Source: a virus
Direction: 5' to 3' (one strand)
Virus record (IMG/VR): IMGVR_UViG_3300025133_000181
Coordinates: 1-48,437 of that record
Length of the DNA: 48,437 nucleotides
Shown: positions 1 to 48,437 of the stretch, in pieces
How positions within the stretch are numbered: the first letter of the stretch is position 1
How the letters are laid out: the number at the start of each line of letters is the position of its first letter
The notes under the pieces: model-generated
What the model saw: the letters and a program-made list of their open reading frames with translations, nothing else
What the model was told of the DNA's origin: nothing
The model's database searches: none
Translations under genes and position numbers: made by a program

Positions 1-493
1 CATTCATTATAGTAGAATATAAATCAAAGTCAAGTTTACAACCCTCATAGGTATGGTCTGCATCTATATGTAAATAATCAATCTTAACATCTCGTTTAAC
101 GAAAAAGTTATAAAATGCATCTTCAGTTGTTGTGTTTATAAATTTAGGATTAAATTTTTCTCGTAAAAAACTATCTTCATCAGACCAATCAACTTCACCA
201 TTAAAACCATTTGTCGCATCTACTACATAAACCTCACCATATTTATCTTCACCATACATTTGAGTTTCATTTAATTCGTGAACACAATCAACCATCAATC
301 GTGGCACATATCCACCACCACTACCAAGACAAACACATACTCGTGCCTTTAGAAAATATGGAATGGAAAAATACATAATTCCACTTCCCATATAAGTGTC
401 GTTGGCACCATGTGTCCATCTATATGATACTGAACCTGAATCTTCATTTCTTGTTATTGAATCGTAAATCCAACCACGATTTAGTATTGACAT
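1..493 (-). CDS. SAM-dependent methyltransferase-like protein, 3' end cut by window edge
   Basis: A 164-residue reading frame starts with ATG at 493 and runs off the left edge, so the C-terminus is missing. It looks like a class I (Rossmann) methyltransferase of the Methyltransf_24 type. Near residues 54-62 is a glycine-rich SAM loop (CLGSGGGY), at about 87-95 a second strand ending in an acidic residue (VYVVDATNG), and at 140-151 the strand DYLHIDADHTYEG, typical of this group. Fold assignment is from these motifs; the substrate is unknown. It lies downstream of two glycosyltransferases and several tail-fibre genes on the same strand, so methylation of a glycan or of a virion protein is a plausible inference, not shown. 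A cephalosporin-hydroxylase-like relative is an alternative. An AGG-containing leader precedes the ATG. Confidence 0.72.
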   Translation of the reverse strand, partial: MSILNRGWIYDSITRNEDSGSVSYRWTHGANDTYMGSGIMYFSIPYFLKARVCVCLGSGGGYVPRLMVDCVHELNETQMYGEDKYGEVYVVDATNGFNGEVDWSDEDSFLREKFNPKFINTTTEDAFYNFFVKRDVKIDYLHIDADHTYEGCKLDFDLYSTIMN

Positions 494-550
494 ATAAAAC
501 CTATTATTATCCTTAAATAAATAGTTAAAAAAATTCTCAAATCATATTAT

Positions 551-2032
551 TTATGGTTCAGAACTTGCTCCTTTGTTGTGAACTAATACTCCACCTGCAT
601 AATAAATATCCAATGGTTCTACATCAAAGTTTATCACTTCTACTTCACCATCTATCCATTCTACAGAATCTATATTCACAATTTCACCCAAAAAATTTAA
701 TAATTTCATACCTTCTTTTAATTCACGAGCAGTGTTCCATCTCCACTTTTTATCTGCATATGTAAAAAGGTCATGTTCCCTCGTAACCTTTAAATAACCA
801 TTATTTATACTATAATATCCATCCATATAATCATAAAATAAATTTTCTACAAATGCTGTTTTTTTATTTCTCGATACCAATATTTCTAAATCTTCACCAT
901 CCAATGGCCTCATTGTAAATGATTTCCACTCCAAATATCCCAAATCTTCATCTGGAAGTCCAGGTAAATCTAACGACATTACTTCATCTCCAACATTTAT
1001 TTCTTCTATTGGTTTAGAAGTATTATCTGCCATAAGTATTAAAGTTCCTGGTAAGAAACATGCAATTGCAAGACCACCATAAGTATCTTGTATTTCAACT
1101 GTTTTTGTAATAGCCGTGTTGTATCTTGTCGCGTGGTCATTAAATCCATCACTCTGTCCATCATCGTGATACTTTCCTGTAATGGTTACATCTGTATCAC
1201 TCATATGGGCACCTTCCCACCTCTGAAATCTTACCGTATCTAATGATGGATTTACTCCACCTACAATGTTAGCTTCAAATTTTAATTTTAAAGTCTGTGT
1301 CACTCCAGCAGAACCACTCGTGTAAAAATCTTCTCTAAATTCTGTCCAGTCTGTTCCTGTTCCGGTATTCGTATAAGTATTTTGATGATAACTACCACTA
1401 ATAGTAATATCAAAATTTCCATTTCCTGCATTCGATGATTTTCCAAGAGTACTAATTTGATAAGTAGAATTTCCTTGAACTGTAAATGATTGTTCAATAT
1501 ATGCACGATCAGTTTCAAATTCTACTGCACTACCAGTTGCTCCACTTGTGTTTTCTGATACCGTTCCACTCTTAGTCCAATTATCTGGTGTTGCTGCACT
1601 TATCCAATTTTCAAATTCTGGATTAGTAACTAAGTTACTTTCCAACGTACCCGGCGTAGTATTATCTGATATTGCACCTGCATTGTATTGAGTAGTAACA
1701 TCTTCAGTACCAGACATATTAAATAGTGATGCGTTACTGGTAGTCCAAGTAAAATTATCAGCCCTTGCCGCTATACGAGATGCAAATGATGAATTTGCAT
1801 TAGTAAAGGTCATTGTATAAATTTCGTTGGTTTGTTCATCCACGTATGGATAACCATCCAAAGCATTATCAACTGCACTTATATAAAAATCACTAAGACT
1901 TGACTTGCCAGTTGAACTATCTCTGGCACAACTATTTAAACTTGTTTTAGAAGTGTAATCGGAATTATCTACGGCAGTTGCTCTACCGAGTTTTCCTAAT
2001 GATAGTTTAGTTCCTGCTGTTGGTGTTGCCAA
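551..2032 (-). CDS. Tail fibre-like protein with inserted CBM-like domain and C-terminal Hint domain
   Basis: This 493-residue protein has three parts. Residues 1-110 and 278-318 match the small protein encoded at 4830-5318 (shared LGKLGRA, FASRIAxR-xNFTWT and TITGKxHxxGxSDGFNDHxTxYNT). Between them, residues 131-273 form an insert starting NLVTNPEFENW, the opening typical of CenC-like carbohydrate-binding modules. Residues 325-486 are a Hint (hedgehog/intein) domain: block A CFLPGTLILMADNTSKPIEE with Cys325, block B TREH (His420) and block G LVHN (His485-Asn486). Only seven residues (KGASSEP) follow the Asn, and the +1 residue is Lys, so normal splicing is not possible; N-terminal cleavage or transfer remains possible. 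The start is TTG at 2032, chosen because GGAGAAC stands about 7 bases upstream and no ATG fits. Virion function is inferred from context. Confidence 0.82.
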   Translation of the reverse strand: MATPTAGTKLSLGKLGRATAVDNSDYTSKTSLNSCARDSSTGKSSLSDFYISAVDNALDGYPYVDEQTNEIYTMTFTNANSSFASRIAARADNFTWTTSNASLFNMSGTEDVTTQYNAGAISDNTTPGTLESNLVTNPEFENWISAATPDNWTKSGTVSENTSGATGSAVEFETDRAYIEQSFTVQGNSTYQISTLGKSSNAGNGNFDITISGSYHQNTYTNTGTGTDWTEFREDFYTSGSAGVTQTLKLKFEANIVGGVNPSLDTVRFQRWEGAHMSDTDVTITGKYHDDGQSDGFNDHATRYNTAITKTVEIQDTYGGLAIACFLPGTLILMADNTSKPIEEINVGDEVMSLDLPGLPDEDLGYLEWKSFTMRPLDGEDLEILVSRNKKTAFVENLFYDYMDGYYSINNGYLKVTREHDLFTYADKKWRWNTARELKEGMKLLNFLGEIVNIDSVEWIDGEVEVINFDVEPLDIYYAGGVLVHNKGASSEP

Positions 2033-2036
2033 AAAA

Positions 2037-2043
2037 GTTCTCC
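2037..2043 (-). promoter_or_regulatory. Ribosome binding site that fixes a TTG start
   Basis: Read on the minus strand, GGAGAAC lies about 7 bases (from GGAG) before TTG at 2032. There is no ATG in frame near this site, and the following residues align with the start of the paralogue at 5318, so the TTG start is well supported. Confidence 0.65.
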
Positions 2044-2106
2044 AAAAAAATTCGCGTGGAAAAGACGATTTATCGTAAACTACGCGTCCCGTTGCGTGTC
2101 CTTAAC

Positions 2107-2118
2107 ACTAATAAATAT
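2107..2118. promoter_or_regulatory. ACTAATAAATAT motif, copy 1
   Basis: Plus-strand ACTAATAAATAT (minus strand ATATTTATTAGT) about 75 bases upstream of the TTG start at 2032. It is one of seven similar sites before leftward genes. It resembles the T4 late promoter core TATAAATA, but that core would face rightwards; function is unproven. Confidence 0.35.
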
Positions 2119-2162
2119 TATATGTGCAAGAAATTTCCGTTTTTCAGGATTTTGCGCGATAT

Positions 2163-2179
2163 ATAGTGTTACACACTAT
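2163..2179. other. Perfect 7-bp inverted repeat (hairpin)
   Basis: ATAGTGT-TAC-ACACTAT between the glycosyltransferase stop (2203) and the next leftward gene. CGAT/ATCG flanks can extend the stem around a two-base bulge. No T-run follows on either strand, so it is not a classic terminator; an mRNA 3'-end stabiliser, processing site or operator is possible. Confidence 0.45.
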
Positions 2180-2202
2180 CGTGTACCCCGGATCAATATA
2201 TA

Positions 2203-3216
2203 CTACTCATTATATATTTCTAAATATCGTTTAATCCACTCATCCTTATTATCATATTGTCTACAATAATCCCTCAATCCATCCAAATGTCCCTGTCTTT
2301 CTTTCTCTGATAACTCTGATATATTATCTAATTGTTCATCAAATTCTTTCTTGTCAAAAGCTCTGAATGGATATTCATAGTTTGACAGCCAATCTTTTTG
2401 TAATATAGGTAGTTTTCCATAATCTAATGCTTGGAATATAGAATAACCGAATGGTTCATGTAGATGACAGCTATGAGATATTCCCCAATCCTCTCTATCA
2501 AAGAACCTATGTATGTTCTTATAGTTAAATTGATATAATCTTGTTTTTTCAAATTTATATCCACATCTTTCTTTCCACCACTTCCAATCTTCTAAATCGG
2601 TAAATGCGTATGAATCAATACCTTCTAAGAAATGTGGTGATTTACGGGTTTCCATGCGTGCCGCATATCCTACTCTATTACTCATACATACTTTTTTATT
2701 TTGTGTAAATTCATAATAATTTGGTATATCAATAATATCTACTTGGTCATGTAAAGGAATTTTATCCAAACCAATCCACATAATTTTCTTAGCTATCTGT
2801 GCAATTCTTCGTTCCCACGCTCGATTTGCTGAAAAATGCATCAATTTAGGTAATCCCAAATGAAAACCGGCATTTAAAGATAATTGAACTGATACATGAA
2901 TACATACCGAATCAATTTTATCTTGATTATTTTCTATTATCTTATGTGGTGTATAATATCCGTGTAAGATATGAATTTTACGGGCATCTCCCGCGATTTT
3001 TTCAAAATCTTTTGGATTATCTCCTTGCCACATAACTTCTATTGGACTATCGAACTCTACTTTATCATTCCAATCTGGTCTACGGCGATGAATTAGTAAT
3101 TTGGATGGATGATTAAGTTTAGGGGCTACTTCTCGTAACCAATTATTAACCCAAACATCACTTCCACCATATACTAAAGAACCACCTCCTGTGGCATAAT
3201 AAACATCATAACTCAT
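2203..3216 (-). CDS. GT-B fold (GT4-like) glycosyltransferase, copy 1
   Basis: A 337-residue protein that looks like a retaining glycosyltransferase of the GT-B fold. The key segment is EPFGYSIFQALDYGKLPI at 254-271, which matches the Glu-containing donor-binding motif of GT4-type enzymes. The segment GYAARMETRKSPHFLEGI at 183-200 starts the C-terminal nucleotide-sugar lobe. The N-terminal lobe has the glycine-rich loop YATGGGSLVYGGSDVWVNNW. It is a clear paralogue of the protein at 23426-24583, sharing these motifs, the WVxNWxR segment and the (Y/D)YPFRA motif. Donor and acceptor sugars are unknown. It sits between two Hint-ended tail proteins, with one-base TAATG coupling to the upstream Hint gene, which suggests that it glycosylates virion proteins; modification of the host surface is the alternative. 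Confidence 0.75.
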   Translation of the reverse strand: MSYDVYYATGGGSLVYGGSDVWVNNWLREVAPKLNHPSKLLIHRRRPDWNDKVEFDSPIEVMWQGDNPKDFEKIAGDARKIHILHGYYTPHKIIENNQDKIDSVCIHVSVQLSLNAGFHLGLPKLMHFSANRAWERRIAQIAKKIMWIGLDKIPLHDQVDIIDIPNYYEFTQNKKVCMSNRVGYAARMETRKSPHFLEGIDSYAFTDLEDWKWWKERCGYKFEKTRLYQFNYKNIHRFFDREDWGISHSCHLHEPFGYSIFQALDYGKLPILQKDWLSNYEYPFRAFDKKEFDEQLDNISELSEKERQGHLDGLRDYCRQYDNKDEWIKRYLEIYNE

Positions 3217-4340
3217 TAACTCTTACCATGTACATTGTGCATTAAATAACCGCCTCCAAAATAAACATCTAAATTTTCTACATTTAAATTAACTGTTTCT
3301 AATGGTTCATTTACGAACTCAACTGTTTCTATTGTTTCAAACTCATTGTTTGTTTTAAATAACTTATCACCAAGTAATAAACTGGCTGTTGTTTTAAAAT
3401 AATAACTACCATCTCTTATTATAAAAAATGGATGTTCATATGTTGCCTTTAAAGAACCATTCACTAAATAATAATTATCATAATAATCAAAATAAATGTC
3501 CATTACTCTTGCACTTGCTGGTGTAACTCGATTTATCTCTTGAATATCATAATATGCAGTTGCCCATACTGAACCAGGTGGGTTTCCGTGTGGTGTTCCA
3601 CTCCAAGCTGACCAAGTATCTTCTTCATCAAAATCTAATGGCATACCAGGAACAGTTGCTGACCTTATCATATCTCCTATATTCACATCTTCTATATTTT
3701 TTGTAGTTCCGTCTGCCATTGTTATAGGTGTTCCTATTCCAAGACAACCAACACCACCATATTGAGAATAATTAGAACCATAAAATTCATCTAACCGAAT
3801 TGGATGTGATTGATAATTCTGTGCTGATGATGCTGAACGAGGTCCTCCTTGAAACCAATCAAAATTAGGTTTACCTGTTACATCCGTATGAACATCTCCT
3901 GCAATTGATGAGAAGTCTTGATATAACTCGTGTATATCTGCTTTACTGGTGGCCGCAACTCCCCTCTCAACATTTATATCAGAAAAAGACATAGATTTAT
4001 CTTGTCCTATTGTTGGAAATATTATTGAACCTGATCCTGTTCCTTTAATTCCAACACTAATAAATTCTCCTGGAGCCGGTTTACCACCATATTGATATCC
4101 CCAAGAACCACTTGAATAATTTTTTCCTCGTGCCTGAATTGATGCAGAATAAATTGTATGTCGTCCAGATTCTCCAGTAGGATCAGTAGTATAATATCTC
4201 CCAAGAAATCCACTACCCACACCAATAGAATGAGATCCTGGTGCTCTCATTGTTAAACTGCCAGTTGTTCGGTATTCAAATCCACCACCACCATCATAAA
4301 TTGTTAGTCCTAATATTTTAAATCCATCTTGAATGGCCAT
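3216..4340 (-). CDS. Tail fibre-like protein with C-terminal Hint domain
   Basis: A 374-residue protein. Residues 1-195 are Gly/Ser/Tyr-rich and include the phage fibre-type phrases KSMSFSDINVERG (115-127) and PIRLDEFYGSN (180-190), resembling the SFSDI/ISLSDYY segments common in marine myovirus tail proteins. Residues 199-369 form a Hint domain: block A CLGIGTPITMADGTTKNIED with Cys199, block B TYEH (His303), and block G YLMHN (His368-Asn369), followed by VHGKS to the end. As in the other two Hint proteins the C-extein is a stub of five residues with no Cys/Ser/Thr at +1, and there is no room for a homing endonuclease. One-base TAATG overlaps join it to the S74 gene upstream and the glycosyltransferase downstream. 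RBS AGAGGAAAG supports the ATG. Confidence 0.8.
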   Translation of the reverse strand: MAIQDGFKILGLTIYDGGGGFEYRTTGSLTMRAPGSHSIGVGSGFLGRYYTTDPTGESGRHTIYSASIQARGKNYSSGSWGYQYGGKPAPGEFISVGIKGTGSGSIIFPTIGQDKSMSFSDINVERGVAATSKADIHELYQDFSSIAGDVHTDVTGKPNFDWFQGGPRSASSAQNYQSHPIRLDEFYGSNYSQYGGVGCLGIGTPITMADGTTKNIEDVNIGDMIRSATVPGMPLDFDEEDTWSAWSGTPHGNPPGSVWATAYYDIQEINRVTPASARVMDIYFDYYDNYYLVNGSLKATYEHPFFIIRDGSYYFKTTASLLLGDKLFKTNNEFETIETVEFVNEPLETVNLNVENLDVYFGGGYLMHNVHGKS

Positions 4341-4810
4341 TATCTTTCCTCTAACGACTTTATTCTATTTGATAAATCCCCTATAAGAGTTTGCTGTTCT
4401 TTTATGGCTTCTACTAATAACGGTACAACCTTTTCATATGCAATTGCTTTGATTCCATCTTCACGAATTTGAACTACTTCGGGTAAAACCTTTTCTACTT
4501 CTTGAGCTATGAGTCCTACATCATGACCTTTTTCTTGTTGTATCTCAGTTGATTTTTCATTCCAATCAAATGTAACACCTCTAATTTGTTGAACTTTAAA
4601 AATGGCACTTTCTATCGGTCTGATATTATCTTTCAAACTTATGTCTGAAGAATAATATGCAGTGATATTTGTAGTTACATATGTTTCGCCTGTAACATGC
4701 AAAGCAACCAAAGGATCTGCATCCGCGCCAATCATCACCTTATCTTCAACTCTGAGACTAGTATTAGCTGTCGTTGGTTTTGTTGTACTTGTTGTTAAAT
4801 AATTTGCCAT
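4340..4810 (-). CDS. Stand-alone S74 (intramolecular chaperone) domain protein
   Basis: A 156-residue protein that is mostly a Peptidase_S74 / endosialidase-type auto-cleaving chaperone. In known S74 proteins this domain trimerises, helps the fibre fold and then cuts itself off through a Ser/Lys dyad. The motif SDISLK at 55-60 gives Ser55 and Lys60 at the expected five-residue spacing. It is followed by RGVTFDW (77-83), VGLIAQEVEKVLPEVV (98-113), the helix KVVPLLVEAIKEQQ (127-140) and a C-terminal coiled coil. The part before Ser55 is only 54 residues, so there is almost no fibre to release. It may be a short fibre tip or a chaperone acting on a neighbour. The S74 end of the giant fibre gene upstream has the same layout. 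Confidence 0.85.
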   Translation of the reverse strand: MANYLTTSTTKPTTANTSLRVEDKVMIGADADPLVALHVTGETYVTTNITAYYSSDISLKDNIRPIESAIFKVQQIRGVTFDWNEKSTEIQQEKGHDVGLIAQEVEKVLPEVVQIREDGIKAIAYEKVVPLLVEAIKEQQTLIGDLSNRIKSLEER

Positions 4811-4829
4811 TTATTTACCTTTTTATTTA

Positions 4830-5318
4830 TTAACCTGCGTCACCATAATTAAAATTATCTGACTTATTCGTATTATAACCTGTTACATGATCATTAAATC
4901 CATCACTGAATCCTGCCTCATGAAACTTTCCTGTAATGGTTACCGTATCTAACCCCGGAAATCCACTTGATATTGTAATTGTCGCTGTATAATCTTGGCT
5001 ACCTCCAATTGTAAGTAGATTAAAGTCATCAGTACTTTCAGTCCAAGTAAAATTTTGGAATCTTCCCGCTATACGAGATATAAATAAACTACCAGGACTT
5101 GTAAAGTTCATAGTACCCGTAGTTGTTCCAGAATTTCCATCATCTGGATTAAGAGTCATACTTGCAACAGTTCCTGCATCAAAATGACTCATTTTTGTTA
5201 GTGTTCCAGTTGAACCTCTACCGTCTGCAGCCAATTTTGTTAGTGTAGTATAATTGGCACTCGATCCAACCGCTCTTCCCAATTTTGCTAATAATAACAT
5301 ATCACCTGGATCTGGCAT
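4830..5318 (-). CDS. Small fibre-like structural protein (minimal paralogue of 551-2032)
   Basis: A 162-residue protein homologous to the two ends of the fibre part of the 551-2032 product: LAKLGRAVG at 10-18, FISRIAGRFQNFTWTES, and VTITGKFHEAGFSDGFNDHV near the C-terminus. It lacks both the CBM-like insert and the Hint domain, so it shows the bare domain. It is beta-rich by composition (Thr/Ser/Gly) and has no signal peptide. The ATG at 5318 is inside the last codons of the giant fibre gene (17-base overlap) with a strong AAGGAGAT site, so translation is probably coupled. Function in the tail is inferred from neighbours. Confidence 0.75.
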   Translation of the reverse strand: MPDPGDMLLLAKLGRAVGSSANYTTLTKLAADGRGSTGTLTKMSHFDAGTVASMTLNPDDGNSGTTTGTMNFTSPGSLFISRIAGRFQNFTWTESTDDFNLLTIGGSQDYTATITISSGFPGLDTVTITGKFHEAGFSDGFNDHVTGYNTNKSDNFNYGDAG

Positions 5319-8300
5319 CTTTTATCTCCTTTACTTCTTGTTTTAATTCATCTATTTGTTCTTGTTGTTCTTTTATTGCTTCTATTAATAATGCAGTCAT
5401 ATTTCCATATGATACTGACTTATGACCAAACCGATCACTATCTTCAATTTCATTAGTACTAACAACTTCAGGCACGATATCCTCTATTTCTTGTGCTATA
5501 ACTCCCATTAATCTTTTATCAGATGCACCTTCATCAGTTCTTCTAAAAGTAACACCTCTCATTTTTAAAACTTTACTCAATGGTTCAGTAATAGTTTCTA
5601 TATCTGCTTTAACTCTAATATCCGAATAAGCAGCAACATCATATTGTGCGTATATAGATATATTTGAAGCTTGTCCCATAACATCAAGTGGATAATCTGG
5701 TGTGGTATCGCCAATCCCAATCTTTCCAGAAAAGTAATTATAATCTTCACCTTCTGTATAAGCTCCATATTGAACAGCATCACCATCACTATGAGTAGTT
5801 AATTTTAACCCGTAAGTTATTAACGAGTTGTCCGCTTGGCTGTTCTCAAGGCCCTCTGTTGATATACTTCCACTAAAAGCAGTTATTGTAATATGATGTT
5901 CGTCTTGTGAAGATTGGTTGGCCTGGAACTCATCAGTAATATGTACTTTCCCCTGTACACCAACCAGACTACCTGAATAATGTTCAGTAACCGATCCACC
6001 TTGGCTAGTATCTCCAAGCTGATCTGCATCTAATTGTATATTACCTCGTACTCCTATCAGTTCTTCGGGATTAAACTGCATTTGATAGGTCATCGTACCA
6101 GTGACATCTGTATCATATCCTATCCACTTAGTTAACCTCAGTGAAGCTTGATCTGTGACAGCCCGTAGTTTTGAATTAAATCCACGATATGTACCGGTTA
6201 AATTGGCATTCGACCCTCCAGAATATAAATCCACATAGGTATCAGCTTCTATTGCAGTTGCATCCGCAGCATGATCAATTTCAATAGTCTGTCGCCCTAT
6301 AATTGGTGTTATTAAACCTACACCTGATGCATCATATAAATTTGATGCAAGTATCTGGCCAGGATATACACCATCATTTAAAGATGATCCTATATGCCAA
6401 AGGGATTTACCAGTATTATTAGATCTCATATACCAAGCATTAAGTGCACCATATTTTCCTACAATTCTATGACTATCAGTTCCATAACTGGATCCATCAG
6501 ATTCCAAGGCCACCGAAAATGGATTCACCTCAATTGTTAATCCAGTTTCAGTACCAGTTGTTATTGAATTTGTACCAGCGGTGGTTTTAAATACCATTCC
6601 AGTACCGCTATAAAATGCTATCCTACCTGTTTCCCCGTCATTCCCCAATACAGAATCACCGAGTAACAGAAAATCTCCCCAACTAAGGTCTGCATCATGA
6701 TATGGAGTGCCTGAAGCTGGTGTAAACAAATAACTCCCTGCCCCTTGGCCCAGGACATCTGGGCCAGTTATGACTACATTATGTGCGGATATATTCTGGT
6801 TGCCCCCACCAGTTTTAACTGTAGCACCTTGAATAGTAGCATTTGCATTAACAGTTCCCTCAAAATTTCCATTGGTAAGATAAACATCTCTACCATATAC
6901 ATTACCACTTGACGATACATGGAAATTAGATGAACTTACTTCTATATTCCCATTTGAAGCACTAATAAATGCTGTGCTCGGAGCTCCCAGTAGAAAATCA
7001 CTCGAACTAACGAAAAGTTTAGGAGTTCCACCAGTATCAAATTTTAAGAATTGATATTGATCCCCAACTCTAAAAATTTGACGACTGAAATCATCTCGTG
7101 TTATCCAAAAACTTCCCGTAGCGTTTTCTGCCGAACTATTAAGTTCCCCATGTGGACCAAAATACATTCCTAATGCACCACTACCATCTATTTGAACTTC
7201 ATCTGTTCCTGAATCAAGTGTTATGTTAGTTCCCGAATGTAATTTGGCAGTTGCAATTGTCCAACCACCTGATCCACCTATGTAACCAGTAGCTGCCCGT
7301 ATTACTCCCGCAACGTCTGCATCAGTTGCAATTAATCCACCATCCTTTTCAACTCTAAATGGAGCTGATCCTGCAGTACCGTGACCAACCCATATTCTAT
7401 AATCAGAATCACTGGCATCTATTTTAATTATATCAGTACCAGTTCCTGCAAGTATTCTTCCATTCTCCGCATCTAAAGTTATAATTCCACCATTACCAGC
7501 TAATTTATCTGATTCTATTCTCCATCCCCCAATATTACCTATACTTGAACTTATTGAACCAGACATGAATACATTACCATTTGTATCTAATGTAAATGCA
7601 CCTGCTCCGGCGTTCAGACTACCATCATTGGCCAAGTAGAAGTTTGATGAACTTATTGCTATATTACTATTTGAACCACTTATATATGCACTTCCTTCAT
7701 CTCCCAATATGAAAGTAGAAGAACTCATTATTAAAGTATTACTTCCATCATACTGGATTCTTTCTCCTGTTGCCTTTCCGGCTAAGAATTTACCAGTACC
7801 ATCTAAATACAAACCGTTACCAGAATTATAAGCCGATGGTGGTGTTGCTCCAAGTGCTATTTTACCATCATTTGCAGAAGAATCAATAACTATTGTTGTT
7901 GCATCTAAACTAAATAGATTTGATTTCATTATAACGGCACTGGCCGCTTGGTTATATTGAATCTTATTACCAGTATGATTACCGGCTAAGAAATCACCTG
8001 AACCACTTAGGAATATTCCCGAACCACTTATTGATTTTGGAACAATTTCTCCCATTGCTATAGTTCCACCAGCAGATGATGAAACTCTCAAGTTGGTAGT
8101 ATTTAAATCATATAAATCTGATTTTATGTCAATGGATGAACCACCTGCATTAAATCTAAAATAATTTTCTGCACTCCCATAAAGTAAGAAATTTCCAGCA
8201 CCATCCATATAGATACCTTGACTTGAACCTAAAACATTACTATTTGCTGTAGCACCCAAAGTGATTTTATTATTTGTTGGTGTTGAAGCATCAGTTCCGA

Positions 8301-11300
8301 CAATATCTAATCCTGGAGTATCTAATTCAAAGTTTTCTGATTTTAATTCTAACTTATCACTAACATCAAATCTAAGGTAATTATCCGCATCTCCATATAC
8401 TTGGAAATCTCCATTTCCATCCATATAAATACCTTGAGTAGATGCAGATACCGAAGATGGTCCCGCACTTGAACCCAATCTAATAGTTCCGTTATTAGTT
8501 CCACTATCCAATATCATTGTGGTGGTCTGTAAATCAAATGTATCTGCTGCTATATCAATGGCTCCACCACTACCACTAATATAATTGGCATGATCTCCTA
8601 TATAGAACTCTGATGTTTTTAGTATAATATTATCATCGGTAGCTCTAAGATAACCAGTATTGGCCGCACCTGCTTTAATTAATACATTACCACTTGAATC
8701 TACATAAAATCCAGTATCGGCATCGGCAATGTCATTAACATCTGTCAAAGATCCAAGTGATATAGTTCCACTTGTACCAGTTAATGTAAAGTTTTGAGAT
8801 GCTATATCCATACCACCACCTGTGGTATATCTTAGATAATTATTTGAATCCTTTTGTAAATTAAACTCACCACTACCACTTAAAAAGATTCCAGTATCAT
8901 TAAAATCTTTCGGAATGGCTTTTCCCATTGCAATAACACCACCATTAGATGATGATATGTGTTGTGTGGAAGTTAGTAAATCAAAAGTATCAGATTGTAT
9001 AGTTAGAGTACTACTTCCATCAAAATCAATTCTATTACCACCACCTACACCAGCTCTAAACTCACCACTATGATTCATATAAATACCAGTACCACTTCCA
9101 CGAGTTGCTGCATCTGCATCAGAAGTATCTAATGCTATAACACCGGCTGAAGTAGTTCCTGCAATGTATAATTTTGGTGCACCTGCACTTCCACCACCCT
9201 TTAGTGTAAATGTTCTTGATGCAATCTCCATTGCATTAGTACCATCAAATCTAATATAATTGCTAGCGTTTTTCTGTATATTGAAAGCACCACTACCACT
9301 TAGGAAAATACCAGTTGAACTTAAATCAGATAACGATGCTGAACTTGCTCCAAGTGCAATCATACCACCATGTTCGGTTGTTATATCTATTTTACTCGTA
9401 TCAATTACTAAATTTGAAGTCCTAACACTTAATGCGGAAGAAGCAAACTTCATATATGATGGACTAGCAACGGTTGTGGCAGTTCCAATTCTAAAATTTC
9501 CACCACCATCTACATAAAATCCCTCACCATCATCCACAGAAGTTGCAGAACCTAATGTCAAGTAATTACTTGTATCAGTTCCACTATCACCACTTAATGT
9601 TAAACCTGTGGTTTCTAAATAAAGTTTTGTAGTTCTTATATCAAAATCACTACCATCAAATGAAATCTTTTTATTTGCAGCATTATAAATGTGAAATTCA
9701 GCAGTACCATTATCACTACCAATTAAAATACCAGCTTGTGCAGGGCTTGCAAATGTTGGTGCACCAACTTGTAGATAAGAATCACTTCCATTATCCACCA
9801 ATTTCATTCTGTAACTATCTTTTGTTCCAAATCCTATTTGAGATGTAGAACCACCAACCATTGTAAGTCCGTGAGCTGCACTGGTATTGTAACCCAAACT
9901 CATTGACTTTTCAGTTGATGATATTTCTATATCTGTCGCATCTAAATGAAATTCATCAGTAGTCATATCAATATTAGATGCTGTAATATCAAGATGGGCT
10001 GAAGCTATAGATAAATCTGTTCCATCAAATTTAATATATTCTGTTGAATCACCAACATGGAATTCAGTAGTTCCTGCTTGATTGTGTAACCAAAACCCTG
10101 CAGTAGTATCACTAATATTTTCCTTTGCACTTCTAATCGTTCCACCATAGTTACTACCAGTCATCTCAATACCTTGACCACCAGTACTACCGAGTTTCAT
10201 ATATGCTTGAGTGGATGCAGAATAAGCTAATTCAATAGCTCCGTTTGCAATACTCATAGACTTTTGAGTAGATGATAATTGTAAATCACCACTTGCATCT
10301 AATTGGAAAGTATCTGTCTTAATATCAACTCCATCATCAAAGATAAAGTAATTACTTGAATCCTTAACAAACTCTGCTTGTGGGTTGTTGGAATCCATAC
10401 CAATTAGAATACCAGCAGTATCTTTACCCTCATCACCAAAATCATCTTTACTACCCATAACCATATATGCATCAGTTCCGTCTGTTTTTAGTTTTATATC
10501 ATTAGCACTTCCAGAATTAATTGTTATGAATGGATTTGAGTCTCCTTTTAATACAATCTTTTTACCACCTAAACTCATAGATGCATGAGTGCTAGAAATC
10601 TGTACATCTCCGTCACCAGCGTCTAATTCTAATTTTCTTGTTTTTACTTCGAGTTCATTATCATCGAATTTGATGAAATCGGTAGAATCCCCTATAACAA
10701 ATTCTGCATCAGCGTTATTATTTGCTAACCAAAATCCTTCAGTAGTATCTGCTGCTGATGTTTTACCACTTCTAATAACACCTAATGTTGCACTACCTGT
10801 TATTTGTACATCCTTTCCAAGAGTACTACCGACTCTTAGATAAGAAATACCATTACTTGCTCTTCCTAACTTTAATGTTCCATCTGCAAAAGACATAGAA
10901 TGTTGAGTTGAAGATATTTGTAAATCACCCGTATCCGCATCTAATTCAAATTCTCTTGTTTTAATGGTCAAATTATTATCATCAAATTTAAGATAATCTG
11001 TTCCATCACCCACTACAAATTCCGCATCAGCGTTATTATTTGCTATCCAAAATCCTTCAGTAGTATCACTTACACTTGTTTTCCCACTTCTAATTGCCCC
11101 TACCTGATCTGAACCAGTAATGTATATTGCTTTAGTTGAGGTTGCCCCAATTCTTCCCCATGAATTAGTTGCATCATATGATTGGAAAATTATATCCCCA
11201 TCACCAAACGACATTGATTTATTAGTAGATGATATTTTTAAATTACCACCTCCGGCGTTTAATTCTAATTTTTCAAGATTAACACGTAAATCATTTCCAA

Positions 11301-14300
11301 GATTACCACCACTACCAGTTAAATGAAGATAATTAGTTCCATCTCCAACTCTCCACTCTGCATCTGTAAACCAATAATTGTTATTATTTATATAAATTCC
11401 ATCTTGTGTTCCAGAAACATTTCTACCAATAGAAATTTTTGCTCCTGTTTCTATTCCACCAGCTAACGTTGCTACATGAAGAATACCGTGAATAGATCCT
11501 GTCATTGCATGTAAAGCACCTTTGAAAAATCCATTTTCTGTATAGATACCAAAACCCGGTTCTTCATCTCCGTATAGATATGCAGAACTTAAACCACTTA
11601 AATCACCTATTCTTGTTCGTAATTGTAAATCATAAACACCACTACCAGTTCTCTCAACAATATCCATATATGGTGTTGAAATATCATTTGGATTAGCGTT
11701 CATTAAAATATAACCACTTGATACATCATCTGCTGGTGCATATACACCAGTTGAAACAAAAACTTGACCTTCTTCATAAGTTTCTGGAGTTGAAACTAAT
11801 CCCGCTAAAAATTCATTATCTGTATTTATAACATGAACATCTACACCATCACTATGTGCCGCGGCTGTAGTATCATGAAAATCTCTTACAACAACTAAAC
11901 CACCACCAATAGAATGAGATACAACTTTCATTCTTTCATCATCTATCTTCAATATAGATTGGTTTGCGTAACCTGTACCAGTACTTAAAGTTATGTCAGT
12001 TACACTATCATCGATTGCACCATCCAATGTTCCTATAACTGAACCTGTAGATACAGTTTGACCAAGACCACGTTCAACATATATCTCCCCCGCTAATCCA
12101 TCAGGGTCTACAGCTCCCATATTTGCTGCCGCAATAGAGGCTGAATAAGGTGAACCTGCCGCTGTATATCTTTGTGAACCAGATATATATAAATACTCTA
12201 CCGTAAATCCAGTACTATTAACCTTTTTAGATTTTAATATTTCACCTGCCCTAAATCCACTTACATTTGCAACACTCATCGTTGTACTTGCTGCTGACAT
12301 AGATGGAACTCCACATATAATACTACCACTTACATCTTTCAATGACTCAAGTGTTGTTGAATTTGCAACCATTAATTGTCCACCAACAACATTCACACTT
12401 TCTTTTTCGAATACAGTAGTTGCTAATGTTCCTCTAATTCTTGCATTTTCAAATTCTGCAGTACCATTTCCAAGTGAACTTATTCTCCAACCTTTAAGTC
12501 CAGTTACAAAATCTGATGTTTCTATTGAACCACTAGCCTGTAGAATAAGTCCTACTTCACCTTCAGCAAACTGTTCACCCATACCTGCCGCTGGAATACT
12601 TCTAATTTGAGTTCCTGTAAGTTCCCATCCAGCAATTTTATTTCCTTGTCCACCAAACATAGCAAGAACATCGCTAAATCCATCATCATCATGTTCACTT
12701 CCAGATGTTGTTCCATCATACATTTTTATACCAAATTCATCTCCCGCGGCTTCACTTATCTCACCAATTCTAACTACTTCTTTATTCGAGGCGTTAAAAA
12801 TTTGTATTCTTCTATTTGTAGAACTTATATCAAGATTAGTAGTATCTAATTCAAAGTTTGGAACTTTCATAAAGATACCAGATGTTAACATTCTAACATA
12901 TTGATCGTTAGAAGTTCCAACCGTATAATCAAATTCTGGTGACGTTCCGTCCATTCCCATTATTAATCCAGCAGTAGTTGTTTGGTCAAATGTAGTCTTA
13001 CCACCAAACTTCAACATCTTATCAGTTCCATCTGCGTGTAAAACTATTGCTCCACCACTCGAAGCGGGATCACCAATACTCATACTTGCGTGTAATGATG
13101 AGATTTGAATATTAGAAGCACTTACTTCCATATTTCTTGTTTTTATATCAAGTCCGTCTGTACTATCCCATCTTAAATAATCTTTACTATCTTTTGCTAA
13201 TTCAAACTTTGGAACTCCTGTATCCATTCCGATAATAATACCAACAGTTGATTTATCGTAATGAGTAAAAGAAGTTTTACTTCCCATAGTCATATATGAA
13301 TCAGTACCATCAGTTTTTAAAGTAATTGGATTAGTTGTACCTACTTGAACATATGGTGTGGCTGCCCCTTGTAATTTAATTTTACCATCACCAAGGCTCA
13401 TAGATTTATGGTTTGATGATAATTGTAAATCACCAGTATTCGCATCTAATTCAAAATTAGTAGTTTTAATATCTACACCACTTGAACCATCAAAAATAAA
13501 ATAATTACCTGAATCCTTAACAAATTCTGCTTGTGGGTTGGTCGCGTCCATACCGATAATAATACCAGCAGTTCCACTTCCCTCGTGTGTGAAACTACTC
13601 TTACTTCCCATAACCATATAGTTATCCGCTGTTCCACCCTGTAACGTTATTGAATTTGAACCAGTAGCACCAACTTGTATCTTAGAGTTTGCACCATCTA
13701 ATGTTATATTAGCCAATGCTCCTGGTACACCACCTAAACTCATAGAAGCGTGTGTTGATGAAAGTTGTATATTAGTAGCTGCTAATTCTAAACCTTGTGA
13801 AAGTTTTATGTCAAAATTTGAACCATCATAGGATATGTAATTTGTAGCACTTCCAGCAAATTCGAATTTTGGAACAGTTGAGTCCATCCCAATAATAATA
13901 CCTTGTGTGGATTGGTCAAAATGAGTAAAGGAAGATTTACTTCCCATAACCATAAAGTTATCATTAGCACCACCTTGTATAGTAACTCGTTTAGTAGCAT
14001 CTAAACCAACCATTATTTTTGCATTTGCTCCATCCATTACAATCGTTTGGTCATTAAGTGACATAGACTTCTGTGTAGATGAAATTTGTAAATCACCATC
14101 GTTTGCATCAAGTTCAAAAGTGGTAGTGTCTATATCAAGAGTACTACCATCCATTTTTAAATGTCCATTAGTTCCTACGAATGAAACCTTTGGTGTTGTA
14201 CCTGTTACTACTCCAAAAAATAGTCCTGATTCACCATAATTTTTATCTGGAACAGCTACACCTGGTTGTATTGCAATATATGGACTATTATTTCCACCTT

Positions 14301-17300
14301 TCATATATATTTCTTGGTCTGTTCCCAACGACATTGAAGCTTCTGGAGAAGATAATTTAAATCCTGTTGCACTAATATTCAAATCAGTAATATTAAGATC
14401 AACATCAGAACCAGTAATTGCAAAACTTCCATTTTCAAATACTATACCACCATCTGCATCACCAAAACGGAAATTACCATCCCCATCCATATAGATACCA
14501 CTACCAGTAGCTAAACTAATAAAGTCTGCATCTGGTCCCATTCTAAATGTTGGTGTATCCTTACCTTCGATAATAATTTTACCCCGTGGATCTGCTGCGG
14601 TGTGTCCAAAACTCATAGAAGATTCTGCCGTAGATACTTGAATGGTTGATGCAGAAACTTCAAGTTTACGAGAAGCTAAATCAATTTCTCCACCATCGAA
14701 TTTTATATAATCAGTTGTATTACCAACATGAAATTCTGGGTCTGTATCATTATTTGCTAACCAAAATCCAGCAGTTGTTGATGTTGCAGATGTTTTGCCT
14801 GTTGCTATATATCCATAATCTGCGTGACCTTGTAAAGTAATTTGTTTAGTAGATGTTGAACCCACCGTAACTTTACTATTTGCTCCATCAAGTAAAATTT
14901 TCCCCTCACCTAACGACATACTTGCATTAGTTGAACTAATTTCTATATTAGTTGCATCTAATTCTAATGAACCAACTTTAACATCAAACACATTTGATGT
15001 TGCATTATATTGTATATGGTCTCCACTTGCACTACCAATTAATAAATTAGAGTCTCCATCTACATAAAAACCATTACCACTATTATAAGCAGTTGGTGGT
15101 GTTCCCCCCATTGCAATCTTACCACTATTCGTGGCTGAATCTATGACGAGTTGAGTTGTTGCTAAATTAAATGTATCACTTTTTATATCAATTGATTCGG
15201 CTGATGCGTCAAACTTAAAATAGTTAGTAGCACTTCCATAAAGTAAGAAATCACCAGTACCATCCATATAGATACCTTTATTAGTGCCTGTAATACTTGT
15301 ATTTGGTGTTGAACCAAGTGAAATATATCCACTATTAGTTGAACTATCTATATCTAAATTTGCTGTATCAAGTTTGAAAATGGCTGTTTTTATTTCTACA
15401 CCATTATTCGTATCATATCTTAAAAAATCTTGTGCTCCATCACCAACATAGAATCTTGGATTTCCACTATTATAACCCAGTTGGATTCCTTCACCTGCAA
15501 AAGTATGAGTGTTTATGGATATTTCTGCATTGTCTCCGTTTGCATTAAGTCTGATTCCTGCATCACCTGAACTTGCAAGGTTCGTTGAATTAATTGTCCA
15601 TCCACCAATATAACCAGCAGTTGCAGTAACCGTACCTGCCATTGTAACATCGCCTGCATTAGTAAGATGAAAATTAGAAGAACTTATCTCTATGTTTCCA
15701 TTGGATCCACTAACATATTGTGATTGTCCACCTAAAAAGAATCGCGGGGCCTCTAACCGAATACTACTACCACTTAATGTAGTTGCTCCTGTGCTATAAA
15801 TTGCTAAATTTCCACCACTTCCACTAACATAATTTGAACTATCACCGAGGTAGAAATCCGGTGCCTTTAGAGTTATTGAACTACCACTTATATGTGCATC
15901 TTGTGTTTGTATTGATAGAGATGAACCATCAAATTTTAAAAACTCAGAAGAACCGTCACCAATATAAGCTCTTGGTGTTCCACTATTATAATCTAATTGT
16001 ATTCCCTTTGAACCAAAAGTTGCACTGCCAATAACCAATTCCTTAGCTGAAGAATCCATATACATACCACTTTGTGATATTTGAGTGGAATTAATTGTCC
16101 ATCCACCAATAGATGCAGATACGAATCGTGCAAGTCCAGTTGCAGATATAGAAGATGATGCATTTAGAGTAGTTGATGCAACTCCACCGATTGTAGCAGG
16201 TGTCTTAATACTATTAACCGTAATATCACCTTCAACCGTCAAAGTATCATCTATGAATTGTAAATAATTTCCACCACCTTTATCACCTAATAAGATAGCA
16301 GAACCCGTAACTAATCCACCAGCAGAAACTTTAAATCTACTTGATGAAATAAATGATGCTGGATCTGATGTATCTGCGGAAGCAGATATTCTCCAATATG
16401 GTGAATAAGCTAATGATGCACTTTCTATATCTGCTCCACCAATTCGTCCAGTAGATGCTGTTATCTGTCCTTCAAAAACTGCTCCACTTGCAAATAACAC
16501 ACCACTTTGACTTACAGAAAAATTAGGACCAAACTTAACATAATACTTTCCAGATGTTGCTGTATCTCCCTCACTCGGTGTAAAATCTATATAATATTCA
16601 TCTCTTCGGAGATCAAATGCTGCTGAAGTATCACTACCAGGTCCCTTTGTAGTATGATAAAGTGCTGCACCTACTGCGTCTAATGTTGCGTTACTACCAC
16701 TTAACTTACCATCTACAATTTGCCAATCACCAATGTTACCTGCATCGGCTGTAATAGTTCCTTGCATTACAACATCACCATCGGGCTGTACATGGAAATT
16801 GGATGAACTTATTTCTATATTATTTCCACTACCACTTATAAATTGTGAATTTTCATTACCAACAAAGAATGCATCTGCTCTAATATCAAGATCACTTGGA
16901 TTGGTTCTATATCTCAAATAACTTGTAGAACTACCAAATAATTCTAATCCAACTCCATCATATTCATCTGTTATATCAGATAAAACAGAACCACTCCACA
17001 TCATAAATCCAGGTCCACCAGTTCCTGCCGAACCACTTGTAAATCCAAGATAACCAATAGACCGAACAAATCCAGAACCAACTCCAGCCATTTCTATACC
17101 ACCACCAATAGCATTTCCAATAAACATAGAACCACTTAATACATTATCATCCCCAAGTATGTAAGAATTTCCACCTTGGAATGTGGATGCACTTACATGA
17201 GATATTGTATCTGCTATATTATTGTTTACATCATAAAACTCTGCTATAAATTCATAATCATCTGGTCGTTCTTGTGAAAGTGGTGGAACTGGTGCAACTA

Positions 17301-19092
17301 CCCTAATCCAATCAGGAGAAAATCCTGTATCTGCTACAGGAGTTATAGATACATCAGAAATATTCCAATAACCTGACGGTGCACCAAATTGTAAAACTGC
17401 AGTTCCATTTCGTAGTGGTTGAAATACTTCTTCAACTATTCCAAAATCTAATCTCTCCGAAACAGAATCAGGAATTGTTAAAAATCCGCCTTTCGATTCT
17501 CCTGGAGGAGTCATTTGATATCCAAAGTCACTTCCATACTCATGATTGGATTCAAACGCAGATCCCGATAAAAATATTCCGAGTTCTGCCTTATTTACAG
17601 TATTACCATCACTATCAACTGTTTTAAGTGACTTTCTGCCAACTATTCTTGCCCTAACTGCATATTCTATATCTTTAACAAATGTTATTGGTAAAGAACC
17701 TGTGGTTTGGGCCTTTAATATTGAATTTTCTGCGAGACTTGATCCAGATATATATACCGAATCAAGTAAAATACTTGAATCTCTGGTTAATGTAGTATTA
17801 CTTCCACTCTCCCAATATGTATTAATCACGTCCTGAGTATCAAAGTAACCAATTCTACGAGAACCGGCTGGACTATAAATATCATATAACAACTCTGGAC
17901 TTTCTATCGGAGTATCTGCTATTTGTTCAAAATCACCAAACGCATCTTTATTACGAGAATATAATTTTACTCTATGAACATCACCAGAAAATGTTCTCAT
18001 CTTAGATATTCTTACATCTGCAAATGAACGGAAATTAACCGTACTCGTTGAATGAGTAGGTGCGGGTTGAAATGACATTGTATATGCCGTATTATCAAGT
18101 GGAACTATTACATCTCTCTGTGTATTTCCTTCTGGATATCGTGTATCTGTTATAACAAATTCTTTAGTAGGAATTAAAGTTGATTCATTTTTAACATCTT
18201 TAATGGTAGTTTCAAATGTTCCAGGAAATTCATGATATGATTCTGTTACAAATGTTGATTTTGGCTGTGGGTTATTTACTTTAAAGGTTGCCCCAATGTG
18301 TCTTGCATCAAATCCCACCTCTCCACTATCAAGGTTTATTGTAAATTTTTCTACTTCAGGAGATGACCGTCTTACCCGTCTGCCTCTACTATTAAATCCT
18401 GCATTCTTTCCACCGCCACCATATATCTTTGAAGTGTATGAGTTCTGTAGTTGTTCTACAAACGCGCCTGGTGCTTCTTCCTTTATGGGGGAAGTACCTA
18501 CTGTTCCTGGTAATGGATCTCCCGATACTGTTCCTATACTTTGAGTTACAGAACCAGTAGGATAAGTAGTTGTTACAAACCCCTTTACAATTTCACCAAC
18601 CCACATTGATGGTTGTTTATAAAAATAAATTGGTTCAGTATTTACACCAGCCCCACTAATATAAATTTTAGTATACCAACGAACATTATAAATGTCCAAC
18701 CATTCTACTGGAACATCAACTTTATCTGGACTCAATTCACCAACAAAATACATAGTGGCATCACCAAATAAATCAGGATCATCATACACTTCAATAGAGA
18801 CTCTACGAGATGTTCCTTCAAGATAATTAGGTATTGCCTCTGTATAAACTACCTTACCACTTGCATCATTTACTATTTCAAATTTTAATTCTACATTGTC
18901 TTTTAATAACGGAGAACCACCTACTAAAAATGAACTTCGGCCTTGAGTGATAATATCTGGAACTTCAACAACATTAAAATATTGTGAAATTGGCGCACTA
19001 TCATCAATAAAGACATCTAAATCTTTTAATCCTTGATATCTGTTATAACGTCTTAATACTGCCAATGAATTCTCCCGAATAGATTTATTCAT
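5302..19092 (-). CDS. Giant tail fibre protein (4596 residues) with C-terminal S74 chaperone
   Basis: The largest gene here, 13.8 kb. Residues 1 to about 700 are mixed beta-rich sequence. About 720-4085 is a long array of related beta-type repeats with recurring phrases (I/L)SS(T/x)xxSMSxG, GI(Y/F)MDGxGDF, YI(R/K)FDG, FELDxxxGDLQISS and YISGSxGNIEISSSNFHL; SMS phrases occur about 12 times. The last 107 residues are an S74 auto-cleaving chaperone starting SDIRVK (Ser4490, Lys4495, codons near 5625-5608), followed by RGVTFRR, MGVIAQEIEDIVPEVV and a coiled-coil end. In S74 fibres, cleavage before this Ser follows trimer folding. It is probably a very long trimeric host-binding fibre. The ATG has no evident Shine-Dalgarno, and an ATAAATAT motif lies directly before it. 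Confidence 0.88.
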   Translation of the reverse strand: MNKSIRENSLAVLRRYNRYQGLKDLDVFIDDSAPISQYFNVVEVPDIITQGRSSFLVGGSPLLKDNVELKFEIVNDASGKVVYTEAIPNYLEGTSRRVSIEVYDDPDLFGDATMYFVGELSPDKVDVPVEWLDIYNVRWYTKIYISGAGVNTEPIYFYKQPSMWVGEIVKGFVTTTYPTGSVTQSIGTVSGDPLPGTVGTSPIKEEAPGAFVEQLQNSYTSKIYGGGGKNAGFNSRGRRVRRSSPEVEKFTINLDSGEVGFDARHIGATFKVNNPQPKSTFVTESYHEFPGTFETTIKDVKNESTLIPTKEFVITDTRYPEGNTQRDVIVPLDNTAYTMSFQPAPTHSTSTVNFRSFADVRISKMRTFSGDVHRVKLYSRNKDAFGDFEQIADTPIESPELLYDIYSPAGSRRIGYFDTQDVINTYWESGSNTTLTRDSSILLDSVYISGSSLAENSILKAQTTGSLPITFVKDIEYAVRARIVGRKSLKTVDSDGNTVNKAELGIFLSGSAFESNHEYGSDFGYQMTPPGESKGGFLTIPDSVSERLDFGIVEEVFQPLRNGTAVLQFGAPSGYWNISDVSITPVADTGFSPDWIRVVAPVPPLSQERPDDYEFIAEFYDVNNNIADTISHVSASTFQGGNSYILGDDNVLSGSMFIGNAIGGGIEMAGVGSGFVRSIGYLGFTSGSAGTGGPGFMMWSGSVLSDITDEYDGVGLELFGSSTSYLRYRTNPSDLDIRADAFFVGNENSQFISGSGNNIEISSSNFHVQPDGDVVMQGTITADAGNIGDWQIVDGKLSGSNATLDAVGAALYHTTKGPGSDTSAAFDLRRDEYYIDFTPSEGDTATSGKYYVKFGPNFSVSQSGVLFASGAVFEGQITASTGRIGGADIESASLAYSPYWRISASADTSDPASFISSSRFKVSAGGLVTGSAILLGDKGGGNYLQFIDDTLTVEGDITVNSIKTPATIGGVASTTLNASSSISATGLARFVSASIGGWTINSTQISQSGMYMDSSAKELVIGSATFGSKGIQLDYNSGTPRAYIGDGSSEFLKFDGSSLSIQTQDAHISGSSITLKAPDFYLGDSSNYVSGSGGNLAIYSTGATTLSGSSIRLEAPRFFLGGQSQYVSGSNGNIEISSSNFHLTNAGDVTMAGTVTATAGYIGGWTINSTNLASSGDAGIRLNANGDNAEISINTHTFAGEGIQLGYNSGNPRFYVGDGAQDFLRYDTNNGVEIKTAIFKLDTANLDIDSSTNSGYISLGSTPNTSITGTNKGIYMDGTGDFLLYGSATNYFKFDASAESIDIKSDTFNLATTQLVIDSATNSGKIAMGGTPPTAYNSGNGFYVDGDSNLLIGSASGDHIQYNATSNVFDVKVGSLELDATNIEISSTNASMSLGEGKILLDGANSKVTVGSTSTKQITLQGHADYGYIATGKTSATSTTAGFWLANNDTDPEFHVGNTTDYIKFDGGEIDLASRKLEVSASTIQVSTAESSMSFGHTAADPRGKIIIEGKDTPTFRMGPDADFISLATGSGIYMDGDGNFRFGDADGGIVFENGSFAITGSDVDLNITDLNISATGFKLSSPEASMSLGTDQEIYMKGGNNSPYIAIQPGVAVPDKNYGESGLFFGVVTGTTPKVSFVGTNGHLKMDGSTLDIDTTTFELDANDGDLQISSTQKSMSLNDQTIVMDGANAKIMVGLDATKRVTIQGGANDNFMVMGSKSSFTHFDQSTQGIIIGMDSTVPKFEFAGSATNYISYDGSNFDIKLSQGLELAATNIQLSSTHASMSLGGVPGALANITLDGANSKIQVGATGSNSITLQGGTADNYMVMGSKSSFTHEGSGTAGIIIGMDATNPQAEFVKDSGNYFIFDGSSGVDIKTTNFELDANTGDLQLSSNHKSMSLGDGKIKLQGAATPYVQVGTTNPITLKTDGTDSYMTMGSKTSFTHYDKSTVGIIIGMDTGVPKFELAKDSKDYLRWDSTDGLDIKTRNMEVSASNIQISSLHASMSIGDPASSGGAIVLHADGTDKMLKFGGKTTFDQTTTAGLIMGMDGTSPEFDYTVGTSNDQYVRMLTSGIFMKVPNFELDTTNLDISSTNRRIQIFNASNKEVVRIGEISEAAGDEFGIKMYDGTTSGSEHDDDGFSDVLAMFGGQGNKIAGWELTGTQIRSIPAAGMGEQFAEGEVGLILQASGSIETSDFVTGLKGWRISSLGNGTAEFENARIRGTLATTVFEKESVNVVGGQLMVANSTTLESLKDVSGSIICGVPSMSAASTTMSVANVSGFRAGEILKSKKVNSTGFTVEYLYISGSQRYTAAGSPYSASIAAANMGAVDPDGLAGEIYVERGLGQTVSTGSVIGTLDGAIDDSVTDITLSTGTGYANQSILKIDDERMKVVSHSIGGGLVVVRDFHDTTAAAHSDGVDVHVINTDNEFLAGLVSTPETYEEGQVFVSTGVYAPADDVSSGYILMNANPNDISTPYMDIVERTGSGVYDLQLRTRIGDLSGLSSAYLYGDEEPGFGIYTENGFFKGALHAMTGSIHGILHVATLAGGIETGAKISIGRNVSGTQDGIYINNNNYWFTDAEWRVGDGTNYLHLTGSGGNLGNDLRVNLEKLELNAGGGNLKISSTNKSMSFGDGDIIFQSYDATNSWGRIGATSTKAIYITGSDQVGAIRSGKTSVSDTTEGFWIANNNADAEFVVGDGTDYLKFDDNNLTIKTREFELDADTGDLQISSTQHSMSFADGTLKLGRASNGISYLRVGSTLGKDVQITGSATLGVIRSGKTSAADTTEGFWLANNNADAEFVIGDSTDFIKFDDNELEVKTRKLELDAGDGDVQISSTHASMSLGGKKIVLKGDSNPFITINSGSANDIKLKTDGTDAYMVMGSKDDFGDEGKDTAGILIGMDSNNPQAEFVKDSSNYFIFDDGVDIKTDTFQLDASGDLQLSSTQKSMSIANGAIELAYSASTQAYMKLGSTGGQGIEMTGSNYGGTIRSAKENISDTTAGFWLHNQAGTTEFHVGDSTEYIKFDGTDLSIASAHLDITASNIDMTTDEFHLDATDIEISSTEKSMSLGYNTSAAHGLTMVGGSTSQIGFGTKDSYRMKLVDNGSDSYLQVGAPTFASPAQAGILIGSDNGTAEFHIYNAANKKISFDGSDFDIRTTKLYLETTGLTLSGDSGTDTSNYLTLGSATSVDDGEGFYVDGGGNFRIGTATTVASPSYMKFASSALSVRTSNLVIDTSKIDITTEHGGMIALGASSASLSDLSSTGIFLSGSGAFNIQKNASNYIRFDGTNAMEIASRTFTLKGGGSAGAPKLYIAGTTSAGVIALDTSDADAATRGSGTGIYMNHSGEFRAGVGGGNRIDFDGSSTLTIQSDTFDLLTSTQHISSSNGGVIAMGKAIPKDFNDTGIFLSGSGEFNLQKDSNNYLRYTTGGGMDIASQNFTLTGTSGTISLGSLTDVNDIADADTGFYVDSSGNVLIKAGAANTGYLRATDDNIILKTSEFYIGDHANYISGSGGAIDIAADTFDLQTTTMILDSGTNNGTIRLGSSAGPSSVSASTQGIYMDGNGDFQVYGDADNYLRFDVSDKLELKSENFELDTPGLDIVGTDASTPTNNKITLGATANSNVLGSSQGIYMDGAGNFLLYGSAENYFRFNAGGSSIDIKSDLYDLNTTNLRVSSSAGGTIAMGEIVPKSISGSGIFLSGSGDFLAGNHTGNKIQYNQAASAVIMKSNLFSLDATTIVIDSSANDGKIALGATPPSAYNSGNGLYLDGTGKFLAGKATGERIQYDGSNTLIMSSSTFILGDEGSAYISGSNSNIAISSSNFYLANDGSLNAGAGAFTLDTNGNVFMSGSISSSIGNIGGWRIESDKLAGNGGIITLDAENGRILAGTGTDIIKIDASDSDYRIWVGHGTAGSAPFRVEKDGGLIATDADVAGVIRAATGYIGGSGGWTIATAKLHSGTNITLDSGTDEVQIDGSGALGMYFGPHGELNSSAENATGSFWITRDDFSRQIFRVGDQYQFLKFDTGGTPKLFVSSSDFLLGAPSTAFISASNGNIEVSSSNFHVSSSGNVYGRDVYLTNGNFEGTVNANATIQGATVKTGGGNQNISAHNVVITGPDVLGQGAGSYLFTPASGTPYHDADLSWGDFLLLGDSVLGNDGETGRIAFYSGTGMVFKTTAGTNSITTGTETGLTIEVNPFSVALESDGSSYGTDSHRIVGKYGALNAWYMRSNNTGKSLWHIGSSLNDGVYPGQILASNLYDASGVGLITPIIGRQTIEIDHAADATAIEADTYVDLYSGGSNANLTGTYRGFNSKLRAVTDQASLRLTKWIGYDTDVTGTMTYQMQFNPEELIGVRGNIQLDADQLGDTSQGGSVTEHYSGSLVGVQGKVHITDEFQANQSSQDEHHITITAFSGSISTEGLENSQADNSLITYGLKLTTHSDGDAVQYGAYTEGEDYNYFSGKIGIGDTTPDYPLDVMGQASNISIYAQYDVAAYSDIRVKADIETITEPLSKVLKMRGVTFRRTDEGASDKRLMGVIAQEIEDIVPEVVSTNEIEDSDRFGHKSVSYGNMTALLIEAIKEQQEQIDELKQEVKEIKDARSR
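6840..16930 (-). repeat. Long array of diverged internal repeats in the giant fibre gene
   Basis: The coding repeats described for the giant fibre are visible at DNA level too, as recurring segments such as TTATTTGCTAACCAAAATCC near 10720 and near-identical ones near 11035 and 14755. Units are roughly 80-110 codons and are mosaic rather than exact tandem copies, which suggests growth by duplication and recombination. Edges are approximate. Confidence 0.7.
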
Positions 19093-19102
19093 TAATAAAT
19101 AT
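19091..19102. promoter_or_regulatory. ATTAATAAATAT motif, copy 2, directly before the giant fibre start
   Basis: Plus-strand ATTAATAAATAT (minus strand ATATTTATTAAT) overlaps the first bases of the giant fibre ATG (19092-19090). No Shine-Dalgarno is visible between it and the ATG, unlike most neighbouring genes. Function is unproven. Confidence 0.35.
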
Positions 19103-19157
19103 CAAAACTGGAAATTCTTACTATTTATTGTATGTATAAAGTAAGGATAATATCGGT

Positions 19158-19328
19158 ATGAAGAAGAAATATTCTTTTACAATAGAAGATAGACTAATGG
19201 ATTGGTTTAGGCTCTATGTTAGGGAAGAGAGCACAACTATGAGTGGTGTACTTAATCAACATATTTTAAGTTTGAAAAGGGAACGGGAAGGACGCCCCGC
19301 TCCAAAGAATGTGTTACATTCTAACTAA
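19158..19328 (+). CDS. Small ribbon-helix-helix-like DNA-binding protein
   Basis: A 56-residue plus-strand frame, ATG at 19158 and TAA at 19326-19328. The sequence begins with a basic strand (KKKYSFTIEDRLMDWF) and continues as two short helices separated by the TTMSGVLNQHILSLKR segment, matching the Arc/CopG/MetJ-like ribbon-helix-helix layout: a strand, helix 1, a turn with Ser, helix 2. Such proteins bind DNA as dimers and act as repressors. An AAGGA site lies about 10 bases upstream and TATAAA at about 19136 could be a -10 box. It is convergent with the recombination gene (8-base overlap of ends) and divergent from the giant fibre, so it could control the fibre gene or late transcription. 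Assignment is by pattern only; homology should be tested. Confidence 0.6.
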   Translation: MKKKYSFTIEDRLMDWFRLYVREESTTMSGVLNQHILSLKREREGRPAPKNVLHSN

Positions 19329-22300
19329 ATTTAGAAGGTAAAGTAATATTACTAAAACCATTTATTTTAGTAATTTCAAGAAGTGAATCAACTGTATCTC
19401 TCATGGATTCAATATGAGATACAATAAATGCGAATTGGAATTGAGATTTTAGATATTGAAATAACATATAAACAGAATTAAGATTATCTGAATCCATATT
19501 ACCAAATCCCTCATCAATAGCTAAGAAATTAGCACGTGGTAAATTACAGACATTGATTAAACCAACTCTCATTGCAAGAGAAGATATAAATCGTTCCATA
19601 CCACTACTTAGCTCAAGAGGCCAGACATTATCTTCATCGTAAGCAAGATAAGTATTGATGTTCTTACCATCCATTTCTAATACGATACCAAAATCTACCA
19701 TTTGTGCAAGAATATCATTGACCTCACCCTCAATAGTAGGAAGTGCTTTTTCTATAAGTTCGTATGGAACACCATCTCGTTTAACGGCATCCATATAATA
19801 TTCATAAGCCTCATATTTGGTTTCTAAATCTTCCACCTTGTTCATGGTTTCCACAATAGTTTTCTTCTTAGTTTTATTAATTTGTATTTCACCATGAATA
19901 GTTTGTATTTTATTATCTATTGTTTCAACTTGATAATCTAAATCATCTACAGAATTTTTAAGATTGTCAATTTCTTCTTCTACCTGTTTATTATAAACAA
20001 TATCATTTTTACTTTCATGATATTTTTCTATTCTTTCTTCAGTAAGTGTAATCTGATGAAGTGTATTTTTCTTTCTTTCTTTTAATAAAACTTCTTCTGA
20101 TTCTAATTTATTTTGACTTATATCAATATTTTTTAATGCTTCCATTGACCTATCATAACCAACTTTACTATCATGGATATTTCCCATATCTTCAATTTGT
20201 AAATCAAGATAATCTAAATTAGAAACGTATTCACCTGCCATCTTTTTATCTTCATCTAACTTCTCATTAGTTGCAATTGCATCTAATGTAAAAGGATTAC
20301 TCATACAAAAATCACAATCTTCATCCCATTCTAAAATACCAAGTTTTTCTATCTTATCTAATTTATTACGAACATCAATTTTAAGTTTATCTATTTCAAT
20401 TCTTAATTCTTTTTTGTCATCTTCTAAAGTTATTAAATCAAGATATTTTTTATTAACATCTTTATCAACATAATCTTTAATTCTATGCTTTAACTCAACG
20501 ATTTTAGATTTATTTTCTTCTTTAGTTGCACCCAATGAACCCAGTCGTATATCCATTGATTCAAGTTGACTTTCATAATCTACTTTATCACTACTTAATT
20601 TTTCAATATCAATAATAGATTCATCTACGGGTCGTAACCTTTTAGTTAAATTTAATGTCTGGTCTCTAAGTTCTCTTTTTCTTGTTGTCAATGTTCTCTT
20701 TTGGCTTCGTAAATCTTTCTGAACTAATTTATATTGACTATCAGTTTTTTCTATATCTGCCAAATCCACATCATAATCTGTTTTCCTAAAATCCTTTAAT
20801 ATGGCTGAAATATCTGATATCTCTTCATGGGCTAAAGTATAAAGTTGATCAAAGATTCCCATTCCCATAAACTGAGCTAACAAGTCTTTTCTTTCTTTTT
20901 GTGTCTTGTCTATGAATACTGTAGAATTGTTTTGTAGTGATAATGCTGTTAAAACAAAATCATCATAAGAACCAATTACTCTACGAATATTTGCATTTGT
21001 AGTTCTTCGTTGGTCACCATTCAAGGAAACTTTGTCATCACTATCATCAATCATCCAAAAATCTACATCTACCTTTACTTTGCCATTTTTTAATCTCTTA
21101 CCTTTTCTCTCAATATAATATTCAGTTTCGTTTATCTCAAATCCTACTTTACAATGAAAAGAACCTTTCTTATTATTCAATATTCTATCGGCCTTGTAAG
21201 TTCGAGCTGATGTATCAAATAAAGCAAACGAAAGAGAATCTAATAACGCTGACTTACCACTCGCGTTCGGTGCGAATAATCCAATTATTCCATTCAATTG
21301 TGTGAAATCTACTACATTATCTTCACCATAACTGAACATATTAGACCACTCAAACTTTTTGAGTTTCCAAAATACATTACGAGAAATTTCTTCTACTGGA
21401 AGTTGATTATTCAGTTCTTCATTAATATCTTTTATCTTTAAGAAAATCTCATCATCAACAATATGATTTCGTTTTATATAATCTTCTATTAAATCATATT
21501 GATAATCGGGGTTGGTCATATCTCCAACATCTACCATTTGACCATCACGAACTCTCTCTGTCAATCTGTCCGTTCTATTTACTACTATCTCCTTGATACC
21601 ATATACTGTCTGTATTTTGGCCAATGCCCTCTTTAGCTGTACTGAGTCGGTATTGGATACCCTTACTCTTAACCTGGCCTTTTTTGGCATATCATCCACA
21701 TCTGGAACTACACCATTATCAACATCTAATGTATAATACCCAAAATCATTATGAACTGGAATATATGTAGATTTTCTTTTTGGAACATCCCATAGTAAAT
21801 ATCCGTGATCTAACCCTTCACCATGATTTTGTTGAACTAATGAACCACAATAAGAAATAGTTTCTTTCTTATTTAAATGTTGTCGTTTGTGTATATCACC
21901 CAATAGTCCTAAATCATAACCTCTAAACTTAGCAATCTTTACTTTTGATGGTAATCTAAATCCTAAATCAGTTTTTGATTGGTCTACCGTTCCGTGAAAT
22001 AATACAATTTTTGTCTTACCTTCTACATCTTTTGCTAATGGGTAATCCTTTTGATTATCCCAAACGTCCCATACTACAAATGATACATCAGCACATTTAT
22101 ATACACCTGTATTCTTTAAATAATGTAAATTTGGATGATTAAGATTTTCTACGATTGGTGTTAAACAATCTAAACGACTTAAATTGTTTAAATTACAATC
22201 GTGATTTCCTGCAATAATTATTGTTGGAACTATATCAGATAAGTTTTTGAATAACCTCGATAATTGGTCAATCAACTCAGGTGACATTTCTGTTTTAGAA

Positions 22301-22479
22301 TGAGCTATATCACCACCAATATATGCTACGGCATTCTCTGGGTTTTCTTTGACCTTTTCGTATAAACGATTGAATACTTCTTCGTATTCTTTGTGTCGTT
22401 TAAGATTTCGGATTTGGATATCCGATATGTGGTGAATGTGTTTAAGTTTACGAAATGGAACTTTTAAAACATTCGTCAT
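19321..22479 (-). CDS. Fused Mre11-Rad50 (SbcD-SbcC; gp47-gp46 type) recombination nuclease/ATPase
   Basis: A 1052-residue single chain joins two proteins that are separate in T4 (gp47 and gp46). Residues 13-240 are an Mre11/SbcD-type phosphodiesterase: motif I HISDIQ (Asp20, with Gln22 where His is usual), GGDIAHSK (55-62), AGNHD (90-94), FHG (161-163) and GDIHK (194-198). Residues 370-1052 are Rad50/SbcC: Walker A APNASGKS (403-410), a Q-loop area near 516, long coiled coils with a zinc hook CDFC (722-725), signature LSSGMER (957-963), Walker B FLAIDEG (985-991) and the H-loop SH (1021-1022). The complex processes DNA ends for recombination-dependent replication and host DNA breakdown. It overlaps the primase stop by four bases (ATGA). 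Confidence 0.93.
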   Translation of the reverse strand: MTNVLKVPFRKLKHIHHISDIQIRNLKRHKEYEEVFNRLYEKVKENPENAVAYIGGDIAHSKTEMSPELIDQLSRLFKNLSDIVPTIIIAGNHDCNLNNLSRLDCLTPIVENLNHPNLHYLKNTGVYKCADVSFVVWDVWDNQKDYPLAKDVEGKTKIVLFHGTVDQSKTDLGFRLPSKVKIAKFRGYDLGLLGDIHKRQHLNKKETISYCGSLVQQNHGEGLDHGYLLWDVPKRKSTYIPVHNDFGYYTLDVDNGVVPDVDDMPKKARLRVRVSNTDSVQLKRALAKIQTVYGIKEIVVNRTDRLTERVRDGQMVDVGDMTNPDYQYDLIEDYIKRNHIVDDEIFLKIKDINEELNNQLPVEEISRNVFWKLKKFEWSNMFSYGEDNVVDFTQLNGIIGLFAPNASGKSALLDSLSFALFDTSARTYKADRILNNKKGSFHCKVGFEINETEYYIERKGKRLKNGKVKVDVDFWMIDDSDDKVSLNGDQRRTTNANIRRVIGSYDDFVLTALSLQNNSTVFIDKTQKERKDLLAQFMGMGIFDQLYTLAHEEISDISAILKDFRKTDYDVDLADIEKTDSQYKLVQKDLRSQKRTLTTRKRELRDQTLNLTKRLRPVDESIIDIEKLSSDKVDYESQLESMDIRLGSLGATKEENKSKIVELKHRIKDYVDKDVNKKYLDLITLEDDKKELRIEIDKLKIDVRNKLDKIEKLGILEWDEDCDFCMSNPFTLDAIATNEKLDEDKKMAGEYVSNLDYLDLQIEDMGNIHDSKVGYDRSMEALKNIDISQNKLESEEVLLKERKKNTLHQITLTEERIEKYHESKNDIVYNKQVEEEIDNLKNSVDDLDYQVETIDNKIQTIHGEIQINKTKKKTIVETMNKVEDLETKYEAYEYYMDAVKRDGVPYELIEKALPTIEGEVNDILAQMVDFGIVLEMDGKNINTYLAYDEDNVWPLELSSGMERFISSLAMRVGLINVCNLPRANFLAIDEGFGNMDSDNLNSVYMLFQYLKSQFQFAFIVSHIESMRDTVDSLLEITKINGFSNITLPSKFS

Positions 22480-23426
22480 ATATTAATACTCTTTTTTATT
22501 TTACCATTCAGCTTATATCTCATTAAGTCTGAAAATTTCATTTTCTCTGTTTCTTTTAATAGTGGAATAACCTTCTCAAATCCCAAGTCGGATGGGTCTT
22601 TTTCAGGTAAATTAACAAAATATACATCGATATTATTTTTCATAAATCCTTCAACCATTTTTAGAGAGTCTTGAAAAGCATCTCTGTCTAAAGATATATA
22701 TACCTGTTTTACCTTTTTCTCAATAATCTTTCGTCTGAGATTTGATAATATTGTTTTTCCGAATAATGGGATGGCATTTCGTTTTATTGCTATGGCATCA
22801 AATGGGCCTTCACATAAAACTATTGGTTCATCCCAATTTATAAATAACTCAAATCCAACAACATCTTTCGGTGTCGGTGAATTTCTATATTTCATTTTAC
22901 TTTCAAATATGTCTCGTCCTACAAAAAAATTTAACTGTCCATCTTCATCATAAGACGGAATAATAATTCTGTTTGTGTATAACCCCTCATCACAATAACC
23001 AATCCCATACTTTAAAATATCTTCATATGTTATCCCTCGTTTTTGCAAATAAGATATCGTGTGTCTGTATACTGGAGATGGATGTTTATATGATAAAGAT
23101 AAAAATTCTTTTGGTAATTCTACTTGTTTATTTTTCTTTTCACTATCGTCATTTCGTTTCTTATATGGCTTGTCACCTACAATAGTTCCAAGTTCTGTAA
23201 ATTGTTCTCGTGTAGCATTTAACTTTTTAAATAACTGAAATAGATTATGACCGCCCGCATTAGAAACCCAACAATGCCATTTACCTGTAACTATATTAAT
23301 TTGTAATTTAGGTTTGTGATGTGAAACAAACGGACTCCAATACATATACTCATTTTGTTTCTTGAGTTTTTGTCCTTTTGAACCTATTGTTCTATCTACA
23401 AGATATACTAATTTACTTGAATCCAT
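22476..23426 (-). CDS. DnaG/gp61-like primase with degenerate zinc finger
   Basis: A 316-residue protein, close to the 342 of T4 gp61. The Toprim catalytic core is intact: EGPFDAIA (Glu206) and SLDRDAF (Asp247, Asp249). The preceding RNA-polymerase region contains RIIIPSYDEDGQLNFFVGRD. The N-terminal zinc-ribbon region (about 29-62) keeps the surrounding family pattern (WSPFVSHHKPKLQI, then KWHCWVSNAGGHN), but three of the four expected cysteines are changed: Ser31, Val34 and Ser55; only Cys52 remains. In DnaG-type primases this finger reads the template, so initiation specificity may be altered or supplied by a partner. It forms an operon with the downstream Mre11-Rad50 fusion (ATGA overlap) and follows a glycosyltransferase with a one-base overlap. 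Confidence 0.87.
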   Translation of the reverse strand: MDSSKLVYLVDRTIGSKGQKLKKQNEYMYWSPFVSHHKPKLQINIVTGKWHCWVSNAGGHNLFQLFKKLNATREQFTELGTIVGDKPYKKRNDDSEKKNKQVELPKEFLSLSYKHPSPVYRHTISYLQKRGITYEDILKYGIGYCDEGLYTNRIIIPSYDEDGQLNFFVGRDIFESKMKYRNSPTPKDVVGFELFINWDEPIVLCEGPFDAIAIKRNAIPLFGKTILSNLRRKIIEKKVKQVYISLDRDAFQDSLKMVEGFMKNNIDVYFVNLPEKDPSDLGFEKVIPLLKETEKMKFSDLMRYKLNGKIKKSINI

Positions 23427-24583
23427 TATAAACTACTCGGCTGTAACTTGCCTGGTAACCAAGTACCATCTTCTGATTTATTATAAATACTTAAAAGTTT
23501 ATCTCTCCATTCAATTTCACTCGAAAATTTTGATAAATATGATCTAAGTTTCTCTAAATAAGTATCTCTTTCTTTTACTGAAAGTTCTTTTATTTTAGCA
23601 ACTTGAGTTTCAAATTGTTTAACAGTATTTGCCCTAAATGGATAATCCATATCTTTACACCAATCTTTACTTATTATTGGTATTTTACCATAATCTACTG
23701 CTTGAAAAATACTATATCCAAATGGTTCTTTTACATATGCACCATGAAAAATACCCCATTTAGAACTTCCATAAAATTTTTCAACTTTTCCTCTTGAATA
23801 CGGGTCTACTGTTACATTATTAAATTTTATTTTCTTTTTAAACATACTTTCCCAATAATCAATAACATCACTTTTAGTAAGAGCAATCGATTTTATATTT
23901 TGTAAATAATGAAAGTTTTTCCTTGCCTCTGATCTTGCAGCATATCCAACAACATTACTATCTATCGCCTTTAAATTATGTTTAAACTTATAAAAATTTG
24001 GAATGTGATGATCACTCTCGTCTCGTTCATTTACTCCTATCCAAACTGTTTCTTTAGCAATCTCATTTAATCCCTCATGAAATTCTATTCTTTGATTCTG
24101 ACCAAATCTTTCTCTTGACCTTCTATGATAGAAATATTTTCTAACTACTCCAGAAGTTTCCCCCTGTGAACTATGACTTACAATACTATCAATATTACCG
24201 TATTTTTCAATAACCTCTTTATTTTTTCTTCCATGTGCCGCCGCAAGCGGACAAGATAATAAATGAACCCTTTTTGCATTTTTTATTATCTTATCAGTAT
24301 ATTTAGGAGTGGGTAATGAAAAATAATTTTCTAATTGTAATCCTGGATATTTCCATTCATACTTGTGTTCTGTTCCTGGTCTATCTGTAATTGACACAAC
24401 TGATTTTGCATATTTTATCCAACCGGGGGAACTTTCTACCTCTATAATAAGAATAGGTTTAACTCTTAAATGTGGAACTACATATCTAATCCAGTTATCA
24501 ACCCAGAACGACACTCCACCTACTGAGAAATCTCCTACTTCTGATGTTACATATACATCATACTCCTGGTCAAAATTAACCAT
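23426..24583 (-). CDS. GT-B fold (GT4-like) glycosyltransferase, copy 2
   Basis: A 385-residue paralogue of the enzyme at 2203-3216. It has the same donor-site segment, EPFGYSIFQAVDYGKIPI at 286-303, the same lobe start GYAARSEARKNFHYLQNI at 213-230, and a matching N-terminal loop (GDFSVGGVSFWVDNWIR). It differs by a longer first lobe and an extra C-terminal tail (after about 365). Overlaps of 8 bases with the GT25 gene upstream and one base with the primase downstream place it in a mixed decoration/replication operon. Sugar and acceptor are unknown. Two diverged copies imply two linkages or two acceptors in the same modification. Confidence 0.75.
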   Translation of the reverse strand: MVNFDQEYDVYVTSEVGDFSVGGVSFWVDNWIRYVVPHLRVKPILIIEVESSPGWIKYAKSVVSITDRPGTEHKYEWKYPGLQLENYFSLPTPKYTDKIIKNAKRVHLLSCPLAAAHGRKNKEVIEKYGNIDSIVSHSSQGETSGVVRKYFYHRRSRERFGQNQRIEFHEGLNEIAKETVWIGVNERDESDHHIPNFYKFKHNLKAIDSNVVGYAARSEARKNFHYLQNIKSIALTKSDVIDYWESMFKKKIKFNNVTVDPYSRGKVEKFYGSSKWGIFHGAYVKEPFGYSIFQAVDYGKIPIISKDWCKDMDYPFRANTVKQFETQVAKIKELSVKERDTYLEKLRSYLSKFSSEIEWRDKLLSIYNKSEDGTWLPGKLQPSSL

Positions 24584-25442
24584 ATGTTCTCAATTTCATC
24601 ATTACAATATATTCATCTCCAAACTTTGTAAAATTAGAACTCTTTGGATAATTAGTAAATTCCACTGATTCCACTATATCATCAACTGCACAAGTTGTTA
24701 ATTTTCTCTCATTGTATAGATTCCAAAATGTATCTGAATCTGGATTATTTTTTTCTATCGGATTACTGAGATTTAACTCATCAATTAAATCTCCATGCTG
24801 TCTAATAAATGACCTTGAAACTGAAAATACTTTTAATTTTGAAATTTCTTCCTCCAGAAATATATCTACTGCATAACTTATCGGTACATATTTATCAAGT
24901 AATTTTTTCACACTATTTTTATTAATAACATATGCATGTGCTCCATACCTTGAAACTCCAAACTTGGGAATTACTAAATTTTCTGTAACTTTTTCTCCTG
25001 GTACTTCTTGGGTTTTCTTTCCCAAAAATACAACATCCCAATCATTTAATGAATTTATCTCATCAAGTAGTGTTTGAAATTCAATTCGTGGGTTTCCAAA
25101 TTCTGGATCCATTTGATTTCTTACAATTTCTCTTGTAAGAAAAATATCATCCTCTAATATTAAACACGTATCAAGACCACTCTTTAAAAATTTTTTCCAT
25201 GCCTTAATATGAGATAAACTACAACCTATAATATTACGAGTCAATACACCATTTGGATCATAATATTCTGTATTAAGTAATCCATCTTTGATTAATTTTC
25301 TTACCTTTAACTTTTGTCCGTCAATAGCATCCACAATTTCATAATCAAGTCCTCGTAATGTTTTTTCCATTTTATCCCGTCTTTCTTGTCGAGATTTTAA
25401 ATTGATTACATAAGTCTTATCAAATCCTATATCAGTAGACAT
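24576..25442 (-). CDS. GT25 family glycosyltransferase (LPS-type)
   Basis: A 288-residue protein with hallmarks of glycosyltransferase family 25: N-terminal TYVINLKSRQERRDKM (10-25), DAIDGQ (38-43), the central IGCSLSHIKAWKKFL (72-86) and the metal-binding strand CLILEDDIF (93-101; Glu97-Asp98-Asp99). Known members transfer galactose or glucose to LPS, collagen or glycoproteins from UDP-sugars; the substrate here is unknown. It is just upstream of the GT-B glycosyltransferase (8-base overlap) and three bases downstream of a small nuclease gene. Together with the paralogous GT-B enzymes it suggests a short glycan built by the phage, either on its own fibres or on the host surface. Confidence 0.87.
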   Translation of the reverse strand: MSTDIGFDKTYVINLKSRQERRDKMEKTLRGLDYEIVDAIDGQKLKVRKLIKDGLLNTEYYDPNGVLTRNIIGCSLSHIKAWKKFLKSGLDTCLILEDDIFLTREIVRNQMDPEFGNPRIEFQTLLDEINSLNDWDVVFLGKKTQEVPGEKVTENLVIPKFGVSRYGAHAYVINKNSVKKLLDKYVPISYAVDIFLEEEISKLKVFSVSRSFIRQHGDLIDELNLSNPIEKNNPDSDTFWNLYNERKLTTCAVDDIVESVEFTNYPKSSNFTKFGDEYIVMMKLRTYG

Positions 25443-25445
25443 ATT

Positions 25446-25781
25446 CTATTTTATTAACTTTAAAAATTCATCTAATTCTATAGTAACATAAGTTTTACTT
25501 CTATTTCTTTTAAATATCAAAACTGGAGGGTAATCACCACTATTGGACTCGGCCTGTTCTAATGATGACCAAATACTTAATTTTTCTTGATTTTTACATT
25601 CAAATGAATATGGGATTAATTTACGGGCAGCAGGGGATAAAACTATATCCTCTCCACTCATTCCCATAATCTGTGAACGAATATCATCGGGTTCTAATTT
25701 ATCTGAAAAATGTTCGAGAAGTACATCTCGTATTTTGTTTTGTAATCTTCGGCCTTTGGCCTTACCTGAGCTTGTTTTCAT
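25446..25781 (-). CDS. Small PD-(D/E)XK nuclease-like protein
   Basis: A 111-residue protein with the minimal nuclease core: an N-terminal helix with basic residues (GKAKGRRLQNKIRDVLLEHF), GEDIVLSP (Asp45), SFECKN (Glu61-x-Lys63) and a helix with Gln76 (SLEQAESN) after the ExK strand, as in Holliday-junction-resolvase-like and VRR-NUC folds. A last strand VLIFKRNRSKTYVTI follows. This is a fold-level assignment from the motif order. It may act in recombination or DNA packaging; its place upstream of the primase and Mre11-Rad50 fits recombination. ATG at 25781 follows a short gap from the metallopeptidase-like gene. Confidence 0.7.
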   Translation of the reverse strand: MKTSSGKAKGRRLQNKIRDVLLEHFSDKLEPDDIRSQIMGMSGEDIVLSPAARKLIPYSFECKNQEKLSIWSSLEQAESNSGDYPPVLIFKRNRSKTYVTIELDEFLKLIK

Positions 25782-25814
25782 AACCTATAATAAGTATAAC
25801 CCTGTTTTGTCAAA

Positions 25815-26207
25815 TTAACTAAATTTTTGCTTCCATTTTCTACTATATTCTTTCCGTGCCCAACTTTCTGCTTTTTCTTCAAATTCGTTGTCATCGTGAA
25901 AATCACCACCTTTATCTTCTGCATCTTGTCCTGCTTCAGTGTAATCCTTTTCGTATTTTCTCCATCCCATTTTTTTTCTATCTGTTGCGTGGTCTATTTC
26001 GTGTAATACTGTGATTATAAATTCCTTAACTGAAGGATAACTTTTTCTTAAATTGATTACATCTTTAATCCAATCGTAATCTGCTTTATTTTGACCTCTT
26101 ACTTTACCAAATTTAACTTTAGAACGGAGATTATAATGTTTGACTAAGTATTCTGCAGTATCATGATAATCAATTCTTTCTACAAGTAATGATTTGAGCT
26201 TTATCAT
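25815..26207 (-). CDS. HExxH zinc metallopeptidase-like protein
   Basis: A 130-residue protein with the zinc signature LHEIDH at 68-73 (His69, Glu70, His73) and a downstream acidic segment FEEKAESWARKEY (109-121) whose Glu may be the third ligand (gluzincin type). The strand before the motif (KEFIITV) and the length suggest a minimal domain of the SprT or ImmA type. No signal peptide or membrane helix is seen. Targets are unknown: candidates are host regulators or virion proteins. It is joined to the thioredoxin-fold gene by a TAATG overlap and ends the envelope island in the direction of transcription. Confidence 0.65.
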   Translation of the reverse strand: MIKLKSLLVERIDYHDTAEYLVKHYNLRSKVKFGKVRGQNKADYDWIKDVINLRKSYPSVKEFIITVLHEIDHATDRKKMGWRKYEKDYTEAGQDAEDKGGDFHDDNEFEEKAESWARKEYSRKWKQKFS

Positions 26208-26650
26208 TAGAACACATCTCCTGACATAGCATCTTCTATTGCCTTTTTAATATGTTTATTAGTTACATCAACTTCACCGTCCATATCTGCTTTCCATACT
26301 TCTTTTTTTGATCCATTATGGAATAATGCTAATGATGGATAATTTCGTATTCTAAGTTTCTTAACAACTTTTTTAACTTCTGAATGGTCAACTACATAAA
26401 TAACACACCCTTCAAATCCTTTTATTCCATCAAATAATTTTGTATCAAGAGCTGCAAATTGATATTGTGCTGTAAAATGAACAAGTACAAATCCTTTTGC
26501 CATTTTCTTTTTAAAATTATCATCGTTTAATGTTGATATTGGTGATTTGGGTTTATCTTGTGCGTTTACTACGTTTCCACACAATACAATTGCTATTCCA
26601 ATTCCACATAACAATTTAAAACCCCACTTAATTAATTGTGTTTTATTCAT
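26207..26650 (-). CDS. Exported or anchored thioredoxin-fold protein lacking CxxC
   Basis: A 147-residue protein. Residues 8-30 form a hydrophobic signal peptide or anchor ending VVNAQD. The rest fits a thioredoxin fold: strand FVLVHFTAQYQFAAL (54-68), where WCxxC would normally stand; strand VIYVVDHSE (83-91); the helix VKKLRIRN; and the cis-Pro segment NYPSLALFHNG (103-113). The active-site cysteines are absent (Tyr-Gln-Phe-Ala in their place), so it cannot be a normal disulfide oxidoreductase. It may be a binding or assembly protein in the periplasm. The C-terminus is a Lys-rich helix. Neighbours upstream are membrane proteins of the envelope island. Confidence 0.68.
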   Translation of the reverse strand: MNKTQLIKWGFKLLCGIGIAIVLCGNVVNAQDKPKSPISTLNDDNFKKKMAKGFVLVHFTAQYQFAALDTKLFDGIKGFEGCVIYVVDHSEVKKVVKKLRIRNYPSLALFHNGSKKEVWKADMDGEVDVTNKHIKKAIEDAMSGDVF

Positions 26651-26652
26651 AA

Positions 26653-27243
26653 CTATTTATCCCTCTTGGTTGCCAATTTAATTCTCAGGTCGGTTACTGT
26701 TTTTTCAAGTTCATCAATTGCCTCTTCATATTCATCTAATTTATCATAAACTTCATCCATATCTTCTTGAAGAGAACCTACTTGGTCTTTGTATTGTTCA
26801 TATGAACGAGGCCAGTTATATCCTTCTGGTCTTGATGGGTATTCTTGTTCATATATGTTACCAATCTTAGGTAACTCTTTTGCTTCTTGAATATCTGCTT
26901 GTAACATATACCACATTCCAACTAATGATGCAATTCCTGTTGCTGCAGCTACCATTGTTTGTACTGATAAAGTAAACTTGGTATTTAATACTGCCTCTTC
27001 ACTTAATTCTCTTGGCTGTGCCACTACTTTTTCCTCTACAATTTCTTCTTTTTCTTCATGCCGAGTATTTAACATCGCATCTGTTAAATCCGCGACGGTA
27101 ATTATACCCATTTCAATTAGTATGTCCCCTAACTTCCTATCATCTCCCTGTACTTGTTTTTGGATGGCCTTGGCGAGCTGTCTCTTTGTAATAACATCTG
27201 CCTCCATCAGGAGTTCGCCTAATCTTTGTCCATTTTTTGCCAC
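26653..27243 (-). CDS. Membrane protein with MshEN (GspE-N)-like domain and coiled coil
   Basis: A 196-residue protein starting with GTG at 27243 (GGGGAT Shine-Dalgarno). Residues 7-30 (RLGELLMEADVITKRQLAKA then IQKQ) and 37-60 (KLGDILIEMGIITVADLTDA then MLNT) form two copies of the motif RLGxxLxxGx7LxxxLxxQ found in MshEN/GspE-N domains of type II secretion and pilus ATPases, where this pair binds cyclic di-GMP. The second copy lacks the final Gln. A hydrophobic helix at about 94-115 follows, then a Trp/Tyr/Pro-rich segment and a coiled coil (155-192). No ATPase domain is present. Function is unknown; binding of c-di-GMP is an inference from the motif. Confidence 0.68.
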   Translation of the reverse strand: MAKNGQRLGELLMEADVITKRQLAKAIQKQVQGDDRKLGDILIEMGIITVADLTDAMLNTRHEEKEEIVEEKVVAQPRELSEEAVLNTKFTLSVQTMVAAATGIASLVGMWYMLQADIQEAKELPKIGNIYEQEYPSRPEGYNWPRSYEQYKDQVGSLQEDMDEVYDKLDEYEEAIDELEKTVTDLRIKLATKRDK

Positions 27244-27246
27244 TTT

Positions 27247-27570
27247 TTATCCCCATCTTCTTTTTTTTCTGAGATGTTTATTCCATCTCTTTTTATTAAA
27301 TCCCTTTTTCCAAGATTTACCACCTTTATGAAAAACAATTACTCTTGGACCAGAATGTATACCCCACCTATAACTCATAGTAAATCGTGGGTCTGACCAA
27401 TAATGTCCATGTCCATCTACATAAATATTAACTACTTTTGTAGAATCATTAATAACTATTTGTTTATCTGGTTTTCTATGATGTTCGTTGGAATGTCGTT
27501 TATATCCAAGTGTACTTCCAAGATTAAAACAAAGTATACCAACTAACATAATTTCAAATACTCCTGGCAT
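27247..27570 (-). CDS. Small basic protein with N-terminal membrane anchor
   Basis: A 107-residue protein not recognised. Residues 5-22 are hydrophobic (FEIMLVGILCFNLGSTLG), giving a membrane anchor or signal. Residues 25-60 hold a small beta-rich part (QIVINDSTKVVNIYVDGHGH), followed by Trp/Arg-rich sequence and a strongly basic tail (KKGFNKKRWNKHLRKKRRWG). The charge suggests contact with nucleic acid, lipid head groups or polyanions. It lies three bases from each neighbour in the envelope operon. Confidence 0.6.
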   Translation of the reverse strand: MPGVFEIMLVGILCFNLGSTLGYKRHSNEHHRKPDKQIVINDSTKVVNIYVDGHGHYWSDPRFTMSYRWGIHSGPRVIVFHKGGKSWKKGFNKKRWNKHLRKKRRWG

Positions 27571-27573
27571 CTT

Positions 27574-28020
27574 CTATCCCCAAATAATTCCGTATGTTAA
27601 TACTGAGAATCCAACGACTGGAAGAGCTAATACTCGTTTTCCACCCCACCAAGGAATATCATATCCTAATATATGCCATTTAAAATCTACAGGTTTCCAT
27701 ATAGTATTCTTATTAACATAGTTAAGTGCGAACTCATATAAACAAGTTCCAATCAACCAAGAACCTACACCCAGCAATAAAAACTTTTTAAGTGTTATAT
27801 CTAAAAAGAACGCAATAATCACAGTTCCCCAAATACCAATATTTTCAAATATTCTCCACGCATGATAATCGAATATACCCTTTTCACCTCTGTTAAATTG
27901 ATGACAAATAAGTTTATTTGACTTTTTTCTTGCCTTAGTTGCCCATGTAAATCCTTCCGAAACTCCTTCGGATGTCCAATATAGTATAATTGATAAACAA
28001 AATAAAATTTCTAATATCAT
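27574..28020 (-). CDS. Integral membrane protein, unknown function
   Basis: A 148-residue protein with three or four hydrophobic helices: about 1-15, 58-73 (NIGIWGTVIIAFFLDI), 78-95 (KKFLLLGVGSWLIGTCLY) and 130-147. The segments WTSEGVSEGFTWATKARKK (15-33) and GIFDYHAWRIFENIGIW (48-64) resemble, from memory, a membrane protein family recurring in uncultured marine phage contigs; no function is known to me. The ATG directly follows the stop of the Cys-rich peptide gene (TAAATG), so the two are translationally coupled. Confidence 0.65.
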   Translation of the reverse strand: MILEILFCLSIILYWTSEGVSEGFTWATKARKKSNKLICHQFNRGEKGIFDYHAWRIFENIGIWGTVIIAFFLDITLKKFLLLGVGSWLIGTCLYEFALNYVNKNTIWKPVDFKWHILGYDIPWWGGKRVLALPVVGFSVLTYGIIWG

Positions 28021-28098
28021 TTAATTATCCTCACAACATTTACAATTTTTACAATCACAATTTTTACAATTACATTCTTTACAGTCACAATTTTTCAT
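28021..28098 (-). CDS. 25-residue cysteine-rich peptide (metallothionein-like composition)
   Basis: A very short gene: ATG at 28098, TAA at 28023-28021, preceded by a strong AAAGGAG site. Nine of 25 residues are Cys, in repeated CxC and CxxC steps (CDCKECNCKNCDC, then KNCKCC), with Lys/Asn/Asp/Glu between them and no hydrophobic residue apart from the first Met. Such spacing can bind soft metals (Cu+, Zn2+, Cd2+) or an iron-sulfur cluster. The stop codon abuts the ATG of the next membrane protein, and the gap to the barrel gene upstream is 16 bases, so it belongs to the operon. It is not a random frame: Cys codons are all TGT and the repeat spacing is regular. Metal binding is inferred. Confidence 0.7.
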   Translation of the reverse strand: MKNCDCKECNCKNCDCKNCKCCEDN

Positions 28099-28114
28099 TA
28101 TTTTTCTCCTTTTT

Positions 28115-29383
28115 TTAAAATCCTACAAACTGATAATTTAACCCAACTTTAATATCATAGGCTGGTCTTTCCCAATAATCTAAATATTTTCCTTCGGCGT
28201 AGAATCCTAAATTCTCTTTTAATTTGAATCCAATTACTGCACCGAAATCATAATCCATCCAAATTTCTGTTCCCGCTTCTAAAAATTCAAAGGCCTCAGG
28301 TTCTTTTCCATCTTCATCGTGTTCTTTCCACGCAATTGCGTTATGATAAGAATACTTATCTAACCCATAATGGTAAGGATATACACTTCCCCAAGCGTGT
28401 ATCCAAAAATTCTCTGTGTATTGATACCAATCTAATCCAAGTGATACTGATATTTCTCTTTGACTTCCCAATCCTTTTAACTGATTATCAAACCAATTTT
28501 CTAATAATCCTGGAAAATGATATTGATAAAATTCTCTATCGGACATTGCCATTAGATTTCCATCCACATCAAACCATCTCCAATCATATCCTACCCAACC
28601 AACATATTCACCCGTTCCATTATCATAAATACCAAAAGATGCCCCATCTGGAGAACCATCACCATCAGAATCTATACTATATGATCTATCATCTACACCA
28701 AATTCATCTTCTGCGAAATCCCACCAATCTGAAGAATACCAAGTACTATCAAGAACAGTTGGTGCGAATCCGTATGCTGGATGTGTTCTTGCTCCTACTC
28801 CAACTGAAATATTAAAACTACCATTTTCAGTAATAAATTCTTTTCGTAATCTTAAATCACCTTGACCATATCTTAAATCTTCCATTTCAAAATCTGAATA
28901 TTTTAATTTAAGAATAAACCAATCACCAAGATATCTTAAAAAATATTCTTGTGATTTAAACTTCTCTTCCCACTTACGGTTTTCTTCGTATTTTATTAAA
29001 TACTCAAATCCTTTAACTTTACCAATGGTTGCGGCTTCGTTAGGACTTACTTCATTTCCTTTATACCAATCTCCACCTACACCAGCATTCTTAACACCTC
29101 GTTTTGGTTCGTAATTAAATCGTGCAATTTTTCGTATTCCAAATGACAAATCAAAATCTGGTTCTAAATCCATTTCTTTTTTATGAACTTGTAGTTCACC
29201 ATTTAACCAATTTTCCATTCCCGTTTCAGGGTCAATCATTGAAAGTGAATATCTATCATCTTCCCATTTTGGTGAAGATAGATTGAATCCGGCATAAACT
29301 GTGGAATACTTAAAAAAGTTTACTATAAGATCTTGAGCAAATAACGAAGTTGATAAGAGCATTCCAATTAACAATCTTTTCAT
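28115..29383 (-). CDS. Outer-membrane beta-barrel-like protein with signal peptide
   Basis: A 422-residue protein. A classic signal peptide (MKRLLIGMLLSTSLFA, cut before QD) is followed by alternating amphipathic strands rich in Tyr/Trp/Phe, for example QEYFLRYLGDWFILKLKYSD and NISVGVGARTHPAYGF, and the protein ends GLNYQFVGF with a terminal aromatic, as in outer-membrane proteins. A Asp/Gly stretch near 235-250 (DSDGDGSPDGASFG) looks calcium-binding. The segment SFGIRKIARFNYE (80-92) resembles, from memory, a protein family found near tail genes in uncultured marine phages. It may be inserted in the host outer membrane (superinfection exclusion, uptake or lysis), but virion location cannot be excluded. 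RBS CTGGAGAT. Confidence 0.7.
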   Translation of the reverse strand: MKRLLIGMLLSTSLFAQDLIVNFFKYSTVYAGFNLSSPKWEDDRYSLSMIDPETGMENWLNGELQVHKKEMDLEPDFDLSFGIRKIARFNYEPKRGVKNAGVGGDWYKGNEVSPNEAATIGKVKGFEYLIKYEENRKWEEKFKSQEYFLRYLGDWFILKLKYSDFEMEDLRYGQGDLRLRKEFITENGSFNISVGVGARTHPAYGFAPTVLDSTWYSSDWWDFAEDEFGVDDRSYSIDSDGDGSPDGASFGIYDNGTGEYVGWVGYDWRWFDVDGNLMAMSDREFYQYHFPGLLENWFDNQLKGLGSQREISVSLGLDWYQYTENFWIHAWGSVYPYHYGLDKYSYHNAIAWKEHDEDGKEPEAFEFLEAGTEIWMDYDFGAVIGFKLKENLGFYAEGKYLDYWERPAYDIKVGLNYQFVGF

Positions 29384-29412
29384 TTTTATCTCCAGTTTAG
29401 AATTATTTTATA

Positions 29413-29423
29413 ACTATAAATAT
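29413..29423. promoter_or_regulatory. ACTATAAATAT motif, copy 3
   Basis: About 30 bases upstream of the beta-barrel gene start (29383). On the minus strand it reads ATATTTATAGT, directly followed by TATAAAAT, which could itself serve as a -10 box for that gene. Confidence 0.38.
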
Positions 29424-29854
29424 TAATTTTTTACAGAAATCTCATCTGCTACTGCATGAAGGCTTTGCTTTTCCTTTTTAGTAAGTTTATCAGTTGATTT
29501 TGACAAATAACCTTTTTTTCTCCCTTCCTCAAAACAAGGATCACACATAGATCCAGAAGATAATTTTTTTTCTAATGTTAAGTCTTTTAGTTTTTCGTTG
29601 GGAACAACCATCTTCGTTCCTCTATCAGTCATATAAAATACTGTCCTTGTTATTCCAACTCTCACGATTCTGGCTTCTCTTCCGCTTATATAGATAATAT
29701 CATCATTATTAAAATTATTACCCATAAAAACTTGCATCCCTTGAATCATATTTATAATTGATTCCTTAAAAAAGAAACCCAATCCAAATGTAACTACTAT
29801 CCAACCATAATGCCCTATGAGTTTCTCAATAAGACCTTGCGCCTGGGCGTCCAT
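29423..29854 (-). CDS. Truncated MscS-like (mechanosensitive channel) protein
   Basis: A 143-residue protein. Residues 16-45 (GWIVVTFGLGFFFKESIINM then IQGMQVFMGN) match the pore-lining TM3 of MscS, and 46-95 match the beta domain that follows it: FNNDDIIYISGREARIVRVG (48-67), ITRTVFYMTD, then the family signature VPNEKLKDL (84-92). The TM1-TM2 sensor helices and the C-terminal cage are absent. Instead there is CDPC (104-107) and a Lys-rich tail. In host MscS channels these parts gate ion release under osmotic stress; here a minimal channel or a subunit mixing with host MscS is possible. It heads the envelope island, with a CTGGAG ribosome site. Confidence 0.75.
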   Translation of the reverse strand: MDAQAQGLIEKLIGHYGWIVVTFGLGFFFKESIINMIQGMQVFMGNNFNNDDIIYISGREARIVRVGITRTVFYMTDRGTKMVVPNEKLKDLTLEKKLSSGSMCDPCFEEGRKKGYLSKSTDKLTKKEKQSLHAVADEISVKN

Positions 29855-29891
29855 TGTTATTTCTCCAGTTAATTAATTATACTTTTAGTCT

Positions 29892-29902
29892 ACTATAAAT
29901 AT
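29892..29902. promoter_or_regulatory. ACTATAAATAT motif, copy 4
   Basis: About 40 bases upstream of the MscS-like gene start (29854), in the 63-base gap before the envelope island. Same core as copy 3. Confidence 0.4.
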
Positions 29903-29917
29903 AATATATACTGTGAA

Positions 29918-30997
29918 TTAAACATCAAACCTTAAAACAAAAGACATAGCTAAATCATTTTCATTTCTAATAGGTCTTGATGTTCTACCAACAACCAACA
30001 GATCATTATTATCATTATACAAACCAATAGTAGTAACATATGGTTGAAATTGTGAATGTGTAACAAAATTTTCTACAAGTTGAGTGGCCTGGTAGCTCGA
30101 TGAAAATGAACCAGTTGAATTATAACCACCACTTGGATTATCTCCTGGTGGAAAATAATAACGAGGTTCTGCTCCTTCTACAACTGTAACACTACCACTT
30201 CTCTGATAAGTAAGACTTACATTTCTGGAAGTATTAAATTGTCCTGGATCCGCTATAACTGTATATTCATGTTGATAAATTGTATGAGTTGATCTGTAAT
30301 CTATTTCAAATCCATCTGTTCCAGTTCCTTGTCCAACATCTTTATAAGAACCTGTATCAGTAATTACTATCATTCCCGTATCATAAAATACATTTCCTAC
30401 AACACTTCCACTACCTTCTGATGTCCATGATTTATTTGGAAATTTAAAACTACTACTTTTAAAGGCCGCATAACTTGATGAATAATTCCAATCATAAAGA
30501 TTACCATCTCCATCATCCTTAATTGTAAAAGTTATATCTGTGCTATTGTCTGTTACAGTAACTGATTTAGGTTTTATTTCCTCACCAAACAAATCTTGTG
30601 GAACTGAAATAACAGAGCATGAATCGTGTAAAAGTCTATATTGTTTGTTTGGATTTGTTGGACCATAACTTAGAAATGGTTCTTTTCTTCCAGATGATTT
30701 AGGAAGTTTTGGATTTTTACTAAATCTTTCGTAATAAAGATTGTTTATGGAATAGTAAAGTGGTAAAGAATAATAAGTTCCACAACTATAAGGTTCTTTT
30801 TTAAAGCTTGCAGATAAAGAATTATAAACTCCAAAACTTTGAGATGCTGCAGAAGCTGTTGTAAAATTATGGTGACTTCCACTAACCCCCCTTAAACCAT
30901 ATACACCACTTCCACTATCTACATTAGTAAATTGGAATCTTTTGTATGTTTTAAAAGGTTCAATGGAAACGTCTTGCGGATGGACATTTCTTAACAT
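29918..30997 (-). CDS. Virion structural protein (C-terminal YVTTIGLYND family), copy A
   Basis: A 359-residue Ser/Tyr/Gly-rich protein. The last 50 residues (YVTTIGLYNDNNDLLVVGRT, ending FVLRFDV) are homologous to the end of the protein at 31017-32045. The rest is beta-rich with no signal peptide or membrane helix. I recall the C-terminal phrase from structural genes of marine T4-like phages; the exact role is unknown. It lies 19 bases downstream of its paralogue and is probably cotranslated with it. Confidence 0.7.
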   Translation of the reverse strand: MLRNVHPQDVSIEPFKTYKRFQFTNVDSGSGVYGLRGVSGSHHNFTTASAASQSFGVYNSLSASFKKEPYSCGTYYSLPLYYSINNLYYERFSKNPKLPKSSGRKEPFLSYGPTNPNKQYRLLHDSCSVISVPQDLFGEEIKPKSVTVTDNSTDITFTIKDDGDGNLYDWNYSSSYAAFKSSSFKFPNKSWTSEGSGSVVGNVFYDTGMIVITDTGSYKDVGQGTGTDGFEIDYRSTHTIYQHEYTVIADPGQFNTSRNVSLTYQRSGSVTVVEGAEPRYYFPPGDNPSGGYNSTGSFSSSYQATQLVENFVTHSQFQPYVTTIGLYNDNNDLLVVGRTSRPIRNENDLAMSFVLRFDV

Positions 30998-31016
30998 AAA
31001 GTTTGCCCCCTATCAA

Positions 31017-32045
31017 TTAAAAGTCAAGTTTAACTTTTATAAGAGCTTCCCTCGAATAAGATTTAAGAACTGGTTGACTCAATTTAGCAACTGCCAATAA
31101 TTCATTTGCATCATTGTAAAGACCAACAGTTGTAATATATGTTTTTGGATCTTTAAAGAATGTAGCATTTGTAAATGTACCATCAGATGCTGTGAAAAAA
31201 GTTGGATTATTACTAAAATTAAATTCTTTATTTCCTGCTCTACAGAAAAAATGAGTGGAAGAAAGTCTTTCTTCTCTACGGGCTTGAAATTTACCACCTT
31301 GTATTATTGAATTAAGAAGTTTATGTGAATTATCAGCATTTGTATCTGATGTAGTAACTGTAGTAATATCTGCCACTAAACTATCCAGTTGAGCTGCATT
31401 TAATACAAGCAACCCTAAATCAGGATAAAATAATCCAATTCCACCACCGGCCTGTGATGCGGCTGCTGTTTTTGTAGAAGTAGTACCACTTTGGATTGAA
31501 CCGCTCACTACATTAAATACTCTACCACCTATTCCAGAAGTTGGATTAGTAGTAGCTCCACTATCATCAATTAATTTAACGAGATTTGCTCCACTATCTA
31601 ACCAAAGTTCCCAGTTACCTGGATCTAACCTTTCTCTCATTCTTGCCCGTTTCAATGAAATAGCGTAAAAATGTTTAGAGGTTGTATCTCCTGCATATGT
31701 GAATTTATCTACATTTGGACCCAATAGTAAATTAACAAGTTGTGCGTGAATTGCAGCGGAAGCTCTATTACCAGTTGCTGATCCTCGTGTTCCTTTTGAA
31801 CCACTACCCTCAAGGTGTCCATAAGTAACAGAATATTGAATTTCTGCCTCACTATCTGACGCCGGGTCTGTTTTATATGCATCATAAAAATATAATCCTG
31901 TACTTGAACTCTGTGCAGACTGGCTATACGCGGTAGATAATGTATTTACTCCCGTACTCCAAATACCAGAAGATATAGTAGACTTAATATTCTTTACTAC
32001 ATCATTTTCTGCGTTAAATAATTTAAATGCTCCTGATAATGCCAT
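31017..32045 (-). CDS. Virion structural protein (YITTVGLYND family), copy B
   Basis: A 342-residue protein. The N-terminus has FKLFNAENDVVKNIKSTISS; the middle contains SKHFYAISLKRARMRERLDP (residues about 123-142) and a conserved GLLVLNAAQLD; the end is YITTVGLYNDANELLAVAKL then SREALIKVKLDF. The C-terminus matches the downstream paralogue, which has diverged strongly elsewhere. Composition (Ser/Thr/Ala-rich, no cysteine pairs) fits an extracellular virion part. AAGGAG supports the ATG. Likely baseplate or tail associated from its position. Confidence 0.72.
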   Translation of the reverse strand: MALSGAFKLFNAENDVVKNIKSTISSGIWSTGVNTLSTAYSQSAQSSSTGLYFYDAYKTDPASDSEAEIQYSVTYGHLEGSGSKGTRGSATGNRASAAIHAQLVNLLLGPNVDKFTYAGDTTSKHFYAISLKRARMRERLDPGNWELWLDSGANLVKLIDDSGATTNPTSGIGGRVFNVVSGSIQSGTTSTKTAAASQAGGGIGLFYPDLGLLVLNAAQLDSLVADITTVTTSDTNADNSHKLLNSIIQGGKFQARREERLSSTHFFCRAGNKEFNFSNNPTFFTASDGTFTNATFFKDPKTYITTVGLYNDANELLAVAKLSQPVLKSYSREALIKVKLDF

Positions 32046-32105
32046 TGTTACTTCTCCTTATATAGTTCTTCTTAACTCACGTTTCCACGATTATGGGGGA
32101 TTGAA

Positions 32106-32771
32106 TTATCCACTCCCACCACTTGGACTTCCTTGATCAGTCTTATTAACAGTTACAGTTAAAGTAGTCGTTGCTCCAGTTTGATTACCTACAATAGTAA
32201 TCTGAGTAGATTTTTGAGCTGGACTTGAAAATGTCTGTGGAAGTACTCTTGCTGTCAACCCACTTACATTCTGACTTTGCGTCAATTCTTCATCACTTAA
32301 AGTAACAGGTACTAACGGTGCAGATGGACTTGGTGCTGCAGTTGCAACTTGAAGTGTTGCCACCGTAGTGTCATGTAAAATAAAAGTATATCCCTGTTCA
32401 GAATCAGTTGAATTTAATGTTCCGGGTTGTATTAATTCACCATTTCCACCACCTTGACTGAAATTCATAGAAGCTACCGCAACATCAAGAATAGGTAATC
32501 TTGATGTTTCTTTTGGTAAAGTTACAAGTTTATATTTCATAACTTGTGTTTCATCTGCTACTGGTTCTAGCAAAGGCATATTTTCTATAACTGATCCATA
32601 ATAGTTAGTTCCATTGGGATGTGATGTATCCCAAAGACGATAATCTATCTCGTCATCTGCTATTGCAAATTTTGTTACTGCAAATTCGTTTCTACCTCTT
32701 GATAACAGTTCTCTACCACGCTTGGTAAGAACTGCATCTATCGTAATAGTTGTATTATTAAGAAATCCCAT
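32106..32771 (-). CDS. Virion structural protein
   Basis: A 221-residue protein. The N-terminal half (MGFLNNTTITIDAVLTKRGR, then KFAIADDEIDYRLWDTSHPN and MPLLEPVADE) belongs to a family seen next to baseplate genes in marine T4-like phages, as far as I recall. The C-terminal half (after about 125) is a Thr/Val/Ser-rich Ig-like stretch ending GSPSGGSG. The long leader (32772-32880) holds an inverted repeat and an ATAAATAT motif, so a new transcript probably starts here. Confidence 0.68.
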   Translation of the reverse strand: MGFLNNTTITIDAVLTKRGRELLSRGRNEFAVTKFAIADDEIDYRLWDTSHPNGTNYYGSVIENMPLLEPVADETQVMKYKLVTLPKETSRLPILDVAVASMNFSQGGGNGELIQPGTLNSTDSEQGYTFILHDTTVATLQVATAAPSPSAPLVPVTLSDEELTQSQNVSGLTARVLPQTFSSPAQKSTQITIVGNQTGATTTLTVTVNKTDQGSPSGGSG

Positions 32772-32820
32772 TTTTGTCTCCTAAATATAGATTTTTTTTG
32801 TTTTTAAACTGGAGTTTAAA

Positions 32821-32862
32821 TTTGATAGTGAATAAAACTTTCTCACTTATAAATATATCAAA
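32821..32862. other. Interrupted inverted repeat in the leader of the 32771 gene
   Basis: TTTGATAGTGA (32821-32831) pairs with TCACT (32843-32847) plus TATCAAA (32856-32862), leaving an 8-base bulge that contains the ATAAATAT motif. It may fold in RNA or act as a two-part operator. The gap 32772-32880 holds no other gene. Confidence 0.45.
32845..32856. promoter_or_regulatory. ACTTATAAATAT motif, copy 5
   Basis: About 75 bases upstream of the leftward start at 32771 and inside the inverted repeat at 32821-32862. The core TATAAATA is an exact T4-late-type box but lies on the plus strand. Confidence 0.4.
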
Positions 32863-32880
32863 CTCTAATTTTTCGTAGTT

Positions 32881-35800
32881 TTACTTAACTTTAAGCTTAG
32901 ATTCTCCAGGTTCTGATGTTACTAATGTAGTTGGTGAAGTTACGATTATGGAAACTGGTTCTTCTAAATCTAAAGTTGTCTTTTTTGTCTGTTGACACCC
33001 TAAATATGCCAATCTAAAAAATGCGTTATCATATCCAACACTCCGTTTATCACTTCTATGTAATGACCGAGAAGAATAATTTCTTCGGTCTGTATCCCAA
33101 ACGTATCCGTGATCTGCTAAAGCAGTGTTAGAAGATGCATAGAAAAATTTATATTCATAATTGTGTTCTGAAAGTACTGATCCAGTTACATTTGGTTGTA
33201 AAACTTCTTTAAATATCTTTTCAGGACCACCTATTGTTATTCTAGCATCACCCCATCTTTCTTCGCCTCCACCCCATCCGGCAGTAGATGATGAAAGATT
33301 ATATATGGAGGCTCCCCACAATGAAGATGTAACAAAACCACTATAAACATCATATGAACCACTTACATCTGCGGTATCAAAGAAACTGGCTGATCCTTGT
33401 AAGTTTATTAGTGACCCAGATGCCGTAGGTACGGCCTGTGGTATTGATGCAGACATTGGAAGTGTTTCTGCAGATGCAGATTGTGCATACATAGGAACAG
33501 TACCTCTAACCACCAAATCTTCAAATGAAGGTTTTTTACCAATCACTTCCTTTTTTCGTTCAAGTATATTTGGTTCTATTAATAATCCAACACTTGCACG
33601 GGCTCTTGCAGGAACAAACGCTCTTAATTGATCAAAGAGTGATGTATCATAATATCGTATCAACCTAATATAATCCCAAAAACTATTTGGTGTAAGATAT
33701 TTTTGCCAATAAGTTGTAGACACATCTTCAAGTTGTCTATATCTATATTTGTATTTATCTCGTGGATCCCCAATATATTGGTCAAAATCTAAATTTGCAA
33801 CTGACCGAATTATATCTTCATTAATAACACTAGTTGGTGAAAAATAAATTCCAAGTTTATTAGAATCAAGTGCAGATAAATCATATGAACTAAGTTCGGA
33901 TCTCTTATCAACAGACAAACCACCAAACGACAATTTACTATTTTCCAATCTAATTTTATTTGATACTATCCTATTTGGGCCCATATTTGGAATTAACATT
34001 TGTTCTTCATCTACTACTGAACTAAAATGTGGTGAAATACCTGATGTATATCCTTGTGCACTTCCTGTCTGTATATAAGATTGGTCTGCACTTGTATCTC
34101 GAATATCACCATCACTATTTAACGCCTTATCATCATCAAAAGAATATCGTAATACCAAATCCGTCCATGAAGCTGAAGCGTGATTTCCAGCAAAAGATTT
34201 AGGAGCCTTTACATGATTATCAAAATGTGATTCTGATAAAGCTGAATTCCAATAACGAAATTCCATCATAGAACCACTAAATTGATTACCAAAATCATCA
34301 CTTGATTTGCCACCAATATATGCAGTTTCATTTCCTACAAACGAACTATTCCATGATGAACTTGTTGCCCCATCAATAGACATTGTTGTATAAGATTCTA
34401 AATAAATCTTACTTCTACCCGCATCATACTTCTTAACATATAATCTATAATCAACTTGCTGTGAAGTAGTATCTGTTGTTAATTGTGCTCCACTTGATGA
34501 AACACGATTTAACATTACAGAATAGAATTCACCATCATATATTGGTAAAGCTGAAGATGAAAGTTCTGTGGCACTTCCTGCAGAAGCATTTAATACAAAC
34601 GAAACAAACCCATAATTATCTGCCGAACCATTATCTTTTAATCGTATAGCAAAACCATCAGCAGTTCCTGCTTGAAATAAAGTTTGGTTAGAACCGCTCG
34701 CAGCTTTAAATCTAAATTCTATTGTATCTGGTTTTCTTCCACTATTAGTATCATTTGCCCAAGTTGTCTGAATATATTGTCCGGCTTTAAAATCTATTGC
34801 TTTAGTAAAATTTCTATCTATAAAATATGCTGGTTTATTTGTATCTGGGTCAGGACCACCATATTCTTTAACTCTTAAAATACTTGATGGGATACCATAA
34901 CAATTTATCAACCCCTTAAATGAACGGATAGTTCCACGAGTTTTAAGGAAAAAGGGCATATTATTTATCATTCTTTTCCATATTTCTCGTGATATATCTC
35001 TCTGTGACGTAGTAGAATAGGTAGAAAATGAATCTACATTAGAAGATCCAGTTGCTTCCTGACCAAGTAAATATCTTGGCAAATCAATTAAATCAGTACC
35101 ATCATTAAGATAAAATCCAAGAGAAGTTCCAACAGCGTATATTAAATCTCTTGATAAACCTTCAGTTAATTTTTGTCGTCTATCATATATTTGAGGAATT
35201 TCATTTATGTATGACCAAATATTATCAAAATGTTCTCCAGTCATATTAAAAAAAGTATGAAATGGTGCATTTCGTGTATCATTTAATATATGATCAGGAA
35301 GATTACTTAATAATCTATTTTTATTATTTCTATCATATAAAGATGCAGAATTTATTTGTTCATTATACCAAGTTGTCGCTTCCGATGCAGTAGTTGGATA
35401 TATACTATATGGAAACAAGGCAGTACCAATTCCTCCTGCTTTTGGCCATGCATTATCAAAAAATTCTCCAATTGAACTTGAAATATAAGATGAACTCTGA
35501 TAATACATATAATTTTCAAATGGAACAAATTCATTCTTTATCTTTCTAACTTTCATTGCCAAACTTGCGGTTTGAGCATAAGTTAATGAACCAGAAATAC
35601 CACTTAATGAATTACTTTGACTTTCATATAATTCTATCTTCTGTAATTTCGTTTTAAAGTTTTTTAATCTATCCTCTATAGAACTAAAATGTACAAAATT
35701 ATCCCACTGTCTATAATCTATCCCTGTAAGTTCTATGCTTTCCATAAAACTACCACTTATTATTTCATTTTCTATAGCCTCTTTTATATTTGTATCACTT

Positions 35801-37134
35801 GAAACTATATCATTATAATTTTTAAACTTAGTATCTCGTTCAACGTAATAGCTATCAGCTGAAGTAGCTGTATCCCACTTTGGATTTCTTAAAACCACAG
35901 CATCTATATCTTCTTCTACAAAATCTACTAACTGAACTGTATCTGTATATGGTGGGATCATTTCCCTTGTTATATAAGTTAAATCACCTTTTGTAATAGT
36001 ATCAGGTAATGGTTCATATAATTTATAAACTACTGAATATGGATATTTAGGATATTTTAATGCATCTTTCTGGAAGTTAATGATAAGACTTGATTTATCA
36101 TCATTAAATTGTAAATAAGTATACAAATTTACAGGGTTTGATTCCCAAATAATATTCCAATTAGGATATGATACTTCATAAGTGCCAATATTACCAATTC
36201 TTTCAGCCTGTGTCTGCCAAGACTCATCAACTACTAACTCCGTAGAATTTATAACATTAGTTATATTCGAAGTATAACTTTTATAAATTGGTCGTGGAAG
36301 ACCATCAGATGTTGTATATTGTGGTTGAGGTGCAGTATCTTCTCCGTAGCCTCCGAAATTAATCCACGCTCCTGGTGGATCTTTATAAATCCAAAGATTT
36401 CCAAATTCATCAATTAATTCTTGTCCTATAAAATCTGGAGGAGTTGGTAATCCATCTTCATCAAACCCATCTAACGGCTGGAATGATACATCAAGATTAT
36501 CCATACGAGTTATTTCTCTTGCTCCTTCTATATCTAATCCAAGTTCTGACAAATTTTCGGGAGTGGTCAAATCTGGATTCCAATTAGGTAATCCACCTCC
36601 TGTACCACCCGTTCCACCTGTACCACCTGTACCGCCTGTTCCACCTGTACCGCCTGTTCCACCTGTACCGGTTCCTGTACCCGTTCCCGTTCCTGTACCC
36701 GTTCCCGTTCCTGTACCCGTTCCTGTACCCGTTCCTGTACCCGTTCCTGTACCGCCTGTACGACCCAGTGCATCTGGAGTACCCGGTCCACCTCCTGCAC
36801 CTCCTGTACCTCCCGTTCCAGGGGGTTTTCGATTTTTCCGTAACATCATAGCAACCCCGGCCACAGTGGCCAACGCTAAAGCCCCAATTGCTAATTTTGG
36901 TAATATCCCTTTAATTTTATCAAATAAACTTGGACCGTCATCTGCAGTAACTTTTGTTGTTGGTTTTTGTGGTCCACCACCTGTACCTCCTGGACTTCCT
37001 GGCGCTCCTGTACCTCCTGCACGACCACTTCCACCACCACCTGCAGCTTCTACTTCGACGCCATCACCACAAGAACCCATTCTGGGTATCATTGTGTTTT
37101 CTTTACCACCCCAATATATTATTCGATTCTTCAT
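32881..37134 (-). CDS. Large baseplate/tail protein with membrane helix, Gly-Thr tract and LamG-like domain
   Basis: A 1417-residue protein in the place where T4 has gp7-gp10. Residues 30-55 are Gly-rich; 74-98 form a clear hydrophobic helix (KGILPKLAIGALALATVAGV then AMMLRKNRK); 104-182 are almost only Gly and Thr. A long middle part leads to FFLKTRGTIRSFKGLINCYG then IPSSILRVKEYGG at about 720-755, a phrase I recall from wedge-like proteins of marine phages. About 775-1000 is a concanavalin/LamG-like domain (KAIDFKAGQYIQTTW, DTIEFRFKA, AYIGG, MEFRYWNSALSE). The C-terminal third is mixed. A membrane helix in a tail protein is unusual. The ATG overlaps the upstream stop by one base (TAATG). 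Confidence 0.7.
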   Translation of the reverse strand: MKNRIIYWGGKENTMIPRMGSCGDGVEVEAAGGGGSGRAGGTGAPGSPGGTGGGPQKPTTKVTADDGPSLFDKIKGILPKLAIGALALATVAGVAMMLRKNRKPPGTGGTGGAGGGPGTPDALGRTGGTGTGTGTGTGTGTGTGTGTGTGTGTGTGTGGTGGTGGTGGTGGTGGTGGTGGGLPNWNPDLTTPENLSELGLDIEGAREITRMDNLDVSFQPLDGFDEDGLPTPPDFIGQELIDEFGNLWIYKDPPGAWINFGGYGEDTAPQPQYTTSDGLPRPIYKSYTSNITNVINSTELVVDESWQTQAERIGNIGTYEVSYPNWNIIWESNPVNLYTYLQFNDDKSSLIINFQKDALKYPKYPYSVVYKLYEPLPDTITKGDLTYITREMIPPYTDTVQLVDFVEEDIDAVVLRNPKWDTATSADSYYVERDTKFKNYNDIVSSDTNIKEAIENEIISGSFMESIELTGIDYRQWDNFVHFSSIEDRLKNFKTKLQKIELYESQSNSLSGISGSLTYAQTASLAMKVRKIKNEFVPFENYMYYQSSSYISSSIGEFFDNAWPKAGGIGTALFPYSIYPTTASEATTWYNEQINSASLYDRNNKNRLLSNLPDHILNDTRNAPFHTFFNMTGEHFDNIWSYINEIPQIYDRRQKLTEGLSRDLIYAVGTSLGFYLNDGTDLIDLPRYLLGQEATGSSNVDSFSTYSTTSQRDISREIWKRMINNMPFFLKTRGTIRSFKGLINCYGIPSSILRVKEYGGPDPDTNKPAYFIDRNFTKAIDFKAGQYIQTTWANDTNSGRKPDTIEFRFKAASGSNQTLFQAGTADGFAIRLKDNGSADNYGFVSFVLNASAGSATELSSSALPIYDGEFYSVMLNRVSSSGAQLTTDTTSQQVDYRLYVKKYDAGRSKIYLESYTTMSIDGATSSSWNSSFVGNETAYIGGKSSDDFGNQFSGSMMEFRYWNSALSESHFDNHVKAPKSFAGNHASASWTDLVLRYSFDDDKALNSDGDIRDTSADQSYIQTGSAQGYTSGISPHFSSVVDEEQMLIPNMGPNRIVSNKIRLENSKLSFGGLSVDKRSELSSYDLSALDSNKLGIYFSPTSVINEDIIRSVANLDFDQYIGDPRDKYKYRYRQLEDVSTTYWQKYLTPNSFWDYIRLIRYYDTSLFDQLRAFVPARARASVGLLIEPNILERKKEVIGKKPSFEDLVVRGTVPMYAQSASAETLPMSASIPQAVPTASGSLINLQGSASFFDTADVSGSYDVYSGFVTSSLWGASIYNLSSSTAGWGGGEERWGDARITIGGPEKIFKEVLQPNVTGSVLSEHNYEYKFFYASSNTALADHGYVWDTDRRNYSSRSLHRSDKRSVGYDNAFFRLAYLGCQQTKKTTLDLEEPVSIIVTSPTTLVTSEPGESKLKVK
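36593..36762 (-). repeat. Gly-Thr microsatellite-like coding repeat
   Basis: Two repeat types lie side by side: 9-base units (plus strand CCACCTGTA / CCGCCTGTT, coding Gly-Gly-Thr) at 36593-36667, and 6- or 12-base units (CCTGTACCCGTT, coding Gly-Thr) at 36668-36752. GC content is far above its surroundings. All units keep frame; copy number can change by slippage without frameshift. Confidence 0.85.
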
Positions 37135-39998
37135 TATTTATTATGGGTTAAAATATTATTAGCGAAAAATGTATTATTTTCTACTTTAAAAATATAAGTT
37201 TGAACTTCACCCAATTCTTCTTTTATATGAGACAATTTAATTTCTTCTAATTCACTGTCGTTATTATAATAACAAACATCACCAACTTCAAGTTGTCCAA
37301 TTTGTCCAATATCATATCTTTCCATTGTCCATTCAGGTTTATAAGAACACCAACCCTTGCCTTTTACATAATATGGATGGTCAAATGTATTTCCGTTTAC
37401 CACGTCACCAAATGTCAATTTAACAATATCATCGTGTATTGGACTCATTAATTTAATAACTGTACCGTTTTCGATTTGACTTATTTCTTCATTCCAAGAT
37501 TTAACAATATCTCCAACTTCTATATCTTCTATGTTCTTCATAGAACCATCTGACATTGTTATTTGAGTACCTGCAATAAAACAGAAGTCATCATCATCAC
37601 CTGACCAGTCGAGTGTGAAAGTTACATTTACTGAAAAAGAATCTGTTACATTATTAAGTGTTCTATGGGTGCCACCTCCGTTCACACTGCTGGGCGAGGC
37701 AGGCAGGTTAGTTCCAGACCAATTATTGACTCTGTAACCCGAACTGGGATATGCATACAAAGTTACTGATCCCCCATCATATGCCGTCCCGCCGCTGGCC
37801 TCTCCATATTGACCATTATTTACAGTTATAGTATGTTGCACGGCTGGCGTAAAAATAGCCTGTATACTTGCATTTTCAGTAACTGTCAGCGTAGTAGTTT
37901 CAGCTTCCGGTGTGGTTAAAGTAATACCATCTGAAATCCATTCGACAAAGTTATGAGTTTGATATCCCTCATTATTGACATGCGGAATAGCAGTAATAGT
38001 AATCACAGTGCCTACAACATAAGTACCCCCTCCAGTTGTTGATCCACCTTCAATATTTTGAGCAACTTCTATATTATATGATGGAGGTACATATAAGCTT
38101 TGAAAATTTGCTGTTATAGTAGAATCGGCTTTAACTACAACTGATGTTGATGGACTATTTGTATCTAAAATTTCACTTTCTCCACTCGAATCTGTCCAAT
38201 TTAAAAATTCATATCCAACATCCCCCGGTCCACCAGATGTATCGGCTGTTGCGGAAATGTTTATTGTATCATCTCTTGTAGCTGTAGTAGTGCCAGTTGC
38301 TATTCCTCCTGTTCCCGCTGCAACTGTTATAGTATACTCTGGAGGAATATAGTTTGGTCCAGCTGCAAATTGTCCATCTATTATAGAATAAGTTAATGTA
38401 TTTGGATCGGTTATTCCAAAGTCACCAGTAATCTCTAAATCGGGACCACCGGGAATGGCGTTAATAGTCGAATCATCTAACTCGTATCCCCAATCTATAT
38501 ATTCCGCGGTGGTTTCATTTTCATCAGTTGCTGCATTATATACAGTTAGTTCCGCTACATACTGTCCTGTTATTGTTGCCAATTGCCAAGCAATAGCCAT
38601 CGAATCAATAAACCGTTTATGTCCACTCTGTATGTAATAAACTGCATTATTAGAATGGCGAATCATACGACCATCAAATGGACTTGTTGATGGTGTCGGT
38701 GGTGGTGATGGTGGCGAATCTTCCTCTGGAGTTGGTATAAATGATTTTAACTTACTACCTCTTAATCCTGGTCCATCTAATGGTGCATTAGTATTTGAAT
38801 AAACATCAGTAATAACATCTGTAAAATTTGGTGTCATTATAGTTACAGTAGGAGTATAACTTCCTACAGTATCATATGTATGATTTGCAAATGGTGTATC
38901 AGTAATTTCAGTATGACCACATCCAAAATCAAAGTGATATCTTATACCAGGTGTTGTTAAATTTGGTATAGGTGTGTATCCTTCGAAATTATGTCCACCT
39001 AAAGTTTTTTGATTAGACTCCTCCTTGACTACATATCTGACTGCCATAGGAAATCCAGCATCTTTTAAATCATATGCCTCTATATATGATTCTGGAATCG
39101 GATCTTCTAATGACCAAGCTTCATTTTCTTCTGTATTTGTTATATCTTCATATCCAACAGTAAATGCATTTTCAACTTCAAGAAATCCATTTTTATATTT
39201 CTGTTCAAATCCAATATCAGATTCTAGCTTAGTATCAAAATTAAATGCCGTACTATTAACACCATTAAATTTCCCAGATCCATATCCACCATCAGACAAT
39301 GGAACATAAACTTCATACATATTAGATAAACTATTAAATTCTTGTTTATATTTATTTAAATTAATTAACTGTGGTGCGAGTCTAACTTCTTTTCTATCGG
39401 ATGATATATCATCAATAAAAAATTTATATTCTTTTACATCAAGTTCACTTGGTGGACTACCATCTGCCGGAGGACCTTCTCCCTCATATACCTTTCCATC
39501 TTCATCCACATAAAAGGCTCCCATCGGTAAACCAGTAAGTTGTGGATTACCACTATGAACTATCCCTGAATCATTACCTACATTCTTGGTCAATACAACC
39601 TCATCTGAACCCGCCATTCGTCTATAAAAATAATATTTAATTTTATAATTACCACGAGTAAAACCTGCTTTTCTTAAATCAGTACCTGGATCTAATTTTA
39701 TATCACCATCACTATTTTCAAAATTTTCACTTATACCAGATTTAATATATTCATCATTCATATTATATACATGAAATTTTACATAATCATTAATATGATT
39801 GCCAAAAGTGGGAGCATAAGGCCCTCCGGATTCCCCAAGAACAATAGTATTTTCCTTCTTTAAAAGTTTATAATCCTTTTCTTTTAATCTTGTCATGTCT
39901 TGTGACAATCTTATACGAGTTCCGTTATATTGTCCCCCCGTTGTTGGATCACTTTCTATAATTAAATCTGTTTCTGTTTCTTGTACTTGAACTGCCAT
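37134..39998 (-). CDS. Adhesin-like tail protein with PKD-like, InlB-like repeats and terminal Hint domain
   Basis: A 954-residue modular protein. Residues 1-340 are structural-type sequence; 345-400 resemble a PKD domain (YHFDFGCGHTE, then HTYDTVGSYTPTVTI); 423-440 are Pro-rich; 443-475 (MIRHSNNAVYYIQSGHKRFI) resemble a short surface-protein repeat. Three InlB B-repeat-like units follow at 553-633, 641-717 and 720-797 (YTITVAAGTGG/FLNWTD/ITANF; VEWISD/IQAIF; HTITVNNGQYG/VNNWSG/VNVTF). Residues 806-953 are a Hint domain: Cys806 in CFIAGTQITMSDGSMKNIED, block B TFDH (His874), block G ILTHN (His952-Asn953), then a single Lys. So the chain ends one residue after the intein-type Asn. It is probably surface-exposed and self-processing. 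Confidence 0.83.
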   Translation of the reverse strand: MAVQVQETETDLIIESDPTTGGQYNGTRIRLSQDMTRLKEKDYKLLKKENTIVLGESGGPYAPTFGNHINDYVKFHVYNMNDEYIKSGISENFENSDGDIKLDPGTDLRKAGFTRGNYKIKYYFYRRMAGSDEVVLTKNVGNDSGIVHSGNPQLTGLPMGAFYVDEDGKVYEGEGPPADGSPPSELDVKEYKFFIDDISSDRKEVRLAPQLINLNKYKQEFNSLSNMYEVYVPLSDGGYGSGKFNGVNSTAFNFDTKLESDIGFEQKYKNGFLEVENAFTVGYEDITNTEENEAWSLEDPIPESYIEAYDLKDAGFPMAVRYVVKEESNQKTLGGHNFEGYTPIPNLTTPGIRYHFDFGCGHTEITDTPFANHTYDTVGSYTPTVTIMTPNFTDVITDVYSNTNAPLDGPGLRGSKLKSFIPTPEEDSPPSPPPTPSTSPFDGRMIRHSNNAVYYIQSGHKRFIDSMAIAWQLATITGQYVAELTVYNAATDENETTAEYIDWGYELDDSTINAIPGGPDLEITGDFGITDPNTLTYSIIDGQFAAGPNYIPPEYTITVAAGTGGIATGTTTATRDDTINISATADTSGGPGDVGYEFLNWTDSSGESEILDTNSPSTSVVVKADSTITANFQSLYVPPSYNIEVAQNIEGGSTTGGGTYVVGTVITITAIPHVNNEGYQTHNFVEWISDGITLTTPEAETTTLTVTENASIQAIFTPAVQHTITVNNGQYGEASGGTAYDGGSVTLYAYPSSGYRVNNWSGTNLPASPSSVNGGGTHRTLNNVTDSFSVNVTFTLDWSGDDDDFCFIAGTQITMSDGSMKNIEDIEVGDIVKSWNEEISQIENGTVIKLMSPIHDDIVKLTFGDVVNGNTFDHPYYVKGKGWCSYKPEWTMERYDIGQIGQLEVGDVCYYNNDSELEEIKLSHIKEELGEVQTYIFKVENNTFFANNILTHNK

Positions 39999-40333
39999 TA
40001 TAATACGAGGTCCTTTATTTCTGTATCTAAAATTTGATAATGTAAATCACCCGAATGATAGTGGGGAGAATTTTTTGCAACAGGTAATCTTTGATCTGGT
40101 CTATTATAATTTAATCCCGTATCTGGATCTTCAAATGCTAAAAATGTTCCTGCCTCATTTCGTAATGGTACTACTCGACCTATATGAATTTCTCCTAAAT
40201 TTTCATCATATACTTTAACTACATCAGTAAAAGTTTCAGCATCTTCTAATTTCTTTTGATACTCAACTCTATCTTGCTCATGGAGTCGTTGCCAATACTC
40301 ATTGTTTAATAACTCTTCTTTTGTATATGGCAT
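39998..40333 (-). CDS. Small structural or assembly protein, unknown
   Basis: A 111-residue protein not recognised. The N-terminal 35 residues are a charged helix (YTKEELLNNEYWQRLHEQDR); a beta part follows with KVYDENLGEIHIGRVVPLRN and a His-rich segment NSPHYHSGDLHYQI near the C-terminus, which might bind metal. It is coupled by TAATG to the Hint adhesin gene and lies four bases after the 40337-41455 gene, so it is probably made with them. Confidence 0.6.
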   Translation of the reverse strand: MPYTKEELLNNEYWQRLHEQDRVEYQKKLEDAETFTDVVKVYDENLGEIHIGRVVPLRNEAGTFLAFEDPDTGLNYNRPDQRLPVAKNSPHYHSGDLHYQILDTEIKDLVL

Positions 40334-40336
40334 TTT

Positions 40337-41455
40337 CTATCTCACTACCTTAAACGAATGATTCTCATCAAAATATTGTACAGTTTCATCGGCAGTTCCA
40401 CTACCACTAACAACCTTATAATTTATTCTATAAAATCTTTCTGATTGTAATCCGTCCATCCAAAAATTAAAATAATTACCTGTACTATCACAACTTACTT
40501 TCGAACCACTCCCGAATGGAACAAGAACGTCCTCTGTATAAGCATCTTTAATTTGATAATATGTACTTCCACTTGGTAGATATTTTACAGTATTATACCC
40601 AGTAGAATATTGAGTGGATGAATAAGTTCTTTCAGGAAATCTTTCTCTCCCAACAACTCTAAATTTTACTTTTGATTTCTCTTTATATTTTGATCGGAAT
40701 CCTCTCATATAAAGTACCATATCTTCTAAATTATCTGAAGAAAGTGCCGATAAAGAACCAGTTGTCCATTTTGAATCGTCCCATAAAACTTCTAATTTTG
40801 GTGGATATATCGTATGAGTTTCACGAGAAAAGAAACTAAAATGTCCATAACGAGTAGTATTTCCTTCTTCAACATTTGAATCTGTATTTCCAATACTACC
40901 ACTTCTCTTTAACATAAATCCTTCATTTGGAACTGTACTATGTAACCATTTCCATACAATATCAGTTACATCCATTCTCAAATCGTCAGGCTCGTGTGTA
41001 AAAGATTGAGAAGCTTCATATCCACTTCCACTATACCAAGTTCCACCAGAAGCAGAAATTTCATTCCATTGAGTTTTTTCAATCGAATTATCTTTCCATT
41101 TCCAACTTGCCCCATCTTCTACCATCGGAAAATAACTAAATTTTCCAGAACCATTTTCCCAAGATTGACTTACTGGATATCCATATAAAGTTTGACTTAC
41201 ATTAAGGTCTGATGAATTTGCGTCATATAAATTTAAATAAAATTTTGTTTGTGAACCTGATGTAATTAATCCTGATGATATTGATTTTGATACATAAGTC
41301 AAATCAAATTTAATTAACGCACGAGAAACATTTGTTGCAGAACCATCGGCGTTCATATCTTTTCTTACCTCAAGAATTTCATCTTGGCCGGCGTTCATAC
41401 TATGACTCATTTCATATAATGTTGTATCTTTTGTTGCGTATTCAAAATAATGCAT
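40337..41455 (-). CDS. Tail/baseplate protein with DNRLRE-like domain
   Basis: A 372-residue protein. Residues 1-235 look like a DNRLRE-type beta domain: start YATKDTTLYEMSHSMNAGQD, RALIKFDL, then DVTDIVWKWLHSTVPNEGFM, and YPPKLEVLWDD. In bacterial surface proteins this domain is a binding or scaffold module. The remaining part has WMDGLQSERFYRINYKV and ends HSFKVVR, like a baseplate family of marine phages as far as I recall. No membrane segment. It lies between gp6-like and the adhesin genes, within 12 bases of gp6. Confidence 0.68.
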   Translation of the reverse strand: MHYFEYATKDTTLYEMSHSMNAGQDEILEVRKDMNADGSATNVSRALIKFDLTYVSKSISSGLITSGSQTKFYLNLYDANSSDLNVSQTLYGYPVSQSWENGSGKFSYFPMVEDGASWKWKDNSIEKTQWNEISASGGTWYSGSGYEASQSFTHEPDDLRMDVTDIVWKWLHSTVPNEGFMLKRSGSIGNTDSNVEEGNTTRYGHFSFFSRETHTIYPPKLEVLWDDSKWTTGSLSALSSDNLEDMVLYMRGFRSKYKEKSKVKFRVVGRERFPERTYSSTQYSTGYNTVKYLPSGSTYYQIKDAYTEDVLVPFGSGSKVSCDSTGNYFNFWMDGLQSERFYRINYKVVSGSGTADETVQYFDENHSFKVVR

Positions 41456-41467
41456 TAATTTTCTCCT

Positions 41468-43477
41468 CTAAAAAATCATACCGGCGGAATCACCAACCGC
41501 CCTTCCTTCTATATCTATATTAGGATTTTTTAATTCAAACATTGATGGATCCAAGGAAGGATATACTATACCATCTTTTGTTGCGTAATTTATATCATAA
41601 ATATTTCCAGAATAACCATCTGTAGTTTGCCATTTATTAGTAATTAATACAGGATGTTTTTGTGGATTATCTTCCGATGGTGGAACAATTGCCCCTACAC
41701 CATCAACATTTGAAATAACTGCGGCCAGTTCTGCAATTACAATTGGTTGATTTATTTGCCACCTATCTATGTTAAAAAACTCTTTAACTCTTTCTATACA
41801 TTTTAAAGTTACTTCAGCCTTATTGAATCCCCTACGGGCTATAAAAACAAATTTTACTCCTATATTAATAATCCATGCATTTTTAATATTAACCGCATCT
41901 GTTACTAATCTATACTGACTAAGATATGTTTTAAGATTTTCTTTGACTGCCACATTAAGTTGGGTAAGTTTTTTATTTTCATCATATCCAAGTGTATATA
42001 AATTCATAGCCATTGGATTTGGAAGTCTTTTAATGGATGATTCTACATTTTTGCTTTTAATTTCTTCTAACTGACGTTCATCAACGAAAATACTTGAACC
42101 GTCTGAAGTTTCTTTTTGCATACTCGGAATATTTAATTGTTCATCTTGAACAATATAGGCCTTTGCTATTGCTCCATATTTATTGCCCATCGCATAAGTT
42201 CTTGTAATATAATCCTCTTTTGTTACCGTCCTACCTTGTGACTGAAAATATGCTAAAGCATTATTTTTAATTTCAATTGTAGATTCTGCTGATTTTCCTC
42301 CCGTTGCTGGATACGGATTAGTTGCTGCTATAGAATTTTGGGTTGAACTAACTAAACCCGAATCGAGTCCTGAAGTTTCATGGGTAAAACTAAGATCGGT
42401 AATAGTGTTTATAGTTTCTGCGGCCACATTATCACTTATACCACCACCATATGAATATTTAACAGTAAGAGTTGTATTTGCTGGTGCCTGTCCATATGCT
42501 TCTGTTTTAAGAAAATTTGCTGGATCAAAATAAGTATCAAGTTTAGATGGACTGCCTGGTAAAGATGAACCTACTGAACTTGGATTTGGAACAATTTCTT
42601 CATCTGGACTATCTGATATACCAGAACCAAATCTTAATTCTGTTTTACCATCTTGAATAATATAAGTAACAAATCGTCTTGGTGTCTTTTTTAATTTTAA
42701 CAAATAAGGAACTGTATCATTATACTGAACTAAACTTGGATCATTTGCTGCTGTATTCTCTACCTCTATAAATGTAGTATCTTGTGCTAAAAATGGAACT
42801 TCGTACCATATATTACTATCACTATCTGTTACTGAAATTATTTCTATAACATCTGACTTGGACAATTGTACTCGTGGATATGACTCGGCCGTACCAAAAG
42901 AAAAAGATTCTGTACTTATTTCTCCACTCTGTACGCGTGCACTTTTTTTCAAAAGATAAAGTGAAGGAAGTTTTGTAGTCTGATCCGTTTCAAATACATT
43001 AATATCTAATGGATCAAAAGAACTTGAAAATTTAAAATTACAATCTTCTAACATAGTAAACTTCGTATCGCTAGTTGAAGTAATTTGTGTACCTTCATCT
43101 ACAGTCAGTGCGTATCTCATATCAGGCTTTACAGCTGTTCCAGATCCAATTGCAGGTACGGTTTGGAAAACATCAACATTTGCAACAGATGGTCGAGTTA
43201 ATCTTGGTTTATACCCGTAAACCTGTGCCATTTCATATACAGTTTTCTTTTCTTCTGCGTATGACAATAACATTTCTTTAAATTGTGTATCTACATAATA
43301 TGAAAGAACATCACCAACATAAGATGCCATTTCTATAAACATCATTCCGGGTGAAGCTTCATTGAAATCATTATAAGTATTTGGATAATAAGTTTTTGCA
43401 AACTCTATCAATCCCTCCCTGAAGGCGCCAAAGTCTTTGTTTAAATATCTTACATCCTTTTGGACTCTATTTGCCAT
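41468..43477 (-). CDS. gp6: Baseplate wedge protein, gp6/J-like
   Basis: A 669-residue protein, close to T4 gp6 (660). The N-terminus (RYLNKDFGAFREGLIEFAKT, YNDFNEASPGMMFIEMASYV, then YVDTQF) and the following YGYKPR region are diagnostic of gp6-type baseplate wedge proteins. The middle carries the Baseplate_J-like beta part (KYSYGGGISDN, ENYITRTYAMG-type TKEDYITRTY), and the C-terminus the INIGVKFVFIARRG and FFNIDRWQINQPI segments. gp6 forms the inner ring around the tail tube and drives sheath contraction. It directly follows gp25-like, as in T4. RBS AGAGGAG. Confidence 0.93.
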   Translation of the reverse strand: MANRVQKDVRYLNKDFGAFREGLIEFAKTYYPNTYNDFNEASPGMMFIEMASYVGDVLSYYVDTQFKEMLLSYAEEKKTVYEMAQVYGYKPRLTRPSVANVDVFQTVPAIGSGTAVKPDMRYALTVDEGTQITSTSDTKFTMLEDCNFKFSSSFDPLDINVFETDQTTKLPSLYLLKKSARVQSGEISTESFSFGTAESYPRVQLSKSDVIEIISVTDSDSNIWYEVPFLAQDTTFIEVENTAANDPSLVQYNDTVPYLLKLKKTPRRFVTYIIQDGKTELRFGSGISDSPDEEIVPNPSSVGSSLPGSPSKLDTYFDPANFLKTEAYGQAPANTTLTVKYSYGGGISDNVAAETINTITDLSFTHETSGLDSGLVSSTQNSIAATNPYPATGGKSAESTIEIKNNALAYFQSQGRTVTKEDYITRTYAMGNKYGAIAKAYIVQDEQLNIPSMQKETSDGSSIFVDERQLEEIKSKNVESSIKRLPNPMAMNLYTLGYDENKKLTQLNVAVKENLKTYLSQYRLVTDAVNIKNAWIINIGVKFVFIARRGFNKAEVTLKCIERVKEFFNIDRWQINQPIVIAELAAVISNVDGVGAIVPPSEDNPQKHPVLITNKWQTTDGYSGNIYDINYATKDGIVYPSLDPSMFELKNPNIDIEGRAVGDSAGMIF

Positions 43478-43494
43478 TTTATTTCTCCTCTAAA

Positions 43495-43926
43495 TTATTC
43501 ACCAGCGGTTTGCATAGATATAGATACAGTATCATGAACTGTTGGGTTCATTACAAGACTAAATTCAAGTAAAATATTTAACTGATTTATTTCTATCTCA
43601 TCTGGTTCAACTTCTAATTTATTAACCGATACATGAGGTAGCCATTCTACCATTGCTGTTGATATATTTTCTTCAACAGTTGATATTAACTGGTCAGACA
43701 TTGGTTCAAATAAAGTCAATAATAAATCTGCACCAAAGGTGGGCTGTCCTACTCTTTCACCTCTATTTGTTAAAAGTAAATTTCTAATATTACTTCCCGT
43801 CTGTGAAAGAGTAGTAGATGTTCCAGGAAAAAACCCATTTACATCATCATGTTGCATAGGTAATCCTAAACCAATAGTTACATCTGGATCTAAATCTAAT
43901 TCTAATGCACTTCGTGCTCGGGCCAT
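43495..43926 (-). CDS. gp25: Baseplate wedge protein, gp25-like
   Basis: A 143-residue protein of the GPW_gp25 family (T4 gp25 is 132). The typical core is seen: NIRNLLLTNRGERVGQPTFG (46-65) then DLLLTLFEP, ISTAMVEWLPHV (86-97) and the strand VEPDEIEINQLNILLEFSLV. gp25 sits at the base of the sheath and links wedges to the hub. It is upstream of gp6-like as expected. High confidence from the motif and the neighbour order. Confidence 0.93.
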   Translation of the reverse strand: MARARSALELDLDPDVTIGLGLPMQHDDVNGFFPGTSTTLSQTGSNIRNLLLTNRGERVGQPTFGADLLLTLFEPMSDQLISTVEENISTAMVEWLPHVSVNKLEVEPDEIEINQLNILLEFSLVMNPTVHDTVSISMQTAGE

Positions 43927-43938
43927 TTATTTGCTCCA

Positions 43939-44463
43939 TTATGGACGAAAACTATTTCCGCCACCTTTTTTCTGGTCTATTGCTTTCAAAACTGCTGAAT
44001 AATCTCTCGTTAATGCATTTTGTACATGGTCGGGAACTTGATCAACTGAAACACCGGCTTTCTTTATAGAATCTACCGCTGCTATTTCTCGTTTCTTTTC
44101 CTTCGCCTCTTCTGTATTTCCTAAACCAGTTGCCCCAACAAGTACATCATTCATCTTACTGGTATCATAAACTCCACCACCCATCGTTGGGTATCCACTA
44201 CCATCACCCTGTGGAACTCCACCAACGGTTTCATTTAGTACCTTGTTAAGAGCTTTGTTTGATGTATAATTTACTTCCTTTTTAGGTTTAGTTTTATACT
44301 GTTTTCTAATAGGTTCTTTAAAGTCTTTTTCAGATATTGGTTTTGAAACTAATTCGGTAAGTGAAGATGAATTTTCTTCTTTAATAAATATCTCATTCAT
44401 TTGTTTTTTGACTTCCTTACGAACTACTGCTTCAATTATTTTTACTAACTCCTGTTTCTTCAT
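43939..44463 (-). CDS. Structural or assembly protein, unknown
   Basis: A 174-residue highly charged protein. The N-terminal 30 residues form a Lys/Glu helix (KKQELVKIIEAVVRKEVKKQ), the centre is Gly-rich (VPQGDGSGYPTMGGGVYDTS) and the C-terminus has a helix VPDHVQNALTRDYSAVLKAI ending KKGGGNSFRP. It resembles small proteins found before gp25 in marine myoviruses, from memory. No catalytic motif is seen; a scaffold or wedge accessory role is plausible. Confidence 0.6.
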   Translation of the reverse strand: MKKQELVKIIEAVVRKEVKKQMNEIFIKEENSSSLTELVSKPISEKDFKEPIRKQYKTKPKKEVNYTSNKALNKVLNETVGGVPQGDGSGYPTMGGGVYDTSKMNDVLVGATGLGNTEEAKEKKREIAAVDSIKKAGVSVDQVPDHVQNALTRDYSAVLKAIDQKKGGGNSFRP

Positions 44464-44483
44464 TTTAATAACTCCTGTTCTTA

Positions 44484-44495
44484 TCTAATAAATAT
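44484..44495. promoter_or_regulatory. TCTAATAAATAT motif, copy 6
   Basis: About 22 bases upstream of the start at 44463, in the 50-base gap between two leftward genes. A divergent member of the set (TCTA instead of ACTA). Confidence 0.3.
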
Positions 44496-44513
44496 TTTAA
44501 TTTTATCTTTATC

Positions 44514-45071
44514 CTAAATTAAAGGCCCTACAACTGGTCCTACCGATGGTAATACATTTGTTCCCGTACCTGTAAATATACTTGCCTTAAATGATGTATG
44601 AATTGCTTTGGCCATTTCATCACAAACATCTGATATTAATTTACCATCCATTCCTGCTTTAGTAGATGGTACAAATATGGGTGGGGCTGCCATTACTGTT
44701 GTTCCCACTGCATTTATTGTGTTGGTAATATCACTAAATTTTAACATAAGACTGGCAAATGTTACAATACTTATAGAAATCAAATTCATAGTTGGATCCA
44801 TTAATTTAAAACTTGCCATAATTTGAGATACAAGTGCCTGTTTTCCAATATCCACACCACTAACTTTAAGTTTTTTTCCTACTACTGATGGATCTGGAGC
44901 TGGATACGGGGTTGTAAATGGTGCAGTAATCTGTACTTCAGCATCTTTTGCATAATCTACAATGGCCTGTGCCAATCCATCTGCAGAATCTTTTTGACTT
45001 TTTACGTTACCTCTTACATTCGTAAAATTATCTATTAAATTTTGTTTTAGTGTATTCTTGTTAAGTGCCAT
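44514..45071 (-). CDS. Virion protein of the baseplate module, unknown
   Basis: A 185-residue protein. The N-terminal half is helical (NLIDNFTNVRGNVKSQKDSA then DGLAQAIVDYAK), the middle has a hydrophobic stretch (NLISISIVTFASLMLKFSDI, about 96-115), and the end is Pro/Val/Gly-rich (VLPSVGPVVGPLI). The hydrophobic part may be a buried helix rather than a membrane anchor. Position between hub-like and gp25-like genes suggests a baseplate part. Family not recognised. Confidence 0.62.
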   Translation of the reverse strand: MALNKNTLKQNLIDNFTNVRGNVKSQKDSADGLAQAIVDYAKDAEVQITAPFTTPYPAPDPSVVGKKLKVSGVDIGKQALVSQIMASFKLMDPTMNLISISIVTFASLMLKFSDITNTINAVGTTVMAAPPIFVPSTKAGMDGKLISDVCDEMAKAIHTSFKASIFTGTGTNVLPSVGPVVGPLI

Positions 45072-45073
45072 TA

Positions 45074-46711
45074 TTATTCTGGTTTCATTAATAAGTCACA
45101 CAGCCGTGCTCTTATTGTTTCTACTCCGGCTATCCATGCTTCTATAGCAAGTACATTTGGGGGTCCACCACTAATTGGACCACTTGGACCTGCTCCAGTT
45201 GGGATAGCCGTTAAATCCAATATAGCCCCACCCAATTCTACAAATGAATTACAAATAGAATCCATTAAATTTGTAAGTTCTTCTCCATATACGAGATGTT
45301 GTTGTCCCATATCATCTCTACCCTTTACATATCCAGTTATACCCAAGGCCTCTCCGCCTATCCGTAAAAATGAACCTTGGTTATCTTTTAATCCTGCACA
45401 ATCATCAAGATGTAATATTGCACCCTTACAAGATTGTAAATGTGCCTTATCATCAAGTGTTAAAAAAGATGGACATGCACTTGATATTAAAACCTTTTCC
45501 CCAATAGAGATTCCACATGCTGAAGCTAAATTGGAATCCACAGCATCTGGACCAACTAATGGAAATGGTTCAGGCTCTCCACTTTCTGGATGACCGCCTC
45601 CTACAACACTATTCATAGCATCTGGACCAACTAACACACTATATTCTCCAGTATAAAATCTGGTTCGGGGAGTAGACACACAAAATTGTCTATCTGCATC
45701 AATTGTAAATGACCAAGGTGTTCCCCACCCAATTCCAAGTGCAGAATAACCCATTATTTCATTTCTTTTTGTATTAAATGTAATCCTATCACTATTAATG
45801 ACAATCTGTTTTCCACCATCGATAGGATTTTTATCATTGTGAACTTTTGACATTAACCGATGTTTTTGAGAATTGGATTTTGTTCTATTTAACTTTACAG
45901 ATTGATCAGTAGTCATCCAAACAGAAGAACCATCAGCATTTATATCTTCTTTAACTGTCTTTTTTAAAGTGACGTCATTTTTTAAATCCTCTACTATTCT
46001 ACCTTTACCAAATGCATCCGCATCTAATAATTGTCCTGCTCTGATAATAATATTTGGGGAATGTTGAGTAGAATCTCCATCTTCATGAGAATCAGGTATT
46101 ATATTACTACCGAATCTTATAGACTGTCCCCACCTACCTTGATAAATATTATCACCTTGATAGGGCCATATTCTACGTATGTTTTCATAATCTTCTAAAT
46201 CAAAATGTTCATATTTAAAATCTTCTTCTCTCATTTCTTCATCACGGGCCCCACTCAGACCTGGTAATAAATTAGTATTTGGTGAATTAAAAAAGTTTAA
46301 TAGTGAAATATAAAATCCTTTCTCTTTAAAATTGATTAAAATTACCATCTCTCCGCGTATTGGAACAGTAGAATTATTAGGATGTAATGGGAAAATAGGT
46401 ATAAGAGTATCAACCGGTAATTGATCTCTTTGACTCTCGATTCCTCTAGCTCTTACTCCACCCATCGCGTTCCAATCTTTACCAGAACCATCTTCTAATT
46501 CAGGAAGTTGATCTTCTGTTAAAATCACCTCCATTACCTCTGCCAATTCTAATTCATAAAATTCTGGTGGATCATAACTGGCCAATGCCTCGTGAATGAG
46601 TTGTCGAACCGCATGAAACCCGAGAATACCTCCAGATGCCCTTTCCTGACGCACTACAGGCTTCGACCCTGGCCAGGCAGATTTACGTCTTCCGAATTTC
46701 CACCATCCCAT
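45074..46711 (-). CDS. Baseplate hub/spike-like protein with OB-fold-like N-terminus
   Basis: A 545-residue protein in the place of T4 gp5 (575). Residues about 45-150 look like the OB-fold of hub/spike proteins (ELELAEVMEVILTEDQLPEL, then FPLHPNNSTVPIRGEMVILI and GFYISLLNFF). The segment YQGRWGQSIRFGSN (about 186-199) and HSPNIIIRAGQ follow, then a long beta-rich part with the repeated phrase LVGPDA(M/V)(N/D)S, typical of spike prisms. No gp5 lysozyme domain (no Glu-Asp-Thr catalytic pattern) was seen. Gene order (then gp25 and gp6) supports a hub or spike. The start has weak spacing from the upstream gene (two bases). Confidence 0.72.
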   Translation of the reverse strand: MGWWKFGRRKSAWPGSKPVVRQERASGGILGFHAVRQLIHEALASYDPPEFYELELAEVMEVILTEDQLPELEDGSGKDWNAMGGVRARGIESQRDQLPVDTLIPIFPLHPNNSTVPIRGEMVILINFKEKGFYISLLNFFNSPNTNLLPGLSGARDEEMREEDFKYEHFDLEDYENIRRIWPYQGDNIYQGRWGQSIRFGSNIIPDSHEDGDSTQHSPNIIIRAGQLLDADAFGKGRIVEDLKNDVTLKKTVKEDINADGSSVWMTTDQSVKLNRTKSNSQKHRLMSKVHNDKNPIDGGKQIVINSDRITFNTKRNEIMGYSALGIGWGTPWSFTIDADRQFCVSTPRTRFYTGEYSVLVGPDAMNSVVGGGHPESGEPEPFPLVGPDAVDSNLASACGISIGEKVLISSACPSFLTLDDKAHLQSCKGAILHLDDCAGLKDNQGSFLRIGGEALGITGYVKGRDDMGQQHLVYGEELTNLMDSICNSFVELGGAILDLTAIPTGAGPSGPISGGPPNVLAIEAWIAGVETIRARLCDLLMKPE

Positions 46712-46713
46712 TT

Positions 46714-47106
46714 TTAATTATCCTTAACTGTTTGTATATCTTCTGATATTTCGTCTGATTTCTTTTGTATATCTACAACTACATTATCTATACTTTTAAG
46801 TAACTGTTCTTTCTCTTTGTCCGATAAACCGAACTCTGATTCACTACCACCTTTGTTTTCGGCAGCAATCAATCGTTGTACAACAGTTGCCAATTTGACA
46901 AGTTGTTCATCATTCTTTACATTTATATCCAAATATTCTTTTATCATAGGAATTAACTGAATAGCCATATCCCCATCTTTGATAAATCCAGCAACTTCAC
47001 CAACTAATACTTCAAGTTGTTTCTTGTTATGTTTGGAATTATCATAGATGTCTTTGAATAATGATGATAGTGATTTACCCTCAAATAATTCGTAATCCTG
47101 ACTCAT
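46714..47106 (-). CDS. Small helical protein at the head of the baseplate operon
   Basis: A 130-residue acidic, almost fully helical protein: NSKHNKKQLEVLVGEVAGFI (28-47), QLIPMIKEYLD, EQLVKLATVVQRLIAAENKG, then LKSIDNVVVDIQKKSDEISE. It could be a chaperone or a wedge accessory. No known motif. It is the first gene of the leftward baseplate set, preceded by an AAGGAAA site and an ATAAATAT motif 40 bases upstream. Confidence 0.6.
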   Translation of the reverse strand: MSQDYELFEGKSLSSLFKDIYDNSKHNKKQLEVLVGEVAGFIKDGDMAIQLIPMIKEYLDINVKNDEQLVKLATVVQRLIAAENKGGSESEFGLSDKEKEQLLKSIDNVVVDIQKKSDEISEDIQTVKDN

Positions 47107-47144
47107 TTTGGTTTCCTTGTATTGTATTAAAAATAGATATTATA

Positions 47145-47160
47145 ACTCATAAATAAATAT
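47145..47160. promoter_or_regulatory. ACTCATAAATAAATAT motif, copy 7
   Basis: About 40 bases upstream of the first baseplate gene (47106). It has a doubled ATAAAT unit. The minus strand next to it reads GAGTTATAATATC, a good -10-like TATAAT for the leftward operon. Confidence 0.42.
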
Positions 47161-47226
47161 CAGATTACCTAAAAATTGATGCATATATATTGCAAAAGAA
47201 AAAATAGTATATATTATATTTATTTA

Positions 47227-47248
47227 TGTTGGAATGAATGTTCCGACA
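47227..47248 (+). other. 8-bp hairpin in the leader of the plus-strand gene
   Basis: TGTTGGAA-TGAATG-TTCCGACA (one G-T pair) lies about 67 bases before the ATG at 47315. Upstream AT-rich sequence (TTGCAA at 47190 and TATATT boxes) could be a promoter, weakly. The hairpin may stabilise the mRNA or act as an operator. The gap 47107-47314 holds no other gene. Confidence 0.4.
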
Positions 47249-47314
47249 ACAGAAAACGGAAGTTAAAAATCCCTTTTTTGTTAAATGATAAGAATAACAA
47301 ACGGGAGATAAACA

Positions 47315-47536
47315 ATGAAGGAAGTCATCTCATTAGTCAAAGGGTGGGTAGACGACATAGCTCATCTACTTATGTCCTTTGTAGCCATAGGAGCTGTTTC
47401 TGAAGTAATATTTGGAACTGGCGTCTTTGGTGTTAATGTAATAGGTAACCTGACATCAATCATAAACACATTCGGCGAATCCGGTTTCGCTGGGCTAGTC
47501 GCGTTGTTGGTGTTGGTGGGTTTATTCCGTAAATAG
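47315..47536 (+). CDS. Small plus-strand membrane protein, two hydrophobic helices
   Basis: A 73-residue protein: an amphipathic start (KEVISLVKGWVDDIAHLL), a first hydrophobic region (LLMSFVAIGAVSEVIFG, 18-34), a Gly/Asn-rich link (GVFGVNVIGNLTSIINTFGE) and a second helix (GFAGLVALLVLVGLF, 57-71) ending RK. A GGGAG ribosome site precedes the ATG and a strong terminator follows. It has its own transcription unit, opposed to all neighbours, so it is probably expressed separately and perhaps abundantly. A holin, a phage-encoded membrane regulator or a small virion coat-like protein are alternatives; no family is recognised with certainty. Confidence 0.78.
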   Translation: MKEVISLVKGWVDDIAHLLMSFVAIGAVSEVIFGTGVFGVNVIGNLTSIINTFGESGFAGLVALLVLVGLFRK

Positions 47537-47557
47537 CTATTATCGGATAATAAAAAA

Positions 47558-47581
47558 GGGGTCGTAAGACCCCTTTTTTTT
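47558..47581. terminator. Strong bidirectional intrinsic terminator
   Basis: AAAAAA-GGGGTC-GTAA-GACCCC-TTTTTTTT: a perfect six-pair GC-rich stem with a GNRA-type GTAA loop, T8 on the plus strand and T6 (from the A-run) on the minus strand. It ends the 73-residue protein gene and also the convergent leftward pair at 47585-48437. Confidence 0.95.
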
Positions 47582-47584
47582 GCT

Positions 47585-48007
47585 TTAAATTGTTATCCAA
47601 ATACTTAAATCAACATTTCTCGAATATATGTGACAAACTCGTATTTCGTATTCTCCAGGCAGTATTTCATCACCGTAGTCCTGTGTATAATATAATGTCC
47701 AACTATAGGTAAAATCTCTCGGAGTTCCATCTTCCCAAGGACTCCTATGAAATGGTTGTCTATGAACTACCCCACCTTTATCATCAACAACTTCTATAAA
47801 TGTTTTCTCTTCACTAACTCTATATTTAATTTTTACAATATCACCTTTTTTGTCAGTATCGTGCCAGGCAATTAATGGATATTCATCAAAAGTTTCTTCC
47901 ACAATGACAGGTTCATTACTAACTCTTTCTCTCGGCCTTAATGAAATGATGATCATAATAACCATTAATGTGCCAAATATAACTTCTAAAACATTTTCTA
48001 TTTTCAT
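47585..48007 (-). CDS. Membrane-anchored beta-domain protein, unknown
   Basis: A 140-residue protein. Residues 4-22 are a hydrophobic anchor (ENVLEVIFGTLMVIMIIISL). Residues about 40-140 form an Ig-like or FlgD-like beta domain: IVKIKYRVSEEKTFIEVVDD, then FTYSWTLYYTQ and the final strands EILPGEYEIRVCHIYSRNVD. Probably outside the cytoplasmic membrane. It overlaps the upstream gene by four bases (ATGA) and ends at the bidirectional terminator. Confidence 0.65.
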   Translation of the reverse strand: MKIENVLEVIFGTLMVIMIIISLRPRERVSNEPVIVEETFDEYPLIAWHDTDKKGDIVKIKYRVSEEKTFIEVVDDKGGVVHRQPFHRSPWEDGTPRDFTYSWTLYYTQDYGDEILPGEYEIRVCHIYSRNVDLSIWITI

Positions 48008-48437
48008 GAATTTATTCTTTGTTTTATTTGTAATAAGTATGTTTCAATTTTCTTTAATTCCAAACTATTTGGATTATTCTTCATTATAAGACTTCTCTTA
48101 TTCATTAATTTTCCATATGCCCTTTCTAAATCTTCTTTTTGTAGTCCCCTCATACTCTTTCTGTAATACAGATGTGCTAACGCCTCATCTTCTGCTTCAG
48201 CACCACGAACACCAGCAGTCGCTGTTATGTATTCTGTCTCGTACACTTCCGCGTCTGCTATGTCTGTAATTTCTTCCCAAACCGTATTATCCCACATGGC
48301 ATCCATATCTAATTCTACATCTAAATCTATATTGTCTATTTCTTCTTGTCGTTTTCTTTCATCTTCGACCTTTTTCTTTTTTCTCTTAATATCGTCTATA
48401 GCCCATAAAGAATCATAATATGTATCTGATAATGAAT
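48004..48437 (-). CDS. Unknown charged protein, 5' end cut by window edge
   Basis: The frame ending TGA at 48004 stays open to the window end (144 residues seen), so the ATG at 48306 is probably internal. The upstream part is a Lys/Glu-rich helix (IDDIKRKKKKVEDERKRQEE) followed by acidic sequence (IDNIDLDVELDMDAMW); the later part has GVRGAEAEDEALAHLYYRKS, then helices to the end. I do not recognise it. The ATGA overlap links it to the anchored protein downstream. Confidence 0.65.
   Translation of the reverse strand, partial: SLSDTYYDSLWAIDDIKRKKKKVEDERKRQEEIDNIDLDVELDMDAMWDNTVWEEITDIADAEVYETEYITATAGVRGAEAEDEALAHLYYRKSMRGLQKEDLERAYGKLMNKRSLIMKNNPNSLELKKIETYLLQIKQRINS

Follow-up and report, generated by a model that had tools for sequence, protein, structure and literature searches.

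Phage tail-region proteins ending in intein-like Hint domains with stub C-exteins: a probable C-terminal autoprocessing tail

Results

The window (the whole stretch of DNA analysed here, 48,437 nucleotides of IMG/VR record IMGVR_UViG_3300025133_000181, from an uncultivated phage) contains three minus-strand genes whose products end in a Hint domain, the enzyme fold shared by inteins and hedgehog proteins. Protein A (positions 551–2032; 493 aa, TTG start) comprises an N-domain, into which a predicted carbohydrate-binding-like β-sandwich is inserted (∼residues 145–272, window 1217–1600), and a C-terminal Hint domain (575–1060, residues 325–486) with Cys325, T417-R-E-H420 and His485-Asn486, followed by the stub C-extein KGASSEP (554–574). 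Protein B (3216–4340; 374 aa) has a tail-type N-part ending in QYGGVG and a Hint domain (3234–3746, residues 199–369) with Cys199, T300-Y-E-H303 and His368-Asn369, followed by the stub VHGKS (3219–3233). These two domains had been recognized in an initial annotation of the DNA, and the residue positions given there proved exact, with all blocks complete; the third such protein had been overlooked. Protein C (37134–39998; 954 aa) is composed of PKD and InlB-type repeats and a C-terminal Hint domain (37140–37583, residues 806–953) with Cys806, T871-F-D-H874 and HN953, after which a single Lys (K954; 37137–37139) precedes the stop codon. The catalytic set is complete in A, B and C, and the absence of a +1 Cys/Ser/Thr noted earlier for A (Lys) and B (Val) extends to C (Lys).

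The neighbouring genes are likewise on the minus strand. A glycosyltransferase (GT)-like gene does lie between A and B, as had been annotated (2203–3216, 337 aa), although its identity as a probable GT-B enzyme rests on a low-confidence model (pLDDT 54), too weak for the subfamily to be named. Directly upstream of B is a Peptidase_S74 protein of the tail-fibre intramolecular chaperone type (4340–4810), followed by a Hint-less paralogue of A's N-domain (4830–5318, 162 aa) that stops six aligned residues ahead of A's predicted scissile bond; the Hint is a module at the C-terminus that can be removed. This paralogue had also been passed over, as had the basic +1 residue and the size of the class described below. 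The gene cluster also encodes numerous further enzymes of sugar metabolism or modification, and Rfam and tRNA scans returned no match.

Profile and structure comparisons place these domains in the Hint superfamily. The Hint profiles matched by A (Hom_end_hint, E 5e-6; PT-HINT, E 4e-5) and B (PT-HINT, E 2e-5) stayed under the Pfam gathering scores, whereas relatives of the same class clear them easily (Intein_splicing 116 bits, AXH 130, Hint 72). In the AlphaFold model of A the Hint (residue 331 onward) has a pLDDT of 70–94, and its best PDB folds are BIL2 (6y75, 6tmm) and the BIL domain 2lwy, in agreement with the likeness to bacterial intein-like (BIL) domains proposed initially; inteins and hedgehog rank lower. 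The motif order, as captured by a loose regular expression that A and B match and outside which the motif spacing of C falls, was reproduced in none of 9000 shuffles of A, B and C. The window Hints thus combine the fold with blocks A, B and G, and share with the type-A BIL of C. thermocellum (2lwy) the Cys1, the block-B His, the terminal His-Asn, the lack of a +1 Cys/Ser and the lack of an endonuclease. They differ from type-A BILs in their location at the extreme C-terminus of tail-region proteins with a stub of 1–21 residues, in their mostly basic +1 residue and in their occasional arrangement in tandem arrays. The fold ranking favours BIL, and the phage Hints may share ancestry with described BILs or only resemble them in fold; the tree was built without reference BIL sequences.

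Three other assignments were rejected. The Hints are not inteins, because no host protein continues as a C-extein and the +1 nucleophile is missing. They resemble the PT-HINT domains of polymorphic toxins by profile, yet no toxin domain follows, only 1–7 residues and a stop. The Hedgehog Hog domain is likewise a C-terminal Hint with no notable C-extein and performs a thioester transfer; Hog domains lack the terminal His-Asn and carry a sterol-recognition region after the Hint, whereas in the phage proteins the His-Asn is invariant, nothing extends beyond the stub and the fold match is weaker (1at0, rank 50).

The terminal Hints of A, B and C belong to a class of phage proteins that is widespread yet almost undescribed, and whose members on viral contigs were gathered by motif searches. 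One motif was found on 17 viral contigs but in none of 84,980 prokaryote species. In the collections covered, the class is nearly restricted to phages. Among cultured phages, Erwinia phages Y3 and Yoloswag as well as NCTB carry a terminal Hint. A literature search, mostly outside subscription papers, found no functional report on phage Hint/BIL tail proteins, and a Dickeya phage paper makes no mention of an intein or of mass spectrometry. A non-redundant set of 58 terminal Hints keeps Cys1 in all 56 readable sequences, the block-B His in 55 and the HN in all 58; the stub is never of zero length, and the +1 residue is never Cys or Ser. The linker preceding Cys1 is rich in Gly (24% vs 8.7%). Some relatives carry up to four Hints in tandem, in which the first copy is degenerate and every later copy retains Cys1, TxxH and HN.

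Purifying selection acts on the Hint. In C not a single change was found across the 149 codons of the Hint, next to an adhesin part that changes fast; a diversity-generating retroelement was ruled out as the source of this variability, as the changes are not adenine-specific (AG 16, CT 13, GA 10, TC 7). It is very improbable that the Hint is an unreactive relic or a stable structural cap: Cys1, TxxH and HN are near-totally conserved in proteins otherwise 25–35% identical, and remain so in all but the first tandem copies, across old duplications. The degenerate first copies would fit an inert domain, as would the few members that have lost catalytic residues (block B reads SASQ in L007, NCTB gene 135 has neither Cys1 nor block-B His, and L135 and L163 lack the HN), and catalysis is therefore dispensable in places, which counts against autoprocessing.

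The residues after the HN set the class apart from inteins. In a search blind to these residues, terminal Hints had Lys at +1 in 11 of 11 cases and stubs of 1–4 residues, while inteins had Cys/Ser/Thr at +1 in 85 of 85 and long C-exteins. Across all loci, Lys occupies +1 in most terminal Hints, although one of the search patterns demanded a Lys there and inflates this share, and Lys or Arg is found at most tandem junctions; B and its relatives carry Val, and others Thr, Ala or Ile. The recurrence of Lys/Arg at this position is left unaccounted for by simple release of the Hint.

One reading of this pattern, which we regard as unlikely but exciting, is conjugation: an ATP-free transfer of the thioester to a lysine ε-amine, that of the stub's +1 Lys or of a putative partner, would create an isopeptide bond that fixes the adhesin covalently in the virion, or to a receptor or the host surface, with tandem arrays as multi-step versions. 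The closest fold to A, BIL2 of Tetrahymena BUBL1, has lysine as its natural nucleophile and is reported to conjugate its N-extein through isopeptide bonds to lysine ε-amines of several substrates (PMC8616854), an analogy that supports the idea of self-cleavage or transfer proposed in the initial annotation; BIL2 is activated by zinc; the Gly-rich tail ahead of Cys1 is also compatible with conjugation. However, a similar fold does not establish the same reaction, and the non-basic +1 residues of B and others do not fit. Moreover, BIL2 is located between two ubiquitin-like domains, and no such domain was found here.

The stubs themselves are conserved among relatives (KG-S-P in the A-type, VH-K in the B-type), and the members from the Erwinia group combine a conserved stub with a Thr+1 that would be a usable nucleophile. 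Both features could reflect low-level or regulated splicing, in which the thioester is attacked by the freed amine of the stub, so that the Hint is cut out and the N-extein ends up joined to the stub (e.g. ...SIA-KGASSEP). Because type-A BILs without a +1 nucleophile can splice at a low level (PMC4031507), the earlier statement that this layout cannot perform normal protein splicing was too strong. Nevertheless, we consider splicing improbable, since the gain of one to ten residues is small, many stubs consist of just one Lys, and cleavage predominates in tested BILs.

A GT of the same family is encoded beside the terminal-Hint gene, or one small gene away, in the window and at five further loci (L004, L005, L007, L013 and L025), and both records returned by searches that started from the GT have it beside the Hint. 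This adjacency recalls the earlier suggestion that the GT supplies an acceptor, the thioester being passed to a glycan of its making, but nothing links the GT product to the Hint thioester. Synteny may explain the arrangement, as four of the six loci were retrieved via the Hint and the records may represent one lineage. In addition, a GT paralogue (23426–24583) has no Hint neighbour, and the cluster's other sugar and modification enzymes dilute the association. To our knowledge no Hint transfers to sugars, and we judge glycan transfer extremely improbable.

Discussion

A, B and C are probably adhesin-like proteins of the phage tail/baseplate region that carry a type-A-BIL-like Hint as a C-terminal autoprocessing tail, mainly released by cleavage. 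The complete active sites, the BIL folds, the stub and +1 residues that separate the class from inteins, the Gly-rich linker, the end point of the Hint-less paralogue and the purifying selection all count in favour of release, and type-A BILs mostly cleave (PMC4031507, PMC7664689). Judging from the conserved Cys1 and TxxH and from the BIL fold, Cys1 would attack the preceding peptide bond to form a thioester. As a +1 Cys/Ser is missing and there is hardly any C-extein, attack by water or an external amine would be the main way in which this thioester is resolved. The N-part would be set free, now ending in a new C-terminus, and cyclisation of the Asn would remove the short stub; that the stub is never of zero length fits this step, which needs a leaving residue. 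We place the cleavage at Cys1 tentatively during tail maturation, at the time of tail assembly. The Peptidase S74 chaperone domain, present in the same gene cluster, is also a self-removing C-terminal module of fibre proteins; its fold and chemistry are unrelated, and it is a functional analogue only.

Hint domains have known roles in protein splicing, in the lipidation of hedgehog and in the processing of toxins. A large class that has no real C-extein, mostly a basic +1 residue and as many as four tandem copies, and that is nearly restricted to phages in the collections covered, would give phage tail biology a further step, either of maturation or of covalent attachment. It would also allow a direct test of the purpose that BIL domains serve, and it could be a source of small catalytic tails for use in protein ligation. 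If conjugation were true, tails would be welded by covalent bonds, or the host surface would be captured through them.

Hint domains at the C-termini of tail-region proteins

Inspection of the translated sequence confirmed that the two genes in which the initial annotation had recognized C-terminal Hint domains with short C-exteins (stubs) are real, lie on the minus strand and carry the residues ascribed to them. Protein A (551-2032, minus strand) has Cys325, T417-R-E-H420 and His485-Asn486 followed by the stub KGASSEP, and protein B (3216-4340, minus strand) has Cys199, T300-Y-E-H303 and His368-Asn369 followed by VHGKS. That observation can be extended, as the same 48.4-kb IMG/VR virus record holds a third terminal Hint that had not been annotated: protein C (37134-39998, minus strand), which contains PKD and InlB-type repeats and is encoded near a baseplate-wedge gene (41468-43477), has Cys806, T871-F-D-H874 and His952-Asn953, with a single Lys left before the stop codon. 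The assignment of A and B as tail proteins rests on gene context (a giant fibre gene at 5302-19092, a Peptidase_S74 gene at 4340-4810 and the baseplate wedge), together with a match of the Hint part of both to a virion structural protein PHROG.

Matches of A and B to Hint-type Pfam profiles fell short of the gathering score, which other members of their class exceeded by a wide margin (Intein_splicing 116, AXH 130, Hint 72 and Hom_end_hint 64 bits). An AlphaFold2 model of A, computed from 18 sequences gathered in this analysis, gave a confident Hint (pLDDT 70-94 in ten-residue blocks, 331 to 490) and a beta-sandwich around residues 145-272, with the first 140 residues left unresolved. Against the PDB, the Hint matched best to bacterial intein-like (BIL) domains (6y75/6tmm, BIL2 of Tetrahymena BUBL1; 2lwy, a C. 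thermocellum BIL), followed by the inteins DnaB and gp41-1; hedgehog 1at0 ranked 50th. The sandwich matched CBM16, CBM4, CBM22 and CBM61. In light of these fold matches, A resembles an adhesin that binds carbohydrates and ends in a BIL-type tail.

Terminal Hints with short stubs form a class

A motif of the A/B type retrieved 17 viral contigs, every one with a terminal Hint, and had no match among 84,980 prokaryote species. A conserved-peptide search of prokaryote genomes recovered a handful of related Hints, including two near-terminal ones with Lys at the first stub position (+1) (Aquimarina mytili L098 and the Omnitrophota MAG L099); the class is therefore not confined to viruses. Named phages with terminal-Hint tails are NCTB, whose three Hint genes sit among consecutive tail genes, and Erwinia jumbo phages, in one of which the protein is annotated ‘putative phage tail protein, contains intein domain’. 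NCTB encodes, between two tail genes, a stand-alone 153-aa Hint relative lacking Cys1 and the block-B His (L006:2744-3205).

An HNK-stop motif retrieved 61 viral stretches, and 59 ORFs of the loci collected by then end in HNK. FFAPPG-type repeats immediately precede the Hint ending in HNK in L038, L048, L053 and L093, the first with an fn3 domain as well. A third motif, blind to residues after His-Asn, cleanly parted two populations: inteins with a long C-extein, many of them split, and Cys, Ser or Thr at +1 (85/85 non-redundant), and terminal Hints with stubs of 1-4 residues and Lys at +1 (11/11). Apparently split inteins (a short intein C-part at the protein start, His-Asn then Cys or Ser) occur in many viral contigs (L101-L208), several adjoining ribonucleotide reductase genes and GIY-YIG endonucleases.

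Across all loci, the 58 non-redundant terminal Hints retain Cys1 (56 of 56 readable), the block-B His (55/58) and His-Asn (58/58). The +1 residue is Lys in 45, Val in 4, Thr in 4, Ala in 2, Ile in 2 and Asn in 1, the Lys count being inflated by the HNK-stop pattern, which demands Lys; free of this bias are the 11/11 and the mixed stubs found with the A/B-type motif. Stubs are 1-21 residues long, and a length of 0 was never seen, which fits Asn cyclisation, a step that would require a residue to release.

In type-A BILs, which end in His-Asn and lack a +1 nucleophile, cleavage predominates, and splicing is possible through attack of the freed amine on the thioester (PMC4031507, PMC7664689). Low-level splicing is a doubtful reading here, as it would gain almost nothing with a stub so short, and we therefore take N-terminal cleavage of the adhesin at the Hint, with the stub clipped off, as the probable course. 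Simple release leaves the recurrent Lys or Arg at +1 unexplained. BIL2, whose fold is nearest to the Hint of A, is reportedly zinc-activated and makes an isopeptide bond with lysine (PMC8616854); transfer to a lysine is the main rival, yet rather unlikely. That the Hints are inert relics appears very improbable.

One family (MKGT[FL]FS..., exemplified by L031, L037, L036, L061 and relatives) carries up to four C-terminal Hints in 31 mostly marine-looking loci, some near-identical. Linkers are 1-12 residues long, often beginning with Arg or Lys; the first copy is degenerate, lacking Cys1, and later copies have the full catalytic set. In a tree of Hints, with limited support (146 columns), terminal Hints form two large clusters separate from inteins with +1 Cys or Ser, and tandem copies group by position across phages, which points to early duplication and retention of every copy. 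A search of 50,697 phage records gave no match to the N-terminal domain of this family; residues 6-34 (L055 and relatives) matched ATP-grasp very weakly (E 0.06).

Boundaries and selection

Gly makes up 24% of the ten residues before Cys1, compared with 8.7% overall, and occupies position -1 in 16/37. A Hint-less paralogue of the N-domain of A (4830-5318, 162 aa) ends 6 residues before the predicted cut, which marks the Hint, as judged from sequence, as an add-on to a protein already complete. Between C and its counterpart in record L092, the adhesin part has about 80 substitutions (69 non-synonymous; dN/dS 1.66) and the 149 Hint codons have 0; Hint dN/dS in the remaining pairs is 0.13-0.35.

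Neighbouring genes

A glycosyltransferase-like (GT) gene (2203-3216, minus strand) lies between A and B, and L004 and L005 keep both Hint genes with the GT between them. The GT family adjoins a terminal-Hint gene, or is one small gene apart, in six records (the window, L004, L005, L007, L013 and L025), with GT identity down to 40% and differing N-parts of the Hint proteins, although most of these loci were retrieved via the Hint. Both GT-first searches gave one record each, each beside a Hint; a GT paralogue in the window (23426-24583) has no Hint neighbour. A GT25-family glycosyltransferase adjoining that paralogue (24576-25442) might decorate fibres, and nearby a single gene (19321-22479) combines metallophosphatase and SMC/RecF domains, resembling fused SbcD and SbcC, and adjoins a primase-like gene (22476-23426). 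The GT between A and B was silent or weak in Pfam, and its identity is tentatively suggested by a low-confidence model whose top matches are GT-B enzymes, including T4 alpha-glucosyltransferase.

L004 and L005 carry further modification genes around A and B (methyltransferase, radical SAM, GT2, GT7, a SET protein and a GT9-like protein). Neighbours of tandem-Hint genes include 2OG oxygenases (29/115) and SET proteins (11/115), as opposed to at most 1/115 each for inteins, a control drawn largely from replication regions, so that the contrast speaks for separate compartments and not for a specific association.

The initial annotation had proposed self-cleavage or attachment to a partner or glycan, with the GT as acceptor source. 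This interpretation is partly supported: cleavage is the favoured course, and transfer to a glycan is the least probable reading, a highly improbable one.

The known part is the BIL-type Hint; in the literature searched, we found no functional description of such a phage terminal-Hint architecture. What is new is this architecture, with no real C-extein, a mostly basic +1 residue and tandem copies, in adhesins of the phage tail region.
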